Source: Persephonella sp.
GTDB lineage: Bacteria > Aquificota > Aquificia > Aquificales > Hydrogenothermaceae
Direction of reading: 5' to 3'
Assembly (NCBI RefSeq): GCF_015487465.1
Contig: NZ_WFPS01000072.1
Span: 1-46,376, forward strand
Length of the DNA stretch: 46,376 nucleotides
Within the stretch, counting starts at the first letter, position 1; every line of letters begins with the position of its first letter. Made by a program: the position numbers and the translations under genes. The notes under the pieces were generated by a model. It worked only from the letters and a program-made list of their open reading frames with translations, was not told the DNA's origin and ran no database searches. Shown here one piece after another: positions 1 through 46,376 of this stretch.

Positions 1-26
1 ACTCACTTGACAGTATGGCCATTTTA

Positions 27-44
27 TCCTACATTTTGGTAGGA
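27..44 (+). promoter_or_regulatory. Inverted repeat overlapping the antitoxin ribosome binding site
   Basis: A perfect 6-bp inverted repeat, TCCTAC and GTAGGA with a 6-nt spacer, ends inside the AGGAGG Shine-Dalgarno of the following antitoxin gene. VapB-type antitoxins commonly repress their own promoter by binding a palindrome, so this may be the operator. As RNA it could also partly hide the ribosome binding site. The role is inferred. Confidence 0.35.
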
Positions 45-54
45 GGTAGCATCT

Positions 55-309
55 ATGGGTGTTGTTAAAAAAACAGTATCTATTCCAGAAGAAATTTATA
101 AAGAAGCACAAGAAATTTCTGAAAACTTTAGCCAAATAGTAAAGGAAGCTCTTAAAGAGTATTTAAAGAAAAAAAAGAAAGAAAAAATTTTATCAATGGC
201 AGGGACTTTGAAAAAGTGGGAAGTAGAAGATGGTTTAGAATATGAAGAAAATATGAGAAAAGAAGATATTGAGACCCAAGAAGAAAGAGAGAAAAGTTGG
301 GGTACATAA
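55..309 (+). CDS. VapB-type antitoxin (ribbon-helix-helix-like)
   Basis: An 84-residue protein directly upstream of and overlapping a PIN-domain toxin gene, the standard antitoxin-toxin order. Residues about 4-40 (a short strand starting KKTVSI, then two helices) have the look of a ribbon-helix-helix DNA-binding domain. The remaining tail is highly charged and would be expected to wrap the toxin. The start is set by AGGAGG nine bases before ATG. The coding sequence is very rich in A, unlike the housekeeping genes further right, which fits acquisition as an accessory module. The exact antitoxin family was not identified. Confidence 0.75.
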   Translation: MGVVKKTVSIPEEIYKEAQEISENFSQIVKEALKEYLKKKKKEKILSMAGTLKKWEVEDGLEYEENMRKEDIETQEEREKSWGT

Positions 310-689
310 TAGACACTGACGTTTGCATAGATTTTCTAAAAAACAAAGATTACGCAGTAAATCTTTTTTCTAAAATTCTAAATGAAGATTGTTATATAAG
401 TATATTAACCTATTATGAGCTATTGAAAGGAGCTTATACACAAAAACAACAAAAGATAATCCAAGATTTTGTAAGGTTAATGGAAATAGTAAATTTAGAT
501 GAAAGAATTATAAAGACCGGAGCTGAGTTTTATAGAAAATACAGGAAAAAAGGCATCACACTGTCAAATATTGATTGTTTAATTATGGCAACAGCAAAAG
601 AAAAAAATTTAAAGATAGTAACAAGAAATGTTAGACATTATCCTGAAGTTGAACTTTTATCAGAATTTTCAAAGAAAATATTAAAATAA
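297..689 (+). CDS. vapC: VapC-type PIN-domain ribonuclease toxin
   Basis: A 130-residue PIN-domain protein, the usual VapC length. The metal-binding acidic residues are visible as D6 (IIDTD), E41 (YYELLKG) and D93 (NIDCLIMA), with the C-terminal TRNVRHYP motif at about 109-116. VapC toxins cleave tRNA or rRNA as Mg-dependent endonucleases. The start is TTG at 297, overlapping the antitoxin by 13 nt. It is weakly supported by a purine-rich stretch rather than a clear ribosome binding site, so translation is probably coupled to the antitoxin. The gene looks intact, in contrast to the broken copy at 20640-21060. Confidence 0.88.
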   Translation: MGYIIDTDVCIDFLKNKDYAVNLFSKILNEDCYISILTYYELLKGAYTQKQQKIIQDFVRLMEIVNLDERIIKTGAEFYRKYRKKGITLSNIDCLIMATAKEKNLKIVTRNVRHYPEVELLSEFSKKILK

Positions 690-717
690 TCTGTCCCGTT
701 TTATAAATGCATTAAGT

Positions 718-766
718 CCAAAATAAAGAACAGCTTTATCTGTTAAGATAAGAAGCTTTATTTTGG
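718..766. repeat. 49-bp imperfect palindrome between convergent genes
   Basis: An 11-bp perfect inverted repeat, CCAAAATAAAG (718-728) and CTTTATTTTGG (756-766), encloses a smaller AACAG/CTGTT hairpin (729-744). It sits between the plus-strand toxin gene and the minus-strand methyltransferase gene. It could act as a two-way transcription terminator, although the stems are AT-rich. No other function is visible. Confidence 0.45.
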
Positions 767-780
767 TTGAAGGATTAAAC

Positions 781-1344
781 TTAACACTTTTTTACGCAGA
801 CGATAGATGACAAAAAAACCTTTTCACCATCAGGTTTTATGTAGTCCCTTTCCTGATAAAAAACAACATACATATCAATAAAAAGATGAATAAGCTCATT
901 AGGTCTTAGAAGGTAATCCCTGTTTTCAGGTTGCATATACCCTTCTTCCTCTTTCAGGGTAAAAGTTTCAAATATAACTACTCCCCCTTCTTTCAAGCCT
1001 TCTTTCATCTGAGGAATAAGCCTTCTGTTAAGGTAGTTTATGTTTATGATAAGATCATATCTGTTTTGCCCAATATTATAAGAATCAAGATCTGCATGAA
1101 TTGTGTTGATCTTGGGTCTTTTCTTCTTAATCTGGGATAAAGCAACATCTGATATATCAACAGCATCAACATCAAAACCTTTATCATACAAAAAAACAGC
1201 GTTTCTTCCCAGTCCACAAGCTATGTCAAGAGCCTTTCCCTTTTTTGATAGATGATAAAAATCCTGAACTATCTTTGAAGGGGTTTTCCATGGGTATCCT
1301 TCTTCAGAATACCTTTTGTTCCACTTCTCCCTGTCTTTTTCCAT
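781..1344 (-). CDS. Class I SAM-dependent methyltransferase
   Basis: A 187-residue methyltransferase. SAM motif I is ALDIACGLGRN at residues 38-48, followed by the acidic VDAVDIS loop and HADLDSY. The N terminus (EKWNKRYSEEGYPW) resembles the TehB/tellurite-resistance-like and thiopurine-type small-molecule methyltransferase group, but the substrate cannot be read from sequence. ATG at 1344 overlaps the kdsC stop in a TGATG, so the two genes are probably translationally coupled. A TTG one codon earlier is possible. The rest of the protein is consistent with a cytoplasmic enzyme without membrane segments. Confidence 0.8.
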   Translation of the reverse strand: MEKDREKWNKRYSEEGYPWKTPSKIVQDFYHLSKKGKALDIACGLGRNAVFLYDKGFDVDAVDISDVALSQIKKKRPKINTIHADLDSYNIGQNRYDLIININYLNRRLIPQMKEGLKEGGVVIFETFTLKEEEGYMQPENRDYLLRPNELIHLFIDMYVVFYQERDYIKPDGEKVFLSSIVCVKKC

Positions 1345-1871
1345 CAATCACCTGTGTATTTTTTTATAGACTCTTCGTATTTTCCCTGAAGCTTCAGCAA
1401 AAGCTCAGAAACCTCCCTGACAGCTCCATCTCCACCTTCTTTTTTTGTTATGTATACACATACATTCTTTATCTCTTCAGGAGAGTTTTTTACACATACA
1501 GGAAAGCCTACCCTTTTCAAAACAGGAAGATCAGGAAAATCATCTCCTATATAAAGTATCTGATCATCAACAATTGAATACTTTTCTTTCAGCTTTTCAT
1601 AAAGCTGAAGCTTATTTTTTGCCCCCTGTATAACTTCATAAATACCTAACTCTTTTGCCCTTTTTTCCACCATAGGAGACCTTCTGCTTGTCAGAATTGC
1701 CGTTTTTATTCCTACATTGTGGAGAAGTGTTATACCCATTCCGTCCTTTACGCAGAATTTTTTCAGCTCATTGCCGTTGCTGTCGTATATTATTCCTCCG
1801 TCTGTCAGGACACCATCAACGTCCATAATAAACCATCTGATACCTTTGGCAATTTCTTTAATATTTTTCAT
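1344..1871 (-). CDS. kdsC: 3-deoxy-D-manno-octulosonate 8-phosphate phosphatase
   Basis: A HAD-superfamily phosphatase of 175 residues that removes phosphate from KDO 8-phosphate in lipopolysaccharide core synthesis. The nucleophile motif is MDVDGVLTDG (D17 and D19), followed by the TSR motif (motif II) and GDDFPDLPVL (motif IV). The compact cap-less size and the GGDGAVREV C terminus match KdsC, which works as a tetramer. The chosen ATG has only a weak upstream GGATG. A TTG at 1901 with GAGGT before it would add ten residues and is a real alternative, but that start lies inside a palindrome. It forms an operon with the methyltransferase. Confidence 0.88.
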   Translation of the reverse strand: MKNIKEIAKGIRWFIMDVDGVLTDGGIIYDSNGNELKKFCVKDGMGITLLHNVGIKTAILTSRRSPMVEKRAKELGIYEVIQGAKNKLQLYEKLKEKYSIVDDQILYIGDDFPDLPVLKRVGFPVCVKNSPEEIKNVCVYITKKEGGDGAVREVSELLLKLQGKYEESIKKYTGD

Positions 1872-1890
1872 TATGCATCCGAAAAAGTGA

Positions 1891-1913
1891 TGAGGTACCA
1901 ATAAGGTACCTCA
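1891..1913. promoter_or_regulatory. Perfect 9-bp palindrome upstream of kdsC
   Basis: TGAGGTACC and GGTACCTCA are separated by a 5-nt AATAA loop. An outer CCGAA (1879-1883) and a downstream TTCGG (from about 1930) could form an enclosing stem. On the minus strand the hairpin is followed by a short T-rich stretch and then the kdsC ATG, so it could be an attenuator, an operator or part of a structured leader. It matches no riboswitch class that I recognise. Confidence 0.4.
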
Positions 1914-2055
1914 GGTGGCAGATTCGGTCAACACATTCTGGAGGATAGCTAAATAATTATATACTTATATCTTAATAAAACTCAAGACATTTTGAATACT
2001 GCAAATTATGATAAACTTATAGATATAAACAAAAAATAAAAACTGGAGGTAAGAT

Positions 2056-2448
2056 ATGTTTAAAAAAGTTTTAAAAGCAGGTGCTGTTCTTGGTCTTTCT
2101 GCTGTGGTTCTGACAGGTTGTGCAACAAAATCTTATGTAGATGAGCAAGATGCTAAAATACTTGAAAAACTGAACGCTCTTGAAGGAAAAATTTCCCAGA
2201 TGGAACAGATGCATAAAACTGAACACCCAAAAATCGTTGGAAGGATTGAAGACCTTGAGACAAGGGTCGGTAACATGGAAGCTGAACATGAAGATTTAAA
2301 AAATCAGATCAAAGCTGTTGATCAAAAAGCTGAGAAAAATGCTGCCGCTATAAGAGGTCTTGAAGACAGGATAAGTGCTCTTGAAGCAAAACTTAACAGA
2401 CTTTCTGAGAATATTGAAAGGGTAATGAAAAAATCTTTAGCAAAATAA
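2056..2448 (+). CDS. Coiled-coil outer-membrane lipoprotein (Lpp-like)
   Basis: A 130-residue lipoprotein. Residues 1-21 form a signal peptide ending in a lipobox (LTG before C22), so it would be lipidated and probably placed in the outer membrane. From residue 25 to about 120 it is continuous heptad-like coiled coil with regular Leu, Ile and Ala spacing. The start has GGAGG seven bases upstream. Proteins of this shape resemble Braun lipoprotein or the coiled-coil part of YbgF/CpoB, but no specific orthologue is claimed. The neighbouring L,D-transpeptidase gene is suggestive, because this enzyme class can attach Lpp to peptidoglycan. The C-terminal end is KSLAK, with a terminal lysine as in Lpp. 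Confidence 0.78.
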   Translation: MFKKVLKAGAVLGLSAVVLTGCATKSYVDEQDAKILEKLNALEGKISQMEQMHKTEHPKIVGRIEDLETRVGNMEAEHEDLKNQIKAVDQKAEKNAAAIRGLEDRISALEAKLNRLSENIERVMKKSLAK

Positions 2449-3729
2449 TCAGTTGAGGGGAACTGCAAATCCCCTCTTTTCTTCGTTGTAAAAATCAATC
2501 AGGTAAGAAGTTACATCAATCCCCCTTTCTTTCAGTAGTGATCTTACATTCTTCTTATCCTTATTTTTTAGATCAAATATCTCCACATAAACTTTACTGT
2601 TTTTGAATATCTTATATCCTTTTTCTGCTATAACCACCTTTGTTCCCTTCCGGACAATATCAAAAAGCCTTACAACATCTTTGTTATACATTCTTATACA
2701 GCCGTGGCTTACCTGCATACCTATTCCAAACCTTTTACTTGTTCCGTGAAGAAGGTAATCTGTGTAGCCGAGCCTCATAGCCCTTACTCCAAGTGGATTA
2801 TCAGGTCCCGGAGGAACAATAGGAGGCAAAGAAGGATCTTCTTCCCTTATAGATTTTGGAACAATCCACTCTGGATTTTCCTTTTTCTGAGTAATCTTAA
2901 ACTCCCCTATAGGTGATTTTGCGTTATCTGTTCCTATACCCACAGGAAATGTTATCACATACGGATCTCCATCTATTATAAGAGGATAGTAAAGCCTTTT
3001 TTCTGAAAGATTTATGTATATGGTTCCAAACTCAAAATCCTGCTGAGGAAGTAGTCTTCTTCTTGGAACAAAAACAGCCTCACCTTTTAATATATCAAAA
3101 GGATCAATATGTGGGTTTGCTATCTTAAGCTCATCATAGCCCATATCAAGCTTTTTTGCTATCTCAATAAGGGTAAGATTTCTGTCTGTGATAAAAATCT
3201 GGTTCTCACCTATAAGATTTCCTTCTTTGAGCCTGAATATGTTTACCATAGGGTCAAATTTTGAGAATTTTCCTTTAAGCTTCCACTGATATTTTTTATT
3301 TTCCAGCAGGTATTTACCTTTTTTTCTTACTATTTTTAATCTTTTCCATTCCTTTTTTCTTATAAATAGATTATTTGAATAAACAAAAAGCTTTCTCCTT
3401 GTATCTATAGATATATCATCAGAGCTTCCATACCTTACAAAAAGATCAAAAAGCTTCTTAGTCTCACCCAGTTTGTAATAAGAAATACCAAGAAGGAGAA
3501 CGATATCATCTAATTTTTTATAGCTCTCTCCGTTCTTATCTAAAAATATCTCTCCATTTTTTACAGCCTGCTTGTAAACCCCTTCATTAAATAGTTTTAA
3601 TGCAAGATCATAGTATCTCTCAGATTTTTCAGACTCTACCTCTTTGATAGCTTCATCAAGAAGTTTATCTATATCGTATGGATAAGCGAAAGAAAAAGTA
3701 AGAAAAATTGATAAAATAAGTCTGTACAT
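2449..3729 (-). CDS. Periplasmic L,D-transpeptidase with LysM domain (YkuD family)
   Basis: A 426-residue exported peptidoglycan enzyme. The order is signal peptide (1-16), helical repeat-like segment (20-165), LysM-type glycan-binding segment (about 175-222) and YkuD catalytic domain (about 235-370). The catalytic motif is complete: H328-G, then S341-H342-G343-C344 and R346. It would make 3-3 crosslinks or anchor a lipoprotein to the wall. The start has no obvious Shine-Dalgarno; a TAAAAT hexamer six bases before ATG could be a -10 box of a leaderless transcript. Only 25 bp separate it from the divergent folK. It ends exactly against the convergent lipoprotein gene, whose lysine-ended product is a plausible substrate. 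Confidence 0.9.
   Translation of the reverse strand: MYRLILSIFLTFSFAYPYDIDKLLDEAIKEVESEKSERYYDLALKLFNEGVYKQAVKNGEIFLDKNGESYKKLDDIVLLLGISYYKLGETKKLFDLFVRYGSSDDISIDTRRKLFVYSNNLFIRKKEWKRLKIVRKKGKYLLENKKYQWKLKGKFSKFDPMVNIFRLKEGNLIGENQIFITDRNLTLIEIAKKLDMGYDELKIANPHIDPFDILKGEAVFVPRRRLLPQQDFEFGTIYINLSEKRLYYPLIIDGDPYVITFPVGIGTDNAKSPIGEFKITQKKENPEWIVPKSIREEDPSLPPIVPPGPDNPLGVRAMRLGYTDYLLHGTSKRFGIGMQVSHGCIRMYNKDVVRLFDIVRKGTKVVIAEKGYKIFKNSKVYVEIFDLKNKDKKNVRSLLKERGIDVTSYLIDFYNEEKRGFAVPLN
2455..2482 (+). terminator. Intrinsic terminator of the lipoprotein gene
   Basis: GAGGGG (2455-2460) and CCCCTC (2471-2476) form a 6-bp stem with a 10-nt loop, followed by TTTTCTT. It lies seven bases after the lipoprotein stop codon and inside the 3' end of the convergent L,D-transpeptidase gene. 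Confidence 0.65.
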
Positions 3730-3754
3730 ACATTTATTTTAACACGGAGATAAC

Positions 3755-4246
3755 GTGGAAAAAGTTTTTTTAGGAATTGGCTCAAATGTTGGAGAAAAAA
3801 TACCATACATAAAAAAGGCTGTAACCCTTCTCTCTAAAATATTAACCGATATGGAAAAAGCCCCTTTATACATATCAAAGGCTGTAGGTTTTGAGGATCA
3901 GCCAGATTTTATAAATACAGTCATTTCAGGATACACAGATATCGAGCCCTATGAACTTTTCAAAAAAGTAAAAGATATTGAAAAAAAAGTTGGAAGAATA
4001 AAAAGATTTAGATGGGGACCAAGGGAGATAGATATAGACATACTTTTTTACGGAAATCTTCTAATAGAAAAAGATGACCTCATAATTCCCCACCCAAGAA
4101 TTCATGAAAGGGATTTTGTTCTAAAACCTCTGTCAGATTTAGATCCGGACTTTGTTCACCCTGTTTTTAAGAAAACCGTAAAAGAGCTTCTTCTTAATCT
4201 TAAAGAGAAAAGTATAATCTCAAGCCTCCAGTTATCCACATTGTAA
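3755..4246 (+). CDS. folK: 2-amino-4-hydroxy-6-hydroxymethyldihydropteridine pyrophosphokinase
   Basis: A 163-residue HPPK, normal for the family. It transfers pyrophosphate from ATP to the pterin in folate synthesis. The N-terminal LGIGSNVG motif and the central RWGPREIDIDILFYG signature are present, followed by IPHPRIHERDFVL, all typical HPPK blocks. The start is GTG, with CGGAG seven bases upstream. The final codons already contain the first DnaA box of the origin-like region that follows, so the gene directly borders it. Confidence 0.95.
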   Translation: MEKVFLGIGSNVGEKIPYIKKAVTLLSKILTDMEKAPLYISKAVGFEDQPDFINTVISGYTDIEPYELFKKVKDIEKKVGRIKRFRWGPREIDIDILFYGNLLIEKDDLIIPHPRIHERDFVLKPLSDLDPDFVHPVFKKTVKELLLNLKEKSIISSLQLSTL

Positions 4247-4680
4247 ACTATTGAAAAATAGAGAACTTTCCTTTTTATCCACAATCAATGTGGATAACTA
4301 TGATTTTTTTGTGGATAACTTAGCTGAAAATGTGGATAACTTAAGAAAAAATGTGGATAACTCGCTTGATTTTAAAAAGTTATCCACAGGGTTAAGTTAT
4401 TGATAAATATAAAAAGTTAGCTATTACAAACCTGTAAGTTATTCTAAATAAAGGATTTTTTATTTTTAAAGTTATCCACATTCTATCCACATCTTATCCA
4501 CATTTTTATCGGTCTATATGTCATTGATTTTACTAAACTTTTTTAAGTTATCCACATATCCACAGGACATTATTATTCTTATTTTTATATTTTACATTTA
4601 ATAAAATAAAAAAAGAAAAAAAGATAAGTTTGTAAGTTTGTCATATTATTAAAAAATACGGTCTGAAAGTAGAATAAAAA
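4232..4680. other. oriC: Candidate chromosomal replication origin (oriC) with DnaA-box array
   Basis: This 435-bp gene-free stretch and the end of folK hold ten perfect TTATCCACA boxes. Plus-oriented boxes start at 4232, 4275, 4380, 4472, 4494 and 4548. Minus-oriented boxes start at 4289, 4310, 4331 and 4352. Near-matches lie at 4483 (CTATCCACA) and 4556 (ATATCCACA). The four minus boxes are exactly 21 bp apart, and 4472/4483/4494 are 11 bp apart, so each group lies on one helix face. An AT-rich run (4570-4680) follows and is a natural unwinding element. TTATCCACA is the textbook high-affinity DnaA site. dnaA itself is not in the window. Confidence 0.88.
4565..4590. other. DnaA-trio-like unwinding motif
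   Basis: Directly after the last box (4556-4564) comes a 5-nt GGACA spacer and then consecutive triplets TTA, TTA, TTC, TTA, TTT, TTA from 4570. On the complementary strand read 3' to 5' these are AAT, AAT, AAG, AAT, AAA, AAT. This resembles the basal unwinding system described in Bacillus, where DnaA boxes are followed by a short spacer and tandem 3'-(G/A)AT-5' trios that load DnaA on single-stranded DNA. Confidence 0.55.
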
Positions 4681-4681
4681 T

Positions 4682-4978
4682 CTAACCTGAAACCTTTGAA
4701 AGCTCAAAAAGAACTAAGCTCTTTAGTTCGTTCTTCATAGGAACGGCACCTATATACTGGAGAGTTCCGTTAATAGCAAGAGCAGGACATTTGTACATTC
4801 CAAGTTCAACAACCCTTTGATTGTTTTCAAAAATGTCCAGAAGTTTAAGTTCTATTTTGTCAGAAAAGTCTTTTAGATCTTCAATGATCTCTTTAACCAT
4901 TTCAATCATTTCTGCACAGTCAGGACAGCCTCTCAGGTGAAGAAGCTCTATAACTACCTTTTCCACGTTCACCACCAC
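4682..4978 (-). CDS. Small thioredoxin-fold protein with CPDC motif
   Basis: A 98-residue thioredoxin/glutaredoxin-like protein. The redox motif is C18-P-D-C21 after a first strand (VVIELLHL), and the cis-proline loop is visible as KCPALAING at about 63-71. No signal peptide is visible, so it is probably cytoplasmic. Translation starts in a run of GTG codons behind AGGAG; the first GTG is used here. It precedes the origin-like region and follows a DUF2231 gene and a metal efflux operon on the same strand, which could suggest handling of metal or thiol stress, but this is not shown by sequence. Similar small proteins are often labelled thioredoxin family only. Confidence 0.75.
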   Translation of the reverse strand: MVVNVEKVVIELLHLRGCPDCAEMIEMVKEIIEDLKDFSDKIELKLLDIFENNQRVVELGMYKCPALAINGTLQYIGAVPMKNELKSLVLFELSKVSG

Positions 4979-5074
4979 CCTTCTCCTATAACTATCTTAC
5001 CTGTTTTGAAAAAAAGTATGATCTATGCCATTTTTTTTTAAAGTTAATTATATTAATATTAGCATATATATAAT

Positions 5075-5539
5075 TTAGTCATCAATCCCACTGCTTTTTC
5101 CAGCTTTAACTCCTACCCCATGTTCAAATACCATTTTTCCTCCTAATCTTCCCTGAAATCCAACCATTCCGGCAACAATCAGACCTGCTGATAGATAAAG
5201 AATAAACAGTTTTTTGTTTTGTCTAAAATTTAGGAAAATTCTAAATCCTGCGAGTATTGAGACTATCCATGGCAGTATCTCTCCTATTTCCTCATGCTGT
5301 TCAAGAAGTTCATAGGCTTTTGTTCCTTTGATAGCATCTTCTACCAGCTCCTCAGCAAAGTGTCCTGTAAACATTGCCCCCCAAACAGCTAATGCTCCAA
5401 AAACTATAGTCCAGAACCCTGCGTTTCTCAGACTTTCTCTGTTCAGAACAAATCCGGCGATATCAAACGCAACTCCTGTCAGTATCAGTGCTATCGCAAA
5501 ATGAACAACAGGTGGGTGAAATTCTGATAAGAAATCCAT
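5075..5539 (-). CDS. DUF2231-type integral membrane protein
   Basis: A 154-residue membrane protein with about four hydrophobic helices. The opening HPPVVHFAIAL signature, with two histidines at the start of helix one, is characteristic of DUF2231-type proteins. Further conserved-looking histidines (GHFAEE, EQHEEIGE) sit at membrane edges and could bind haem or metal, but this is inference. The start follows AAGGAGG. It lies immediately downstream of the CzcCBA operon after a hairpin, so it may be co-transcribed by read-through. No function is assigned to the family with confidence. Confidence 0.7.
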   Translation of the reverse strand: MDFLSEFHPPVVHFAIALILTGVAFDIAGFVLNRESLRNAGFWTIVFGALAVWGAMFTGHFAEELVEDAIKGTKAYELLEQHEEIGEILPWIVSILAGFRIFLNFRQNKKLFILYLSAGLIVAGMVGFQGRLGGKMVFEHGVGVKAGKSSGIDD

Positions 5540-5563
5540 ACTTTTACCTCCTTATTAAGATAA

Positions 5564-5578
5564 GGGGCAGTATGCCCC
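5564..5578 (-). terminator. Hairpin after the efflux operon
   Basis: GGGGCA and TGCCCC form a perfect 6-bp stem with a 3-nt loop, six bases after the efflux-pump stop codon in the minus direction. The tract after it (TTATCTTAATAA) is T-rich but not a clean T-run, so termination may be partial. Confidence 0.5.
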
Positions 5579-5584
5579 TGAGAT

Positions 5585-8500
5585 TTAAACCTTTTTGTGT
5601 GTGAACTTCCATACAAATTTATAAACAATAGGAAGAAGTATCAGTGTAAGGAATGTAGAACTAAATATACCGCCTATAACGACAACCGCAATAGGTTTTT
5701 GTATTTCTGAGCCTATATCGTAGGTGAAAAGTATAGGAACAAGTCCCAGTGAAGCTGCTGTCGCCGTTATAAGAATAGGTCTTAGCCTCAGTCTTGTTGC
5801 CTTGTTTATTGACTCATCAATATCAAAACCTTCATCAAGCATCTGTCTTATGTAAGATACAAGGACAACACCGTTAAGTGTGGCAATACCAAAAACAGCT
5901 ATAAAACCTATTGCAGCTGGAACAGACAGGTTGAAGCCAGAGATATACAGAGCCAATATTCCTCCTATTGTTGCAAAAGGAACATTAAGCATTATAAGAA
6001 GAGAGTCTCTGATAGAGTTGTAGTTTATGTATAGTAGGATAAATATCAGAAGTATTGCTATTGGAACAACTATTGAGAGCCTCTCCATCGCTCTCTGCTG
6101 GTTTTCAAACTGTCCTGCAAACTCTATGAAGTATCCTTCTGGAAGCTGTATCTCTTTTTTGATGTTTTCTCTGAGCTCTTTTATAAACCCTCCCAGATCT
6201 CTGCCTTCAAGGTTCATCTGAACAAGGGCATATCTCAGTCCATTTTCATGCCTTATTTTGGAAAAACCAGGAACTACTTTTATATCGGCAACATCTTTAA
6301 GCCTGAGAAGTGTTCCGTCCTCTTTTCTTAGAAGTGGTATCTGTTTTATCTTTTCAATATTGTTTATCGTTTCATCTGGAAGTTTCAGCATAACCGGAAA
6401 ACTTATCAGTCCTTCTCTGAATTCGTTAACTTCAACTCCTGCCATATATTTACCTACAAGATTTAAAAGCCTTTCTACATCGTAGCCGTATCTATACAGG
6501 CTGTCGTATTTAGGTATTATTTGGAGTTGTAGCCTTCCTGACTGTATTTCTGTTTCCACATCCTCTGATCCTTCAGTTTTTTTGGCTACTTCTTCTACTT
6601 TCATAGCTATCTCATTTATTTTTTTAAGATCATCTCCAAAAACTTTTACGGCTATGGTAGCTCTGACACCTGACAGAAGTTCCTCTATCCTCATCGCTAT
6701 AGGCTGTGTGAAAACAAGACCTGCTACAGGAAGATCTTTAAGCTTTTCTCTCAGTGCTTTCTCAAACTCCTTTCTTGTTTTTAACTCTTTCCATTCCTTG
6801 TAAGGCTTTAGAAGTATCCATGTTTCTATGTAGGACACATCTGTTACTTCTCCCTTTTCAGCTCTGCCAACAGTAGAATAAGCATTTGTAACTACATCAA
6901 AGGATTTTGCCCTCTGCTCAATTACATTTGCTATCTTCTTTGCCTCCTCCCTTGATATGTTTGTATCTAAAAATACTTCAAGCAGAACTGCCCCTTCATC
7001 AAGCTCAGGTGTAAACTCTGTTCCCACTTTAGTCAGGAGATATATAGATCCCCCAAAAAGTAAAACTGTGGCTATAAATAGGGCAAGACCTATTTTCATA
7101 GCCCCTTTGAGCAGTTTTATGTATATTTTTTCTATAAAGTCCATCACAATTGACTTTTCTTTTCCGGGTTTTAGCCCGAAGTATGCAAGGACTGGCATAA
7201 ATACATAGGCAACAAATAGCGATGCGGCGAGGGCAACAATTATTGTGAGGGCAAGGGGTTTAAAGTATTTTCCTTCAACAGACTCAAAACTGAATATAGG
7301 AAGAAAAACAACCATTATTATGAGGATTGCAAAGAATACAGGTCTTGTTATCTCTTTAACAGATAGTTTTATTATCTCAAGTTTAAACTCTTTATCTTTT
7401 ATCCTGTCTTTGTTGTGGCTCAAATGTCTGAATATGTTTTCAATAACGACAACAGTTGCATCTGCAAAAAGTCCAAGACCTATGGCAAGCCCTCCAAGTG
7501 ACATAAGGTCTGCCGTCAATCCTAAGTTTTTCATTATTCCAAATGCTATTAGAAGGGTAAAGGGAATAGAAAGGATAACCAGAACAGCAGCCCTTACATT
7601 CCACAGATATATCATCATAGCTATTGAAACAAGTATGATACCTTCAAGAAGTGCTTTTTCTATTGTTGAGAGTGCTTTGTCTGTCAGATATGACTGATCG
7701 TAAAGTATCTTTATCTTAACATCTTCAGGGAGAACTTCTGTATTTATTCTGTCAATCTCTTTTTTCAGCTTTGTTATCAGTTCTTTTGTGTTTACATGAA
7801 CCCTTTTTACTACTATATTTCCCTGAACCTCTTTTCCGTTAAGGGTAAATGCTCCTCTTCTCTGTGGAACCTCCCCTTCAACAACATCTGCCACATCTTT
7901 TATTTTTATAACAGTTCCGTGCTCAACCTTTACAGGTATCTGTTTTATCTGTTCTACGTCTGTGATGCTTGCTACAGCCCTTATAACAAGGTCTCCTTCA
8001 GGTGTTTTTGTATATCCTCCACCTGCAAGACCTCCATTTTTTTCAAGTGTCTCAAAAATATCCCCTAAAGTTATGTTGTATTTCAGCAGTTTTTCAGGAT
8101 ACGGTTTTACAAGAAATGCTTTTTCAGGACCCCACTGGACTATCTCCTCAACCCCGTCTATAGATCTCAGGATAGGTCTGATCAGCCATTCCTGAATAAC
8201 CTTTAGATCTGTAAGTGAGTATTCAGGGTTATCTGTTGTTAAGGCATATATCATAACATTTCCAAGACCTGATGTGTTAGGTCCCATAATTGGAACTATA
8301 CCTTCAGGCAGTTTGCTCTGTGCCTCTGGAAGTTTTTCCATAACAAGCCTTCTGTCAAAGTATATATCTGTCCCGTCTTTGAAAAACAGAGCAACATAAG
8401 ACAGACCAGGAATAGATATACTCCTTACCTTTTCAACATCTTTTATTCCAGACATAACCATTTCTATTCTTTTTGTTATCAGGGCTTCAACCTCTTCAGC

Positions 8501-8659
8501 AGAGTATCCGGGAGCCTCGGTGTATATATTTACCTGTATTGGTGTTGGGTCTGGAAATGTGTCAACAGGAATGGTCTTAAAAGCATAGTATCCGTAACTT
8601 ATTATTCCTATCAGAGCAAAAATTACAAGTAATCTATACTGAAGTATCCATCTAATCAT
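5585..8659 (-). CDS. czcA: Heavy-metal RND efflux pump, inner-membrane subunit (CzcA/CusA family)
   Basis: A 1024-residue RND transporter, full length for the heavy-metal subfamily. It exports metal cations from periplasm or cytoplasm using the proton gradient. Helix one is near the N terminus (YRLLVIFALIGIISYGYYAF), followed by the porter domain with TIPVDTFPDPTP. TM4 contains GLFADATVVVIEN, retaining an acidic residue and the VEN-like proton-relay signature. A second large periplasmic loop and the final helices follow, giving the usual duplicated layout. It is the last gene of the czcC-czcB-czcA operon, 11 bp after czcB, with GGAGG before ATG. The metal (Cu, Ag, Zn, Co or Cd) cannot be decided here. 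Confidence 0.95.
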   Translation of the reverse strand: MIRWILQYRLLVIFALIGIISYGYYAFKTIPVDTFPDPTPIQVNIYTEAPGYSAEEVEALITKRIEMVMSGIKDVEKVRSISIPGLSYVALFFKDGTDIYFDRRLVMEKLPEAQSKLPEGIVPIMGPNTSGLGNVMIYALTTDNPEYSLTDLKVIQEWLIRPILRSIDGVEEIVQWGPEKAFLVKPYPEKLLKYNITLGDIFETLEKNGGLAGGGYTKTPEGDLVIRAVASITDVEQIKQIPVKVEHGTVIKIKDVADVVEGEVPQRRGAFTLNGKEVQGNIVVKRVHVNTKELITKLKKEIDRINTEVLPEDVKIKILYDQSYLTDKALSTIEKALLEGIILVSIAMMIYLWNVRAAVLVILSIPFTLLIAFGIMKNLGLTADLMSLGGLAIGLGLFADATVVVIENIFRHLSHNKDRIKDKEFKLEIIKLSVKEITRPVFFAILIIMVVFLPIFSFESVEGKYFKPLALTIIVALAASLFVAYVFMPVLAYFGLKPGKEKSIVMDFIEKIYIKLLKGAMKIGLALFIATVLLFGGSIYLLTKVGTEFTPELDEGAVLLEVFLDTNISREEAKKIANVIEQRAKSFDVVTNAYSTVGRAEKGEVTDVSYIETWILLKPYKEWKELKTRKEFEKALREKLKDLPVAGLVFTQPIAMRIEELLSGVRATIAVKVFGDDLKKINEIAMKVEEVAKKTEGSEDVETEIQSGRLQLQIIPKYDSLYRYGYDVERLLNLVGKYMAGVEVNEFREGLISFPVMLKLPDETINNIEKIKQIPLLRKEDGTLLRLKDVADIKVVPGFSKIRHENGLRYALVQMNLEGRDLGGFIKELRENIKKEIQLPEGYFIEFAGQFENQQRAMERLSIVVPIAILLIFILLYINYNSIRDSLLIMLNVPFATIGGILALYISGFNLSVPAAIGFIAVFGIATLNGVVLVSYIRQMLDEGFDIDESINKATRLRLRPILITATAASLGLVPILFTYDIGSEIQKPIAVVVIGGIFSSTFLTLILLPIVYKFVWKFTHKKV

Positions 8660-8670
8660 GATTTCCTCCT

Positions 8671-9768
8671 TTAGTGTCCTTCAACTTCAGCAAGAAATCT
8701 GCTTTTGAGGAAAGATACACCTTCTGTGATTATCTGATCACCCTCGTGAATACCGTCAATGACCCTGTAGTGACCGTCAACCTTTTCTCCTAATATTACT
8801 TCAATAGGAGAAACATGATCCCCTTCCTTTTTGAAAACAAAATATTTGTTATCTTTTATAACAACGGCTTTTTCTGGTATAAAAACACCTTTCACACTTT
8901 TTTTCTTAATCAAAACATCAACAAACATGTTAGGTTTGAGAGTATCGTTTGAGTTGTCTCCTATTATCCTTACATCATTTCTCTTGGTTTCAGGATCAAC
9001 TTTATGGCTTATAAAATCAATGATACCCCTTGTTTTTCCAAGGGGGGATATAATGCTTACTGTTTTTCCTTTCTGGAAAAATTTTGTTTCTGCTACAGGA
9101 ACCATAGCAACCACCCACAGCTTTTCGTGGGAATGTATTCTGAATATCTGTCTGGACAGGTCAACGCTGTCTCCTAATATTACATTTTGTTTTGCCACAT
9201 AGCCGTCTATATGGGATTTTAAAACAAGGTATATGTCCTGAATTTCGCCGTATGCTCTTAGTGATTCTTCCATTGCCTGAAGTTCGCCAACAGCATTTTC
9301 GTAATTTATTTTTGCCTCGAAATATCTTCCGTAAGGTATAACCTCTGACTTAAATAGCTGTTTTTCCCTTTCATAGACAGCTTTCAGATTTTTTACTTTT
9401 ACTTTCATCATTTTTATCTCAGCTATTAGCCTTTTTATCTCAGGAGAGTATATGAGAGCGACTTTTTGACCTTTTTTTACAGGATCTCCTTCTTTTACAA
9501 ATAGTTTTTTGATTATTCCATCAACAGGTGAATAAACTGCCTCTGATAGCGTGAGATCATCTTTTACTACAGCTGGATATCTTTTCTTTATGAAAACCTC
9601 TTTTTGGGAAACTTTTTCCCATTTTATATGTAGTTTTTCTATAATGTCGGGAGTTAATTCAAACTCTGTTTCCCCTTCATGTCCATGACCGTGTCCGTGA
9701 CCGCCTCCTGCAAAGACAGTTATTGATGTCATGAAAAATACAGCTATAGCCATTCTTAAAAATCTCAT
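8671..9768 (-). CDS. czcB: RND efflux periplasmic adaptor (CzcB/CusB family)
   Basis: A 365-residue membrane fusion protein that bridges the RND pump and the outer-membrane channel. The order is signal peptide (1-20), a His-rich metal-binding-like segment (GGGHGHGHGHEG, about 21-32), a first barrel/lipoyl half (VYSPVDGIIKKLFV), an alpha hairpin (about 115-170), a second lipoyl half, then beta-barrel and membrane-proximal domains. The N-terminal histidine run suggests metal scavenging in the periplasm, a feature seen in some CzcB-like adaptors. Its start overlaps the czcC stop by 4 nt (ATGA), and GGAGG precedes it. Confidence 0.93.
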   Translation of the reverse strand: MRFLRMAIAVFFMTSITVFAGGGHGHGHGHEGETEFELTPDIIEKLHIKWEKVSQKEVFIKKRYPAVVKDDLTLSEAVYSPVDGIIKKLFVKEGDPVKKGQKVALIYSPEIKRLIAEIKMMKVKVKNLKAVYEREKQLFKSEVIPYGRYFEAKINYENAVGELQAMEESLRAYGEIQDIYLVLKSHIDGYVAKQNVILGDSVDLSRQIFRIHSHEKLWVVAMVPVAETKFFQKGKTVSIISPLGKTRGIIDFISHKVDPETKRNDVRIIGDNSNDTLKPNMFVDVLIKKKSVKGVFIPEKAVVIKDNKYFVFKKEGDHVSPIEVILGEKVDGHYRVIDGIHEGDQIITEGVSFLKSRFLAEVEGH

Positions 9769-10949
9769 CTCAGTCCTCCTATTTTGATGTATTCACTGTA
9801 AGTGTGGTGGATCTGTTGTAAGGTTTGGGCTCTATAAATAAGAGCCTGTATGAATTGTTTTCTAAGATCAGAAAGCTCAAAAAGTGTTATTTCCTTTAGC
9901 TTAAAGCTTTTTTCCCCGAGTTTTAAAGCATTGTGTACAGAGGGAATGATTTGCTGATCTATCTCCTGTATCTGTTTCTTTAATAAAGAGTATTTTTCTT
10001 TCAGGCTGTTTAGTTTTGATCTGAAGTATATTTTCTTTTGTTTCAGCAGGTTTATGTAACTTTTTTTCTTGTATATAAGCTTTAATATCTCCCCCTGATT
10101 TCTGTAAAAAACAGGGATTGATGCTTTTATACCTATTCCAAATTCATACTTTCCAAGATCCACCTCATCTTCTGAAGCAGCAAACTCAATACTTACCTGT
10201 GGTTTTGCAAGAGCTTTCTGTAAAGCTATTCCTTTTTCTGCAGTTTCTATTAATTTTTTCAGATAGCTGATCTGTGGGATCTGATCTATGTCTATATCTA
10301 TCGGATCTTTTACAGCGGATATCTCTCCTTCAACATCTTTTATCTCAAAACCTGCCAGAGAAGACAGATTTTTCAGGCTGATGTTGTATTCTGTTTCTGC
10401 CTGTTTCAGCTCAATCTGTGCAACTTTCAGATCTTTTTCGGCTCTGAAAAGGTTCAGCTTTGTTTCTTCTCCAAGTTGGTAGGATTTTTCAACAAACCGG
10501 TATATATCTTTTGTTATGCTGTATTCAATCTGCTTGATTTTCATTACTTCTTTTTTGAAAAGTGCCGTATAAAATGCATTGTAAAGCCCAGATATAAATT
10601 TTCTTTTTTCTGTTTCAAACATATACTGATAAGCAGATCTTTTTGTTAAAGCTTGTTCAATGGCTTTTTTTCTAGTCCCCCACAGTTTAAGGGGCTGTTC
10701 AACGGAAAAATCCGTAAGAACTGCACCGCTCTCATCTGACTGACTGTAAAGTCTTCCAAACATAAGAGAGACTTCAGGATTAGGGATTGATCTTGCTGAT
10801 TTGATCTCACCTTCCACCTCTTTTGATTGGTTCTCAACGGCTTTCAGATAGGGATTTTTTTGCAGGGCTTTTCTGAGAACCTGATCAAATGTTTCTCCAT
10901 AACTTAAAGAAAACACAAATAGAAACAGGATCAAATACCTGTAAATCAT
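9765..10949 (-). CDS. czcC: TolC-family outer-membrane efflux protein (CzcC/CusC)
   Basis: A 394-residue outer-membrane channel subunit with a signal peptide (1-18, ending LSYG). Long amphipathic coiled-coil helices occur in two repeats (about 25-200 and 215-390), the TolC fold. No lipobox is visible. It forms the exit duct of the tripartite metal efflux system with the following two genes. The start has AGGAGG before ATG. It is probably transcribed together with the small upstream gene at 11001-11294. Confidence 0.92.
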   Translation of the reverse strand: MIYRYLILFLFVFSLSYGETFDQVLRKALQKNPYLKAVENQSKEVEGEIKSARSIPNPEVSLMFGRLYSQSDESGAVLTDFSVEQPLKLWGTRKKAIEQALTKRSAYQYMFETEKRKFISGLYNAFYTALFKKEVMKIKQIEYSITKDIYRFVEKSYQLGEETKLNLFRAEKDLKVAQIELKQAETEYNISLKNLSSLAGFEIKDVEGEISAVKDPIDIDIDQIPQISYLKKLIETAEKGIALQKALAKPQVSIEFAASEDEVDLGKYEFGIGIKASIPVFYRNQGEILKLIYKKKSYINLLKQKKIYFRSKLNSLKEKYSLLKKQIQEIDQQIIPSVHNALKLGEKSFKLKEITLFELSDLRKQFIQALIYRAQTLQQIHHTYSEYIKIGGLR

Positions 10950-11000
10950 AATTTCCTCCTAAATTTTAGTAAAAAAGACAGAATAAGGGCGTAAAAATTC

Positions 11001-11294
11001 TCAGGATAGTAGTTTGGGCGGTTTGAAAATCTCTGAAATGTAAGGGTCTAAAGATATGTTCTCATATGTGAAAGTGTAAATTTCCTTAAAATTTCTGTTT
11101 ATGGGGATATTTATAAACGGTTTTATATAAGGCATGTGTAGGTTTTCGTGTATTTCGCAATACCCGTCATTTACTTTGTATGCCGTTTCAATATATTTCA
11201 TACATGGATCAACTTTATAAAATATAAAGTCGTGTATAGTTTGGAAAAATATCCCTACTAATAGAAGCAGAAAAATGGTCTTTTTCATTCTCAT
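11001..11294 (-). CDS. Small exported protein at the head of the efflux operon
   Basis: A 97-residue protein that I do not recognise. Residues 3-21 look like a signal peptide or single membrane helix (KKTIFLLLLVGIFFQT). The mature part has two cysteines (VDPCMKY and GYCEIHE), two histidines near them, and many aromatic residues. Two possible starts (M1 and M3) exist, both without a strong ribosome binding site. Its position 51 bp before czcC on the same strand suggests a periplasmic accessory such as a metal-binding or sensor protein, but nothing in the sequence proves it. Confidence 0.55.
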   Translation of the reverse strand: MRMKKTIFLLLLVGIFFQTIHDFIFYKVDPCMKYIETAYKVNDGYCEIHENLHMPYIKPFINIPINRNFKEIYTFTYENISLDPYISEIFKPPKLLS

Positions 11295-11329
11295 CAGAAT
11301 TATTTTAACTTAAAAATCTAATTTTGTTT

Positions 11330-11348
11330 TATGATAATTATTCTAAAT
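11330..11348. promoter_or_regulatory. Fur-box-like site before flavodoxin gene
   Basis: TATGATAATTATTCTAAAT, a 9-1-9 site that shares 11 of 19 positions with the sites at 13462 and 16064. It ends 21 nt before the flavodoxin ATG. Flavodoxin genes are classic targets of the iron regulator Fur. The palindrome itself is imperfect, so this is the weakest of the three sites. Confidence 0.4.
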
Positions 11349-11369
11349 ATAAAAATCAAGAGGGCAAAG

Positions 11370-11900
11370 ATGGGGAAGGTTCTTGTCCTTTATGACACAG
11401 AGACAGGACATACTAAAAAAATGGCTGAATATGTTGCAAAAGGTGCCTCAAAATTTCCTGTTGAGGTTAGGATAAAATCTGTTGAAGAAGCATCAAAAGA
11501 AGACATACTGTGGTGCGACGGTATTGCTGTAGGAAGCCCAACATATCTTGGTGTGATGTCATGGAGAATGAAAAAGTTCTGGGACAGTATTGTTGATCTT
11601 TGGGGAAATATAGATGGAAAGATAGGGTGTGCATTTTCCTCATCAGGCGGTTGGGGAGGAGGAAATGAGGTTGCCTGCATGTCTATTCTCACAATGCTAA
11701 TGAATTACGGCTTTTTAGTGTTTGGTGTAACAGACTACACAGGGGAAAAATTCACGCTCCATTACGGAGCTGTATGTGCAGGTGAGCCAAGAAAAGATGA
11801 GGAGATCAAAGCCTGCGAAAGATTGGGAGAAAGGCTTGCTCAGTGGGTTTTGGTGTATGTTGACGGGAAGAGGGAGTATTTAAAAAACTTGAAAAATTAA
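11370..11900 (+). CDS. Flavodoxin-like/WrbA-type flavoprotein
   Basis: A 176-residue flavodoxin-fold protein. The FMN phosphate loop is TETGHTKKMA near residue 10, and the second FMN loop is GSPTYLGVMSWRMKKF, close to the WrbA/NAD(P)H:quinone oxidoreductase pattern. A glycine-rich SSSGGWGGGNE loop follows. It would carry two electrons on FMN in the cytoplasm, either as a quinone reductase or as a ferredoxin substitute. The ATG at 11370 has GAGGG upstream and avoids a 13-residue extension without a ribosome binding site. A Fur-like site is placed at its promoter. Confidence 0.85.
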   Translation: MGKVLVLYDTETGHTKKMAEYVAKGASKFPVEVRIKSVEEASKEDILWCDGIAVGSPTYLGVMSWRMKKFWDSIVDLWGNIDGKIGCAFSSSGGWGGGNEVACMSILTMLMNYGFLVFGVTDYTGEKFTLHYGAVCAGEPRKDEEIKACERLGERLAQWVLVYVDGKREYLKNLKN

Positions 11901-11933
11901 AATAATTTAACCATATCTTAATAAATCCTTAAC

Positions 11934-11980
11934 TCTCACCTCCTAAAATAAAACTTGAAATAACAGGAAAGGAGGTGAGA
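11934..11980 (+). promoter_or_regulatory. 11-bp stem sequestering a ribosome binding site
   Basis: TCTCACCTCCT (11934-11944) is perfectly complementary to AGGAGGTGAGA (11970-11980). The right arm is the Shine-Dalgarno of the zinc-ribbon gene that starts at 11985, and the left arm mimics the anti-Shine-Dalgarno end of 16S rRNA (CACCTCCT). The loop is 25 nt and AT-rich. This is the geometry of an RNA thermometer or a ligand- or protein-controlled translational switch. Confidence 0.6.
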
Positions 11981-11984
11981 TTGC

Positions 11985-12155
11985 ATGAGAAAAGAAAAAG
12001 AGTTAGATGTGAGATTTGAAAAGTTTAATCTGATCTGTCCAAGATGCAAAAATCAGTGGGAGGAGGTTGTTGTGGTATCAAGGAATGTGGGAGTTCTTGA
12101 TGTTTCCTGCCCAGAATGTAAGAAAAGAATTTTGGAACTGAAAATCTTTGACTGA
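11985..12155 (+). CDS. Small zinc-ribbon protein
   Basis: A 56-residue protein with two CxxC pairs: CPRC at about 18-21 and CPEC at about 42-45, separated by a short beta-rich stretch. That is the layout of a single zinc ribbon. It begins MRKEKELDV and ends LKIFD. An exceptionally strong ribosome binding site (GGAGGTGAG) lies before ATG, and that site is paired in an 11-bp stem. No family name is given. The protein could bind RNA, DNA or metal and might control its own leader. It ends 5 bp from the convergent porin gene. Confidence 0.8.
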   Translation: MRKEKELDVRFEKFNLICPRCKNQWEEVVVVSRNVGVLDVSCPECKKRILELKIFD

Positions 12156-12160
12156 TCTTC

Positions 12161-13243
12161 TCAATAAGAAAAATACACCCTTCCTCCCAGAGCTACATTT
12201 TCTTTTTTTTCTTTTATGTACTGTAGATCACCAGAAATATAAAGATGTTTATTTAGATTTACCGTATAGTAACACTCACACACATAAATATTTTCAACCC
12301 CTGCCTTTCCCTTGATAAAACCTGCTCCCATACCGACTTTATCATCTGTTATCAATTTTTTTGTTTCAAACCCTCCAGACAAAAGGTAATTGTAATCTAC
12401 ATTAGATGTCCCACCTCTGAAAAAAACGCCAAACCTGTCAGAAAAAGCATAATCTGAGGAGATACCAAACCCTTTATGTTCATGTCCACCAAATACATAA
12501 AAATAGTAAGGTCTGACAGAAATATCTTCAGTCTCATACTCAATTTCGGCTATGCCTACATCTCCTTTATCAGGTTTATTTTGAATAAAAACTCCTGAGA
12601 AAGATATGTTTTCATGAAGATTATATTTAATATGAAATCCTGGATTGTAAGAAGGTATGGCAGCAATAGGATTATTAACAAAAACATCATTTAAAAACTG
12701 TGTATGCTCATCGTTTGCGTATCTGTTTGCATCAATAAAGGCAGCAGCATCTATAAGACCGCCAATTAAGACAAAGTTTTTTATCTTTTTCTGGTAAAAA
12801 AACTCCATAAGGTATTTTCTACCTGTGTCGTTTATGTTTTTTAGATCATCTTCAAGATCGTCTGCTGTTGAAGATATAGAGTATCCTTCACGCTCAAGTT
12901 TTTTCTTAAGACCGTTTCCAAAGGATACAGAAGCGTTTATAAATATCTCATCTGTTTCTGTAAAATCCATAGTCAGAAATACGTGTAAAGTGTTGTAAAC
13001 AGAACCGTAGTTGTTAATCTGTTGAAAAACTGTAGAATTAACAAAATCTATTCTGTGTTTGTGGAGTTTGTGCTCCTTTATAAATGGTTTTTCTGTTTCC
13101 TGAGAAAATGAGATTATAGGAATAAGCATCATAATCAATATCAAACTACATTTGTCGCACTTTCCCTTTTTTCTGGTGTTTAAATTTTTATGGATCAAAA
13201 ATAGGGACAGAACCAGCATTATAAATACCACCAGATATTCCAT
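12161..13243 (-). CDS. OprB-like outer-membrane porin with FeoB-associated-like N terminus
   Basis: A 360-residue open frame made of two unlike parts. Residues 1-33 are a membrane helix followed by a basic, cysteine-bearing KKGKCDKCS tail, like the small FeoB-associated Cys-rich membrane proteins. Residues 33-48 form a second hydrophobic stretch ending ISFSQ, which reads as a porin signal peptide. The rest is an outer-membrane barrel: the GGLIDAAAFIDANRYANDE and AIPSYNPGF blocks resemble the OprB carbohydrate-porin family, and the protein ends in aromatic VYFSY. AAGAGG precedes the first ATG. Whether one fused protein or an internal second start (TTG or ATG near residues 34-39) is used is open. 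It follows the small gene at 13255 by 11 bp. Confidence 0.75.
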   Translation of the reverse strand: MEYLVVFIMLVLSLFLIHKNLNTRKKGKCDKCSLILIMMLIPIISFSQETEKPFIKEHKLHKHRIDFVNSTVFQQINNYGSVYNTLHVFLTMDFTETDEIFINASVSFGNGLKKKLEREGYSISSTADDLEDDLKNINDTGRKYLMEFFYQKKIKNFVLIGGLIDAAAFIDANRYANDEHTQFLNDVFVNNPIAAIPSYNPGFHIKYNLHENISFSGVFIQNKPDKGDVGIAEIEYETEDISVRPYYFYVFGGHEHKGFGISSDYAFSDRFGVFFRGGTSNVDYNYLLSGGFETKKLITDDKVGMGAGFIKGKAGVENIYVCECYYTVNLNKHLYISGDLQYIKEKKENVALGGRVYFSY

Positions 13244-13254
13244 TTCTCAACCTC

Positions 13255-13446
13255 TTAAAGAGACATTCTTTTTGATCTTATCCTGTCGCATATCTCATCT
13301 ATTTTTATCTGCTGGACAAGAAGTAAACTGCCGTAAAAAGCGTTAAAGATTTTCTGTTTTTCTTCTGGGCTTTTAGTCTTACACAGAAGCTCGCAGTAAT
13401 GTCTTGAAATGGCTTCAATTCTTTGTTCTATCTCGTTTACACTCAT
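13255..13446 (-). CDS. Small helical protein of unknown function
   Basis: A 63-residue, mostly alpha-helical protein with a CELLC motif near residue 19. ATG at 13446 follows AGGAGGAGAG, which makes it preferable to an upstream start. I do not recognise the family. It is the first gene behind a promoter with a perfect TTGACA -35 box and a Fur-like operator, and the porin gene follows 11 bp later, so it is probably iron-regulated. No signal peptide or membrane segment is visible. Confidence 0.7.
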   Translation of the reverse strand: MSVNEIEQRIEAISRHYCELLCKTKSPEEKQKIFNAFYGSLLLVQQIKIDEICDRIRSKRMSL

Positions 13447-13461
13447 CTCTCTCCTCCTGTG

Positions 13462-13480
13462 ATTGAGAATTAGTCTCAAT
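13462..13480. promoter_or_regulatory. Fur-box-like operator
   Basis: ATTGAGAATTAGTCTCAAT is a 9-1-9 palindrome with eight of nine half-site pairs matched. It resembles the variant Fur box written TGAGAATnATTCTCA. It lies just after the -10 box and 15 nt before the ATG of the 63-residue gene, a position expected to block transcription when iron-loaded Fur binds. Confidence 0.6.
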
Positions 13481-13483
13481 TTA

Positions 13484-13511
13484 GATTAGAAGGAATTTTT
13501 CAAAATGTCAA
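13484..13511 (-). promoter_or_regulatory. Sigma-70-type promoter of the small-protein/porin operon
   Basis: On the minus strand a perfect TTGACA (13511-13506) is followed, 17 nt later, by TAATCT (13488-13483), or, 15 nt later, by TCTAAT (13490-13485). The Fur-like operator begins immediately downstream. Confidence 0.55.
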
Positions 13512-13612
13512 CCCCTTATAAACAGTTTAGATGTCAGACTGTTGTAAAATTTCTGTATTCTACAAAAGCAATAACCAGATAAGATTAATAAGGAAATTTA
13601 ATGTGAAAAGGA

Positions 13613-13654
13613 ATGGACGGAAATGTTTTGATCGTTGAAAGGGTGAAAAATTGA
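13613..13654 (+). CDS. Possible 13-codon leader peptide before apbE
   Basis: ATG at 13613 behind AAAGG opens a 13-residue frame (MDGNVLIVERVKN) whose TGA stop overlaps the TTG start of apbE. Such an arrangement can couple translation of a gene with a weak start to an upstream frame. It may equally be chance. Confidence 0.25.
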   Translation: MDGNVLIVERVKN

Positions 13655-14613
13655 GGATATTTATAATCTTTTTGTTTGTTTTTTGGTTTTCTTATGCTGA
13701 AGAGAGGGTAAAATACATAATGGGAGTTCCTGTTTCTGTGGCTGCCCCTGAAGTTGACGAACAGTTTTTTGAGCCGTTCAGAAAGGTTGACAAATATTTT
13801 TCCCTTTATAGAAATGACAGTGTTTTGTGCAGACTAAACAGGGAAAAACAGCTGAAGGCTGATAAATTTTTTATGGATCTTTTAAAAAAATCCATTGAGA
13901 TAAACAGGGAAACTGACGGTTTTTTTGATATCTCTATTGGAAACATAACATACAGATACGGAGATTTTGTAGAAGGGTGTGGTTTTATCAAAACAGACTC
14001 CTACGGAATGGAGAATATACTTATAAAGGAAAATCAGGTCTTTTTAAAAAATGGTATTTCACTTGATTTTGGAGGTATTGCAAAAGGGTATGCTGTTGAT
14101 ATTGTTTCAGATATGCTTAAAAAAAGAGGAATAAAAGGTATTGTTAAAGCCTCAGGGGATATCAGATGTTTAAAAGAGTGTGAAATATGCATAAAAGATC
14201 CTTTCTCAGACAAACCATTTGCATGTTTTTCCACAAAAAATGATGAAACCGGTGTCTCAACAAGCGGAATTTATGAAAGGTTTAGAGGCAGCATGCAGGA
14301 CAACCATCTTATAAACCCTTTAACAAAAAAGTCTGCATCAAATATAATCTCAATAACATTAATTGGAACTGTAGATAATACCTCTCTGGATGCTTATGCT
14401 ACAACAGTATCTGTAATGCCTGTTGAAAGGACTGTCAGCTTTTTGAATAAGAAAAAGTTAGGGTTTTTTCTGATTACTAAAGACTGTTACTTACAGGGAA
14501 GTTTTAACAGCCTTTACATAAAAGATCTAACATTTTTCTCTGATCTTAAGGAATGTAAGGAAACACAGATAAACAGCCATAAAAACGACAGAAGCAAGAA
14601 ATATACTGAATGA
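13651..14613 (+). CDS. apbE: ApbE-type FAD:protein FMN transferase
   Basis: A 320-residue exported flavin transferase that uses FAD to attach FMN to a threonine of a target protein. A signal peptide occupies residues 1-16 (ending SYA), without a lipobox. Family motifs are present: LDFGGIAKGYAVD, KASGDIRC, HLINPLTKK and DAYATTVSVM (the Mg-binding and FAD-binding blocks). The start is TTG, with GAAAGGGTG upstream. Its 3' end overlaps the convergent gene at 14527-14976 by 87 bp, so the two mRNAs are complementary there. The predicted substrate is encoded next door (15446-15967), making this a self-contained flavinylation locus. Confidence 0.92.
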   Translation: MRIFIIFLFVFWFSYAEERVKYIMGVPVSVAAPEVDEQFFEPFRKVDKYFSLYRNDSVLCRLNREKQLKADKFFMDLLKKSIEINRETDGFFDISIGNITYRYGDFVEGCGFIKTDSYGMENILIKENQVFLKNGISLDFGGIAKGYAVDIVSDMLKKRGIKGIVKASGDIRCLKECEICIKDPFSDKPFACFSTKNDETGVSTSGIYERFRGSMQDNHLINPLTKKSASNIISITLIGTVDNTSLDAYATTVSVMPVERTVSFLNKKKLGFFLITKDCYLQGSFNSLYIKDLTFFSDLKECKETQINSHKNDRSKKYTE

Positions 14614-14976
14614 ACACACCTTCAAAAACGCAAAATTTTTATTATAAAGAACTAAAAAAGGAGACAAAAAGTTAAAAAATCCTGAAAGAAACACAGTGCC
14701 TGCCAGATAAAAATGGAGTTTTTTTATCCTGAAAAAGTAAAAAATGTGGGAAATGACAAATACAGACAGAAAAAAAACCAAAAAGTGTGGAAAATGCAGT
14801 TCAATCAGACCTAAAAAGCTTTTTCCCCTGATCATTTCATCAGGATTTCCGTGTGTATACACAAGGGTTTTTTCAATAGAAAAGCCGTATTTCTGATAAA
14901 ACAGATAAAATCCTGTGAATATCTCAAATAAAAAAAGAACTCCTCCAAAAAATCCGATCAGAAACATAGACTTCAT
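14527..14976 (-). CDS. Four-helix membrane protein of flavinylation cluster (paralogue A)
   Basis: A 149-residue protein with about four transmembrane helices. Between helices one and two it has GNPDEMIRGKSFLGLIELHFPH, which is repeated in variant form in the gene just upstream (GDPDQFLEGKSLLQIVESVH), so the two are paralogues. Histidines at ELH, FPH and SH are spaced so that two could face the membrane interior as haem ligands; this is an inference. Its ATG overlaps the stop of paralogue B by 4 nt (ATGA). The family was not recognised. It is the last gene of the three-gene minus-strand operon that starts with the FMN-binding protein. Confidence 0.75.
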   Translation of the reverse strand: MKSMFLIGFFGGVLFLFEIFTGFYLFYQKYGFSIEKTLVYTHGNPDEMIRGKSFLGLIELHFPHFLVFFLSVFVISHIFYFFRIKKLHFYLAGTVFLSGFFNFLSPFLVLYNKNFAFLKVCSFSIFLASVVFMAVYLCFLTFLKIREKC

Positions 14977-15449
14977 TTTATTTTACCTGTTAAAAAGCAG
15001 TATATATTCAGTGTGTTAACTGCAGAGCAGGTGATTATAAAAGAGCAGAAAGACAAAAACTGAACATAAGAAAATGTTTCTCCCCAAAAACTGACCAAAA
15101 AAGGCGAAACAGCATAAACAAAACCTGAGATAAATCCTGTAAAAATGAAAAATACCTTAAACTTTTCTGGTATCTCTACCCTGAGCAGTATAGACATCAC
15201 AGTTAAAGCTGTAAGCATTATTAAAAAAACCTCTATATGAACGCTTTCCACTATCTGAAGAAGGCTTTTTCCTTCTAAAAACTGATCAGGATCTCCAAGA
15301 ATTGAGAGCTTTATCTGTTCAGGGAAAAGCTCCTCCATCAGATATTTATATAAAACGAACAAAATCATAAAAAACTGAATTCCAAAAGACAGATTTATAA
15401 CCAAAAAATTAATGTACCTGCTTTTTCTGTGCTGAACAGTGTATCTCAT
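14973..15449 (-). CDS. Four-helix membrane protein of flavinylation cluster (paralogue B)
   Basis: A 158-residue protein with about four transmembrane helices, related to the next gene through the shared G(D/N)PD-x6-GKS-x4-(I/L)E loop after helix one. A short basic N-terminal tail (YTVQHRKSRY) suggests a cytoplasmic N terminus. The ATG at 15449 overlaps the FMN-binding gene's stop by 4 nt, so translation is coupled; an upstream start at 15479 would give a 34-nt overlap and is less likely. Only one histidine (ESVHIE) is placed as in paralogue A. A role in moving electrons from the quinone pool to the exported flavoprotein is plausible but unproven. Confidence 0.75.
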   Translation of the reverse strand: MRYTVQHRKSRYINFLVINLSFGIQFFMILFVLYKYLMEELFPEQIKLSILGDPDQFLEGKSLLQIVESVHIEVFLIMLTALTVMSILLRVEIPEKFKVFFIFTGFISGFVYAVSPFLVSFWGETFSYVQFLSFCSFIITCSAVNTLNIYCFLTGKIK

Positions 15450-15967
15450 CTGAATTTCTCCCTGAGGTATAGATCGCATATTCCTATAACCTGTCTTGAT
15501 GCATCTGTTATCGCCCTTGAGGAAAGTGTTGCCCCTGTGATGTTAGGAATATTTTTCTTGACGGCAGGAATTCCTGATGCACCTTTGTTTTCAAAATTTT
15601 TAAACCATTTATCAGGGGGAATGTATTCAGGAGGCTCATAGAATGCTATTACCTCTATATCCTTAATACGGCAGTTTTTGTCAAGAATAAAAAGAACAGT
15701 TTCTTTTTTGGTTCTTACCCTATGGGAATGAAGAATGCCGTAACCGATCGTATTTCCGTCCTTTTTTATCAGGTATATACGAAATATTGATGTTTTCATC
15801 TTTGTTTTAAACTTTTTCTGTATCATATCCCTTGTTTTTTTGTCTATCATTATGCTTTTTTTCTGTATTTCATGGTTGGGAAATATCTTTTTCACAGCAT
15901 CATCAGGTTTTATTATCAGTCCCCCGTAAGACAGACCAGCAAGCAGTAAGACAAATAAAACAACCAT
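15446..15967 (-). CDS. Exported FMN-binding-domain protein, predicted ApbE substrate
   Basis: A 173-residue periplasmic protein: a signal peptide (1-15) and one FMN_bind domain of the RnfG/NqrC/NosR type. The flavinylation motif is NITGATLSSRAI near residues 142-153; the threonine of the GAT triplet is the expected attachment point for FMN by a phosphoester bond. The EPPEYIPPDKWFKNF block before it is also typical. AGGAGG precedes ATG. It is the first gene of the operon with the two four-helix proteins and is divergent from the porin at 16101. The shared gap contains a Fur-like site. Confidence 0.88.
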   Translation of the reverse strand: MVVLFVLLLAGLSYGGLIIKPDDAVKKIFPNHEIQKKSIMIDKKTRDMIQKKFKTKMKTSIFRIYLIKKDGNTIGYGILHSHRVRTKKETVLFILDKNCRIKDIEVIAFYEPPEYIPPDKWFKNFENKGASGIPAVKKNIPNITGATLSSRAITDASRQVIGICDLYLREKFR

Positions 15968-16063
15968 TTTACAACCTCCTGCCTAAAAGTTTATACATTT
16001 TTGTTTTTTTTAATATGAGATTTTTTCTGAAAAATCATAAAAATTTAAAATTTTTTCTTATTA

Positions 16064-16082
16064 AATGATATCAAATCTCAAT
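16064..16082. promoter_or_regulatory. Fur-box-like site in the FMN-protein/porin divergent region
   Basis: AATGATATCAAATCTCAAT matches the site at 13462 in its right half (eight of nine) and shares 11 positions common to all three sites. It ends 18 nt before the porin ATG and could also affect the divergent FMN-binding operon. An extra GATTTTT/AAAAATC hairpin-like repeat lies at 16019-16036. Confidence 0.5.
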
Positions 16083-16100
16083 TTCAAAGGAGAGGAGAAG

Positions 16101-17339
16101 ATGAGGAAGATTTTATCTTATGCACTTTTAACAGGTATTTTTTCAACATCTTTTGGGGCAGACCTTCAGGAGATAGAAGAAAGGCTCAAATCCCTTGAAG
16201 AACAGAACCAACAGCTTATTGAGGAGATAGCAGATCTAAAACAGCAGGTAGAAATACCTGAGCTTGCCCAAAAGCAGTTTTCAGGAATGGGGTATGCCGC
16301 ATCAAAAGTTTATTTCACTCCTGCAGGTCTTTCTATCGGTGGATACGGGGAGATCATATACCAGAGATTTGAAAAATCAACAAAAAAGGATATGACAGAC
16401 ATTTATAGATTTATTCCTTATATAGGTTATAAGTTCTCAGACAGTATTATCCTGAACGCAGAAGTAGAGTTTGAGCATGGGGCTGATACCAGCAGAGGCG
16501 GAAAGGTAAAAATAGAGTTTGCTTATCTTGACTTTCTTTTTAACCAGTGGGTTAACCTGAGGGTTGGAAGTTATCTTATTCCTGTTGGAATAACAAACCT
16601 TCTTCATGAGCCGGTATTCTTTAACTCTGTAAATAGACCGGAAGTTGAAACAAACATAATACCAACAACATGGAATGAAAACGGTATCTTACTGTTTAGC
16701 AATATGGAAAATTGGAACTACTACATTGGTGTTGCAAACGGATTTTACTACACAGGATTTTCGTCAAAAAAATGGGTAAAAGGAGGAAGACAGGCAGGGG
16801 GTAAGGCATATGCTGAAGATTTTGCCTTTGTAGGAAGGGTTGATTATACAGGTATTGATGGGCTTATGGTAGGTGTTTCAGGTTATACAGGAAATTCAGG
16901 ACAGGGAGACGGTTTTGATGGAAGGGTAAGTATGTATGATTTTCATCTGAGATACTCCCATAAAAATCTTGAAATAACAGGTCTTTATGTGAAAGGATTT
17001 CTCTCAGACGCAGACAAAATATCCCTCGCTGTAGGAGATACTGTAGCAAAAGAGGTTTACGGGTATTACTTGAACTTAGCATACGATGTTATGCCTTTTA
17101 TCAAGTCTGACACAGATATATCGCTTCCTGTTTTTGTCAGATACGAAAGATACAACACTCAGGAAAAGGTTCCTGCAGGATTTACAAAGAACAACCAGTA
17201 TGACAAAACTATCTGGACAGTGGGTCTGAACCTGAAACCACACCCTAATGTTGTTCTGAAGGCAGACTACCAGATAAGAGATAACAAATCTTATAACGAA
17301 TCAGATATTTTTGAGCTTGGTGTAGGTTTCATCTTCTAA
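16101..17339 (+). CDS. Outer-membrane porin with N-terminal coiled coil
   Basis: A 412-residue exported barrel protein. It has a signal peptide (1-19), then a coiled-coil segment (about 20-50, with LEEQNQQLIEEIADLKQQV) of the kind that trimerises and anchors porins. A beta-barrel follows from about residue 75 and ends in VGFIF with a terminal aromatic. The GGYGEIIYQRF and LLHEPVFFNSVNRPEVE blocks resemble phosphate-selective (OprO/OprP) and similar proteobacterial porins; the substrate is unknown. ATG at 16101 follows AAGGAGAGGAG, which rules out the longer frame from 16065. A strong terminator follows. Context suggests iron or electron-acceptor passage across the outer membrane. Confidence 0.85.
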   Translation: MRKILSYALLTGIFSTSFGADLQEIEERLKSLEEQNQQLIEEIADLKQQVEIPELAQKQFSGMGYAASKVYFTPAGLSIGGYGEIIYQRFEKSTKKDMTDIYRFIPYIGYKFSDSIILNAEVEFEHGADTSRGGKVKIEFAYLDFLFNQWVNLRVGSYLIPVGITNLLHEPVFFNSVNRPEVETNIIPTTWNENGILLFSNMENWNYYIGVANGFYYTGFSSKKWVKGGRQAGGKAYAEDFAFVGRVDYTGIDGLMVGVSGYTGNSGQGDGFDGRVSMYDFHLRYSHKNLEITGLYVKGFLSDADKISLAVGDTVAKEVYGYYLNLAYDVMPFIKSDTDISLPVFVRYERYNTQEKVPAGFTKNNQYDKTIWTVGLNLKPHPNVVLKADYQIRDNKSYNESDIFELGVGFIF

Positions 17340-17340
17340 A

Positions 17341-17383
17341 CCTCCCCCGCTTCTCCCCCTCTGCCCCGAAAGGGGCTTTTTTT
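17341..17383 (+). terminator. C-rich tail and intrinsic terminator of the porin gene
   Basis: A 22-nt C/T-only stretch with two CCCCC runs (17341-17362) is followed by a GCCCC/GGGGC stem with a GAAA tetraloop (17363-17376) and seven Ts. It is a textbook intrinsic terminator, preceded by an unusual cytosine-rich single-stranded region. Confidence 0.9.
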
Positions 17384-17455
17384 CTGATAAATTTCATTTG
17401 ATTTTCATAAAATCTGTATAAAATTATTTTGTGGATCAATTATATAAGGAGAAAT

Positions 17456-18760
17456 ATGGAAAAGCTGAAAGTAGCATTTTATAGCTTAGGTTGCAGAATG
17501 AACCAGTTTGAAACCTCTGCTATGGAGGAGGAGTTTGAAAATAGGGGGTATATTCTGTCTGAATTTTCAGATAAGGCTGATATATATGTGGTAAACACAT
17601 GCACGGTAACAAATGACGCAGACAGAAGCTCAAGAAAAACCTTAAGACAGGCAAAAAGGAGAAATCCAGATGCTGTTATTGTTGCTACAGGCTGTTATGC
17701 ACAGGTATCCCCTGATGAGCTTTCAAAGATGGAAGAGGTTGATCTTGTTATAGGAAATTCACATAAAACGGCGGTTTTAGAGATAGTTGAGCAGTTTATA
17801 AATGAAAGAAGACAGGATAAGGTTTTTATAGATAACATATTCAGAAAAAATGATTTTGAAACTTTCCATATAAGTACATTTTACGAAGGATCAAGACCTA
17901 TTTTGAAGGTTCAGGAAGGGTGTAACAGTTTCTGTTCTTTCTGTATTATTCCTTTTGCAAGGGGAAAGGTCAGAAGTGCAAGAATAGACCAGATAGTTGA
18001 TCAGGCAAAAATACTCGTTGATAGAGGGTTTAAAGAGATAGTCCTTACAGGAACACAGCTTTCACAGTTTGGTTATGATCATAAGGAAGGATACCTTTAT
18101 GATCTTTTAAAAAAACTTATAAAGATAAAAGGTCTATACAGGGTAAGGCTTTCATCAATGGGTATAAATGAGATAGATGATAAACTGCTTGATCTTATAA
18201 CATCTGAAGAAAAAATAGCCCCCCACTTCCATCTGTCTATCCAGTCTGGTGATGACAGGGTTTTGAAGGATATGAAAAGAAACTACACTGTTTCCCAGTA
18301 TGAAAATGTTGTAAACAAGATAGTAAAAAGAAGACCTGATATTGCTATTGGAACAGACCTTATAACAGGTTTCCCAACAGAAGATGAAAAAGCCTTTGAA
18401 AACACCGTTAAAACAGTACAAAATCTGCCTCTTGCTTATATCCATGTTTTCACATATTCCCAGAGGAAAGGAACATCTGCTGAAAAGTTTGGAGACACAG
18501 TTCCCCCTCAGGAGAAAAAAAGAAGAACACAGATAATCAGGCAGATATCAGATGAGAAAAATAGAAAGTTCAGAGAAAGATATATAGGCAAACCTCTTGA
18601 GGTTCTGATAATATCAGAAAAAGATGGAAAAAAAGTAGGACTTACAGGAAACTACATACATATTAGTTTCAGCTCAGAGAAACCTGTAAATAGCATAACA
18701 AAGGTTGTTCTAACCGGGGTAGGTGAAGAAAGGGAGAATAACACAGGAAAGGAGATATAA
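17456..18760 (+). CDS. mtaB: tRNA methylthiotransferase MtaB-type (radical SAM)
   Basis: A 434-residue methylthiotransferase. The N-terminal domain ligates one [4Fe-4S] cluster via C13 (SLGCRMNQ), NTCTVT and TGCYAQ. The radical-SAM motif is CNSFCSFC, followed by IPFARGKVRS. A C-terminal TRAM-like region covers about residues 370-434. The CRMNQFE opening and overall pattern favour MtaB (2-methylthio-N6-threonylcarbamoyladenosine at A37 of tRNA) over MiaB or RimO. ATG at 17456 is preceded by AAGGAG. It heads a four-gene operon with tight spacing, one base before the next ATG. Confidence 0.88.
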   Translation: MEKLKVAFYSLGCRMNQFETSAMEEEFENRGYILSEFSDKADIYVVNTCTVTNDADRSSRKTLRQAKRRNPDAVIVATGCYAQVSPDELSKMEEVDLVIGNSHKTAVLEIVEQFINERRQDKVFIDNIFRKNDFETFHISTFYEGSRPILKVQEGCNSFCSFCIIPFARGKVRSARIDQIVDQAKILVDRGFKEIVLTGTQLSQFGYDHKEGYLYDLLKKLIKIKGLYRVRLSSMGINEIDDKLLDLITSEEKIAPHFHLSIQSGDDRVLKDMKRNYTVSQYENVVNKIVKRRPDIAIGTDLITGFPTEDEKAFENTVKTVQNLPLAYIHVFTYSQRKGTSAEKFGDTVPPQEKKRRTQIIRQISDEKNRKFRERYIGKPLEVLIISEKDGKKVGLTGNYIHISFSSEKPVNSITKVVLTGVGEERENNTGKEI

Positions 18761-18761
18761 A

Positions 18762-19331
18762 ATGAAAAAGGTATTGATGGCGTTTTTAGCTGTTTTTTCA
18801 CTTGGTTTTGGATTTGACAGTTCTATTGTTGGAAAAGAATTCAGGGATTTCAGATCTATTGATGAAAAAGGTAGAGTAGTGAAAGCTTCTGAGATTATAG
18901 ATCACAAACCTGCTGTGATTATATTCTTTGCAATTGGAGATCAGCCGGGAACATTCAAATTTTTGCCTAACATGAACAGGCTTTATGAAAAATATAAAGA
19001 CAAGGCTGTGTTTATGGCTGTTCTTTTAAGCCGATCAAATGAAAAGGAAGTTCAGGAGCTTAAAAAGATGCTTCCTTTGAAACTTCCGGTATACCTTGGT
19101 TACAGCGATGCCATCCGAAACTACGACATAAGAAAGGTTGATGTTCCATTGATAGTTTTTGTTGATAAAGAAGGACTGATAACAAACATAATCGCAAGAC
19201 CTGAATCAACGATGGAGGAGATATATCCCCCTGAAAAATCTTTAAAGGAAAAAGAAACAATAGAAGAAAGGATTTCCCAGAGTATAGAAATAATTGAAAA
19301 ATACATTAAAAAACTTATCGGAGACAAATAA
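18762..19331 (+). CDS. Exported thioredoxin-fold protein lacking redox cysteines
   Basis: A 189-residue protein with a signal peptide (1-18) and a TlpA/redoxin-type thioredoxin fold. The block AVIIFFAIGDQPGTFKFLPNM sits exactly where TlpA proteins have their WCxxC motif, but no cysteine is present. The rest of the fold (VDVPLIVFVDKEG with the cis-proline loop) is retained. It therefore probably acts as a binding or structural protein rather than an oxidoreductase. ATG at 18762 follows GGAGATATAA and lies directly after the mtaB stop. The next gene starts inside its stop codon (TAATG). Confidence 0.75.
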   Translation: MKKVLMAFLAVFSLGFGFDSSIVGKEFRDFRSIDEKGRVVKASEIIDHKPAVIIFFAIGDQPGTFKFLPNMNRLYEKYKDKAVFMAVLLSRSNEKEVQELKKMLPLKLPVYLGYSDAIRNYDIRKVDVPLIVFVDKEGLITNIIARPESTMEEIYPPEKSLKEKETIEERISQSIEIIEKYIKKLIGDK

Positions 19332-19600
19332 TGGAACAGGTTAAACAAATAATGATAATCCTTGAAGGGATAAACATAGAAGACCTTTCAGAAGAAGAAC
19401 TTACAGATATTTTAATTGATGCATTCAAAGAAAAAGGATACACCCCGACAGACAGACCTGTTGTTGTAAGAAAAGGAAAGATCAGCTCTATAAGGGCTGT
19501 GGAAAATGGTTCACAGGAAGAGGTTGAGATATATGCCCTTGCACAGGTTGTAAATAAAAACGGAAATGTAAAAACTGTGATAACTGGAAGGGTTGTATAA
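19331..19600 (+). CDS. Conserved-looking small protein of unknown function
   Basis: An 89-residue soluble protein with an acidic helical first half (IEDLSEEELTDILIDAFKEKG) and a beta-rich second half (VEIYALAQVVNKNGNVKTVITGRVV). No known domain or motif was recognised. It is translationally coupled to the preceding redoxin-like gene through TAATG and is followed by an ankyrin protein. The coding pattern matches its neighbours, so it is a real gene. It could be a cytoplasmic partner of one of the operon products. Confidence 0.7.
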   Translation: MEQVKQIMIILEGINIEDLSEEELTDILIDAFKEKGYTPTDRPVVVRKGKISSIRAVENGSQEEVEIYALAQVVNKNGNVKTVITGRVV

Positions 19601-19625
19601 ACAATAACAAATGGAGGGTTAAAAA

Positions 19626-20105
19626 ATGGAAAGGATTAGACTTTTGAAAAAACTGATAACAGCCATTATGGAGGGGGATTACAATGAGGTTTACAGGCTT
19701 GTTGATCTTGTCAAGGTAGATCTTAACAGATCTTATGAGTATGAAGGATCGCCCCTTCATGTTGCTGTTAAAGAGGGGGATAAAGAGCTTGTGAAATATT
19801 TTCTTGAGAAAGGGGCAGATCCTAATGTAAAAGGTGCTTTCGGTGAAACTCCTCTACATATAGCTGTTGACAGGGGTTATCATGACATTGTCCAGATCCT
19901 TATTGAGAGTGGAGCTGATCCAAACGCCCAGAGTAATGAAGGAAACACACCTCTGCACCTTGCAGTTATAGCAAGCTCTGCAGATATAGCGTATGAGCTT
20001 TTGAAAAAAGGAGCAGATCCAAAAATACAGAACAAGTTTGGGAAAACTCCCCTTGACATGGCGATGGAGCTGAATGACGAAAAGATGATAAAAATCCTGA
20101 CTTAA
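19626..20105 (+). CDS. Ankyrin-repeat protein
   Basis: A 159-residue protein consisting of ankyrin repeats: about four units from residue 40 on, with repeat signatures SPLHVAVKEGDKELVKYF, TPLHIAVDRGYHDIVQIL, TPLHLAVIASSADIAYEL and TPLDMAMEL, each joined by GADPN-type turns. Residues 1-39 form a capping helix pair. No signal peptide is visible, so it is a cytoplasmic protein-protein interaction scaffold of unknown partner. GGAGGG precedes ATG. It is the last intact gene before the decayed region to its right. Confidence 0.9.
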   Translation: MERIRLLKKLITAIMEGDYNEVYRLVDLVKVDLNRSYEYEGSPLHVAVKEGDKELVKYFLEKGADPNVKGAFGETPLHIAVDRGYHDIVQILIESGADPNAQSNEGNTPLHLAVIASSADIAYELLKKGADPKIQNKFGKTPLDMAMELNDEKMIKILT

Positions 20106-20126
20106 AGTTTTTGAATTTCAAAGTAG

Positions 20127-20261
20127 TTTTGTAATTATCTGCTTCTTACAGCATTAAGAAAAGTATCAGGAAACGGGAAAGATTATTTAAAAGAGAGAAT
20201 AAAGCTGTTAATAGATGAATACAAAAAAAATTTAGAGATAATAAATCAGAGGAATTATTAA
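20127..20261 (+). pseudogene. Short fragment of an unidentified gene
   Basis: A frame without a start codon runs from about 20127 to a TAA at 20259-20261 and encodes a helical C-terminal tail (containing LRKVSGNGKDYLKERIKLL and LEIINQRNY). It reads like the end of a protein but has no beginning, so it is probably a remnant. The rest of the gap 20262-20415 is AT-rich and holds a CATAG-TT-CTATG palindrome (20331-20342) and one inverted-repeat arm. Confidence 0.4.
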
Positions 20262-20364
20262 ATAATCAAGTATATAACTGTTTTACTCATATATTTTTGT
20301 AAATTTCCTTTATTTTATTTTCTATCAAATCATAGTTCTATGGTAAAATTGCTTCTAAGTTTTA

Positions 20365-20378
20365 TATTTAGTTCTATG
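20365..20378 (+). repeat. Left arm of a 14-bp inverted repeat pair
   Basis: TATTTAGTTCTATG is repeated exactly, in reverse complement, at 21264-21277. The pair encloses the antitoxin, the broken toxin and the broken recombinase, as the ends of a small mobile unit would. Confidence 0.45.
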
Positions 20379-20415
20379 AAAGTAAGCAATAAAACACTTT
20401 AACGGAGTGAACATA

Positions 20416-20643
20416 ATGAAACTAACAATAGAGATACCAGACGAAGAAATTTATGAAATAGGCAAGGAAGCTTTTAAAAAGAAAATAGAAGAATACTTAG
20501 AGTTTATGAAATTGGAAAAAGATATAAAAGAACTATCTAAAGAATTAAAAAATATTTTCTCAGAAGAAGAATACTGGCAGGAAGTGGAAAAAAGTAGGCA
20601 AGAAGCCTGGCAAGAGTATAAAAAAAGTCTTGAGTTAGAATGA
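20416..20643 (+). CDS. Antitoxin-like protein of a decayed toxin-antitoxin pair
   Basis: A 75-residue, highly charged helical protein (MKLTIEIPDEEIYEIGKEAF opening). It directly overlaps a PIN-domain toxin remnant by 4 nt (ATGA), the typical antitoxin position. The N-terminal short strand plus helix could be a DNA-binding half, and the C-terminal helix would bind the toxin. CGGAG precedes ATG; an upstream GTG at 20407 is also in frame. The antitoxin seems intact although its toxin is broken, a state often seen when only the antidote is kept. Confidence 0.65.
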   Translation: MKLTIEIPDEEIYEIGKEAFKKKIEEYLEFMKLEKDIKELSKELKNIFSEEEYWQEVEKSRQEAWQEYKKSLELE

Positions 20644-21060
20644 AAATTATTGTTGATGCAAATATTATATTTTCTGCATTAATAAAAGGAAATCCAGTTT
20701 ACATAAATGTAGATGCTTATGCTCCAGATTTTACATTTATAGAACTTGAAAAATACGAAAAAAGAATTTTAAAAAAGACATCAAACAGACAGAGAATAAA
20801 AGAAATAATCTTATAAAATCTTTAAGAAAATTTCTATAATTCCTAAAATAGGTTTAACAAAAGCGAACATAAAAAAAGCTTACAGTCTTTGTAAAGACAT
20901 AGATGAAAAAGATACTCCATATGTAGCTCTAACCCTTGAACTTGATGCATATTTATGGACTAATGATAAAAAATTGACAAATAACTTAAGAGAGAAAGGT
21001 TTTTCAAAGATTTTAACAACAGATGAGTTGATAAAAATAATAGAATTAGAAGAAAAATAA
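20640..21060 (+). pseudogene. Frameshifted PIN-domain toxin
   Basis: The first frame (20640-20816) starts KIIVDANIIFSALIKGN, a PIN-domain N terminus with the metal-binding D6. It stops at TAA after 58 residues. The second frame (about 20815-21060) continues the domain with CKDIDEKDTPYVALTLELDAYLWTNDKK, carrying the remaining conserved acidic residues. Together they cover about 140 residues, the normal size, so a frameshift near 20800 has broken the gene. The middle may also have lost some residues. Confidence 0.7.
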
Positions 21061-21268
21061 ATGCCTAAAACATACGAATACATAAAAGTATCAACAGATA
21101 AACAAGATTTAGAAAATCAAAAATTAACAAAAAACTTGACGTAAAGTTTATTGAAGAAACTGTAAACGGTCGTATATATTGGAAAAAAGACTTATTGAAA
21201 ATCTAAATCCAGAAGATTTGATATATAGGTCTTGCATAACAAATAAAAAGGGAACTGATAAGCCATAG
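21061..21268 (+). pseudogene. Decayed serine recombinase (resolvase/invertase N terminus)
   Basis: ATG at 21061 opens with YEYIKVSTDKQDLENQKL, the catalytic N-terminal signature of small serine recombinases (YxRVSTDKQ with the nucleophile serine). The frame stops after 27 residues. Continuations appear in other frames: VKFIEETVNGRIYWKKDLL, then NLNPEDLIYR, ending at a TAG at 21266-21268. At least two frameshifts and deletions have inactivated it. Similar recombinases drive small mobile elements and invertible segments. Confidence 0.65.
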
Positions 21269-21277
21269 AACTAAATA
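21264..21277 (-). repeat. Right arm of a 14-bp inverted repeat pair
   Basis: CATAGAACTAAATA is the exact reverse complement of 20365-20378. It overlaps the end of the recombinase remnant. The remaining sequence up to 21384 holds no further recognisable gene; it contains the AT-rich promoter region of the rhodanese gene. Confidence 0.45.
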
Positions 21278-21384
21278 GGCACCTGCTAAAAGAAAATCAG
21301 AAGGTTAAAGATGGGTTTATATTCATATTTGAATTTATTTATATGTTTGTGTAAAATACAGGCAATACCGTTAAGGAGAAAAAT

Positions 21385-21759
21385 ATGAAAAGGTTTGTGT
21401 TGCTGATAGGGATTTTGTTTTTTTCTAATGTTTTTGCTTACACAGATCTTTCTGCAGAACAGTTTAAAAAAATGATTAAAGAAAAGGATGTTGTGATTTT
21501 AGATGTTAGAACCCCTGAGGAATATGAGAAAGACGGACATATTAAAGGGGCTAACCTTATCCCTGTTCAGCTTTTCAGGTATATATACCTTCCTGGTCTG
21601 AGAGATAAAAAAGTTCTTGTTTATTGTAGGAGTGGAAACAGAAGTGTTACAGCAAGCAGAATGCTTGAGCAGATGGGTATAAAAAATGTTTACAACCTTA
21701 AAGGCGGTATAATTGAGTGGAAATCTAAGAAGCTTCCTGTTGAGTATGGCTGGAAGTGA
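21385..21759 (+). CDS. Periplasmic rhodanese-like protein
   Basis: A 124-residue single-domain rhodanese with a signal peptide (1-18, ending VFA). The active-site loop is CRSGNRS (a Cys nucleophile within a basic loop), and the LDVRTPEEYEKDGHIKGA block is standard. It would carry sulfane sulfur in the periplasm, fitting a sulfur-oxidising or sulfur-reducing thermophile. AAGGAG precedes ATG. Its last 35 bp overlap the convergent ybeY gene. Confidence 0.88.
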   Translation: MKRFVLLIGILFFSNVFAYTDLSAEQFKKMIKEKDVVILDVRTPEEYEKDGHIKGANLIPVQLFRYIYLPGLRDKKVLVYCRSGNRSVTASRMLEQMGIKNVYNLKGGIIEWKSKKLPVEYGWK

Positions 21760-22186
21760 TCTTTTTCATTATCCTGTCCTGAAGATTAAACATCTTTTTT
21801 GCTTCTGCGGGGCATCCTTCATGGTCATAACCTAAAAGATGTAAAATCCCATGGGTTAAAAGTCTGATTACCTCTTCCTGATAAGATATTCCAATCTCTT
21901 CAGCCTGCCTTTTTGCAAAGGGGAGGGATATAACAACATCTCCTAATATTTTATATCTATATCCGGGAGGTTTTTCATCTATCGGAAAAGACAGAACATC
22001 TGTTGGTTTATCCTTTTTTCTCCACTGCTTGTTAATCTGCCTTATAGTTTCGTTATCTGTCAGGGTTATGCTGAGTTCAACATTATCAAGCTGAAGCTCT
22101 TTTAATATTTTTTGAGCGATCTGTTTTACAAAATTTTTTGTTATTTTTCTGTCGTATATATCTTTACTTATCAGAATTCTGTTCAT
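21725..22186 (-). CDS. ybeY: Endoribonuclease YbeY (rRNA maturation)
   Basis: A 153-residue metalloprotein. The zinc site is HGILHLLGYDHE (H-x3-H-x5-H), the YbeY hallmark, with DVLSFP before it. It acts in 16S rRNA maturation and 70S quality control. It overlaps the phoH stop region by 23 nt, and phoH-ybeY is a widely conserved gene pair. It is the last gene of the long minus-strand operon. Confidence 0.93.
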   Translation of the reverse strand: MNRILISKDIYDRKITKNFVKQIAQKILKELQLDNVELSITLTDNETIRQINKQWRKKDKPTDVLSFPIDEKPPGYRYKILGDVVISLPFAKRQAEEIGISYQEEVIRLLTHGILHLLGYDHEGCPAEAKKMFNLQDRIMKKITSSHTQQEAS

Positions 22187-23141
22187 TCTCTCTGTTCCTT
22201 TCGTATCTGTCGTATGCTGTTATTATCCTCTGGACTACAGGGTGTCTGACAACATCTTTTTCTGAAAATCTGCAAATACCTATCCCTTTAACATCTTGCA
22301 GAACTTCAAGTGCCTGAACCAGACCTGAGTTTGAGACTTTAGGAAGGTCTATCTGTGTTATATCTCCTGTTATCACAGCTTTTGATCCAAAACCTATCCT
22401 TGTGAGGAACATTTTCATCTGCTCTTTTGTTGTGTTTTGTGCCTCATCAAGTATAATAAATGCATCATTAAGTGTTCTACCTCTCATAAAGGCAAGTGGA
22501 GCTATTTCTATTATATTTTTCTCAAGCATGTCTCTTATTTTGTCTGGATCAACCATCTCGTATAATGCGTCATAAAGGGGTCTGAGGTAAGGATCAACCT
22601 TTTCTGTCAGTGTTCCAGGGAGAAATCCAAGCTTTTCTCCTGCCTCAACAGCCGGTCTTGTTAGTATTATTCTGTTTACCTTTTGCTGTTTCAGATAAGA
22701 TACAGCCATAGCCATTGCAAGGTATGTTTTACCTGTTCCGGCAGGACCTACTCCAAATGTTATGTCATTTTTTTTGATTGTGTCTATGTATATTTTTTGT
22801 GAAGGAGTTTTTGCCATTATGGGCTTTTTTCTGTGTGTGAAAAGGATCGCCTCATAATTTCCAACGACCTTTTCCTCAGCTGTTTCATTCTTATATCCTA
22901 ATGCCAGATCTCTTACATCTTTAGGTGACAGCTGATGTCCTCCCTCAAAGTAAGATGCTACCTTGTGCATAAAATCCTCAAATTTATCAAGTGATTCCTC
23001 TGAACCCTCTGCTATAAGGCTTGTTCCCCTTGCAAAAATATCTATACCGAAAACGTTCTCAAAATGTTTTATGTTTTCGTCTCTACTCCCAACGATGCTC
23101 CAAAAAGCTTCTTGAGGTATCTGAATTTCTAATTTTAAAAT
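22164..23141 (-). CDS. phoH: PhoH-like ATPase, probable ATT start
   Basis: A 325-residue PhoH-family P-loop ATPase. The Walker A motif is GPAGTGKT (132-139), and the Walker B region is AFIILDEAQNTT. The first ATG (22970) would remove 57 residues that clearly belong to the family: the N-terminal KH-like segment with SRDENIKHFENVFGIDIFARG. No ATG, GTG or TTG exists in frame upstream of it. Instead a perfect GGAGG (23150-23154) sits 8 nt before an in-frame ATT codon at 23141, making ATT the likely initiator. It is followed by ybeY. The function is linked to RNA metabolism or stress. Confidence 0.88.
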   Translation of the reverse strand: MLKLEIQIPQEAFWSIVGSRDENIKHFENVFGIDIFARGTSLIAEGSEESLDKFEDFMHKVASYFEGGHQLSPKDVRDLALGYKNETAEEKVVGNYEAILFTHRKKPIMAKTPSQKIYIDTIKKNDITFGVGPAGTGKTYLAMAMAVSYLKQQKVNRIILTRPAVEAGEKLGFLPGTLTEKVDPYLRPLYDALYEMVDPDKIRDMLEKNIIEIAPLAFMRGRTLNDAFIILDEAQNTTKEQMKMFLTRIGFGSKAVITGDITQIDLPKVSNSGLVQALEVLQDVKGIGICRFSEKDVVRHPVVQRIITAYDRYERNRENEQNSDK

Positions 23142-23203
23142 CTTTCTTACCTCCTTTTTGTTTATTTACGGTGATAATTTATACTTTTTTCAGTTTTTTC
23201 AAC

Positions 23204-23710
23204 CTATAGCGAAAACCAGCCTTCAGGTGGAGTGATGTAAACTTTTTTGTTTTGTGTATCAATATCCTTTACAAATTCTTTTATGAAAGGAAGATGTCTT
23301 GTTTTGTCATCTGTGCATTTTATAATCAGGTAAGCTGTTGAAAGCCTGTCGTCTATTTTTATTACCTTCCCAACGACTTTATCTTTGTATATAACATCTG
23401 CATCTAATATCTGGTATTCATAAAATGTATCTTTTTCAGGTGGTGGAAGTTTTGAGGTTTCAACATAGAAGTATCTGTGTTTCAGTTTTTTTGCCTTTTC
23501 AAGATCGTCATAACCTTTGAATTTTATAAGACCTTTCTTTTTTGAGTAGCTTTCAACCTCAAGGGGAATGAAGTTTCCTTCTCTGTCTTTTATGTGTATG
23601 ACTGGAGGAAGTTTGAAATTTGGAGGGAATATCTCTATTTTTAGGTCTCCTCTCACGCCGTGAGTTCCGTGTATCTTTCCGGCAATGACCATCTCCTCTT
23701 TAACGGTCAC
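23204..23710 (-). CDS. rimM: 16S rRNA-processing protein RimM
   Basis: A 168-residue ribosome-maturation factor for the 30S head. The N-terminal RimM domain (residues 8-90) starts with AGKIHGTHGVRGDLKI, and the C-terminal PRC-barrel (95-168) contains PFIKEFVKDID and ends PPEGWF, both typical. The start is GTG, with GAGGTGAG upstream; the ATG six codons later lacks room for a ribosome binding site. It usually neighbours rpsP and trmD, which are not here. It follows exbD by 2 bp. Confidence 0.93.
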   Translation of the reverse strand: MTVKEEMVIAGKIHGTHGVRGDLKIEIFPPNFKLPPVIHIKDREGNFIPLEVESYSKKKGLIKFKGYDDLEKAKKLKHRYFYVETSKLPPPEKDTFYEYQILDADVIYKDKVVGKVIKIDDRLSTAYLIIKCTDDKTRHLPFIKEFVKDIDTQNKKVYITPPEGWFSL

Positions 23711-23712
23711 TG

Positions 23713-24108
23713 TTACTCACCTCTTCTTGTGGCTATATTTATCTCTTCAACCCCTGATTTTTTTGCTATATCCATAAGATGAACAACCTTTCCGTATTCA
23801 ACCCTTCTGTCTGCTACAACAACAAGGGCTTTTGTTTTTCTTTCTGTTAAAAATTTTGTTATCTCCTCATCTGTGGATTTTTTTCTTCCTATATAGTAGT
23901 TCCCATCTTTGTCAACAAATATCTTCACAGGCTCAACAGATGTTTTTTCTGCTGTTGCTTTTGGAAGCTCTACATTTATTGATGATATTGGTGCTAAGGT
24001 GCTTACTATACCTAAAAAGAGTATAATGATAAAAGCTATATCTACAAGGGCTGTCATATCTACAACGAAGCCCCGATCTTCTACCTTAAGATACTTTCTG
24101 AAGTTCAT
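23713..24108 (-). CDS. exbD: ExbD/TolR-family proton-channel subunit
   Basis: A 131-residue protein with one N-terminal helix (about 15-38). The helix carries the essential aspartate in MTALVDIAFIIILFLG, and a periplasmic domain follows. With the ExbB/TolQ homologue upstream it forms a proton-driven energy-transducing motor. Its start overlaps that gene by 23 nt. TonB or TolA is not encoded nearby, so the output partner is unknown; the large TPR protein two genes upstream is a candidate. Confidence 0.9.
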   Translation of the reverse strand: MNFRKYLKVEDRGFVVDMTALVDIAFIIILFLGIVSTLAPISSINVELPKATAEKTSVEPVKIFVDKDGNYYIGRKKSTDEEITKFLTERKTKALVVVADRRVEYGKVVHLMDIAKKSGVEEINIATRRGE

Positions 24109-24745
24109 CTTTCTGACCTTCTTGTTTTATTTCTGTAAGCTGATAAACAAGTTCTGTAGCAAGGTTCTCAAGCTGTGAAACAACAAATGACAGTTTTGAT
24201 CTGAAATACCAGTAGGCTGCAAGAGATGGTATGGCTATTGAAAGACCAAATGCTGTTGTTATGAGAGCCTGAGATATTCCTGATGATAACACCTCAGGAT
24301 TAGATAAACCTTCAACAGACAGGGCTTCAAAAACCTGTATCATACCGGTAACCGTTCCAAGAAAACCAAGAAGAGGAGCAATGGCAGCTATCGCTCCTAT
24401 GGCATTCACATAGCCTTCTAATTTTGGTATCTCTGCCCTTGCTATCTCTTCAGCAACTGTTTTAAGCTGATCCTGTGTTTTCCTCCCTTTTATGTATGCC
24501 TCAAGTAGTCCTGCTATCATTGCTGTTGCTATAGAGTTTGTGTTCTTTGCTATTGTTATCGCTTCAGGGAACCTTTTTTCCTGTATGTAGAATGAGATTT
24601 CCTCTATTTTTTTAACAGGAAATGTTTTTCTAAAAGACAGAGAATACAGCCTTTCTATAATAAATGCCACAGATAAGACACCCAAAAACAGCAAGGGATA
24701 CATTAAAGGTCCACCTTTTTGAAATATCTGAATTATATATTCCAT
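24086..24745 (-). CDS. exbB: ExbB/TolQ/MotA-family proton-channel protein
   Basis: A 219-residue membrane protein with three helices: about 12-30, then 105-135 (NAIGAIAAIAPLLGFLGTVTGM) and 150-180 (LITTAFGLSIAIPSLAAYWYF). The central helix pair with the GTVTGM signature is diagnostic. It pairs with ExbD/TolR to use the proton gradient for work in the envelope. GGAGG precedes ATG, 13 bp after the TPR gene. TolQ and ExbB cannot be told apart with certainty. Confidence 0.92.
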   Translation of the reverse strand: MEYIIQIFQKGGPLMYPLLFLGVLSVAFIIERLYSLSFRKTFPVKKIEEISFYIQEKRFPEAITIAKNTNSIATAMIAGLLEAYIKGRKTQDQLKTVAEEIARAEIPKLEGYVNAIGAIAAIAPLLGFLGTVTGMIQVFEALSVEGLSNPEVLSSGISQALITTAFGLSIAIPSLAAYWYFRSKLSFVVSQLENLATELVYQLTEIKQEGQKDELQKVS

Positions 24746-24758
24746 TCATATTCCTCCT

Positions 24759-27551
24759 TTAACTACATTCAGGAAGTCCTTTCAGGAGTTCCTGAAATTT
24801 TTCTTTAAGTTTTTGTTCAATTTCCTCATCTTTAATTGGTTTTAGCATGCATGCAGCTTCCTTTTTTTGCCCGCTTTCCTTCATTATTTCGGCTGCTTTT
24901 AATCTTGCCTTTATAACAAACTCTTTTGCCTCTGGATATAGATAAACCACATTTATAAAGTTATTCAACGCATCTTCAAGATCTCCATTTTTCTGGTGTA
25001 TAACCCCAAGTAAGAAGTAGCTTTCTGCAACATGGTGGTAATCTGAACCTCCTGTAGCTTCCTCAAAATATTTTAATGCCATATCTGTATACCCCTGTTC
25101 AAGCTGTATTTTACCAAGGTAGTATGCTATATCGTTTCTATATTTTGGAAATCTTGTGTAAATATCCTCAAAGTAGTTTTTCGCTTCAAACAGATCTCCT
25201 TTTTTGTAATATAAAACGGCAAGTTTAAATCTGTTCTCATCAGTATCAGGAAGAGTTTTTAAAACAGCTATCGCTTTATCCAGATCTCCTTTCTCCTGGT
25301 ATGCTTTAACAAGAAGAGATTTTGCGTTTATTGAAAACTCCCCTTTTGGAAACTTTTTGAGATAATCTTCAAGTATTTTTATTGCCTTATCCTTTTCTCC
25401 TTTCTGGTAATACAGATAGCCTAATTTATAGAATGCGTAATCTGACTCTTTCACATCTTGTTGAATTACCTGTCTGTAGATCTGCTCTGCCTTTTCAAAG
25501 TTTTTATTTTCAAGATAATGGTCCGCAAGCTGTATCTTGAGAAGGTTTACAAACGGATAGTTTGGATATTTTTTTATGAAGCTTTCTATCTGCTGGGCTA
25601 TGTTTCCTGTTGAGCCTTTCATCTCAAGGACGGTAAGCTGGTATGCAGCATCTATTGCCTCAGGTGTGTTTGAGTATTTCTGTATGAACTTTCTGTATAT
25701 CTGTCTTGCTTTATCTATTTCCCCAAGGTTGTAGTAACTGTCTGCCATTCTGAGAATAGCCTGTCTGCCTAATGCTGTGTCTCTATGTTTTTTGGCATAA
25801 TCCCAGAACTCCTCTGCTGCTTTTTTGTAGTTTCCTTCAGAAAAGTAAGAGTATGCGTAAAGGTATCCTGCTTCTTCTCCTATCTTGTCTTTTTCTTTTG
25901 ATAACTCTTTCAAGATTTCTCTTGCTTTTTCAAGGTTTTCCTGTTTCAGATATATATAGGCAAGTAAAAATCTGCTCTTTCTGTCTTTTCTGTCTTTGAT
26001 TATTTTGTAAGCCTGATCAAGAATGTCCCCGTTAAATGCGGAAACAGCTTTCATGTATGGGTCTTTAAAAGCCTGAAAGGCTTTCTTATACTCTTTTTTT
26101 ACAAAGAAATACCACCCTAAAAGGTCAGATGCATACTCAGGGTCAAACTGTTTGATCTTTTTTACAGTCAGCAGATATTCTTTGAACTGCTTTAGACGGA
26201 AGTATATGTCTGATAGATACTTCAGGGCTTTTTCTTTGGTTTCCTCAGTTTCAGATAGTCTTACAGTCTTTTCAAAGTATTCTTTAGCCTCAACAGGTCT
26301 TTTCATTTTCAGAAGTGAATATCCTGCGTAAAGGTTAAAAAGGGGTGTATCAATCTCTTTGAACATAAGGAAGGCATATCTGTAATTTCCTGTGTTGTAG
26401 GCTGTTATAGCTAACTTTTTCCTTAAGTAATCTATGTATATATTTCCTGCCTTTGCTGATCTTTGGAGAATCACAAAGGCTGTTTCAAAATCATTTCTGT
26501 CTGCAAGCTCTTCAGCCACTTTTATGTAAAGGTTCTGTGCAAGATTTTTATCCCTTGATTCAAGTATTCCTGCTTTTTCAAGAGCCTCCTTTATTCTGTT
26601 GTAATTAATATCAATAATTCCAAGTCCATAAATCGCATAATCTGATATTTTTTCTACAGAACCGTATCCTTCAAGGAATTTCTGGAAGTATGCTGATGCT
26701 TCAGGGTACTTTCCTAAGTTCAGATATGAAAATCCTTTCAGAAGAAGAAGATGTCTGTAGTATTCAGGTGTTTGTATCTGATTGATGATTTTCAAAGCTT
26801 TGTCAAACTTATGATTTGCAAACAGTATGTAGCCTTTCATGTATCTGCAGTAGTTTATGAAGTTTATATCAAGGTTTTCACACTTTGTATCCTTTAAAAG
26901 CTCAAAAGCCTGCTGTGGTTTATCTTGTAAGGCAAAAACTACGCTGTGCCAGAAAAGGGTGTTGTCGTCTGTGATATCAACATTTTTTAAAAGCTGTTCA
27001 GCCTTTTGGATACTGTGGAACTTGAAACTGAAAACAGCACCTATAAGACAGGAATAATCTTTTGATTTTGATGTCACATTTTGGGAGCAACCTTTGATAA
27101 ATGTTTTCAATGCGTTCTTTTCTTCACCAAGATTACTGTAAACAAGTCCAAGCAAATAGTAAGCATCTGATATAAAAGGCACATCTGGATATTTTTTTAT
27201 TAGTTTTTCAAGTTTTTCCTTTGCAAAGAAGTATCTGCCGTTTAAAAAGTCATCAATAGCATCTGACATAAGGGCGTTTTCTTCAGGTATTCCCAGAAAT
27301 GAGGAGGGTTTTTTGAAGTTAAGCACAGGAGGTTTTACATCGTATGGAGGAATTGGTTTAACGTCCTCAACAAAAAGTTTTATCTGAAGTTTTTCCCTGA
27401 TCTTTAATTTTTCAGGTGGAAGTAAAAAAGGTTTTTTCTCCTGCTTCTGGGCTATAATCTCTATGGGAAATGTTACTTCAGGAACTTTTACTTCCTGTGA
27501 AAGCACCTTAAGTGATATTAATAGTAATATTAAAACAGCCGTCCTTAACAT
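24759..27551 (-). CDS. Large periplasmic TPR-repeat protein
   Basis: A 930-residue exported protein: a signal peptide (1-19, ending VLS), a proline-rich linker (about 20-85), then more than twenty tetratricopeptide-type helical repeats to the C terminus (for example AIDDFLNGRYFFAKEKLEKL and AIKILEDYLKKFPKGEFS). TPR proteins are scaffolds. Its place in front of exbB and exbD in the same operon suggests a structural partner of that motor, comparable in position to the coiled-coil/TPR protein of the Tol-Pal system. No enzymatic motif is visible. The size and repeat number are unusual for such a neighbour. Confidence 0.85.
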   Translation of the reverse strand: MLRTAVLILLLISLKVLSQEVKVPEVTFPIEIIAQKQEKKPFLLPPEKLKIREKLQIKLFVEDVKPIPPYDVKPPVLNFKKPSSFLGIPEENALMSDAIDDFLNGRYFFAKEKLEKLIKKYPDVPFISDAYYLLGLVYSNLGEEKNALKTFIKGCSQNVTSKSKDYSCLIGAVFSFKFHSIQKAEQLLKNVDITDDNTLFWHSVVFALQDKPQQAFELLKDTKCENLDINFINYCRYMKGYILFANHKFDKALKIINQIQTPEYYRHLLLLKGFSYLNLGKYPEASAYFQKFLEGYGSVEKISDYAIYGLGIIDINYNRIKEALEKAGILESRDKNLAQNLYIKVAEELADRNDFETAFVILQRSAKAGNIYIDYLRKKLAITAYNTGNYRYAFLMFKEIDTPLFNLYAGYSLLKMKRPVEAKEYFEKTVRLSETEETKEKALKYLSDIYFRLKQFKEYLLTVKKIKQFDPEYASDLLGWYFFVKKEYKKAFQAFKDPYMKAVSAFNGDILDQAYKIIKDRKDRKSRFLLAYIYLKQENLEKAREILKELSKEKDKIGEEAGYLYAYSYFSEGNYKKAAEEFWDYAKKHRDTALGRQAILRMADSYYNLGEIDKARQIYRKFIQKYSNTPEAIDAAYQLTVLEMKGSTGNIAQQIESFIKKYPNYPFVNLLKIQLADHYLENKNFEKAEQIYRQVIQQDVKESDYAFYKLGYLYYQKGEKDKAIKILEDYLKKFPKGEFSINAKSLLVKAYQEKGDLDKAIAVLKTLPDTDENRFKLAVLYYKKGDLFEAKNYFEDIYTRFPKYRNDIAYYLGKIQLEQGYTDMALKYFEEATGGSDYHHVAESYFLLGVIHQKNGDLEDALNNFINVVYLYPEAKEFVIKARLKAAEIMKESGQKKEAACMLKPIKDEEIEQKLKEKFQELLKGLPECS

Positions 27552-28472
27552 TTACTTAACCTCTAAAACTTTCATGGCATTTGTTATGTCAGATTTAATT
27601 TGTTTTTTTAGCTGGTCTATGTCGCTGAACTTTTTTTCTTCTCTTATAAAATCTTTAAAAAATATCTTTATCTGCTGTTTTTCCGATATATCAACAGATT
27701 TTCCTATTATGTGTGCTTCTATAAAAAGGTCTTTTCCGTCAACGGTTGGTCTTGTTCCGTAATTTATAACAGCAGGATATATCTCATTGTTAAATGATAC
27801 GTATCCTGAGTAAACTCCTTTTTTCAAACACAGATCCTCAGGGGGTTTTATGTTTATGGTGGGAAATCCTATTTTTTTTCCTATCTGGTTACCTTTGTGT
27901 ATTTTTCCTTTTATACAGTATGTTCTGCCAAGCAGTTTTGACACATTATAAACATCTCCTCTTTTTAAAAGCTCTCTTATTTTTGTGCTGCTTATCCTCT
28001 CATTATCTATTTTTACAGGGAGAACAACCTTTACCTGAAGGTTATACTTTTTTCCTATCTCTTTTGCTGTGTTGATATCTCCCTTTCCTTTATAGCCGAA
28101 CTTCCAGTCATGACCAACTATCAGCTTTCTGCATTTAAGTTCACAGGTTAAAAATCTTATGAACTCCTCAGGTGATTTTTCTGCAAAACTTTTATCAAAG
28201 TTAATCACATACACATAATCTATTTTTTGATCTTTAAGCAGGTCTAATTTTGTCTCAAGGCTTGTAATTCTACATGGAGCATTCTGGGGGTTCAGTATTT
28301 TTTTAGGGTGGGGTTCAAATGTTACAACAAGGGATTTTTTCCCTTCTTTGTCTGCTGTTTCTTTAACAAGATTTAGAATGTATGCATGACCTTTATGAAA
28401 TCCGTCAAAGTTGCCTATGGTGCATACTGTTTCTTCATTTATTGGAAGATCTTTTCCTTTGATAACCTTCAT
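27552..28472 (-). CDS. ribF: Bifunctional riboflavin kinase/FAD synthetase
   Basis: A 306-residue enzyme making FMN and FAD from riboflavin. The N-terminal nucleotidyltransferase half has GNFDGFHKGHAYIL and the ISSTKIREL motif. The C-terminal riboflavin kinase half has GKKIGFPTINI and GVYSGYV. Length and order are normal. It ends exactly where the TPR gene begins. FMN and FAD from this enzyme would supply the ApbE system elsewhere in the window. Its start overlaps recX by 4 nt. Confidence 0.95.
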   Translation of the reverse strand: MKVIKGKDLPINEETVCTIGNFDGFHKGHAYILNLVKETADKEGKKSLVVTFEPHPKKILNPQNAPCRITSLETKLDLLKDQKIDYVYVINFDKSFAEKSPEEFIRFLTCELKCRKLIVGHDWKFGYKGKGDINTAKEIGKKYNLQVKVVLPVKIDNERISSTKIRELLKRGDVYNVSKLLGRTYCIKGKIHKGNQIGKKIGFPTINIKPPEDLCLKKGVYSGYVSFNNEIYPAVINYGTRPTVDGKDLFIEAHIIGKSVDISEKQQIKIFFKDFIREEKKFSDIDQLKKQIKSDITNAMKVLEVK

Positions 28473-28885
28473 TCTTCTCCATCTAAGAATTTATTTGTCG
28501 CCTCCTGTATAACAGAGTATGAAAAACCCCTGTTTTTTAAAAATTTTACTATATCGGCGTATCTTTTTTCTTTTTTGTATTTAAACCTTAGCAGGTGTAA
28601 GGCTGATTTGAGTTCTTCTTCGTAGGAAAACTCAATGTCTGTTATACCTTTTCTATACAGCTTATTTTTTATGGATAAGGGGCTTTTTCCTTTCTGTAGG
28701 TTTATCTCTTTGTATCTTTCAAGAAGTTTTTTGTCGTCAAGGAGTTTTTGCTCTTTTAGATACTCAATTGTTTTTTGTATCTCTTCTTCAGAAAATCCTT
28801 TCAAAGACAGTTTGTTTCTCAGTTCAGCCTCAAAATAATCCCTTTTTGATAAAAGCTTTAATGCGTATGATTTAGCCTTTTCCAT
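28469..28885 (-). CDS. recX: Regulatory protein RecX
   Basis: A 138-residue, all-helical protein with three-helix repeats typical of RecX (ALKLLSKRDYFEAELRNKLSLKGF opening and LKEQKLLDDKKLLERY). RecX binds RecA filaments and controls strand exchange. It lies two genes downstream of recA in the same operon, with only pilT between, which supports the call. The protein is slightly shorter than many RecX proteins. It overlaps ribF by 4 nt. Confidence 0.85.
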   Translation of the reverse strand: MEKAKSYALKLLSKRDYFEAELRNKLSLKGFSEEEIQKTIEYLKEQKLLDDKKLLERYKEINLQKGKSPLSIKNKLYRKGITDIEFSYEEELKSALHLLRFKYKKEKRYADIVKFLKNRGFSYSVIQEATNKFLDGEE

Positions 28886-28889
28886 CTAT

Positions 28890-30011
28890 TTAGTATTTCT
28901 GGTTGTCAAGTCCGTACATTCCTGCGTCGTATTCCCCTGATGAGACACCTTTTATTTTCAGGTCAAGATCAGATGGATTTGTAGCGTAAGCGAGGGCATT
29001 TTCGTAAGAAATCCAGCCTTTGTTGTAAAGCTCAAGTATTGCCATATCAAATGTTTGCATTCCGTATTCTGTTTTTCCTTTTTCCATAAGCTCTGTTATT
29101 GTTTCAAATTTGTCAGGATCTATTATGGCATCAAACACAGCACCTGTATTAATAAGTATCTCTACAGCAGGTACAATTCCTTCTTTGTCTTTTCTTGGTA
29201 TAAGCCTTTGTGATATTACAGCTTTTAGCGTTGAAGCAAGCATTATTCTTATGTGGTTCTGTGCTTCCAGGGGAAACATATCTATAATCCTGTTTAATGT
29301 GTCTTTTGCATCCTGGGTGTGGAGTGTTGAGAAAACAAGGTGTCCTGTCTCTGCAGCCCTTAGGGCTGTTTCAACAGTTTCTATATCCCTCATCTCACCA
29401 ACCATAATAACGTCTGGGTCTTCCCTGAGGGCTGCTCTGAGTGCCGTTGCAAATGTTGTTGAATCAAGACCTATCTCCCTCTGGGCTATGTAGCATTTTT
29501 TGTCGTGGAAAACATACTCAATAGGATCCTCAATTGTTATTATCACATCTTCCATACTCTGGTTTCTGTAGTCTATCATTGCAGCAAGGGTTGTTGATTT
29601 ACCTGTTCCAGTAGGACCTGTTACAAGAACAAGACCTCTTTTTTCAAGGGATATCTCGGCTAACTTTTTTGGGAGGTTCAGCTCATCAAATGACGGTATC
29701 TTTGTTTTCAATATCCTGAATGCAAAAGCGTAAGTCCCTCTCTGTCTATACACATTCACTCTATATCTGCTTACTCCGGGAATGGAGTAAGAGATATCTA
29801 TCTCCCCTTTTCTTATCAGTTCAGCCTTTTTGTTTTCGCTCTTTATCACCGTGTTTATGAAGTTTACAATGTCCTGCTCTCTTATCTTTCCGTATTTGTC
29901 AATGTCTGTCAGCTTTCTGTTTATTCTGAAGACAGGGTGCCTCCCTATTTTCAGATGAATGTCAGTTGCGTTCATATTAACTGCATCTGTCAAAATCTCA
30001 TTCAGATCCAC
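28890..30011 (-). CDS. pilT: Type IV pilus retraction ATPase PilT
   Basis: A 373-residue secretion-type ATPase, near the usual PilT length. Walker A is GPTGTGKST (132-140), and the Asp box, Walker B ([13 protein letters not shown]) and His box ([10 protein letters not shown]) are all present. It powers pilus retraction and twitching. No other pilus gene is present in the window. Its first codons overlap the 3' end of recA by 14 nt, linking expression of recombination and motility or DNA uptake genes, an uncommon neighbour pairing. Confidence 0.95.
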
Positions 30012-31014
30012 CTTTTATCGCCTCCCTTATTTTTTGTTCTATTTCCCCCTTTATTTCAGGATTTTGTTTTAAAAACTCCCTTGCCTTTTCTCTTCCCTGT
30101 CCTATTTTCTGATCTCCGTAAGAATACCATGAACCGCTTTTCTTTATAATTCCAAGCTCTTCCCCAAGATCAAGTATCTCTCCCTCTTTTGATATTCCTT
30201 CCCCGTATATAACATCAAACTCTGCTTCTTTAAATGGAGGGGCAAGCTTGTTTTTTACTACTTTTACTTTTACCCTGCTTCCAACTTTTTCGCCAGAGTC
30301 TTTTATATCCTTTTTTCTTACCTCAAGTCTCATATCTGCGAAGAATTTTATAGCCCTTCCCCCTGTAGTTGTTTCAGGGTTTCCAAACATTACGCCAACT
30401 TTTTCCCTTATCTGGTTTATAAGAACAAGGGCAGTGTTTGATTTGTTTACGGCACCTTTTAGAACTCTCATCGCTTTTGACATCAGCCTTGCGTGTAGAC
30501 CAACATTTGAGTCCTCAATATCCCCTTCAAGCTCTGCTTTTGGAACGAGTGCTGCAACAGAGTCTATTATAACAACATCTACAGCCCCGCTTCTTATAAG
30601 GGTTTCTGCTATCTCTAGAGCCTGTTCTCCGTAGTCTGGCTGTGAAATTATTAGATCGTCTATGTTCACACCTATAGCTTTTGCATATTTAGGATCAAAG
30701 GCATGTTCAGCATCAATAAATACAGCTTTTCCTCCCATCTTTTGTGTTTCTGCGATCAGATGAAGTGTGAGTGTTGTTTTTCCTGAAGATTCAGGTCCGT
30801 AAACTTCTGTCACTCTGCCCCTTGGTATTCCTCCGATACCTGTTGCAAGATCAAGTGTTAAGGATCCTGAAGGTATAGCCTCAACAGATTTGATGGCTTC
30901 AGAACTGAGGGTCATCACAGACCCTTTTCCAAATCTTTTTTCTATCTGTGCCAGAGCACTTTCAAGAGCCTTTTTTCTGGCTTCTAACTCTTTTTGATCA
31001 ACAACATCACTCAT
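29998..31014 (-). CDS. recA: Recombinase RecA
   Basis: A 338-residue RecA. Walker A is GPESSGKT (73-80), the DNA-binding loops are intact ([11 protein letters not shown]), and the [11 protein letters not shown] block is present. No intein is seen. The acidic C-terminal tail of many mesophile RecA proteins is short here, ending [19 protein letters not shown] precedes ATG. It follows gatC by 18 bp and overlaps pilT. No clear LexA box was found before gatC, so SOS control is not evident. Confidence 0.98.
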
Positions 31015-31032
31015 ACAGGTAAATCCTCCTTG

Positions 31033-31323
31033 TTATTCAGCGGAAACCACCCTTGGAACGACAAAAAATCCTTTTTCTGACTGGGGAGCATTAGAAAGAG
31101 CTTCCTCATTTGAAAGCCCTTCTTGGGGTATATCGTCCCTCACAGGTGTTTCCTGCTGATTTAGTTCGTAAAAAGGTAATATATTTTCCGTATCAAGTTC
31201 TTCAAGTTTTTTTATAAAGTTCAGAATATCACCAAGCTGTTTTGAAAAAAGCTCTACCTCTTCTTCTGTAAGCTTAAGTTTTGAAAGCTGTGCTACTTTG
31301 ACTACAGTTTCTCTGTCTATCAT
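31033..31323 (-). CDS. gatC: Asp/Glu-tRNA amidotransferase subunit C
   Basis: A 96-residue GatC that stabilises the GatAB amidotransferase for Gln-tRNA(Gln) or Asn-tRNA(Asn) formation. The family pattern is complete: an N-terminal VAQLSKLKLTEEEVE helix, the QLGDILNFIKKLEELDTE coiled segment, and the C-terminal VRDD and FFVVPRVV blocks. GGGGAT precedes ATG. gatA and gatB are not adjacent, which is common in Aquificota. It is the promoter-proximal gene of the recA operon. Confidence 0.95.
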   Translation of the reverse strand: MIDRETVVKVAQLSKLKLTEEEVELFSKQLGDILNFIKKLEELDTENILPFYELNQQETPVRDDIPQEGLSNEEALSNAPQSEKGFFVVPRVVSAE

Positions 31324-31455
31324 TTTTATCCCCGATATATTTTTTTCGTCAGGTATAATTTTACCATTATTTTTGTATTGTTTCCTTTTTTTATTTTTTG
31401 TAAGTATTTGATAAATATATAAAACTATAAAAGAAGAACTTAATAGGTCATTTAT

Positions 31456-31469
31456 ATGATAAAAATCAT
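31456..31469. promoter_or_regulatory. FNR/CRP-type dyad in the gatC-topA gap
   Basis: ATGAT-AAAA-ATCAT contains the TGATnnnnATCA core of FNR-family sites. It lies upstream of a probable plus-strand small RNA. An imperfect ATCATTCC/GGAATTGAT dyad follows directly. Regulatory use is inferred. Confidence 0.3.
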
Positions 31470-31479
31470 TCCTAATAAG

Positions 31480-31575
31480 GAATTGATGTAATAAATTATA
31501 ACTACCCTAAGTTAGCATCCCCCTCCCTCCCCCTCCATTTCCTGCGGGTCGCAAGACCCGCCTTTTTTATTTTTT
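31480..31575 (+). ncRNA. Candidate C-rich small RNA
   Basis: In this gap between two minus-strand genes there is a well-formed plus-strand terminator with no plus-strand gene before it. Just upstream lies a 22-nt C/T stretch with two CCCCC runs and one CCC run (from about 31518). A C-rich single-stranded region next to a terminator stem is typical of small RNAs that pair with G-rich ribosome binding sites. The 5' end is uncertain. Confidence 0.4.
31544..31575 (+). terminator. Strong plus-strand intrinsic terminator
   Basis: GCGGGTC (31544-31550) and GACCCGC (31555-31561) form a 7-bp GC-rich stem with a GCAA tetraloop, followed by CTTTTTTATTTTTTT. Read on the minus strand the hairpin has no T-run after it, so it is oriented for plus-strand transcripts and not for topA. 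Confidence 0.75.
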
Positions 31576-33606
31576 TCTTCTTTTTTTAAAGTAGCTGTTA
31601 AGCCATTTTAATGCTTTTTCAGGTTGGTCTATAAGGTCTTCCCTGCCGTTTTTTATAAGAACAGCTTTCTGTTTCTCTGATAGTTTATAACTTTTCATAG
31701 CCTCTTTTTTTGCTTTGTTTATCCATTTTTTTATCTTTTCTTTGTCATTAAGAACATCTTCAGGAAGATCAAGACCTGTTTTCTCAGATAAAGATCTGGC
31801 GTAAGCTATCTGTTTTTCTGTTGGTTTTGTTTCTTTGTGCTGGTCTATAAACTTTTTCAGCTCTTCAGGGTTGTCCAGTATGTCTGATATATCTTTTCCA
31901 TGTTTTTTTGCAAGGTCAAGGGCGTAATCAAGCATCTTTTTTGATATAACTGATCTGCCTGAAGACTGGGTTTTTTCATAAAGCTGTTTTACAAACTCTT
32001 TCCAGTCTTTTTTCTTCTGTTCCACATAATCTAAAAACTGTTCCATTCTTTTTGTAAAGTCGTAATCAACAACCCAGTGGTATTTTTTATCAAGGTAGTC
32101 TATAAGTTCGTAAGCTGCTTCTGTAGGTCTAAGGGCATTTCCTTCTTTTACTACATATCCCCTATCTTTTATCGTTTTCATTATTGTTGCGTAGGTTGAT
32201 GGTCTTCCTATGCCTAATTCCTCAAGTTTTTTAACGAGCGATCCTTCAGTGTATCTTGGAGGTGGTTTTGTCCATTTTTCTTCAAGTTTCTGGTCAACTT
32301 TTTTTACGGTTTCCCCTTTTTTAAGTGGTGGAAGTTTCTGGGTGTCTTCTTTATCCTCTATGTTGTATACCTTTTTGTATCCATCAAAGGCTATCACAGA
32401 TCCTGTTGTTTTGAATATGTAGCCTTTAATATCAAATTTTGCTGTTGTCCTCTCATAAACAGCCTCTTTCATCTGTGATGCTATCGTCCTCTGGTATATC
32501 AGCTTCAGGAGTTTGAAGTGGTCTTCTGTAAGACCCTTTTCCTGAATAAGCTGTTTTTGTTTTTCAAGGGGAACAAAGTTTGTTATTCTTATCGCCTCGT
32601 GGGCGTCTGCTTGAGTGTTTTTTGATTTATATCTTTTTGCTTTTTGGGGAAGATATTCCTGTCCAAAATGCTCTTTTATGAACTTTCTTATATTTTTTAT
32701 CGCCTCATCTGATATCCTTACGCTGTCTGTTCTGTGGTATGTGATAAGCCCGTTTTCAAAAAGATCCTGTGCAAGCATCATAGTTTTTTCAGGTGAAAAT
32801 CTAAGCTGTGAGTTCGCTGTCTGCTGCAGGACAGATGTTGTGAATGGAGGTTTTGGCGACTGTTTTACCTGCTTTTTCTGAACATCAACAACAACGGCTG
32901 TTTTTTCATCTTTTATGTCGCTGTATATCTTTTCTGCCAGTTCTTTGTCTTCAAGCCTTTGTTTTTCATAAAAGGAAACAAACTGAATGCCTTCTTTTTC
33001 TAGAACTGCAGACAGAACATAATAGGGCGTTGGCTTAAAAGCGATTATCTCCCTTTCCCTCTCAACAACAAGCCTGACTGCAGGGGATTGAACCCTACCT
33101 ACGCTGAACCTTCCCCCTATCTCTTTAGATGCGATGGGAGAGAGAATATAACCAACTATCCTGTCTCCTACCCTTCTTCCTAAGAATGCCTCAAAAAGAC
33201 CGAAATTTGTCTCCTCAAATCTTGGTGCTTTTTTTATTATCTCTTTTATATGTTTTGGGGTTATCTCGTGGAATTCAGCCCTTTTTATATCTTTTGCTTT
33301 TTTCTTTAGCTCTTCATACATAAAGTATCCGATGGCATAACCTTCTCTGTCTGGGTCTGTTGCTATGAAAACCTCTGCATCTTGAGAAAGCTTTTTTATC
33401 TGGGAAAGTATCTTTCTGTGGTTTGGGGATTTTATAACAAATTTTGGTTTGAATGTTTTTAGATCAACCCCCATTTCCTTTTCAGGAAGATCCTTAAAAT
33501 GACCTACCGTTGCTTTGACAGAGTAGTCTTTTCCAAGATACTTCTGTATTTCCCTTGCTTTTTTAGGTGATTCTACGATAACTATCTTTTTTGTTTTTTC
33601 TCCCAT
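31567..33606 (-). CDS. topA: DNA topoisomerase I with unusual C-terminal repeats
   Basis: A 679-residue type IA topoisomerase that relaxes negative supercoils. The Toprim domain begins IVIVESPKKA and has DPDREG at 84-89. The catalytic tyrosine is Y290 in GLITYHRTDS, where most homologues have methionine after the tyrosine. The usual C-terminal zinc-ribbon domains are missing: there are no CxxC pairs. Instead residues about 554-675 hold three related helical units (about 554-591, 595-634 and 641-675) with an SEKQ-type start and a KKWI- or LKWL-type end. GGTAGG precedes ATG. It follows queC by 12 bp and ends the nuoCD operon. Confidence 0.95.
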   Translation of the reverse strand: MGEKTKKIVIVESPKKAREIQKYLGKDYSVKATVGHFKDLPEKEMGVDLKTFKPKFVIKSPNHRKILSQIKKLSQDAEVFIATDPDREGYAIGYFMYEELKKKAKDIKRAEFHEITPKHIKEIIKKAPRFEETNFGLFEAFLGRRVGDRIVGYILSPIASKEIGGRFSVGRVQSPAVRLVVEREREIIAFKPTPYYVLSAVLEKEGIQFVSFYEKQRLEDKELAEKIYSDIKDEKTAVVVDVQKKQVKQSPKPPFTTSVLQQTANSQLRFSPEKTMMLAQDLFENGLITYHRTDSVRISDEAIKNIRKFIKEHFGQEYLPQKAKRYKSKNTQADAHEAIRITNFVPLEKQKQLIQEKGLTEDHFKLLKLIYQRTIASQMKEAVYERTTAKFDIKGYIFKTTGSVIAFDGYKKVYNIEDKEDTQKLPPLKKGETVKKVDQKLEEKWTKPPPRYTEGSLVKKLEELGIGRPSTYATIMKTIKDRGYVVKEGNALRPTEAAYELIDYLDKKYHWVVDYDFTKRMEQFLDYVEQKKKDWKEFVKQLYEKTQSSGRSVISKKMLDYALDLAKKHGKDISDILDNPEELKKFIDQHKETKPTEKQIAYARSLSEKTGLDLPEDVLNDKEKIKKWINKAKKEAMKSYKLSEKQKAVLIKNGREDLIDQPEKALKWLNSYFKKRRKK

Positions 33607-33618
33607 TTACCTACCTTT

Positions 33619-34287
33619 TTATTTTTTTATTGGGTCCTCGATCCCTAAAGATCTAAATGCCTCTTCCCTCTGTCTGCATGTTGCACACTCACCGCAGGGA
33701 GGGATCGTTCCTCTATAGCATGAGTATGTTTTCTCATAAGGAACTTTAAGCTCAAGACCTGTTTTCAAAACATCAGTTTTACTCATTCCCAGAAATGGCG
33801 TCCATACTGTAATCCTGTTTTTTTTCTTTGCAACCATTATTGATGAGGCGTTAATGGCAGCTTCCACTGATGAAGCAAACTCAGCTCTGCAATCTGGATA
33901 TGGGCTGTCAACTGAGTGGATACCTATCCCTATGTTTTCAATCTCATATACATCGGCAAATGATGCTGCTATTGATAGGAAATTCAGGTTTCTCATAGGA
34001 ACTGTTGTTATTGGAGGTCCTTCAGGATACTCCTCAGATGGAACCTTAATGTTTTCATCTGTTAATGCTGACCCTTCTATTCCTTTTAGATGGGGAACCT
34101 CAACTATAAAATGTTTTTCAATATCTGCTTCTTTTATCAGCTCTTTGGCAAATGTCAGCTCTATCTTATGTTTCTGTCCGTAATCAAAAGAGATTGCGTA
34201 AACTTTGCTGAACTTTTCTTTTGCAAGCCACAAAAGTGTGGCACTGTCCATTCCTCCTGAAACAAGAACAATAACACTATCCTTCAT
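33619..34287 (-). CDS. queC: 7-cyano-7-deazaguanine synthase
   Basis: A 222-residue enzyme that makes preQ0 for queuosine synthesis from 7-carboxy-7-deazaguanine, ATP and ammonia. The PP-loop VLVSGGMDSAT lies at residues 7-17. The zinc site uses the cysteines in TYSCYRG and PPCGECATCRQREEAF. No other queuosine gene is close. It overlaps the bactofilin gene by 11 nt, so its translation is probably coupled. Confidence 0.96.
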   Translation of the reverse strand: MKDSVIVLVSGGMDSATLLWLAKEKFSKVYAISFDYGQKHKIELTFAKELIKEADIEKHFIVEVPHLKGIEGSALTDENIKVPSEEYPEGPPITTVPMRNLNFLSIAASFADVYEIENIGIGIHSVDSPYPDCRAEFASSVEAAINASSIMVAKKKNRITVWTPFLGMSKTDVLKTGLELKVPYEKTYSCYRGTIPPCGECATCRQREEAFRSLGIEDPIKK

Positions 34288-34681
34288 TCTCAGCCTTTGC
34301 CCCGTTAATCTTTTTTATTTTTCCTGTTTTCAGCTTTAGATTACCTTCAAAAACACCTTGCGGTTCTATGGTTATCTCGTTGTATGTTATCTCACCTACA
34401 AACTTTCCTCCTGATATGATCTCTATACTTGTGCAGTCTGCATCTCCCTCAACGAAACCGCTGACTATAATCTTTTCTGCCGTTATTTTACCTTTCACTT
34501 TTCCCTTTTTCCCAACTGTTACTACTTTTTCACAAAATATATTCCCTTCAACCTCTCCGTCTATATGAACAGAGCCGTTAAACTTAAGCTCCCCTGAAAT
34601 GTGAGAGCCTTCACTTATTATTGTTGTTCCGGAATTAGCGGCTGTAGATTTAGGGTTATCCCCTTTATTAAAGATTCCCAT
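34277..34681 (-). CDS. ccmA: Bactofilin (CcmA-like cytoskeletal protein)
   Basis: A 134-residue bactofilin. The central region (about 20-118) is a beta-helix with regular IxGxVxG-type turns (SGELKFNGSVHIDGEVEGN, then KGKVKGKITAEKIIVSGFVEGD). Bactofilins polymerise without nucleotide at the inner membrane and organise peptidoglycan enzymes. AAGGAGAGG precedes ATG. The gene starts inside the M23 peptidase gene, a 64-nt out-of-frame overlap. The same order and overlap are known for csd1-ccmA of Helicobacter pylori, which set helical cell shape. Confidence 0.92.
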   Translation of the reverse strand: MGIFNKGDNPKSTAANSGTTIISEGSHISGELKFNGSVHIDGEVEGNIFCEKVVTVGKKGKVKGKITAEKIIVSGFVEGDADCTSIEIISGGKFVGEITYNEITIEPQGVFEGNLKLKTGKIKKINGAKAENEG

Positions 34682-35511
34682 CTCACATGCCTCTCCTTTT
34701 TAAAGATTTCCTTGTAGCTCAGTTTTTTCCATCTAATAAAATTGACAGGATTTAAAGGTCTTTGCAAGTATCTAACCTCATAATGAAGGTGAGGACCGTT
34801 TATAAGCCCCGTGTTGCCGGAAAATCCTATCAGCTGACCTTTTTCAACAAAATCTCCTGTTTTTACCTTTATTTTACTTAGATGCCCGTATATAGTTTTA
34901 AAGCCATAGTTATGCTGGATTATTACCATTTTTCCGTAAGCTCCTTTTCTTCCTGCATACTCAACTATCCCGTTAGCTGTTGAAAAAACAGGTGTTCCAA
35001 CCTTTGCCCTCAGATCAACTCCCGGATGAAAGTCCTTCTGTCCGTTAACAGGATGTTTTCTGTATCCGAACCTGCTTGTTATTATAGTGTTTTTTAAAGG
35101 AGAGCCGTTTGGTATGTTTTTGAACATGTGGTATATCTGTCCTGATGTCAGAGAGAGCTCTTTAACCCTTTTTGAAAAATCCTTTTTTTCTTCAGGTATG
35201 AGACCTATCATTTCCTCTATGTTTTTAACTTTCTCCGAAAGTTCCCTAAGTTCTGATGTTTTTTCGTTTATGCTTTGTTTAAGGGCTATTTTTTCTTTTA
35301 GTAGTTTTACATTCTGTTTTAAAAGTTCTTCTTTTTTCTGTGAAAGTTCCATAACTTCTTTAGACAAAAAATAGATCACAGATGTGCTTACAATAAAAAA
35401 AAGGATTATAAATCCAATAAGGTAAAGAATGTATTTTTTTACTATCTGTTTGAGGGTATACTGCTTTGCACCGTTAACATCATGGATCGTTATTGTAAAT
35501 TTATCACGCAT
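34618..35511 (-). CDS. Membrane-anchored M23 peptidoglycan endopeptidase (Csd1-like)
   Basis: A 297-residue protein: cytoplasmic tail (1-28), one membrane helix (about 29-50), a coiled coil (about 55-100) and a LytM/M23 domain (about 145-255). Both zinc-binding motifs are intact: HPGVD (H-x3-D) and GPHLHYEV (HxH), so it should be active. It would cut D,D-crosslinks in the wall. The bactofilin gene overlaps its 3' end, indicating a joint complex like Csd1-CcmA. It starts two bases after prfB, with a weak ribosome binding site. Confidence 0.92.
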   Translation of the reverse strand: MRDKFTITIHDVNGAKQYTLKQIVKKYILYLIGFIILFFIVSTSVIYFLSKEVMELSQKKEELLKQNVKLLKEKIALKQSINEKTSELRELSEKVKNIEEMIGLIPEEKKDFSKRVKELSLTSGQIYHMFKNIPNGSPLKNTIITSRFGYRKHPVNGQKDFHPGVDLRAKVGTPVFSTANGIVEYAGRKGAYGKMVIIQHNYGFKTIYGHLSKIKVKTGDFVEKGQLIGFSGNTGLINGPHLHYEVRYLQRPLNPVNFIRWKKLSYKEIFKKERHVRWESLIKGITLNLQPLIPEQQ

Positions 35512-35513
35512 GG

Positions 35514-36626
35514 TTAGTTCTGCTGTTTTTCAGTTGCACGCCATTTCAGGTAGCTTTCAATAAAGCCGTCAATTTCACCGTCCATTACAGCCTGTATATT
35601 TCCTGTCTCATAGCCTGTTCTCAGATCTTTAACCATCTGGTAAGGCTGGAATACATATGATCTTATCTGGCTTCCCCATGTAATATCTTTTTTCTCACCT
35701 TCAAGCTCTTTCTGTTTTTCTTTCTGTTTTTCAAGCTCATACTGGTAAAGTCTGGCTTTCAACATCTGCATCGCTTTTGCTCTGTTCTGGATCTGTGATC
35801 TTTCGCTCTGGCACGACACTGTTATTCCTGTGGGGATATGAACTATCCTTACAGCTGAATCTGTAGTGTTTACATGCTGTCCTCCTGCTCCTGATGCTCT
35901 GAATGTATCTATTCTCAGATCTTCCTCTTTTATCTCTACCTTAACATCTTCCCCTATCTCAGGTATCACAGAAACCGCTGAAAATGATGTATGCCTTCTT
36001 TTGTTGGCGTCAAATGGTGATATCCTTACAAGTCTGTGAACCCCCTGTTCCCCTTTCAGGTATCCGTAAGCATAGGGACCTTTAATTATCACGGTTGCAC
36101 TTTTTATCCCGGCAACATCGTCAGGCTGATAATCAACCATCTCTATCTCAAACCCGTTTTTCTCAGCCCACCTGAGGTACATCCTGAGAAGCATTTCAGT
36201 CCAGTCGCAAGCTTCCACGCCACCTGAACCTGCCTGCAAGGTCAGTATCGCATTTTTAAAATCATACTCACCTGACAGAAGGCTTGCTGTTTCAAGCCTG
36301 TTTATCTCCTTTTCAAGATTTTCAATCTCATTTTTTATCTCTTTTTCTGTTTCCTGATCATACTCCATCTCAAGAAGCTGTAGATACTCATCAATATCAG
36401 AAAGTCTTTTTTCAACAGATCTTATTTCTTCCAATCTATTTGATATGCTGTTTCTTCTGCTTGCTGTTTCCTGTGCTTTTTTCTGGTCATTCCAGAAATC
36501 AGGTTTTCCCATTTCCTGATCAAGGATAAAAAGCTCCTTCTCAAGCTGATCAGGTTTCAAGATCTCTTTTATATTTTCAAACTTATTTTTAAGTTCATTT
36601 AATTTTTCTTTCAGTTCTACAATCAT
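35514..36626 (-). CDS. prfB: Peptide chain release factor 2
   Basis: A 370-residue RF2. The anticodon-like tripeptide SPF is in [15 protein letters not shown], and the GGQ loop is [16 protein letters not shown]. The programmed frameshift found near codon 25 of many prfB genes is absent: the frame is open throughout and no in-frame TGA or CTTTGA slip site occurs there, so autoregulation by frameshifting is lost. ATG at 36626 is preferred over a GTG three codons upstream because GTGAG lies at a suitable distance before it. Confidence 0.96.
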
Positions 36627-36682
36627 GGCTCTCACTTTTTTATTTTATTTTCGCCAATATAATATGGAAATTACAGCTATTT

Positions 36683-37162
36683 TCAACCACCTTTAGAGGC
36701 TAAAAAATAAGCCCAAAGAGAACCTGCAACAACAAAAACAGGTAGAACAATCAATGCTGTCATTATGTTTCCTAAAATCACAGCTATAACAGTTTTTACC
36801 CATGTTGACCTGAGTATAAATTTTGCAAGGAATATCTCAAATGTTACTGCTATCAAAATAGGAATCCAGAGCATTCCCGGAACATAAACCCCTGTCATAA
36901 CCATTCCTGTTCTTATAATACCAAGCAAAACGTAGGTTATAAGGGTTATTAAAAATGCTGTTTTGTAGGTTATATGTCTTATAAGTGCAAGTCTACCTGC
37001 ATACCACAGGGAAAAGCTGCCCATTATAAGAAAAACAGCTGCAAAAAGCATTTTATAAACAATATCAGCAACAGGGTCTTTGTCTGCCAGAAGATCTACA
37101 AACTGTCCCGTTTCTTCTCCGTAAGCTACAAAAGGTATAAGTATTAATAAAAACACAAACAT
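36683..37162 (-). CDS. Integral membrane protein of unknown function
   Basis: A 159-residue protein with an N-terminal signal-like helix (1-15, ending VAYG), a short acidic exterior loop, and about four further transmembrane helices. Arginine and histidine residues (GRLALIRHITYK) mark a cytoplasmic loop. I do not recognise the family. It lies 9 bp downstream of the MidA-type methyltransferase and near nuoCD-nuoI, so an accessory function in the respiratory membrane is possible but unsupported by motifs. Confidence 0.65.
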   Translation of the reverse strand: MFVFLLILIPFVAYGEETGQFVDLLADKDPVADIVYKMLFAAVFLIMGSFSLWYAGRLALIRHITYKTAFLITLITYVLLGIIRTGMVMTGVYVPGMLWIPILIAVTFEIFLAKFILRSTWVKTVIAVILGNIMTALIVLPVFVVAGSLWAYFLASKGG

Positions 37163-37171
37163 CAGTCTCTC

Positions 37172-38326
37172 CTACAGTCTGTATCTGTCGCTTATGTAAG
37201 GTAACATATCAAGCCCTTTTATTGAAGGGTCTTTTATGTTTTTATGCTGGACAAGCACCTTAAATTTTTCTCCCATTCCTTTAGGAAGAACGAGAGTTTT
37301 AAGCCTGTTTAACCTTTCAAAAGATTCATAATCATTTTTTTCCTGAAGTTTTTCAAATATCTCCATCAAGCCTAAATTTGTCAAAAAGTGAGCCTGATCT
37401 GTAAATCCTGTAAAATCAAGGCCTGCTATCATTCCGTAATACTTGAGGGCAGAAAAGTTCACATGGGATGTTATATCCTGCATTCCGACGTTTTCATAAA
37501 AGTTCTCAGAATACCTGTGCCTGTAATAACACAGAAGGGTTCCTTTCATTCTGTATGGTTTGTAAAGCTCTGCAGACGGGTATCCGTAGTCAATTGTTAT
37601 GACAAAACCCTTTTTTAACTTTTTTCCTATTTTTTGTATGTAGTCTGCAGCATCAAGGTTTATCTCTGTCTGCATACCTTCAGGAATATTTATGCTTAGC
37701 TGTGTTATATATCTTAGTATCTCTTCTGAAGCTTCTTTTAAAACTTCCTGAACGTTGTTTTCCTCATCAACCTTGATAAAAACTTCGTATATCTTTCCTT
37801 TTATTTTTCTGATAAGATGGACAGGGAATGAGTCAAAAAGCTCATTTGAAAAAACGACACCTGTTATGCTTTCGTCATTAAAATCTATAATATCCTGAAC
37901 CCATTCAACATTTTCAAAAACAGACAGTAGCTCTTTTTGGGTTTTTATGTGATAGGGGGATTTTTCTATGATGGTGTATGTTGTGTTTTTAAAAACCTCT
38001 GGATAGTTTTCCTGAAGAAATTTCAGAATATCAAAAGCAAGGTATCCTTTCCCTGCACCTATCTCAACAATCTGGAATTTTTTTTCCCCTATTTTTGTGT
38101 AAATCTCTGCAAACTGTTTTCCAAGAAGTTCTCCAAAAGCTCTGTCAAGCTCAGATGCAGTATAAAAATCTCCGTATCCACCGATTTTTTCCTGAGGAGA
38201 GGTATAGTAACCAAGCTCTGGGTAGTAAAGAGCTATATCCATAAAGTCTCTGAAAGATATCTCTCCTTCTTTTTTAATTCTGTCTTTGATTATTGAGACA
38301 AGCTGGTTCTTTCCTGTGAGTTTCAT
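37172..38326 (-). CDS. MidA/NDUFAF7-family SAM-dependent methyltransferase
   Basis: A 384-residue class I methyltransferase of the MidA (NDUFAF7) family. Landmarks are DFMDIALYYPELGYY, GDFYTASELDRAFGELL, the SAM loop VEIGAGKGYLAFDIL, the FSNELFDSFPVH block, and FVITIDYGYPSAELY with GTLLCYYRHR. In mitochondria NDUFAF7 dimethylates an arginine of the 49-kDa (NuoD-type) subunit of Complex I. Here the gene lies immediately after nuoCD and nuoI on the same strand, which makes NuoCD an attractive substrate. ATG at 38326 has CAGGTGG upstream. Confidence 0.88.
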   Translation of the reverse strand: MKLTGKNQLVSIIKDRIKKEGEISFRDFMDIALYYPELGYYTSPQEKIGGYGDFYTASELDRAFGELLGKQFAEIYTKIGEKKFQIVEIGAGKGYLAFDILKFLQENYPEVFKNTTYTIIEKSPYHIKTQKELLSVFENVEWVQDIIDFNDESITGVVFSNELFDSFPVHLIRKIKGKIYEVFIKVDEENNVQEVLKEASEEILRYITQLSINIPEGMQTEINLDAADYIQKIGKKLKKGFVITIDYGYPSAELYKPYRMKGTLLCYYRHRYSENFYENVGMQDITSHVNFSALKYYGMIAGLDFTGFTDQAHFLTNLGLMEIFEKLQEKNDYESFERLNRLKTLVLPKGMGEKFKVLVQHKNIKDPSIKGLDMLPYISDRYRL

Positions 38327-38380
38327 CAATACCACCTGAAAGTAATATCTGAAAAATATTATAAACTTAAATTTGGGGAG

Positions 38381-38396
38381 GGTGCCTCACGGCACC
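38381..38396. terminator. Hairpin between nuoI and the methyltransferase
   Basis: GGTGCC and GGCACC form a perfect 6-bp stem with a 4-nt loop. Read on the minus strand it is followed by CTCCCC and then AAATTT rather than a T-run, so it may stabilise or partly end the nuoCD-nuoI message rather than terminate cleanly. The plus-strand side has a loose T-rich tail. Confidence 0.4.
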
Positions 38397-38405
38397 TTTA
38401 TTGCT

Positions 38406-39107
38406 TTACTGCTGATCTACATAGTTTGGACCAAGCTTTGGAGGGTTGTTATCCCATGCCTTTGCCCTTGCTTTATCTGCATCGTCCCAGATTTTCTGGT
38501 AGTCTGGCCACTGGGATTTTTCATCATATTTTTCTTTTCCTCTCCTTGCTATAAAATCATCTGCTATTTTTGAAAGGGTTTCCTTATTTAATACCCAGCC
38601 TCTCCTTGAATAAGATGACAGATCATAAATGTCTGTATGAATTATACATATTGTAGGGCAGGCGAGGGTGCATAATCCGCAGAACATGCATTTTGAAAGA
38701 TCCATATCAAACTGGGACAGAACCTTAAGACCGTGGTGGGGGTGATCTTCAGGAACATCAAGCTTATCAGCTTTTATGATAAATATTTCAGGAACAGGGC
38801 ATGCAGCCTGACAGAATTTGCAGGCTATACATCTTGTTTCTCCCATCTCGGGGGGCTTTATCTTAAGCTTTTTAACCCATGCGTCAAAATCGTCCTTTTC
38901 TGTTCCGTCAACATTTCTCAAACCATGAACACCTCTAAATCTTGGTGCAGGTTCTACAAGTTCAAAAGGAAAATCAACAGTTATAACTTTTTTAAAAAGA
39001 TGTTTTATAGTTGTTCTGAGCCCTTTCATAAAATCCAAGAAAAATATTTTTTCAGTAAGTGATTGGGGCTGTATGTTTCTATTTAAACCAACCTTTTTTA
39101 TCCCCAT
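38406..39107 (-). CDS. nuoI: NADH dehydrogenase subunit I (two [4Fe-4S] clusters)
   Basis: A 233-residue NuoI-like ferredoxin subunit of Complex I. Two cluster motifs are complete: CIACKFCQAACP and CMFCGLCTLACP. They would ligate the two [4Fe-4S] clusters (N6a and N6b) of the hydrophilic arm. The C-terminal extension (about 40 residues past the usual end, rich in Lys, Asp and Trp) is longer than in many NuoI proteins. GGAGG precedes ATG, 9 bp after nuoCD. Other nuo genes are not in this window. Confidence 0.93.
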   Translation of the reverse strand: MGIKKVGLNRNIQPQSLTEKIFFLDFMKGLRTTIKHLFKKVITVDFPFELVEPAPRFRGVHGLRNVDGTEKDDFDAWVKKLKIKPPEMGETRCIACKFCQAACPVPEIFIIKADKLDVPEDHPHHGLKVLSQFDMDLSKCMFCGLCTLACPTICIIHTDIYDLSSYSRRGWVLNKETLSKIADDFIARRGKEKYDEKSQWPDYQKIWDDADKARAKAWDNNPPKLGPNYVDQQ

Positions 39108-39116
39108 TTTTTCCTC

Positions 39117-40853
39117 CTATCTGTCTGTTTCCCCGACAACCGGGTCAATCGTTGAAAGTATAGTGATTGCGTCTGCTATGGGTCTTCCTATCATAAGTTT
39201 TGGGAATATCTGAAGGTTATAAAATGCTCCTGATCTGAGTCTGAACCTATAAGGCTTTATACCGTCCTTAGGCATGTATATATAAACCCCAAGTTCTCCT
39301 CTTGGGTTGTCTGCCCCTGCGTAAACTTCTCCTTTGAACAGTTTTGTTCCCCTTCCATCTATAGTTATTTTCATCTTTTTATCTTCAGGCTCAAAGAAGA
39401 ATGGGTCATCCTTTGACATCTTTCTCAGTTTTTCAATACACTGCTGAATAATTCTTGAGGACTGCTTCATCTCCTCTATCCTTACCAGATACCTGTCGTA
39501 GGAATCTCCTTTTTCTCCCACAGGAACATCAAACTCAACTTCGCTGTATGCATCATACTTATCAATAATCCTCAGATCATATGGGACGCCAGAAGCTCTT
39601 GCTACAGCCCCTGTTAAACCGTAGTCGTAAACATCTTGCTCAGTTATAATTCCAACATCAACATTTCTCCTGAGCCATATCCTGTTTCTTGTCAGCAGGT
39701 TTTCGTAATCTGAAAGTCTGGTTGGGAAGTCCTTTATAAAATGTTCTATCGCATCAAGTGCACCATAGGGGAGGTCTGCATAAACTCCGCCAACCCTGAA
39801 GTAATTTATTGTAAATCTTGCACCTGTTATGCCTTCAAATATATCCATTATTTTTTCTCTTTCCCTGAATGTATACAGGAACATTGTCAAAGCACCAAGA
39901 TCAAGGGCGTAAGTTCCAAGCCAGAGCAGGTGGGAGTTTATCCTTGAGAGCTCGGCAAGCATTGTTCTTATGTATTTTGCTTTTGGTGGTATCTTTTCAT
40001 GTATTCCAAGTAGCTTTTCAGCTGCAACACAGACTGAATGGTTTTCATTCATTGATGCTATGTAATCCATTCTGTCTGTGTAGGGAAGTATCTGCTGAAC
40101 ATTAAGATTTTCTGCTATTTTCTCAACACCTCTGTGGAGCTGACCTATTATAATATCGCAGTCCTGAACATACTCACTTTCCATATCAAACAAAAACCAT
40201 ATCGTTCCGTGTGTTCCCGGATGAAGTGGACCCCAGTTCAGAACAACCTGTGATTTTTTGTTCGGCATTCTTTTCTTCTGTGTTATCTCAAGATCTTCAA
40301 GTGTTGGGAGTGCTGTATGCATCCTTGAGTAGTTCTGTAAACCTTCAAGCTGATCCATTCTTTCTTTTTCATTCAATGAAGGAAGTTCTACTTCCTCATG
40401 CCCTTTCAGAGGAAAATCCTTTCTAAGTGGGTGGTAGGGATATGTTTCCCACATGAACATTCTTACAAGATTACTGTGACCTTCAAATCTTATCCCGAAC
40501 ATATCCCAGGCTTCTCTTTCTGCCCATTTAGCCCCCGGCCATATATCTGTAAGGGTTGGAAGTGTTTCATCTGTTGCCCATGTTTTTATTAATATTCTTT
40601 CTTTGTATTCTGGAGAAAAAAGAATTAAAACTCCTTGAAATCTTGGGTCAGCTTTAGCACCGTGATCTATAATAGTCCAGTCTATAAACATCTTAAAGCT
40701 ATAGTCTGGATCATCTTTCAAAAATCTTAGAAACTGTTTCAGGTTTTCCTTTGGAAGTTCTACAGAATGGAAGCCTTTTTCATTCTCATTTATCTGAATA
40801 AAATCAAATTTTTCTTTTAGCTTGCTTATCTTATCCAGAGTTATCCAGGACAT
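39117..40853 (-). CDS. nuoCD: NADH dehydrogenase fused subunit C/D
   Basis: A 578-residue fusion of the 30-kDa (NuoC, about 1-170) and 49-kDa (NuoD, about 190-578) subunits. The NuoC signature is GAKWAEREAWDMFGIRFEGH. NuoD has GPLHPGTHGTIWF, GQLHRGVEKIAENL, PYTDRMDYIASM and SIDPVVGETD-like C-terminal residues (STIDPVVGETDR). It forms the quinone-binding module. The arginine of the HRG motif, near cluster N2, is the type of residue NDUFAF7 relatives methylate. It is the first gene of a nine-gene run. The promoter must lie in 40854-40970, shared with pgpA. Confidence 0.95.
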   Translation of the reverse strand: MSWITLDKISKLKEKFDFIQINENEKGFHSVELPKENLKQFLRFLKDDPDYSFKMFIDWTIIDHGAKADPRFQGVLILFSPEYKERILIKTWATDETLPTLTDIWPGAKWAEREAWDMFGIRFEGHSNLVRMFMWETYPYHPLRKDFPLKGHEEVELPSLNEKERMDQLEGLQNYSRMHTALPTLEDLEITQKKRMPNKKSQVVLNWGPLHPGTHGTIWFLFDMESEYVQDCDIIIGQLHRGVEKIAENLNVQQILPYTDRMDYIASMNENHSVCVAAEKLLGIHEKIPPKAKYIRTMLAELSRINSHLLWLGTYALDLGALTMFLYTFREREKIMDIFEGITGARFTINYFRVGGVYADLPYGALDAIEHFIKDFPTRLSDYENLLTRNRIWLRRNVDVGIITEQDVYDYGLTGAVARASGVPYDLRIIDKYDAYSEVEFDVPVGEKGDSYDRYLVRIEEMKQSSRIIQQCIEKLRKMSKDDPFFFEPEDKKMKITIDGRGTKLFKGEVYAGADNPRGELGVYIYMPKDGIKPYRFRLRSGAFYNLQIFPKLMIGRPIADAITILSTIDPVVGETDR

Positions 40854-40970
40854 ATCGCCTCTCCATATTTTTTATAACAGTGTTATAAATTTTAAATCTT
40901 AAATCATTTTTTATCAACTTTTTAGATATAATGTAAATATCTGTTAACATTATTTTTAAGGAGTTTTCCC

Positions 40971-41489
40971 TTGGAAAATCAGGAAAAACAAAAAATAACG
41001 GAAGATCGCCCTGAAGAAAGTCTGAAAACCATGATAGCCTTTTTCCTTTCCACAGGTTTCTTTGTTGGAAAAATACCTGTGGCTCCCGGCACACTTGGAA
41101 CTCTTGTTGGAATAATTCCTATTCTTATTTACTGGAATAAAGGGGGTCAATACTATCTGCTGAATCAGATATCCATAACAATGGCTGTTTTTTTAATAGG
41201 AATATGGGCTTCCACTGTTGTGGTTGAAACATTTAAAGATAAAGATCCTGATTATGTTGTTATTGATGAGATAGCAGGATACATGGTTGGTATGATTGGT
41301 TTTTCTCCAACATGGGAACATCTTTTGATAGCCTTTGTCCTTTTTAGATTTTTTGATATTTTGAAACCTCCCCCGATAAAACTTTTTGAGAAATTGCCTT
41401 CAGGTTTTGGGGTTATGACAGATGATATAATTGCAGGTATTTACACATGGATAGCCATGTTTTTTATCGTTAATTTTCTGGGGATATGA
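40971..41489 (+). CDS. pgpA: Phosphatidylglycerophosphatase A
   Basis: A 172-residue membrane phosphatase that makes phosphatidylglycerol. Typical blocks are STGFFVGKIPVAPGTLGTLVG, DPDYVVIDEIAGYMVGM and FRFFDILKPPPIK, with ends in GVMTDDIIAGIYT. About four membrane helices are visible. The start is TTG seven bases after AAGGAG. An N-terminal charged tail of about 20 residues is present. It overlaps the following gene by 4 nt (ATGA). Confidence 0.93.
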   Translation: MENQEKQKITEDRPEESLKTMIAFFLSTGFFVGKIPVAPGTLGTLVGIIPILIYWNKGGQYYLLNQISITMAVFLIGIWASTVVVETFKDKDPDYVVIDEIAGYMVGMIGFSPTWEHLLIAFVLFRFFDILKPPPIKLFEKLPSGFGVMTDDIIAGIYTWIAMFFIVNFLGI

Positions 41490-42385
41490 GGTTTTTTTCA
41501 GTTTTTATCTTTTTAATACTGTTTAGATCTGTTTTATCGCAGGAGTATCTGCCTGCCAATGTTATACAGCTTCCTTCTCACATTAAAGCTGTAGTTGTAA
41601 GTAAATCCCATCAGAAACTTCTTGTTATCAAAATACAAAACGGTAAGCCGGTCGTTATTGATCAGATGGTAGCTGTAACAGGTCTTAGGTTTGGAGATAA
41701 AATAAAAAAAGGAGATATGAGAACACCTTCAGGTGTTTATTTTCCTGTATCATTTAAACCAGGAAAAACTCTTCCTGCTTATTATGGAGAGGGTGCGTTT
41801 CCCCTAAACTATCCTAATGCCCTTGACAGGTATATTCTTAAAAGAGACGGAGACGGTATCTGGCTTCACGGTTCTCCAAAAAAAGAGCTTCTTTTTTTTA
41901 GTTCAAAGGGGTGTGTTATTCTGAAGGATAAAGAGCTTAAAAGGCTTTCAGATTACATCTTGCTGAAAAAAACACCGGTTGTTATTCAGGAAAGATTTTT
42001 CCATCTTTCTTACAAAGAGTATATAAACCTGAGAAAAAAGATAACAGAGTTTATGGATAGATGGAAAGAAGCTGTAATGAAAATATACTCAGGTGATGCT
42101 TCAGGTATATACGATATATATTCACCTAATTTCAACTCAAAATATGGAACAAGGTATGATCTGATAAATCACTACAAAAAGCTGTTTTACTTTTATGGAG
42201 ATAACAAACCGTTTGTGAAGATTATTAATAAAATGGTTCTGTATGACGTGAGGGAGGATAACAAAGGTTTTTTTGTTATTTTTTTTCAGATAGGTTTTTT
42301 ATCGGGAGATGAAATAAAAACATTAAAAAAGGTATTATATATATCCGCTAATGATATGAAGGTAGTATCTGAAGAAAATTTTTAG
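41486..42385 (+). CDS. Csd6/Pgp2-like L,D-carboxypeptidase (YkuD family)
   Basis: A 299-residue exported protein: signal peptide (1-18), a YkuD-type catalytic domain (about 30-165) and a C-terminal NTF2-like domain (about 185-299). The catalytic motif is HGSPKKELLFFSSKGCVIL, with the histidine and the S-x-K-G-C-V pattern rather than SHGCIRM. This combination (variant YkuD plus NTF2-like) is known from Csd6 of Helicobacter and Pgp2 of Campylobacter, which trim tetrapeptides to tripeptides and shape the cell. It overlaps pgpA by 4 nt and is 9 bp from purM. Confidence 0.85.
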   Translation: MRFFSVFIFLILFRSVLSQEYLPANVIQLPSHIKAVVVSKSHQKLLVIKIQNGKPVVIDQMVAVTGLRFGDKIKKGDMRTPSGVYFPVSFKPGKTLPAYYGEGAFPLNYPNALDRYILKRDGDGIWLHGSPKKELLFFSSKGCVILKDKELKRLSDYILLKKTPVVIQERFFHLSYKEYINLRKKITEFMDRWKEAVMKIYSGDASGIYDIYSPNFNSKYGTRYDLINHYKKLFYFYGDNKPFVKIINKMVLYDVREDNKGFFVIFFQIGFLSGDEIKTLKKVLYISANDMKVVSEENF

Positions 42386-42394
42386 GAGAGGATA

Positions 42395-43417
42395 ATGCTC
42401 AGTTACAAAGATGCAGGGGTTGATATTGAAAAGGCAGACAGATTTGTAGAGCAGATAAAAGGCTTTGTAAAAAAAACATTTGATAAAAATGTTGTCACCC
42501 CTATAGGAGGTTTCGCAGGGGCTTATCTCCTTGAGATATCCAGATATAAAGAACCTGTGATAACTTCTTCTACAGACGGCGTTGGAACAAAACTTAAAAT
42601 TGCTCAGGCTGTGAATAAGCACGATACAATCGGAATAGATCTTGTTGCTATGTGTGTGAATGATCTGGTAACAACCAGTTCTAAGCCTATATTTTTTCTT
42701 GATTATTTTGCAACAGGGAAGCTTGAGACAGAGGTTGCTGTCAGTGTTGTTAAGGGGATAGCTGAAGGATGCAGACAAGCAGAATGCTCCCTTATAGGTG
42801 GAGAGACTGCCGAGATGCCGGGAATGTATCCTGAAGGGGAATACGACCTTGCTGGTTTTGCTGTTGGAGTTGTTGATAAGGAAAAGATGCTTGATGGATC
42901 AAAAATAAAAGAGGGAGATATCTTGATAGGTATAGCATCTTCAGGAATTCATAGCAACGGCTATTCGCTTGTGAGAAAACTTGTAGATATGAAAGGATAC
43001 TCTTATCAGGATTATATAGAAGAATTTGGTAAAAAGCTTGGAGAGGAGCTTCTAACACCTACAAAGATATATGTGAAACAGGTGCTAAAACTTGCTGAAA
43101 ATGTTGATCTGCATGGAATAGCCCATATTACAGGTGGAGGAATACCGGGAAATCTAATAAGAATTATAAAACCGGGTCTTAAGGCTGTAATTGAGGAAGG
43201 TAGCTGGGAAGTTCTTCCTGTATTTAGATGGCTGCAAAAAGAGGGAAATATCCCAAAGGAAGAGATGTTCAGAACTTTTAATATGGGCATAGGCATGATA
43301 ATAGCTCTCCCTGAAAAAGAGAAAGATAAAGTCCTCAACCTGCTTAAAGAAATGGGCGAAAAGGCTTATGTGATAGGAAGGATTGAAAGGGGAGAGAGGT
43401 CTGTTGATATTATTTAA
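42395..43417 (+). CDS. purM: Phosphoribosylformylglycinamidine cyclo-ligase
   Basis: A 340-residue AIR synthetase of purine synthesis. Blocks are YKDAGVDIEKADRFV, SSTDGVGTKLKIA, GIDLVAMCVNDLV, GGETAEMPGMYPEGEYDLAGF and HITGGGIPGNLIRI, all standard, including the ATP- and FGAM-binding parts. GGAGAGG precedes ATG. It is complete and of normal length. A hairpin carrying the next gene's ribosome binding site starts two bases after its stop codon. Confidence 0.97.
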   Translation: MLSYKDAGVDIEKADRFVEQIKGFVKKTFDKNVVTPIGGFAGAYLLEISRYKEPVITSSTDGVGTKLKIAQAVNKHDTIGIDLVAMCVNDLVTTSSKPIFFLDYFATGKLETEVAVSVVKGIAEGCRQAECSLIGGETAEMPGMYPEGEYDLAGFAVGVVDKEKMLDGSKIKEGDILIGIASSGIHSNGYSLVRKLVDMKGYSYQDYIEEFGKKLGEELLTPTKIYVKQVLKLAENVDLHGIAHITGGGIPGNLIRIIKPGLKAVIEEGSWEVLPVFRWLQKEGNIPKEEMFRTFNMGIGMIIALPEKEKDKVLNLLKEMGEKAYVIGRIERGERSVDII

Positions 43418-43418
43418 C

Positions 43419-43433
43419 CCACCTGAGAGGTGG
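43419..43433 (+). promoter_or_regulatory. Hairpin hiding the next gene's ribosome binding site
   Basis: CCACCT and AGGTGG form a perfect 6-bp stem with a GAG loop. The right arm is the Shine-Dalgarno of the glycosidase gene (ATG at 43439). Ribosomes ending purM would cover the left arm, so translation of the second gene may depend on purM translation. Confidence 0.45.
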
Positions 43434-43438
43434 AAGCC

Positions 43439-45523
43439 ATGCCTATGAAAAATCATCTATATAAGGCAAAGAAAATTCTTGATAAAAACTGGAACGGGAA
43501 ATTTACAGTTCCTTCTATCTATCTTTATCCCCACCAGTGGAACTGGGATTCTGCTTTTATAGCTATTGGTTACTCCAGATACGACACAGACAGGGCTATA
43601 CAGGAATTAAAATCCCTGTTTGATGCCCAGTGGAAAAACGGTATGCTTCCCCATATAGTTTTTGATAAAAATAATCTTGGAAAATATTTTCCTGAACCAG
43701 ACTTCTGGAAGACTGAGCTTTCAAAAAATGCACCTGATAATCACCTAACATCAGGAATAACACAGCCTCCTATTCATGCTTACGCTGTTTTAAAAATATA
43801 CGAAAACTCCAAAGACAAAAAAAAAGTTAAAGAGTTTCTTAAGTGGATATACCCGAAACTTGTTAAGCTTCACAGATACCTTTATCTTGAAAGAAATCCT
43901 GATGATAACGGTCTTGTTTACATTATTCACCCGTGGGAATCTGGAATGGACAATTCTCCCATGTGGGATCCTGTTCTCAAAAGGATAGATCTTTCTAAGG
44001 TTGAGCTTCCTGATTTTGAAAGAAAGGACAACAGAATTGTTGATCCTGAGCAGAGACCCGGTGATGACGATTACAAAAGATACATATATCTTGTGGATAT
44101 TTTTAGAAAAAACAGGTATGAAGATAGAAAAATATTCCATGAATGTCCTTTTATCGTTTTTGACCCCCTGTTTAATTCAGTTCTGGCTGCATCAAATAAA
44201 GCCCTAATGAAGATAGCAGACATTATAGGTGAGAACTGCAGACAGGCAGAAGAGTGGTATCTTACAACATCAAGATCAATGAGAGATCTTTTGTATGACA
44301 ACAACAGAGGGATATTTTATGCCTACGATTACATTGAAAAAAAACAGATAAAAGTTGAGACATCTGCAGGTTTTATGCCCCTTTTTGGTGGGGTAGCTTC
44401 CCACTCACAGGCGTTGAAACTTCTTGAGTATATGAACTCTGCAAGTTTCTGCCAGATACACGAGGATAACTGTTTTGCCATACCTAATTACGATAAAACT
44501 AAAAAGGATTTTAGCACAAAAAACTACTGGAGAGGTCCTGTATGGATAAATATAAACTGGATGCTATATCAGGGTCTTAAAAGATACAGGTTTAAACAGA
44601 AGGCAGAGCATCTTGAAAAAACGATACTTGAACTTCCTGTCAGGTTCGGATTTTATGAGTATTTTGATTCAAGGTTCGGCAAAGGATACGGAACAAAAGA
44701 TTTTTCCTGGACTGCTGCCCTTTTTATAGATCTTTACTATGATTATGAAAACTCAAAAAAGGTTGGAAAAAATATTGGCTTTTTTATCCAGATTTTAAGA
44801 GATGAGATTGTGGCAAATCCTGATGGAAACGCTATTTCAATAAAATCCCCTGATGAGATACTCTTTGAGTTTAATATGCTATCAAACCTTATAATAAAAA
44901 AGTATGTGAAAAACGGTTCTGTTGATTACAGAGGAATAAAACTGTCTCCTGAATACAAATTGTTCCAGAATATAGCCGGAAAACTCTCTATTTTTGACCC
45001 TTTTTCTCTCAAGGAAAATGAAAAAAAATCATTTTTGATAAACCTGTACAACATGATGGTTATAGACTTTATTCTGAAAATGAAAGTAAAAAAATCTGTG
45101 AGAGAAGTTGATGGATTTTTCACAAAGATAAAATACAGGCTTGGAAATGAAAAAATTTCTTTAAAAGATATAGAGCAGATACTTAAATCCTTCAAAGAAA
45201 AGGATAAAATAATAGTTTCCCTTGTTAGAGGCACCCAGTCTTCTCCTCCCCTCAGGTTTGTGTCTCCCGAAAATCCGTTATCCGACATAAATAGTGCTGT
45301 TAAAGATTTTGTTGGAAGTTCAGAGGTTCTTATTTTTCCTGAAGAAAGAACCGTTATGGTCTCTGAGCTTTTAAAATGGTATAGGGATATATTTACTGAT
45401 GCTGAAAAAATAAAACAGTTTTTGAAAGAGTATGTGTCTGATGATAGAAAAAGGGAGTTTTTAGAAAAGGAAGAAAATCCTGAACTGCTGTATCTTCCTT
45501 ACGACTGGTATCTCAATAATTGA
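43439..45523 (+). CDS. GH63-type glycosidase fused to a DUF547 domain
   Basis: A 694-residue cytoplasmic protein in two parts. Residues about 5-440 match GH63 enzymes of the mannosylglycerate/glucosylglycerate hydrolase type: YLYPHQWNWDSAF, IHPWESGMDNSPMWD (with the likely acid aspartate), NYWRGPVWININWML, FYEYFDSRFGKGYG and FSWTAALFIDL. Residues about 490-670 match DUF547: SFLINLYNMMVIDF, LKDIEQILK, GTQSSPPLRF and SELLKWYRDIF. The cysteines usual in the DUF547 CG-x-x-SCP motif are replaced. AGAGGTGG lies before ATG. The enzyme may recycle glycerate glycosides used as heat or salt protectants. Confidence 0.82.
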   Translation: MPMKNHLYKAKKILDKNWNGKFTVPSIYLYPHQWNWDSAFIAIGYSRYDTDRAIQELKSLFDAQWKNGMLPHIVFDKNNLGKYFPEPDFWKTELSKNAPDNHLTSGITQPPIHAYAVLKIYENSKDKKKVKEFLKWIYPKLVKLHRYLYLERNPDDNGLVYIIHPWESGMDNSPMWDPVLKRIDLSKVELPDFERKDNRIVDPEQRPGDDDYKRYIYLVDIFRKNRYEDRKIFHECPFIVFDPLFNSVLAASNKALMKIADIIGENCRQAEEWYLTTSRSMRDLLYDNNRGIFYAYDYIEKKQIKVETSAGFMPLFGGVASHSQALKLLEYMNSASFCQIHEDNCFAIPNYDKTKKDFSTKNYWRGPVWININWMLYQGLKRYRFKQKAEHLEKTILELPVRFGFYEYFDSRFGKGYGTKDFSWTAALFIDLYYDYENSKKVGKNIGFFIQILRDEIVANPDGNAISIKSPDEILFEFNMLSNLIIKKYVKNGSVDYRGIKLSPEYKLFQNIAGKLSIFDPFSLKENEKKSFLINLYNMMVIDFILKMKVKKSVREVDGFFTKIKYRLGNEKISLKDIEQILKSFKEKDKIIVSLVRGTQSSPPLRFVSPENPLSDINSAVKDFVGSSEVLIFPEERTVMVSELLKWYRDIFTDAEKIKQFLKEYVSDDRKREFLEKEENPELLYLPYDWYLNN

Positions 45524-46198
45524 TCATTTTTTGTGGCAAGTAAAGCACAGCTGGCTGTAATCATTTGATTTCCTGAGAAAAAGAGGCTGTCCGTTGTGGG
45601 GATCGTGGCAGGTTGGACATTCAACTTTTCCATTAAACAGTTTTACATCAGGCCACCCTCTAAGGGGATCAGGTGGAATGTTAAAATCAGGATCCTGATC
45701 GGGGGTTGGATAGGATATTGAGACCGGGTGGTCGTCCATCAGATTTGCTCCTATTCTCCATAGTTTTCTCGGATATATACCCTGCCCTGTGTTGTGGCAT
45801 GCATTACAGTTAGGCTGTGAGGTGTTGTCAGGCACACTTCCAGGTCCGGGACCATTCCTCAGGGTATGGGTATCTGTCGGATTTACAGCACTTGCATCTC
45901 CTTCAGCAGAAACCCCATCATGGCAGGACAAACAGGCAAGAGATGGGGCATTCGGTAGAGGGTCTATAACTGCATCGATTGTTGGACTACCATACATCTG
46001 GAATGCTGTAAGATCTGTTATGTTCCTGTTCCATAGTGGCTGGGCTATATCACTCGCCCCGTGGGGTGTGTGGCAAAAAACACAGATCTGTGTTGTGGTT
46101 GAAGAACTTAGATCATGTTTAGAACCTACCACCCCTCCCTCGCTTTTTATAAAAAAGATCATTGTTATTAAGTTTATGGTTAAAATAATCTTTTTCAT
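45524..46198 (-). CDS. Pentahaem c-type cytochrome (doubled CXXCH type)
   Basis: A 224-residue exported protein with five CxxCH haem-binding motifs: C39-H43, C89-H93, C131-H135, C194-H198 and C218-H222. A signal peptide covers about residues 1-20. The pairing of the last two motifs, and HDPHNGQPLFLRK between them, resemble the doubled-CXXCH domain family. It would carry electrons in the periplasm. No Shine-Dalgarno is seen before ATG; a TATTAT stretch about ten bases upstream could be a promoter -10 box of a leaderless message. An insertion-sequence end lies about 30 bp upstream. It abuts the convergent glycosidase gene. Confidence 0.9.
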   Translation of the reverse strand: MKKIILTINLITMIFFIKSEGGVVGSKHDLSSSTTTQICVFCHTPHGASDIAQPLWNRNITDLTAFQMYGSPTIDAVIDPLPNAPSLACLSCHDGVSAEGDASAVNPTDTHTLRNGPGPGSVPDNTSQPNCNACHNTGQGIYPRKLWRIGANLMDDHPVSISYPTPDQDPDFNIPPDPLRGWPDVKLFNGKVECPTCHDPHNGQPLFLRKSNDYSQLCFTCHKK

Positions 46199-46228
46199 AA
46201 CATTTATAATATAAATAATGTTATTAAA

Positions 46229-46250
46229 TGTATCGGTTCAGTACATGGTG
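46229..46250. mobile_element. Possible insertion-sequence terminus
   Basis: The sequence from TGTATCGGTTCAGTACATGG on lies between the cytochrome start and the transposase stop. Elements with DDE integrases of this type often end in TGT followed by an imperfect terminal repeat. The opposite end is outside the window, so the match cannot be checked. Confidence 0.3.
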
Positions 46251-46270
46251 AACACCTACCAGTAAAAATT

Positions 46271-46375
46271 TTAACATCTCCCATAAGCGATCTCAGCTGG
46301 TGTCTTTAATCCTAAAGCATAATGTGGTCTTATAAAGTTGTAGATTCTTAGATATTTCCTTAGCTTCCTATTTAA
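46271..46375 (-). mobile_element. 3' end of a DDE integrase/transposase gene (runs off the window)
   Basis: An open frame from the right edge to TAA at 46271-46273 encodes 34 residues containing LRIYNFIRPHYALGLKTPAE, ending YGRC. The YN-x-x-RPH-x-ALG-x-KTPAE pattern is the C-terminal signature of retroviral-type integrase domains in the IS3 and IS481 groups. The rest of the gene lies beyond the window. It is transcribed toward the cytochrome gene. Confidence 0.8.
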
Positions 46376-46376
46376 T

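Follow-up and report, generated by a model that had tools for sequence, protein, structure and literature searches.

Do the flavodoxin, porin, flavin transferase and membrane protein genes that lie together at positions 11,330–17,339 of a contig from Persephonella sp. (GCF_015487465.1, contig NZ_WFPS01000072.1) form one functional unit, and does such a unit serve iron acquisition? The window, i.e., the whole stretch of DNA that was analyzed, comprises positions 1–46,376 of the forward strand, and all genes named in the original prediction, which saw here an extracytoplasmic flavin electron-transfer block used under iron scarcity, were found in it (a flavodoxin, an OprB-like porin, ApbE, an FMN_bind protein, two four-helix membrane proteins and a second porin, porinA).

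Five genes constitute the core of the block. FMNb (15446–15967, minus strand) encodes an exported FMN_bind protein of 173 aa with a PF04205 match above the cut-off (2.5e-7). On the same strand lie TM4a (14973–15449; four hydrophobic segments, conserved E68-x-x-H71) and TM4b (14527–14976; conserved P63-H64 and H77), for which the proposed identity as paralogous four-helix membrane proteins was confirmed (158 and 149 aa, respectively). Successive genes of this trio share an ATGA overlap and are therefore considered one operon. The exported flavin transferase ApbE (13651–14613, plus strand; PF02424, 3.4e-46) and porinA (16101–17339, plus strand) complete the set. The latter specifies an outer-membrane beta-barrel with an N-terminal coiled coil that is assigned to no Pfam family and yielded no confident match to PDB sequences. 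The region is devoid of Rfam elements. Further along, an AhpC/TSA-family protein is encoded at 18723–19331.

As anticipated in the original prediction, the core genes are co-conserved, both within the Aquificota and in other phyla. Among 136 Aquificota genomes, the TM membrane component and FMN_bind occur together in 64 (P = 1.7e-29), and TM also co-occurs with ApbE (P = 2.9e-24), ApbE being found alongside TM in 65 of 71 genomes. Gene order is kept far beyond chance: the FMNb and TM genes adjoin and overlap each other in almost every intact locus examined, and porinA adjoins FMNb in most Aquificota loci as well as in many outside the phylum. Some genomes of the window's genus encode FeoB and lack the module, which is thus dispensable. 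An RND efflux operon located upstream was considered as a module partner and rejected because it does not reside beside the module in relatives.

FMNb is the sole FMN_bind protein in the source genome. It was correctly described as carrying the flavinylation motif (N-I-T-G-A-T, within NITGATLSS), in which Thr147 is the predicted acceptor residue. The S/T-G-A/S-T motif is retained in 53 of 54 distinct FMNb orthologues, the single exception being a truncated gene, and natural fusions of FMN_bind with ApbE occur in three loci (L199, L200, and L251). With ApbE co-encoded and an FMN_bind protein above cut-off that bears the acceptor motif, the locus has the sequence hallmarks of an ApbE-dependent extracytosolic flavinylation system.

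Neither TM4a nor TM4b matched any Pfam or NCBIfam family, and in Pfam searches the fused 8-helix protein and the four-helix proteins from outside the phylum matched none of the NapH, MsrQ, PepSY, DsbD or NQR/RNF-like families. A DUF4405 match was absent from all of these proteins, a comparison of the TM protein with PDB sequences returned nothing meaningful, and a search for named relatives of the four-helix protein on plasmids found none. The equivalents of TM4a and TM4b form a single fused 8-helix protein in Aquificaceae and Sulfurihydrogenibium, while outside the Aquificota a single four-helix homologue resides within porin-FMN_bind-4TM-ApbE clusters of many families. A confident structure model was obtained for the 8-helix protein (pLDDT 94); Foldseek searches of this model against the PDB gave no match at E ≤ 0.001 (best E 1.4), i.e., noise only, and we therefore claim no fold family. 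Conservation is concentrated in a few residues, with TM4a His71 and TM4b His64, His77 and Lys119 invariant in 52 of 52 alignment rows. In the Sulfurihydrogenibium 8-helix protein, the invariant histidines are residues 72, 224 and 237. Elsewhere a single protein contains all three invariant histidines, which are divided here between TM4a (one) and TM4b (two), a distribution in which the classical two-heme bis-histidine arrangement would not be obvious.

Beyond the core, conservation is local. A flavodoxin/WrbA-like protein (11370–11900, plus strand; PF00258, Flavodoxin_1, 1.9e-11; true start at about 11370) is encoded at the same place in three related loci (L030, L033, and L034), as is a 56-aa double-CxxC zinc-ribbon-like protein (11985–12155, plus strand; sub-threshold zinc-ribbon matches). 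PorinB (12161–13243, minus strand) is OprB-like as proposed (PF04966, 7.6e-7; 29.3 bits against a cut-off of 22.9) and begins with a short membrane segment, GKCDKC. The N terminus had been likened to FeoB-associated proteins; the corresponding match to PF12669 (FeoB_associated) stays below threshold, with 13.8 bits in the window and 18.1 bits in a relative against a cut-off of 27. Synteny of porinB extends to L030, L033, L034, L037 (partial) and L038. Linkage of the flavodoxin and zinc-ribbon-like genes to the module is thus confined to the window's genus, and that of porinB to this and one other genus, so that flavodoxin and OprB-like porin, originally counted as parts of the block, are better regarded as local companions. 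Directly before porinB lies an accessory gene for a small helical protein (13255–13479, minus strand, longest frame with a TTG start); since this frame overlaps the operator described below, translation probably begins at an internal position. Homologues are present in nine loci, eight of them with an operator upstream. Roughly 13 of 61 Aquificota genomes encode a homologue of a lipoprotein with two CxxCH motifs, in most cases next to porinA and FMNb; the source genome (G000) and many other module-bearing genomes lack it. Comparison with PDB sequences returned nothing meaningful for this lipoprotein, and its structure model was poor (pLDDT 42) and was discarded. Its occurrence in some clusters hints at wider electron transfer.

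Of the three promoters originally proposed to carry a Fur-like site, two are well supported, namely TTGAGAATTAGTCTCAA (13463–13479) between the porinB operon and ApbE, and ATGATATCAAATCTCAA (16065–16081) in the divergent FMNb/porinA promoter region. A generic Fur pattern, applied genome-wide, gave mostly intragenic matches, and exact matches included two sites of the window. As this pattern had been written with the window sites in view, an operator model built exclusively from feoAB promoters of relatives (termed feoA-trained) was used as a fair test. On this model, TTGAGAATTAGTCTCAA and ATGATATCAAATCTCAA score 12.2 and 10.5, respectively, values reached by about 2–4% of control upstream regions, and porinA promoters are marked in 30 of 39 loci vs. 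19 of 364 control genes (P = 1.4e-24). An operator orthologous to the 16065–16081 site is found phylum-wide upstream of porinA or FMNb, often directly before FMNb when porinA is absent, and the 13463–13479 operator is kept in L030, L033, L034, and L037. The third site, TGATAATTATTCTAA (11332–11346), which precedes the flavodoxin gene, is an exact pattern match that proved weak and unconserved: on the feoA-trained model it reaches 2.9 in an overlapping stretch at 11331, and no site scoring above 3.9 lies upstream of the flavodoxin gene in three relatives possessing it. A predicted operator also precedes feoA in the source genome, and the module shares this putative operator with feoAB promoters.

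The genomic neighborhood outside the Aquificota likewise points to iron. FeoB is encoded beside the module in five of 38 loci (L199, L200, L237, L244, and L252; chance probability 1e-3 to 1e-7), FTR1 in L251, and the ferric transporters FbpABC and FbpBC in L157 and L240 and in L192, respectively. Transport of Fe(III) by Fbp-type systems requires no reduction, and these neighbors therefore do not demand a reductase. Repressor genes adjoin the module as well, encoding Fur in L186, L240, and L252 and a DtxR-type protein in L237. For the core, phylum-wide synteny, the feoAB-type operator and the FeoB, Fbp, FTR1 and Fur neighbors thus support the notion of an iron-linked extracytoplasmic flavin electron-transfer block, to which flavodoxin and OprB-like porin are only locally linked.

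We consider it likely that FMNb, TM4a, TM4b, ApbE and porinA form an iron-starvation-induced extracytoplasmic ferric reductase. This reading draws on the genes present and their synteny, on sequence motifs, on the operator in common with feoAB and on iron-related neighbors, and predicts flavinylation, cofactor, donor, electron direction, iron as the substrate and binding of Fur. ApbE would attach FMN covalently to Thr147 of FMNb. TM4a and TM4b would associate as an inner-membrane hetero-pair, the counterpart of the Aquificaceae 8-helix protein or of a homodimer elsewhere, and would receive electrons from a cytoplasmic donor or the quinol pool and hand them on to the FMN in the periplasm. The cofactor mediating this step would be ligated by histidines and is most probably heme b, held between TM4a-His71 and TM4b-His64. 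Fe(III) having entered via porinA would be reduced by the FMNb flavin, and the resulting Fe(II) would be taken up through FeoB or a different iron transporter. When iron is plentiful, a Fur-family repressor would switch off the module together with feoAB. The original suggestion that ferric iron is reduced so as to pass the porin introduces an unnecessary step; periplasmic reduction feeding FeoB provides the better fit.

Several other functions have to be weighed against a ferric reductase. The flavin system may free iron from ferric chelates or siderophores, or serve uptake of heme or another metal, instead of acting on free Fe(III) entering through the porin; a TonB-dependent receptor in two loci outside the phylum (L242 and L249) and the Fbp loci with their import of ferric iron agree with this, whereas most loci contain porinA without a TonB receptor, and we regard it as unlikely, if the least so of the alternatives. 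Marginally less probable is a respiratory or extracellular conduit, in which the flavin would hand electrons to the two-CxxCH lipoprotein and this, through the porin, to an acceptor outside the cell, serving energy metabolism instead of iron assimilation. The porin is indeed a steady partner of the module, and the lipoprotein, where present, usually sits next to it, but the frequent absence of this cytochrome, including from the source genome, the operator shared with feoAB and the iron uptake genes neighboring the module elsewhere speak against such a role.

Periplasmic electrons could also serve repair or detoxification (oxidized thiols, methionine, peroxide), controlled by a Fur-family regulator resembling PerR. 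The source genome encodes several Fur-family proteins and carries a similar palindrome upstream of an ahpC-like gene, which keeps a PerR-like regulator in play, and the AhpC/TSA-family protein noted above is encoded in the window. As a model derived exclusively from feoA still selects porinA promoters, and no conserved reductase for such substrates accompanies the module, we deem this function improbable. That unrelated genes sit together by chance applies at most to flavodoxin, zinc ribbon and porinB with their purely local linkage; for the five core genes it is already refuted by cross-phylum synteny and gene fusions, and as an account of the locus it is negligible.

If a ferric reductase is accepted, the module offers a defined candidate for ferric iron handling in Aquificota, thermophilic and deep-branching chemolithoautotrophs for which iron acquisition is a necessity and for which this process is little described. 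Three families that have lacked an annotation, namely the 4TM protein, porinA and the two-CxxCH lipoprotein, would also be given a provisional role. The chances appear evenly balanced that the four-helix proteins represent an undescribed membrane electron-carrier family of Aquificota and scattered phyla that powers a Fur-controlled flavin ferric reductase with a dedicated porin and that, in one lineage, underwent duplication, partitioning of complementary histidine subsets (H0 vs. H2 and H15), transition from homodimer to obligate heterodimer and later fusion into an 8-helix chain. Gene duplication would here have been followed by the loss of complementary conserved histidines, of which the module would be a clean example.

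No description of the gene cluster was found in the open-licence literature. The flavinylation systems surveyed by Meheust et al. (2021; PMC8238504) likewise combine ApbE, an exported FMN_bind protein with S/T-G-A-T motif and a dedicated membrane protein, and several of their classes are tied to iron assimilation; the TM protein differs in matching none of the Pfam families that define them (NapH, MsrQ, PepSY, DsbD, NQR/RNF-like), and the main text mentions neither “porin” nor “Aquific”. The flavinylation- and ferrosome-associated DUF4405/FezC b-type cytochromes (Huang et al., 2024; PMC10979944), among which FezC has been proposed to form heme sites via homodimerization, resemble TM4a/TM4b as small multi-helix proteins with conserved histidines and a link to iron; TM4a and TM4b are set apart by four helices, HxH plus H across two subunits, the porin partner and the lack of a DUF4405 match, and porin, FeoB and Aquificota go unmentioned in that main text. 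The TM membrane component is described in neither of these papers, and the flavinylation field gains a membrane component without a family name as well as a connection to porins and FeoB. Porin-cytochrome conduits share with the module an outer-membrane barrel combined with an electron carrier, including a c-type lipoprotein in some module clusters, and differ in that the source genome is without a two-CxxCH lipoprotein homologue and features a flavin carrier and an iron-type operator. The PepSY-like ferric reductases FoxB and VciB possess a PepSY domain that is lacking from the module and employ DUF2271 instead of FMN_bind as the flavin carrier, while the Fur-linked periplasmic ferric reduction supplying Fe(II) uptake that is reported for them resembles the role predicted here.

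The module in this genome (1.83 Mb, 99.9% complete, phylum Aquificota) consists of an exported FMN_bind protein (FMNb, 15446-15967, minus strand), two four-helix membrane proteins (TM4a, 14973-15449, and TM4b, 14527-14976, both minus), ApbE (13651-14613, plus) and the outer-membrane barrel porinA (16101-17339, plus). Two ATGA overlaps join FMNb, TM4a and TM4b into a single operon, from which porinA diverges and on which ApbE converges, its 3' end sharing 87 bp (14527-14613) with that of TM4b. An overlap of similar kind recurs in relatives, e.g., at loci L030 and L033. FMN_bind and ApbE pass the Pfam cut-offs, as do the OprB (porinB) and flavodoxin domains encoded to the left of the core together with a small helical protein and a zinc ribbon; TM4a, TM4b and porinA gave no family match in Pfam or NCBIfam. 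The N terminus of porinB (12161-13243), a membrane segment ending in GKCDKC followed by an apparent second signal sequence, has a sub-threshold likeness to FeoB-associated proteins. Just upstream (5585-10949) lies an RND efflux operon of the heavy-metal type (AcrB/CusA-like pump, CusB-like fusion protein, outer-membrane factor), which was not seen adjoining the module in the relatives' loci. Elsewhere in the window, one gene (39117-40853) encodes fused 30-kDa and 49-kDa subunits of complex I (NuoCD type), and another (19626-20105) a 159-aa protein that is ankyrin-repeat-like by eye.

The original prediction treated the module's genes as a set, and their co-conservation was borne out across genomes. 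TM4a homologues occur in 23 of 61 relatives, nearly all with the same gene set when the loci were read. Among 136 Aquificota genomes, homologues of the membrane proteins (TM) were present in 71, FMN_bind in 65 and ApbE in 71; TM coincided with FMN_bind in 64 (Fisher P=1.7e-29) and with ApbE in 65 (P=2.9e-24), values that ignore shared ancestry, while gene order kept across genera makes the same point. FMNb abuts TM in nearly all intact loci read, and most exceptions to co-occurrence stem from incomplete or decayed loci or from sub-threshold matches. In one decaying locus (L035:8460-15161, genome G017) FMNb is truncated, TM4a and porinA are broken, and the cytochrome lipoprotein described below is fused in frame with a porinB-like barrel.

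TM4a and TM4b are merged into a single gene of ~310 codons in the Aquificaceae, in Sulfurihydrogenibium and in a further genus of the window's family. That family includes a genus with an eight-helix protein 96% identical to its Sulfurihydrogenibium yellowstonense counterpart, which makes Hydrogenothermaceae the probable family. An AlphaFold model of the fused form shows eight helices with confidence (pLDDT 93.7, pTM 0.90); neither a fold search with this model nor a sequence search yielded a PDB match. Across 52 aligned proteins the only invariant histidines are His72, His224 and His237 (numbering of locus L043), equivalent to TM4a-His71, TM4b-His64 and TM4b-His77 in the window; Lys281 is also invariant. 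In the form with a single four-helix gene, one helix has the pattern E-x-x-H-x-H, and another histidine, which a few proteins lack, follows 13 residues later. In the two-gene form TM4a retains only the first histidine and TM4b the second and third, and a two-gene locus outside the phylum (genome G221) divides them in the same way. Such complementary loss of histidines suggests that the site lies between protomers and that a homodimer thereby turned into an obligate heterodimer. Judging by helix ends and the positive-inside rule for loops, His72 and His224 would lie close to the periplasmic side of the membrane. By likeness to DUF4405/FezC (PMC10979944) we favor heme b as the cofactor, a metal or quinone site being the possible alternative.

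Outside the Aquificota, the eight-helix profile matched 18 of ~255 genomes, mostly to one half only, in loci with one four-helix gene (4TM), many ordered porinA–FMNb–4TM with ApbE. A profile built from these single four-helix proteins found 43 of 386 genomes from many families, and 20 further loci were read. By our reading, an FMN_bind-like neighbor is present in ~30 and a porinA-like one in ~24 of 38 outside loci. Iron genes adjoining the module encode FeoB (L199, L200, L237, L244, L252), FbpBC (L192), FbpABC (L157, L240), FTR1 (L251), Fur (L186, L240, L252), a DtxR-type iron repressor (L237) and TonB receptors (L242, L249). In L157 (RFFP01000035.1), from a MAG labelled 'Acidobacteria bacterium', an Aquificaceae-like FMNb-TM8 pair (TM8, the fused form) lies directly 3' of FbpABC; the MAG may be mislabelled or wrongly binned. 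Acceptor and transferase, FMN_bind and ApbE, are fused in one polypeptide in L199:4767-6263, L200:6557-8272 and L251:4402-5748.

With respect to regulation, feoAB promoters of relatives carry TTGAGATTnAATnTnAA at a steady ~253-265 bp before FeoB, as seen in a good part of 30 feoAB loci read, the window's genome included. A symmetric weight matrix was derived from ten such feoA sites, and from nothing in the module. Its score reached >=8 before porinA at 30 of 39 loci, drawn from both families, compared with 19 of the 364 control genes (P=1.4e-24). The 39 are not fully independent, since some represent one genome, or nearly identical ones, sampled along two routes. In loci without porinA, the putative operator often stands immediately before FMNb. 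Of the three promoters originally predicted to share a Fur-like site, those with sites at 13463 (12.2) and 16065 (10.5) were upheld by this matrix, but the flavodoxin site scored just 2.9, and no comparable site was seen in relatives. The window's genome has four Fur-family matches above cut-off, one of them partial. In the same genome (G000:C83:7431-7445; L083:2932-2946) a near-perfect Fur/PerR-like palindrome, TGATAATAATTCTCA, precedes an AhpC-family peroxiredoxin gene by 57 bp, suggesting PerR-type control through an operator close to that of feoAB.

Gene set, flavinylation motif, putative operator and neighbors are read directly from the sequence, and the favored reading is a Fur-controlled, flavin-based extracytoplasmic ferric reductase feeding iron uptake. 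ApbE would flavinylate Thr147 of FMNb, and the TM pair, fed by quinol or by a cytoplasmic donor, would pass electrons to this flavin, which would reduce periplasmic Fe(III) for import of the product by FeoB; porinA would admit iron or iron chelates, and a Fur-family repressor would govern both module and feoAB. About a dozen Aquificota genomes encode a highly conserved lipoprotein of 540-670 aa that has two CxxCH motifs but matches no Pfam family, placed between porinA and FMNb or just past porinA (L030:6129-8144, L041:7781-9409, L043:7298-8911 and others). It is absent from the window's genome; in those relatives it could carry the chain outward.

No description of this gene cluster was found in the open-licence literature, where an unlabelled mention in supplementary tables is possible. 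In its mode of action the module would resemble the flavinylation systems described by Meheust et al. (2021; PMC8238504), several of them linked to iron assimilation, but its membrane component fits none of the membrane classes described there. It is also alike in idea to DUF4405/FezC (PMC10979944), although its membrane protein fails the sequence test for that family.
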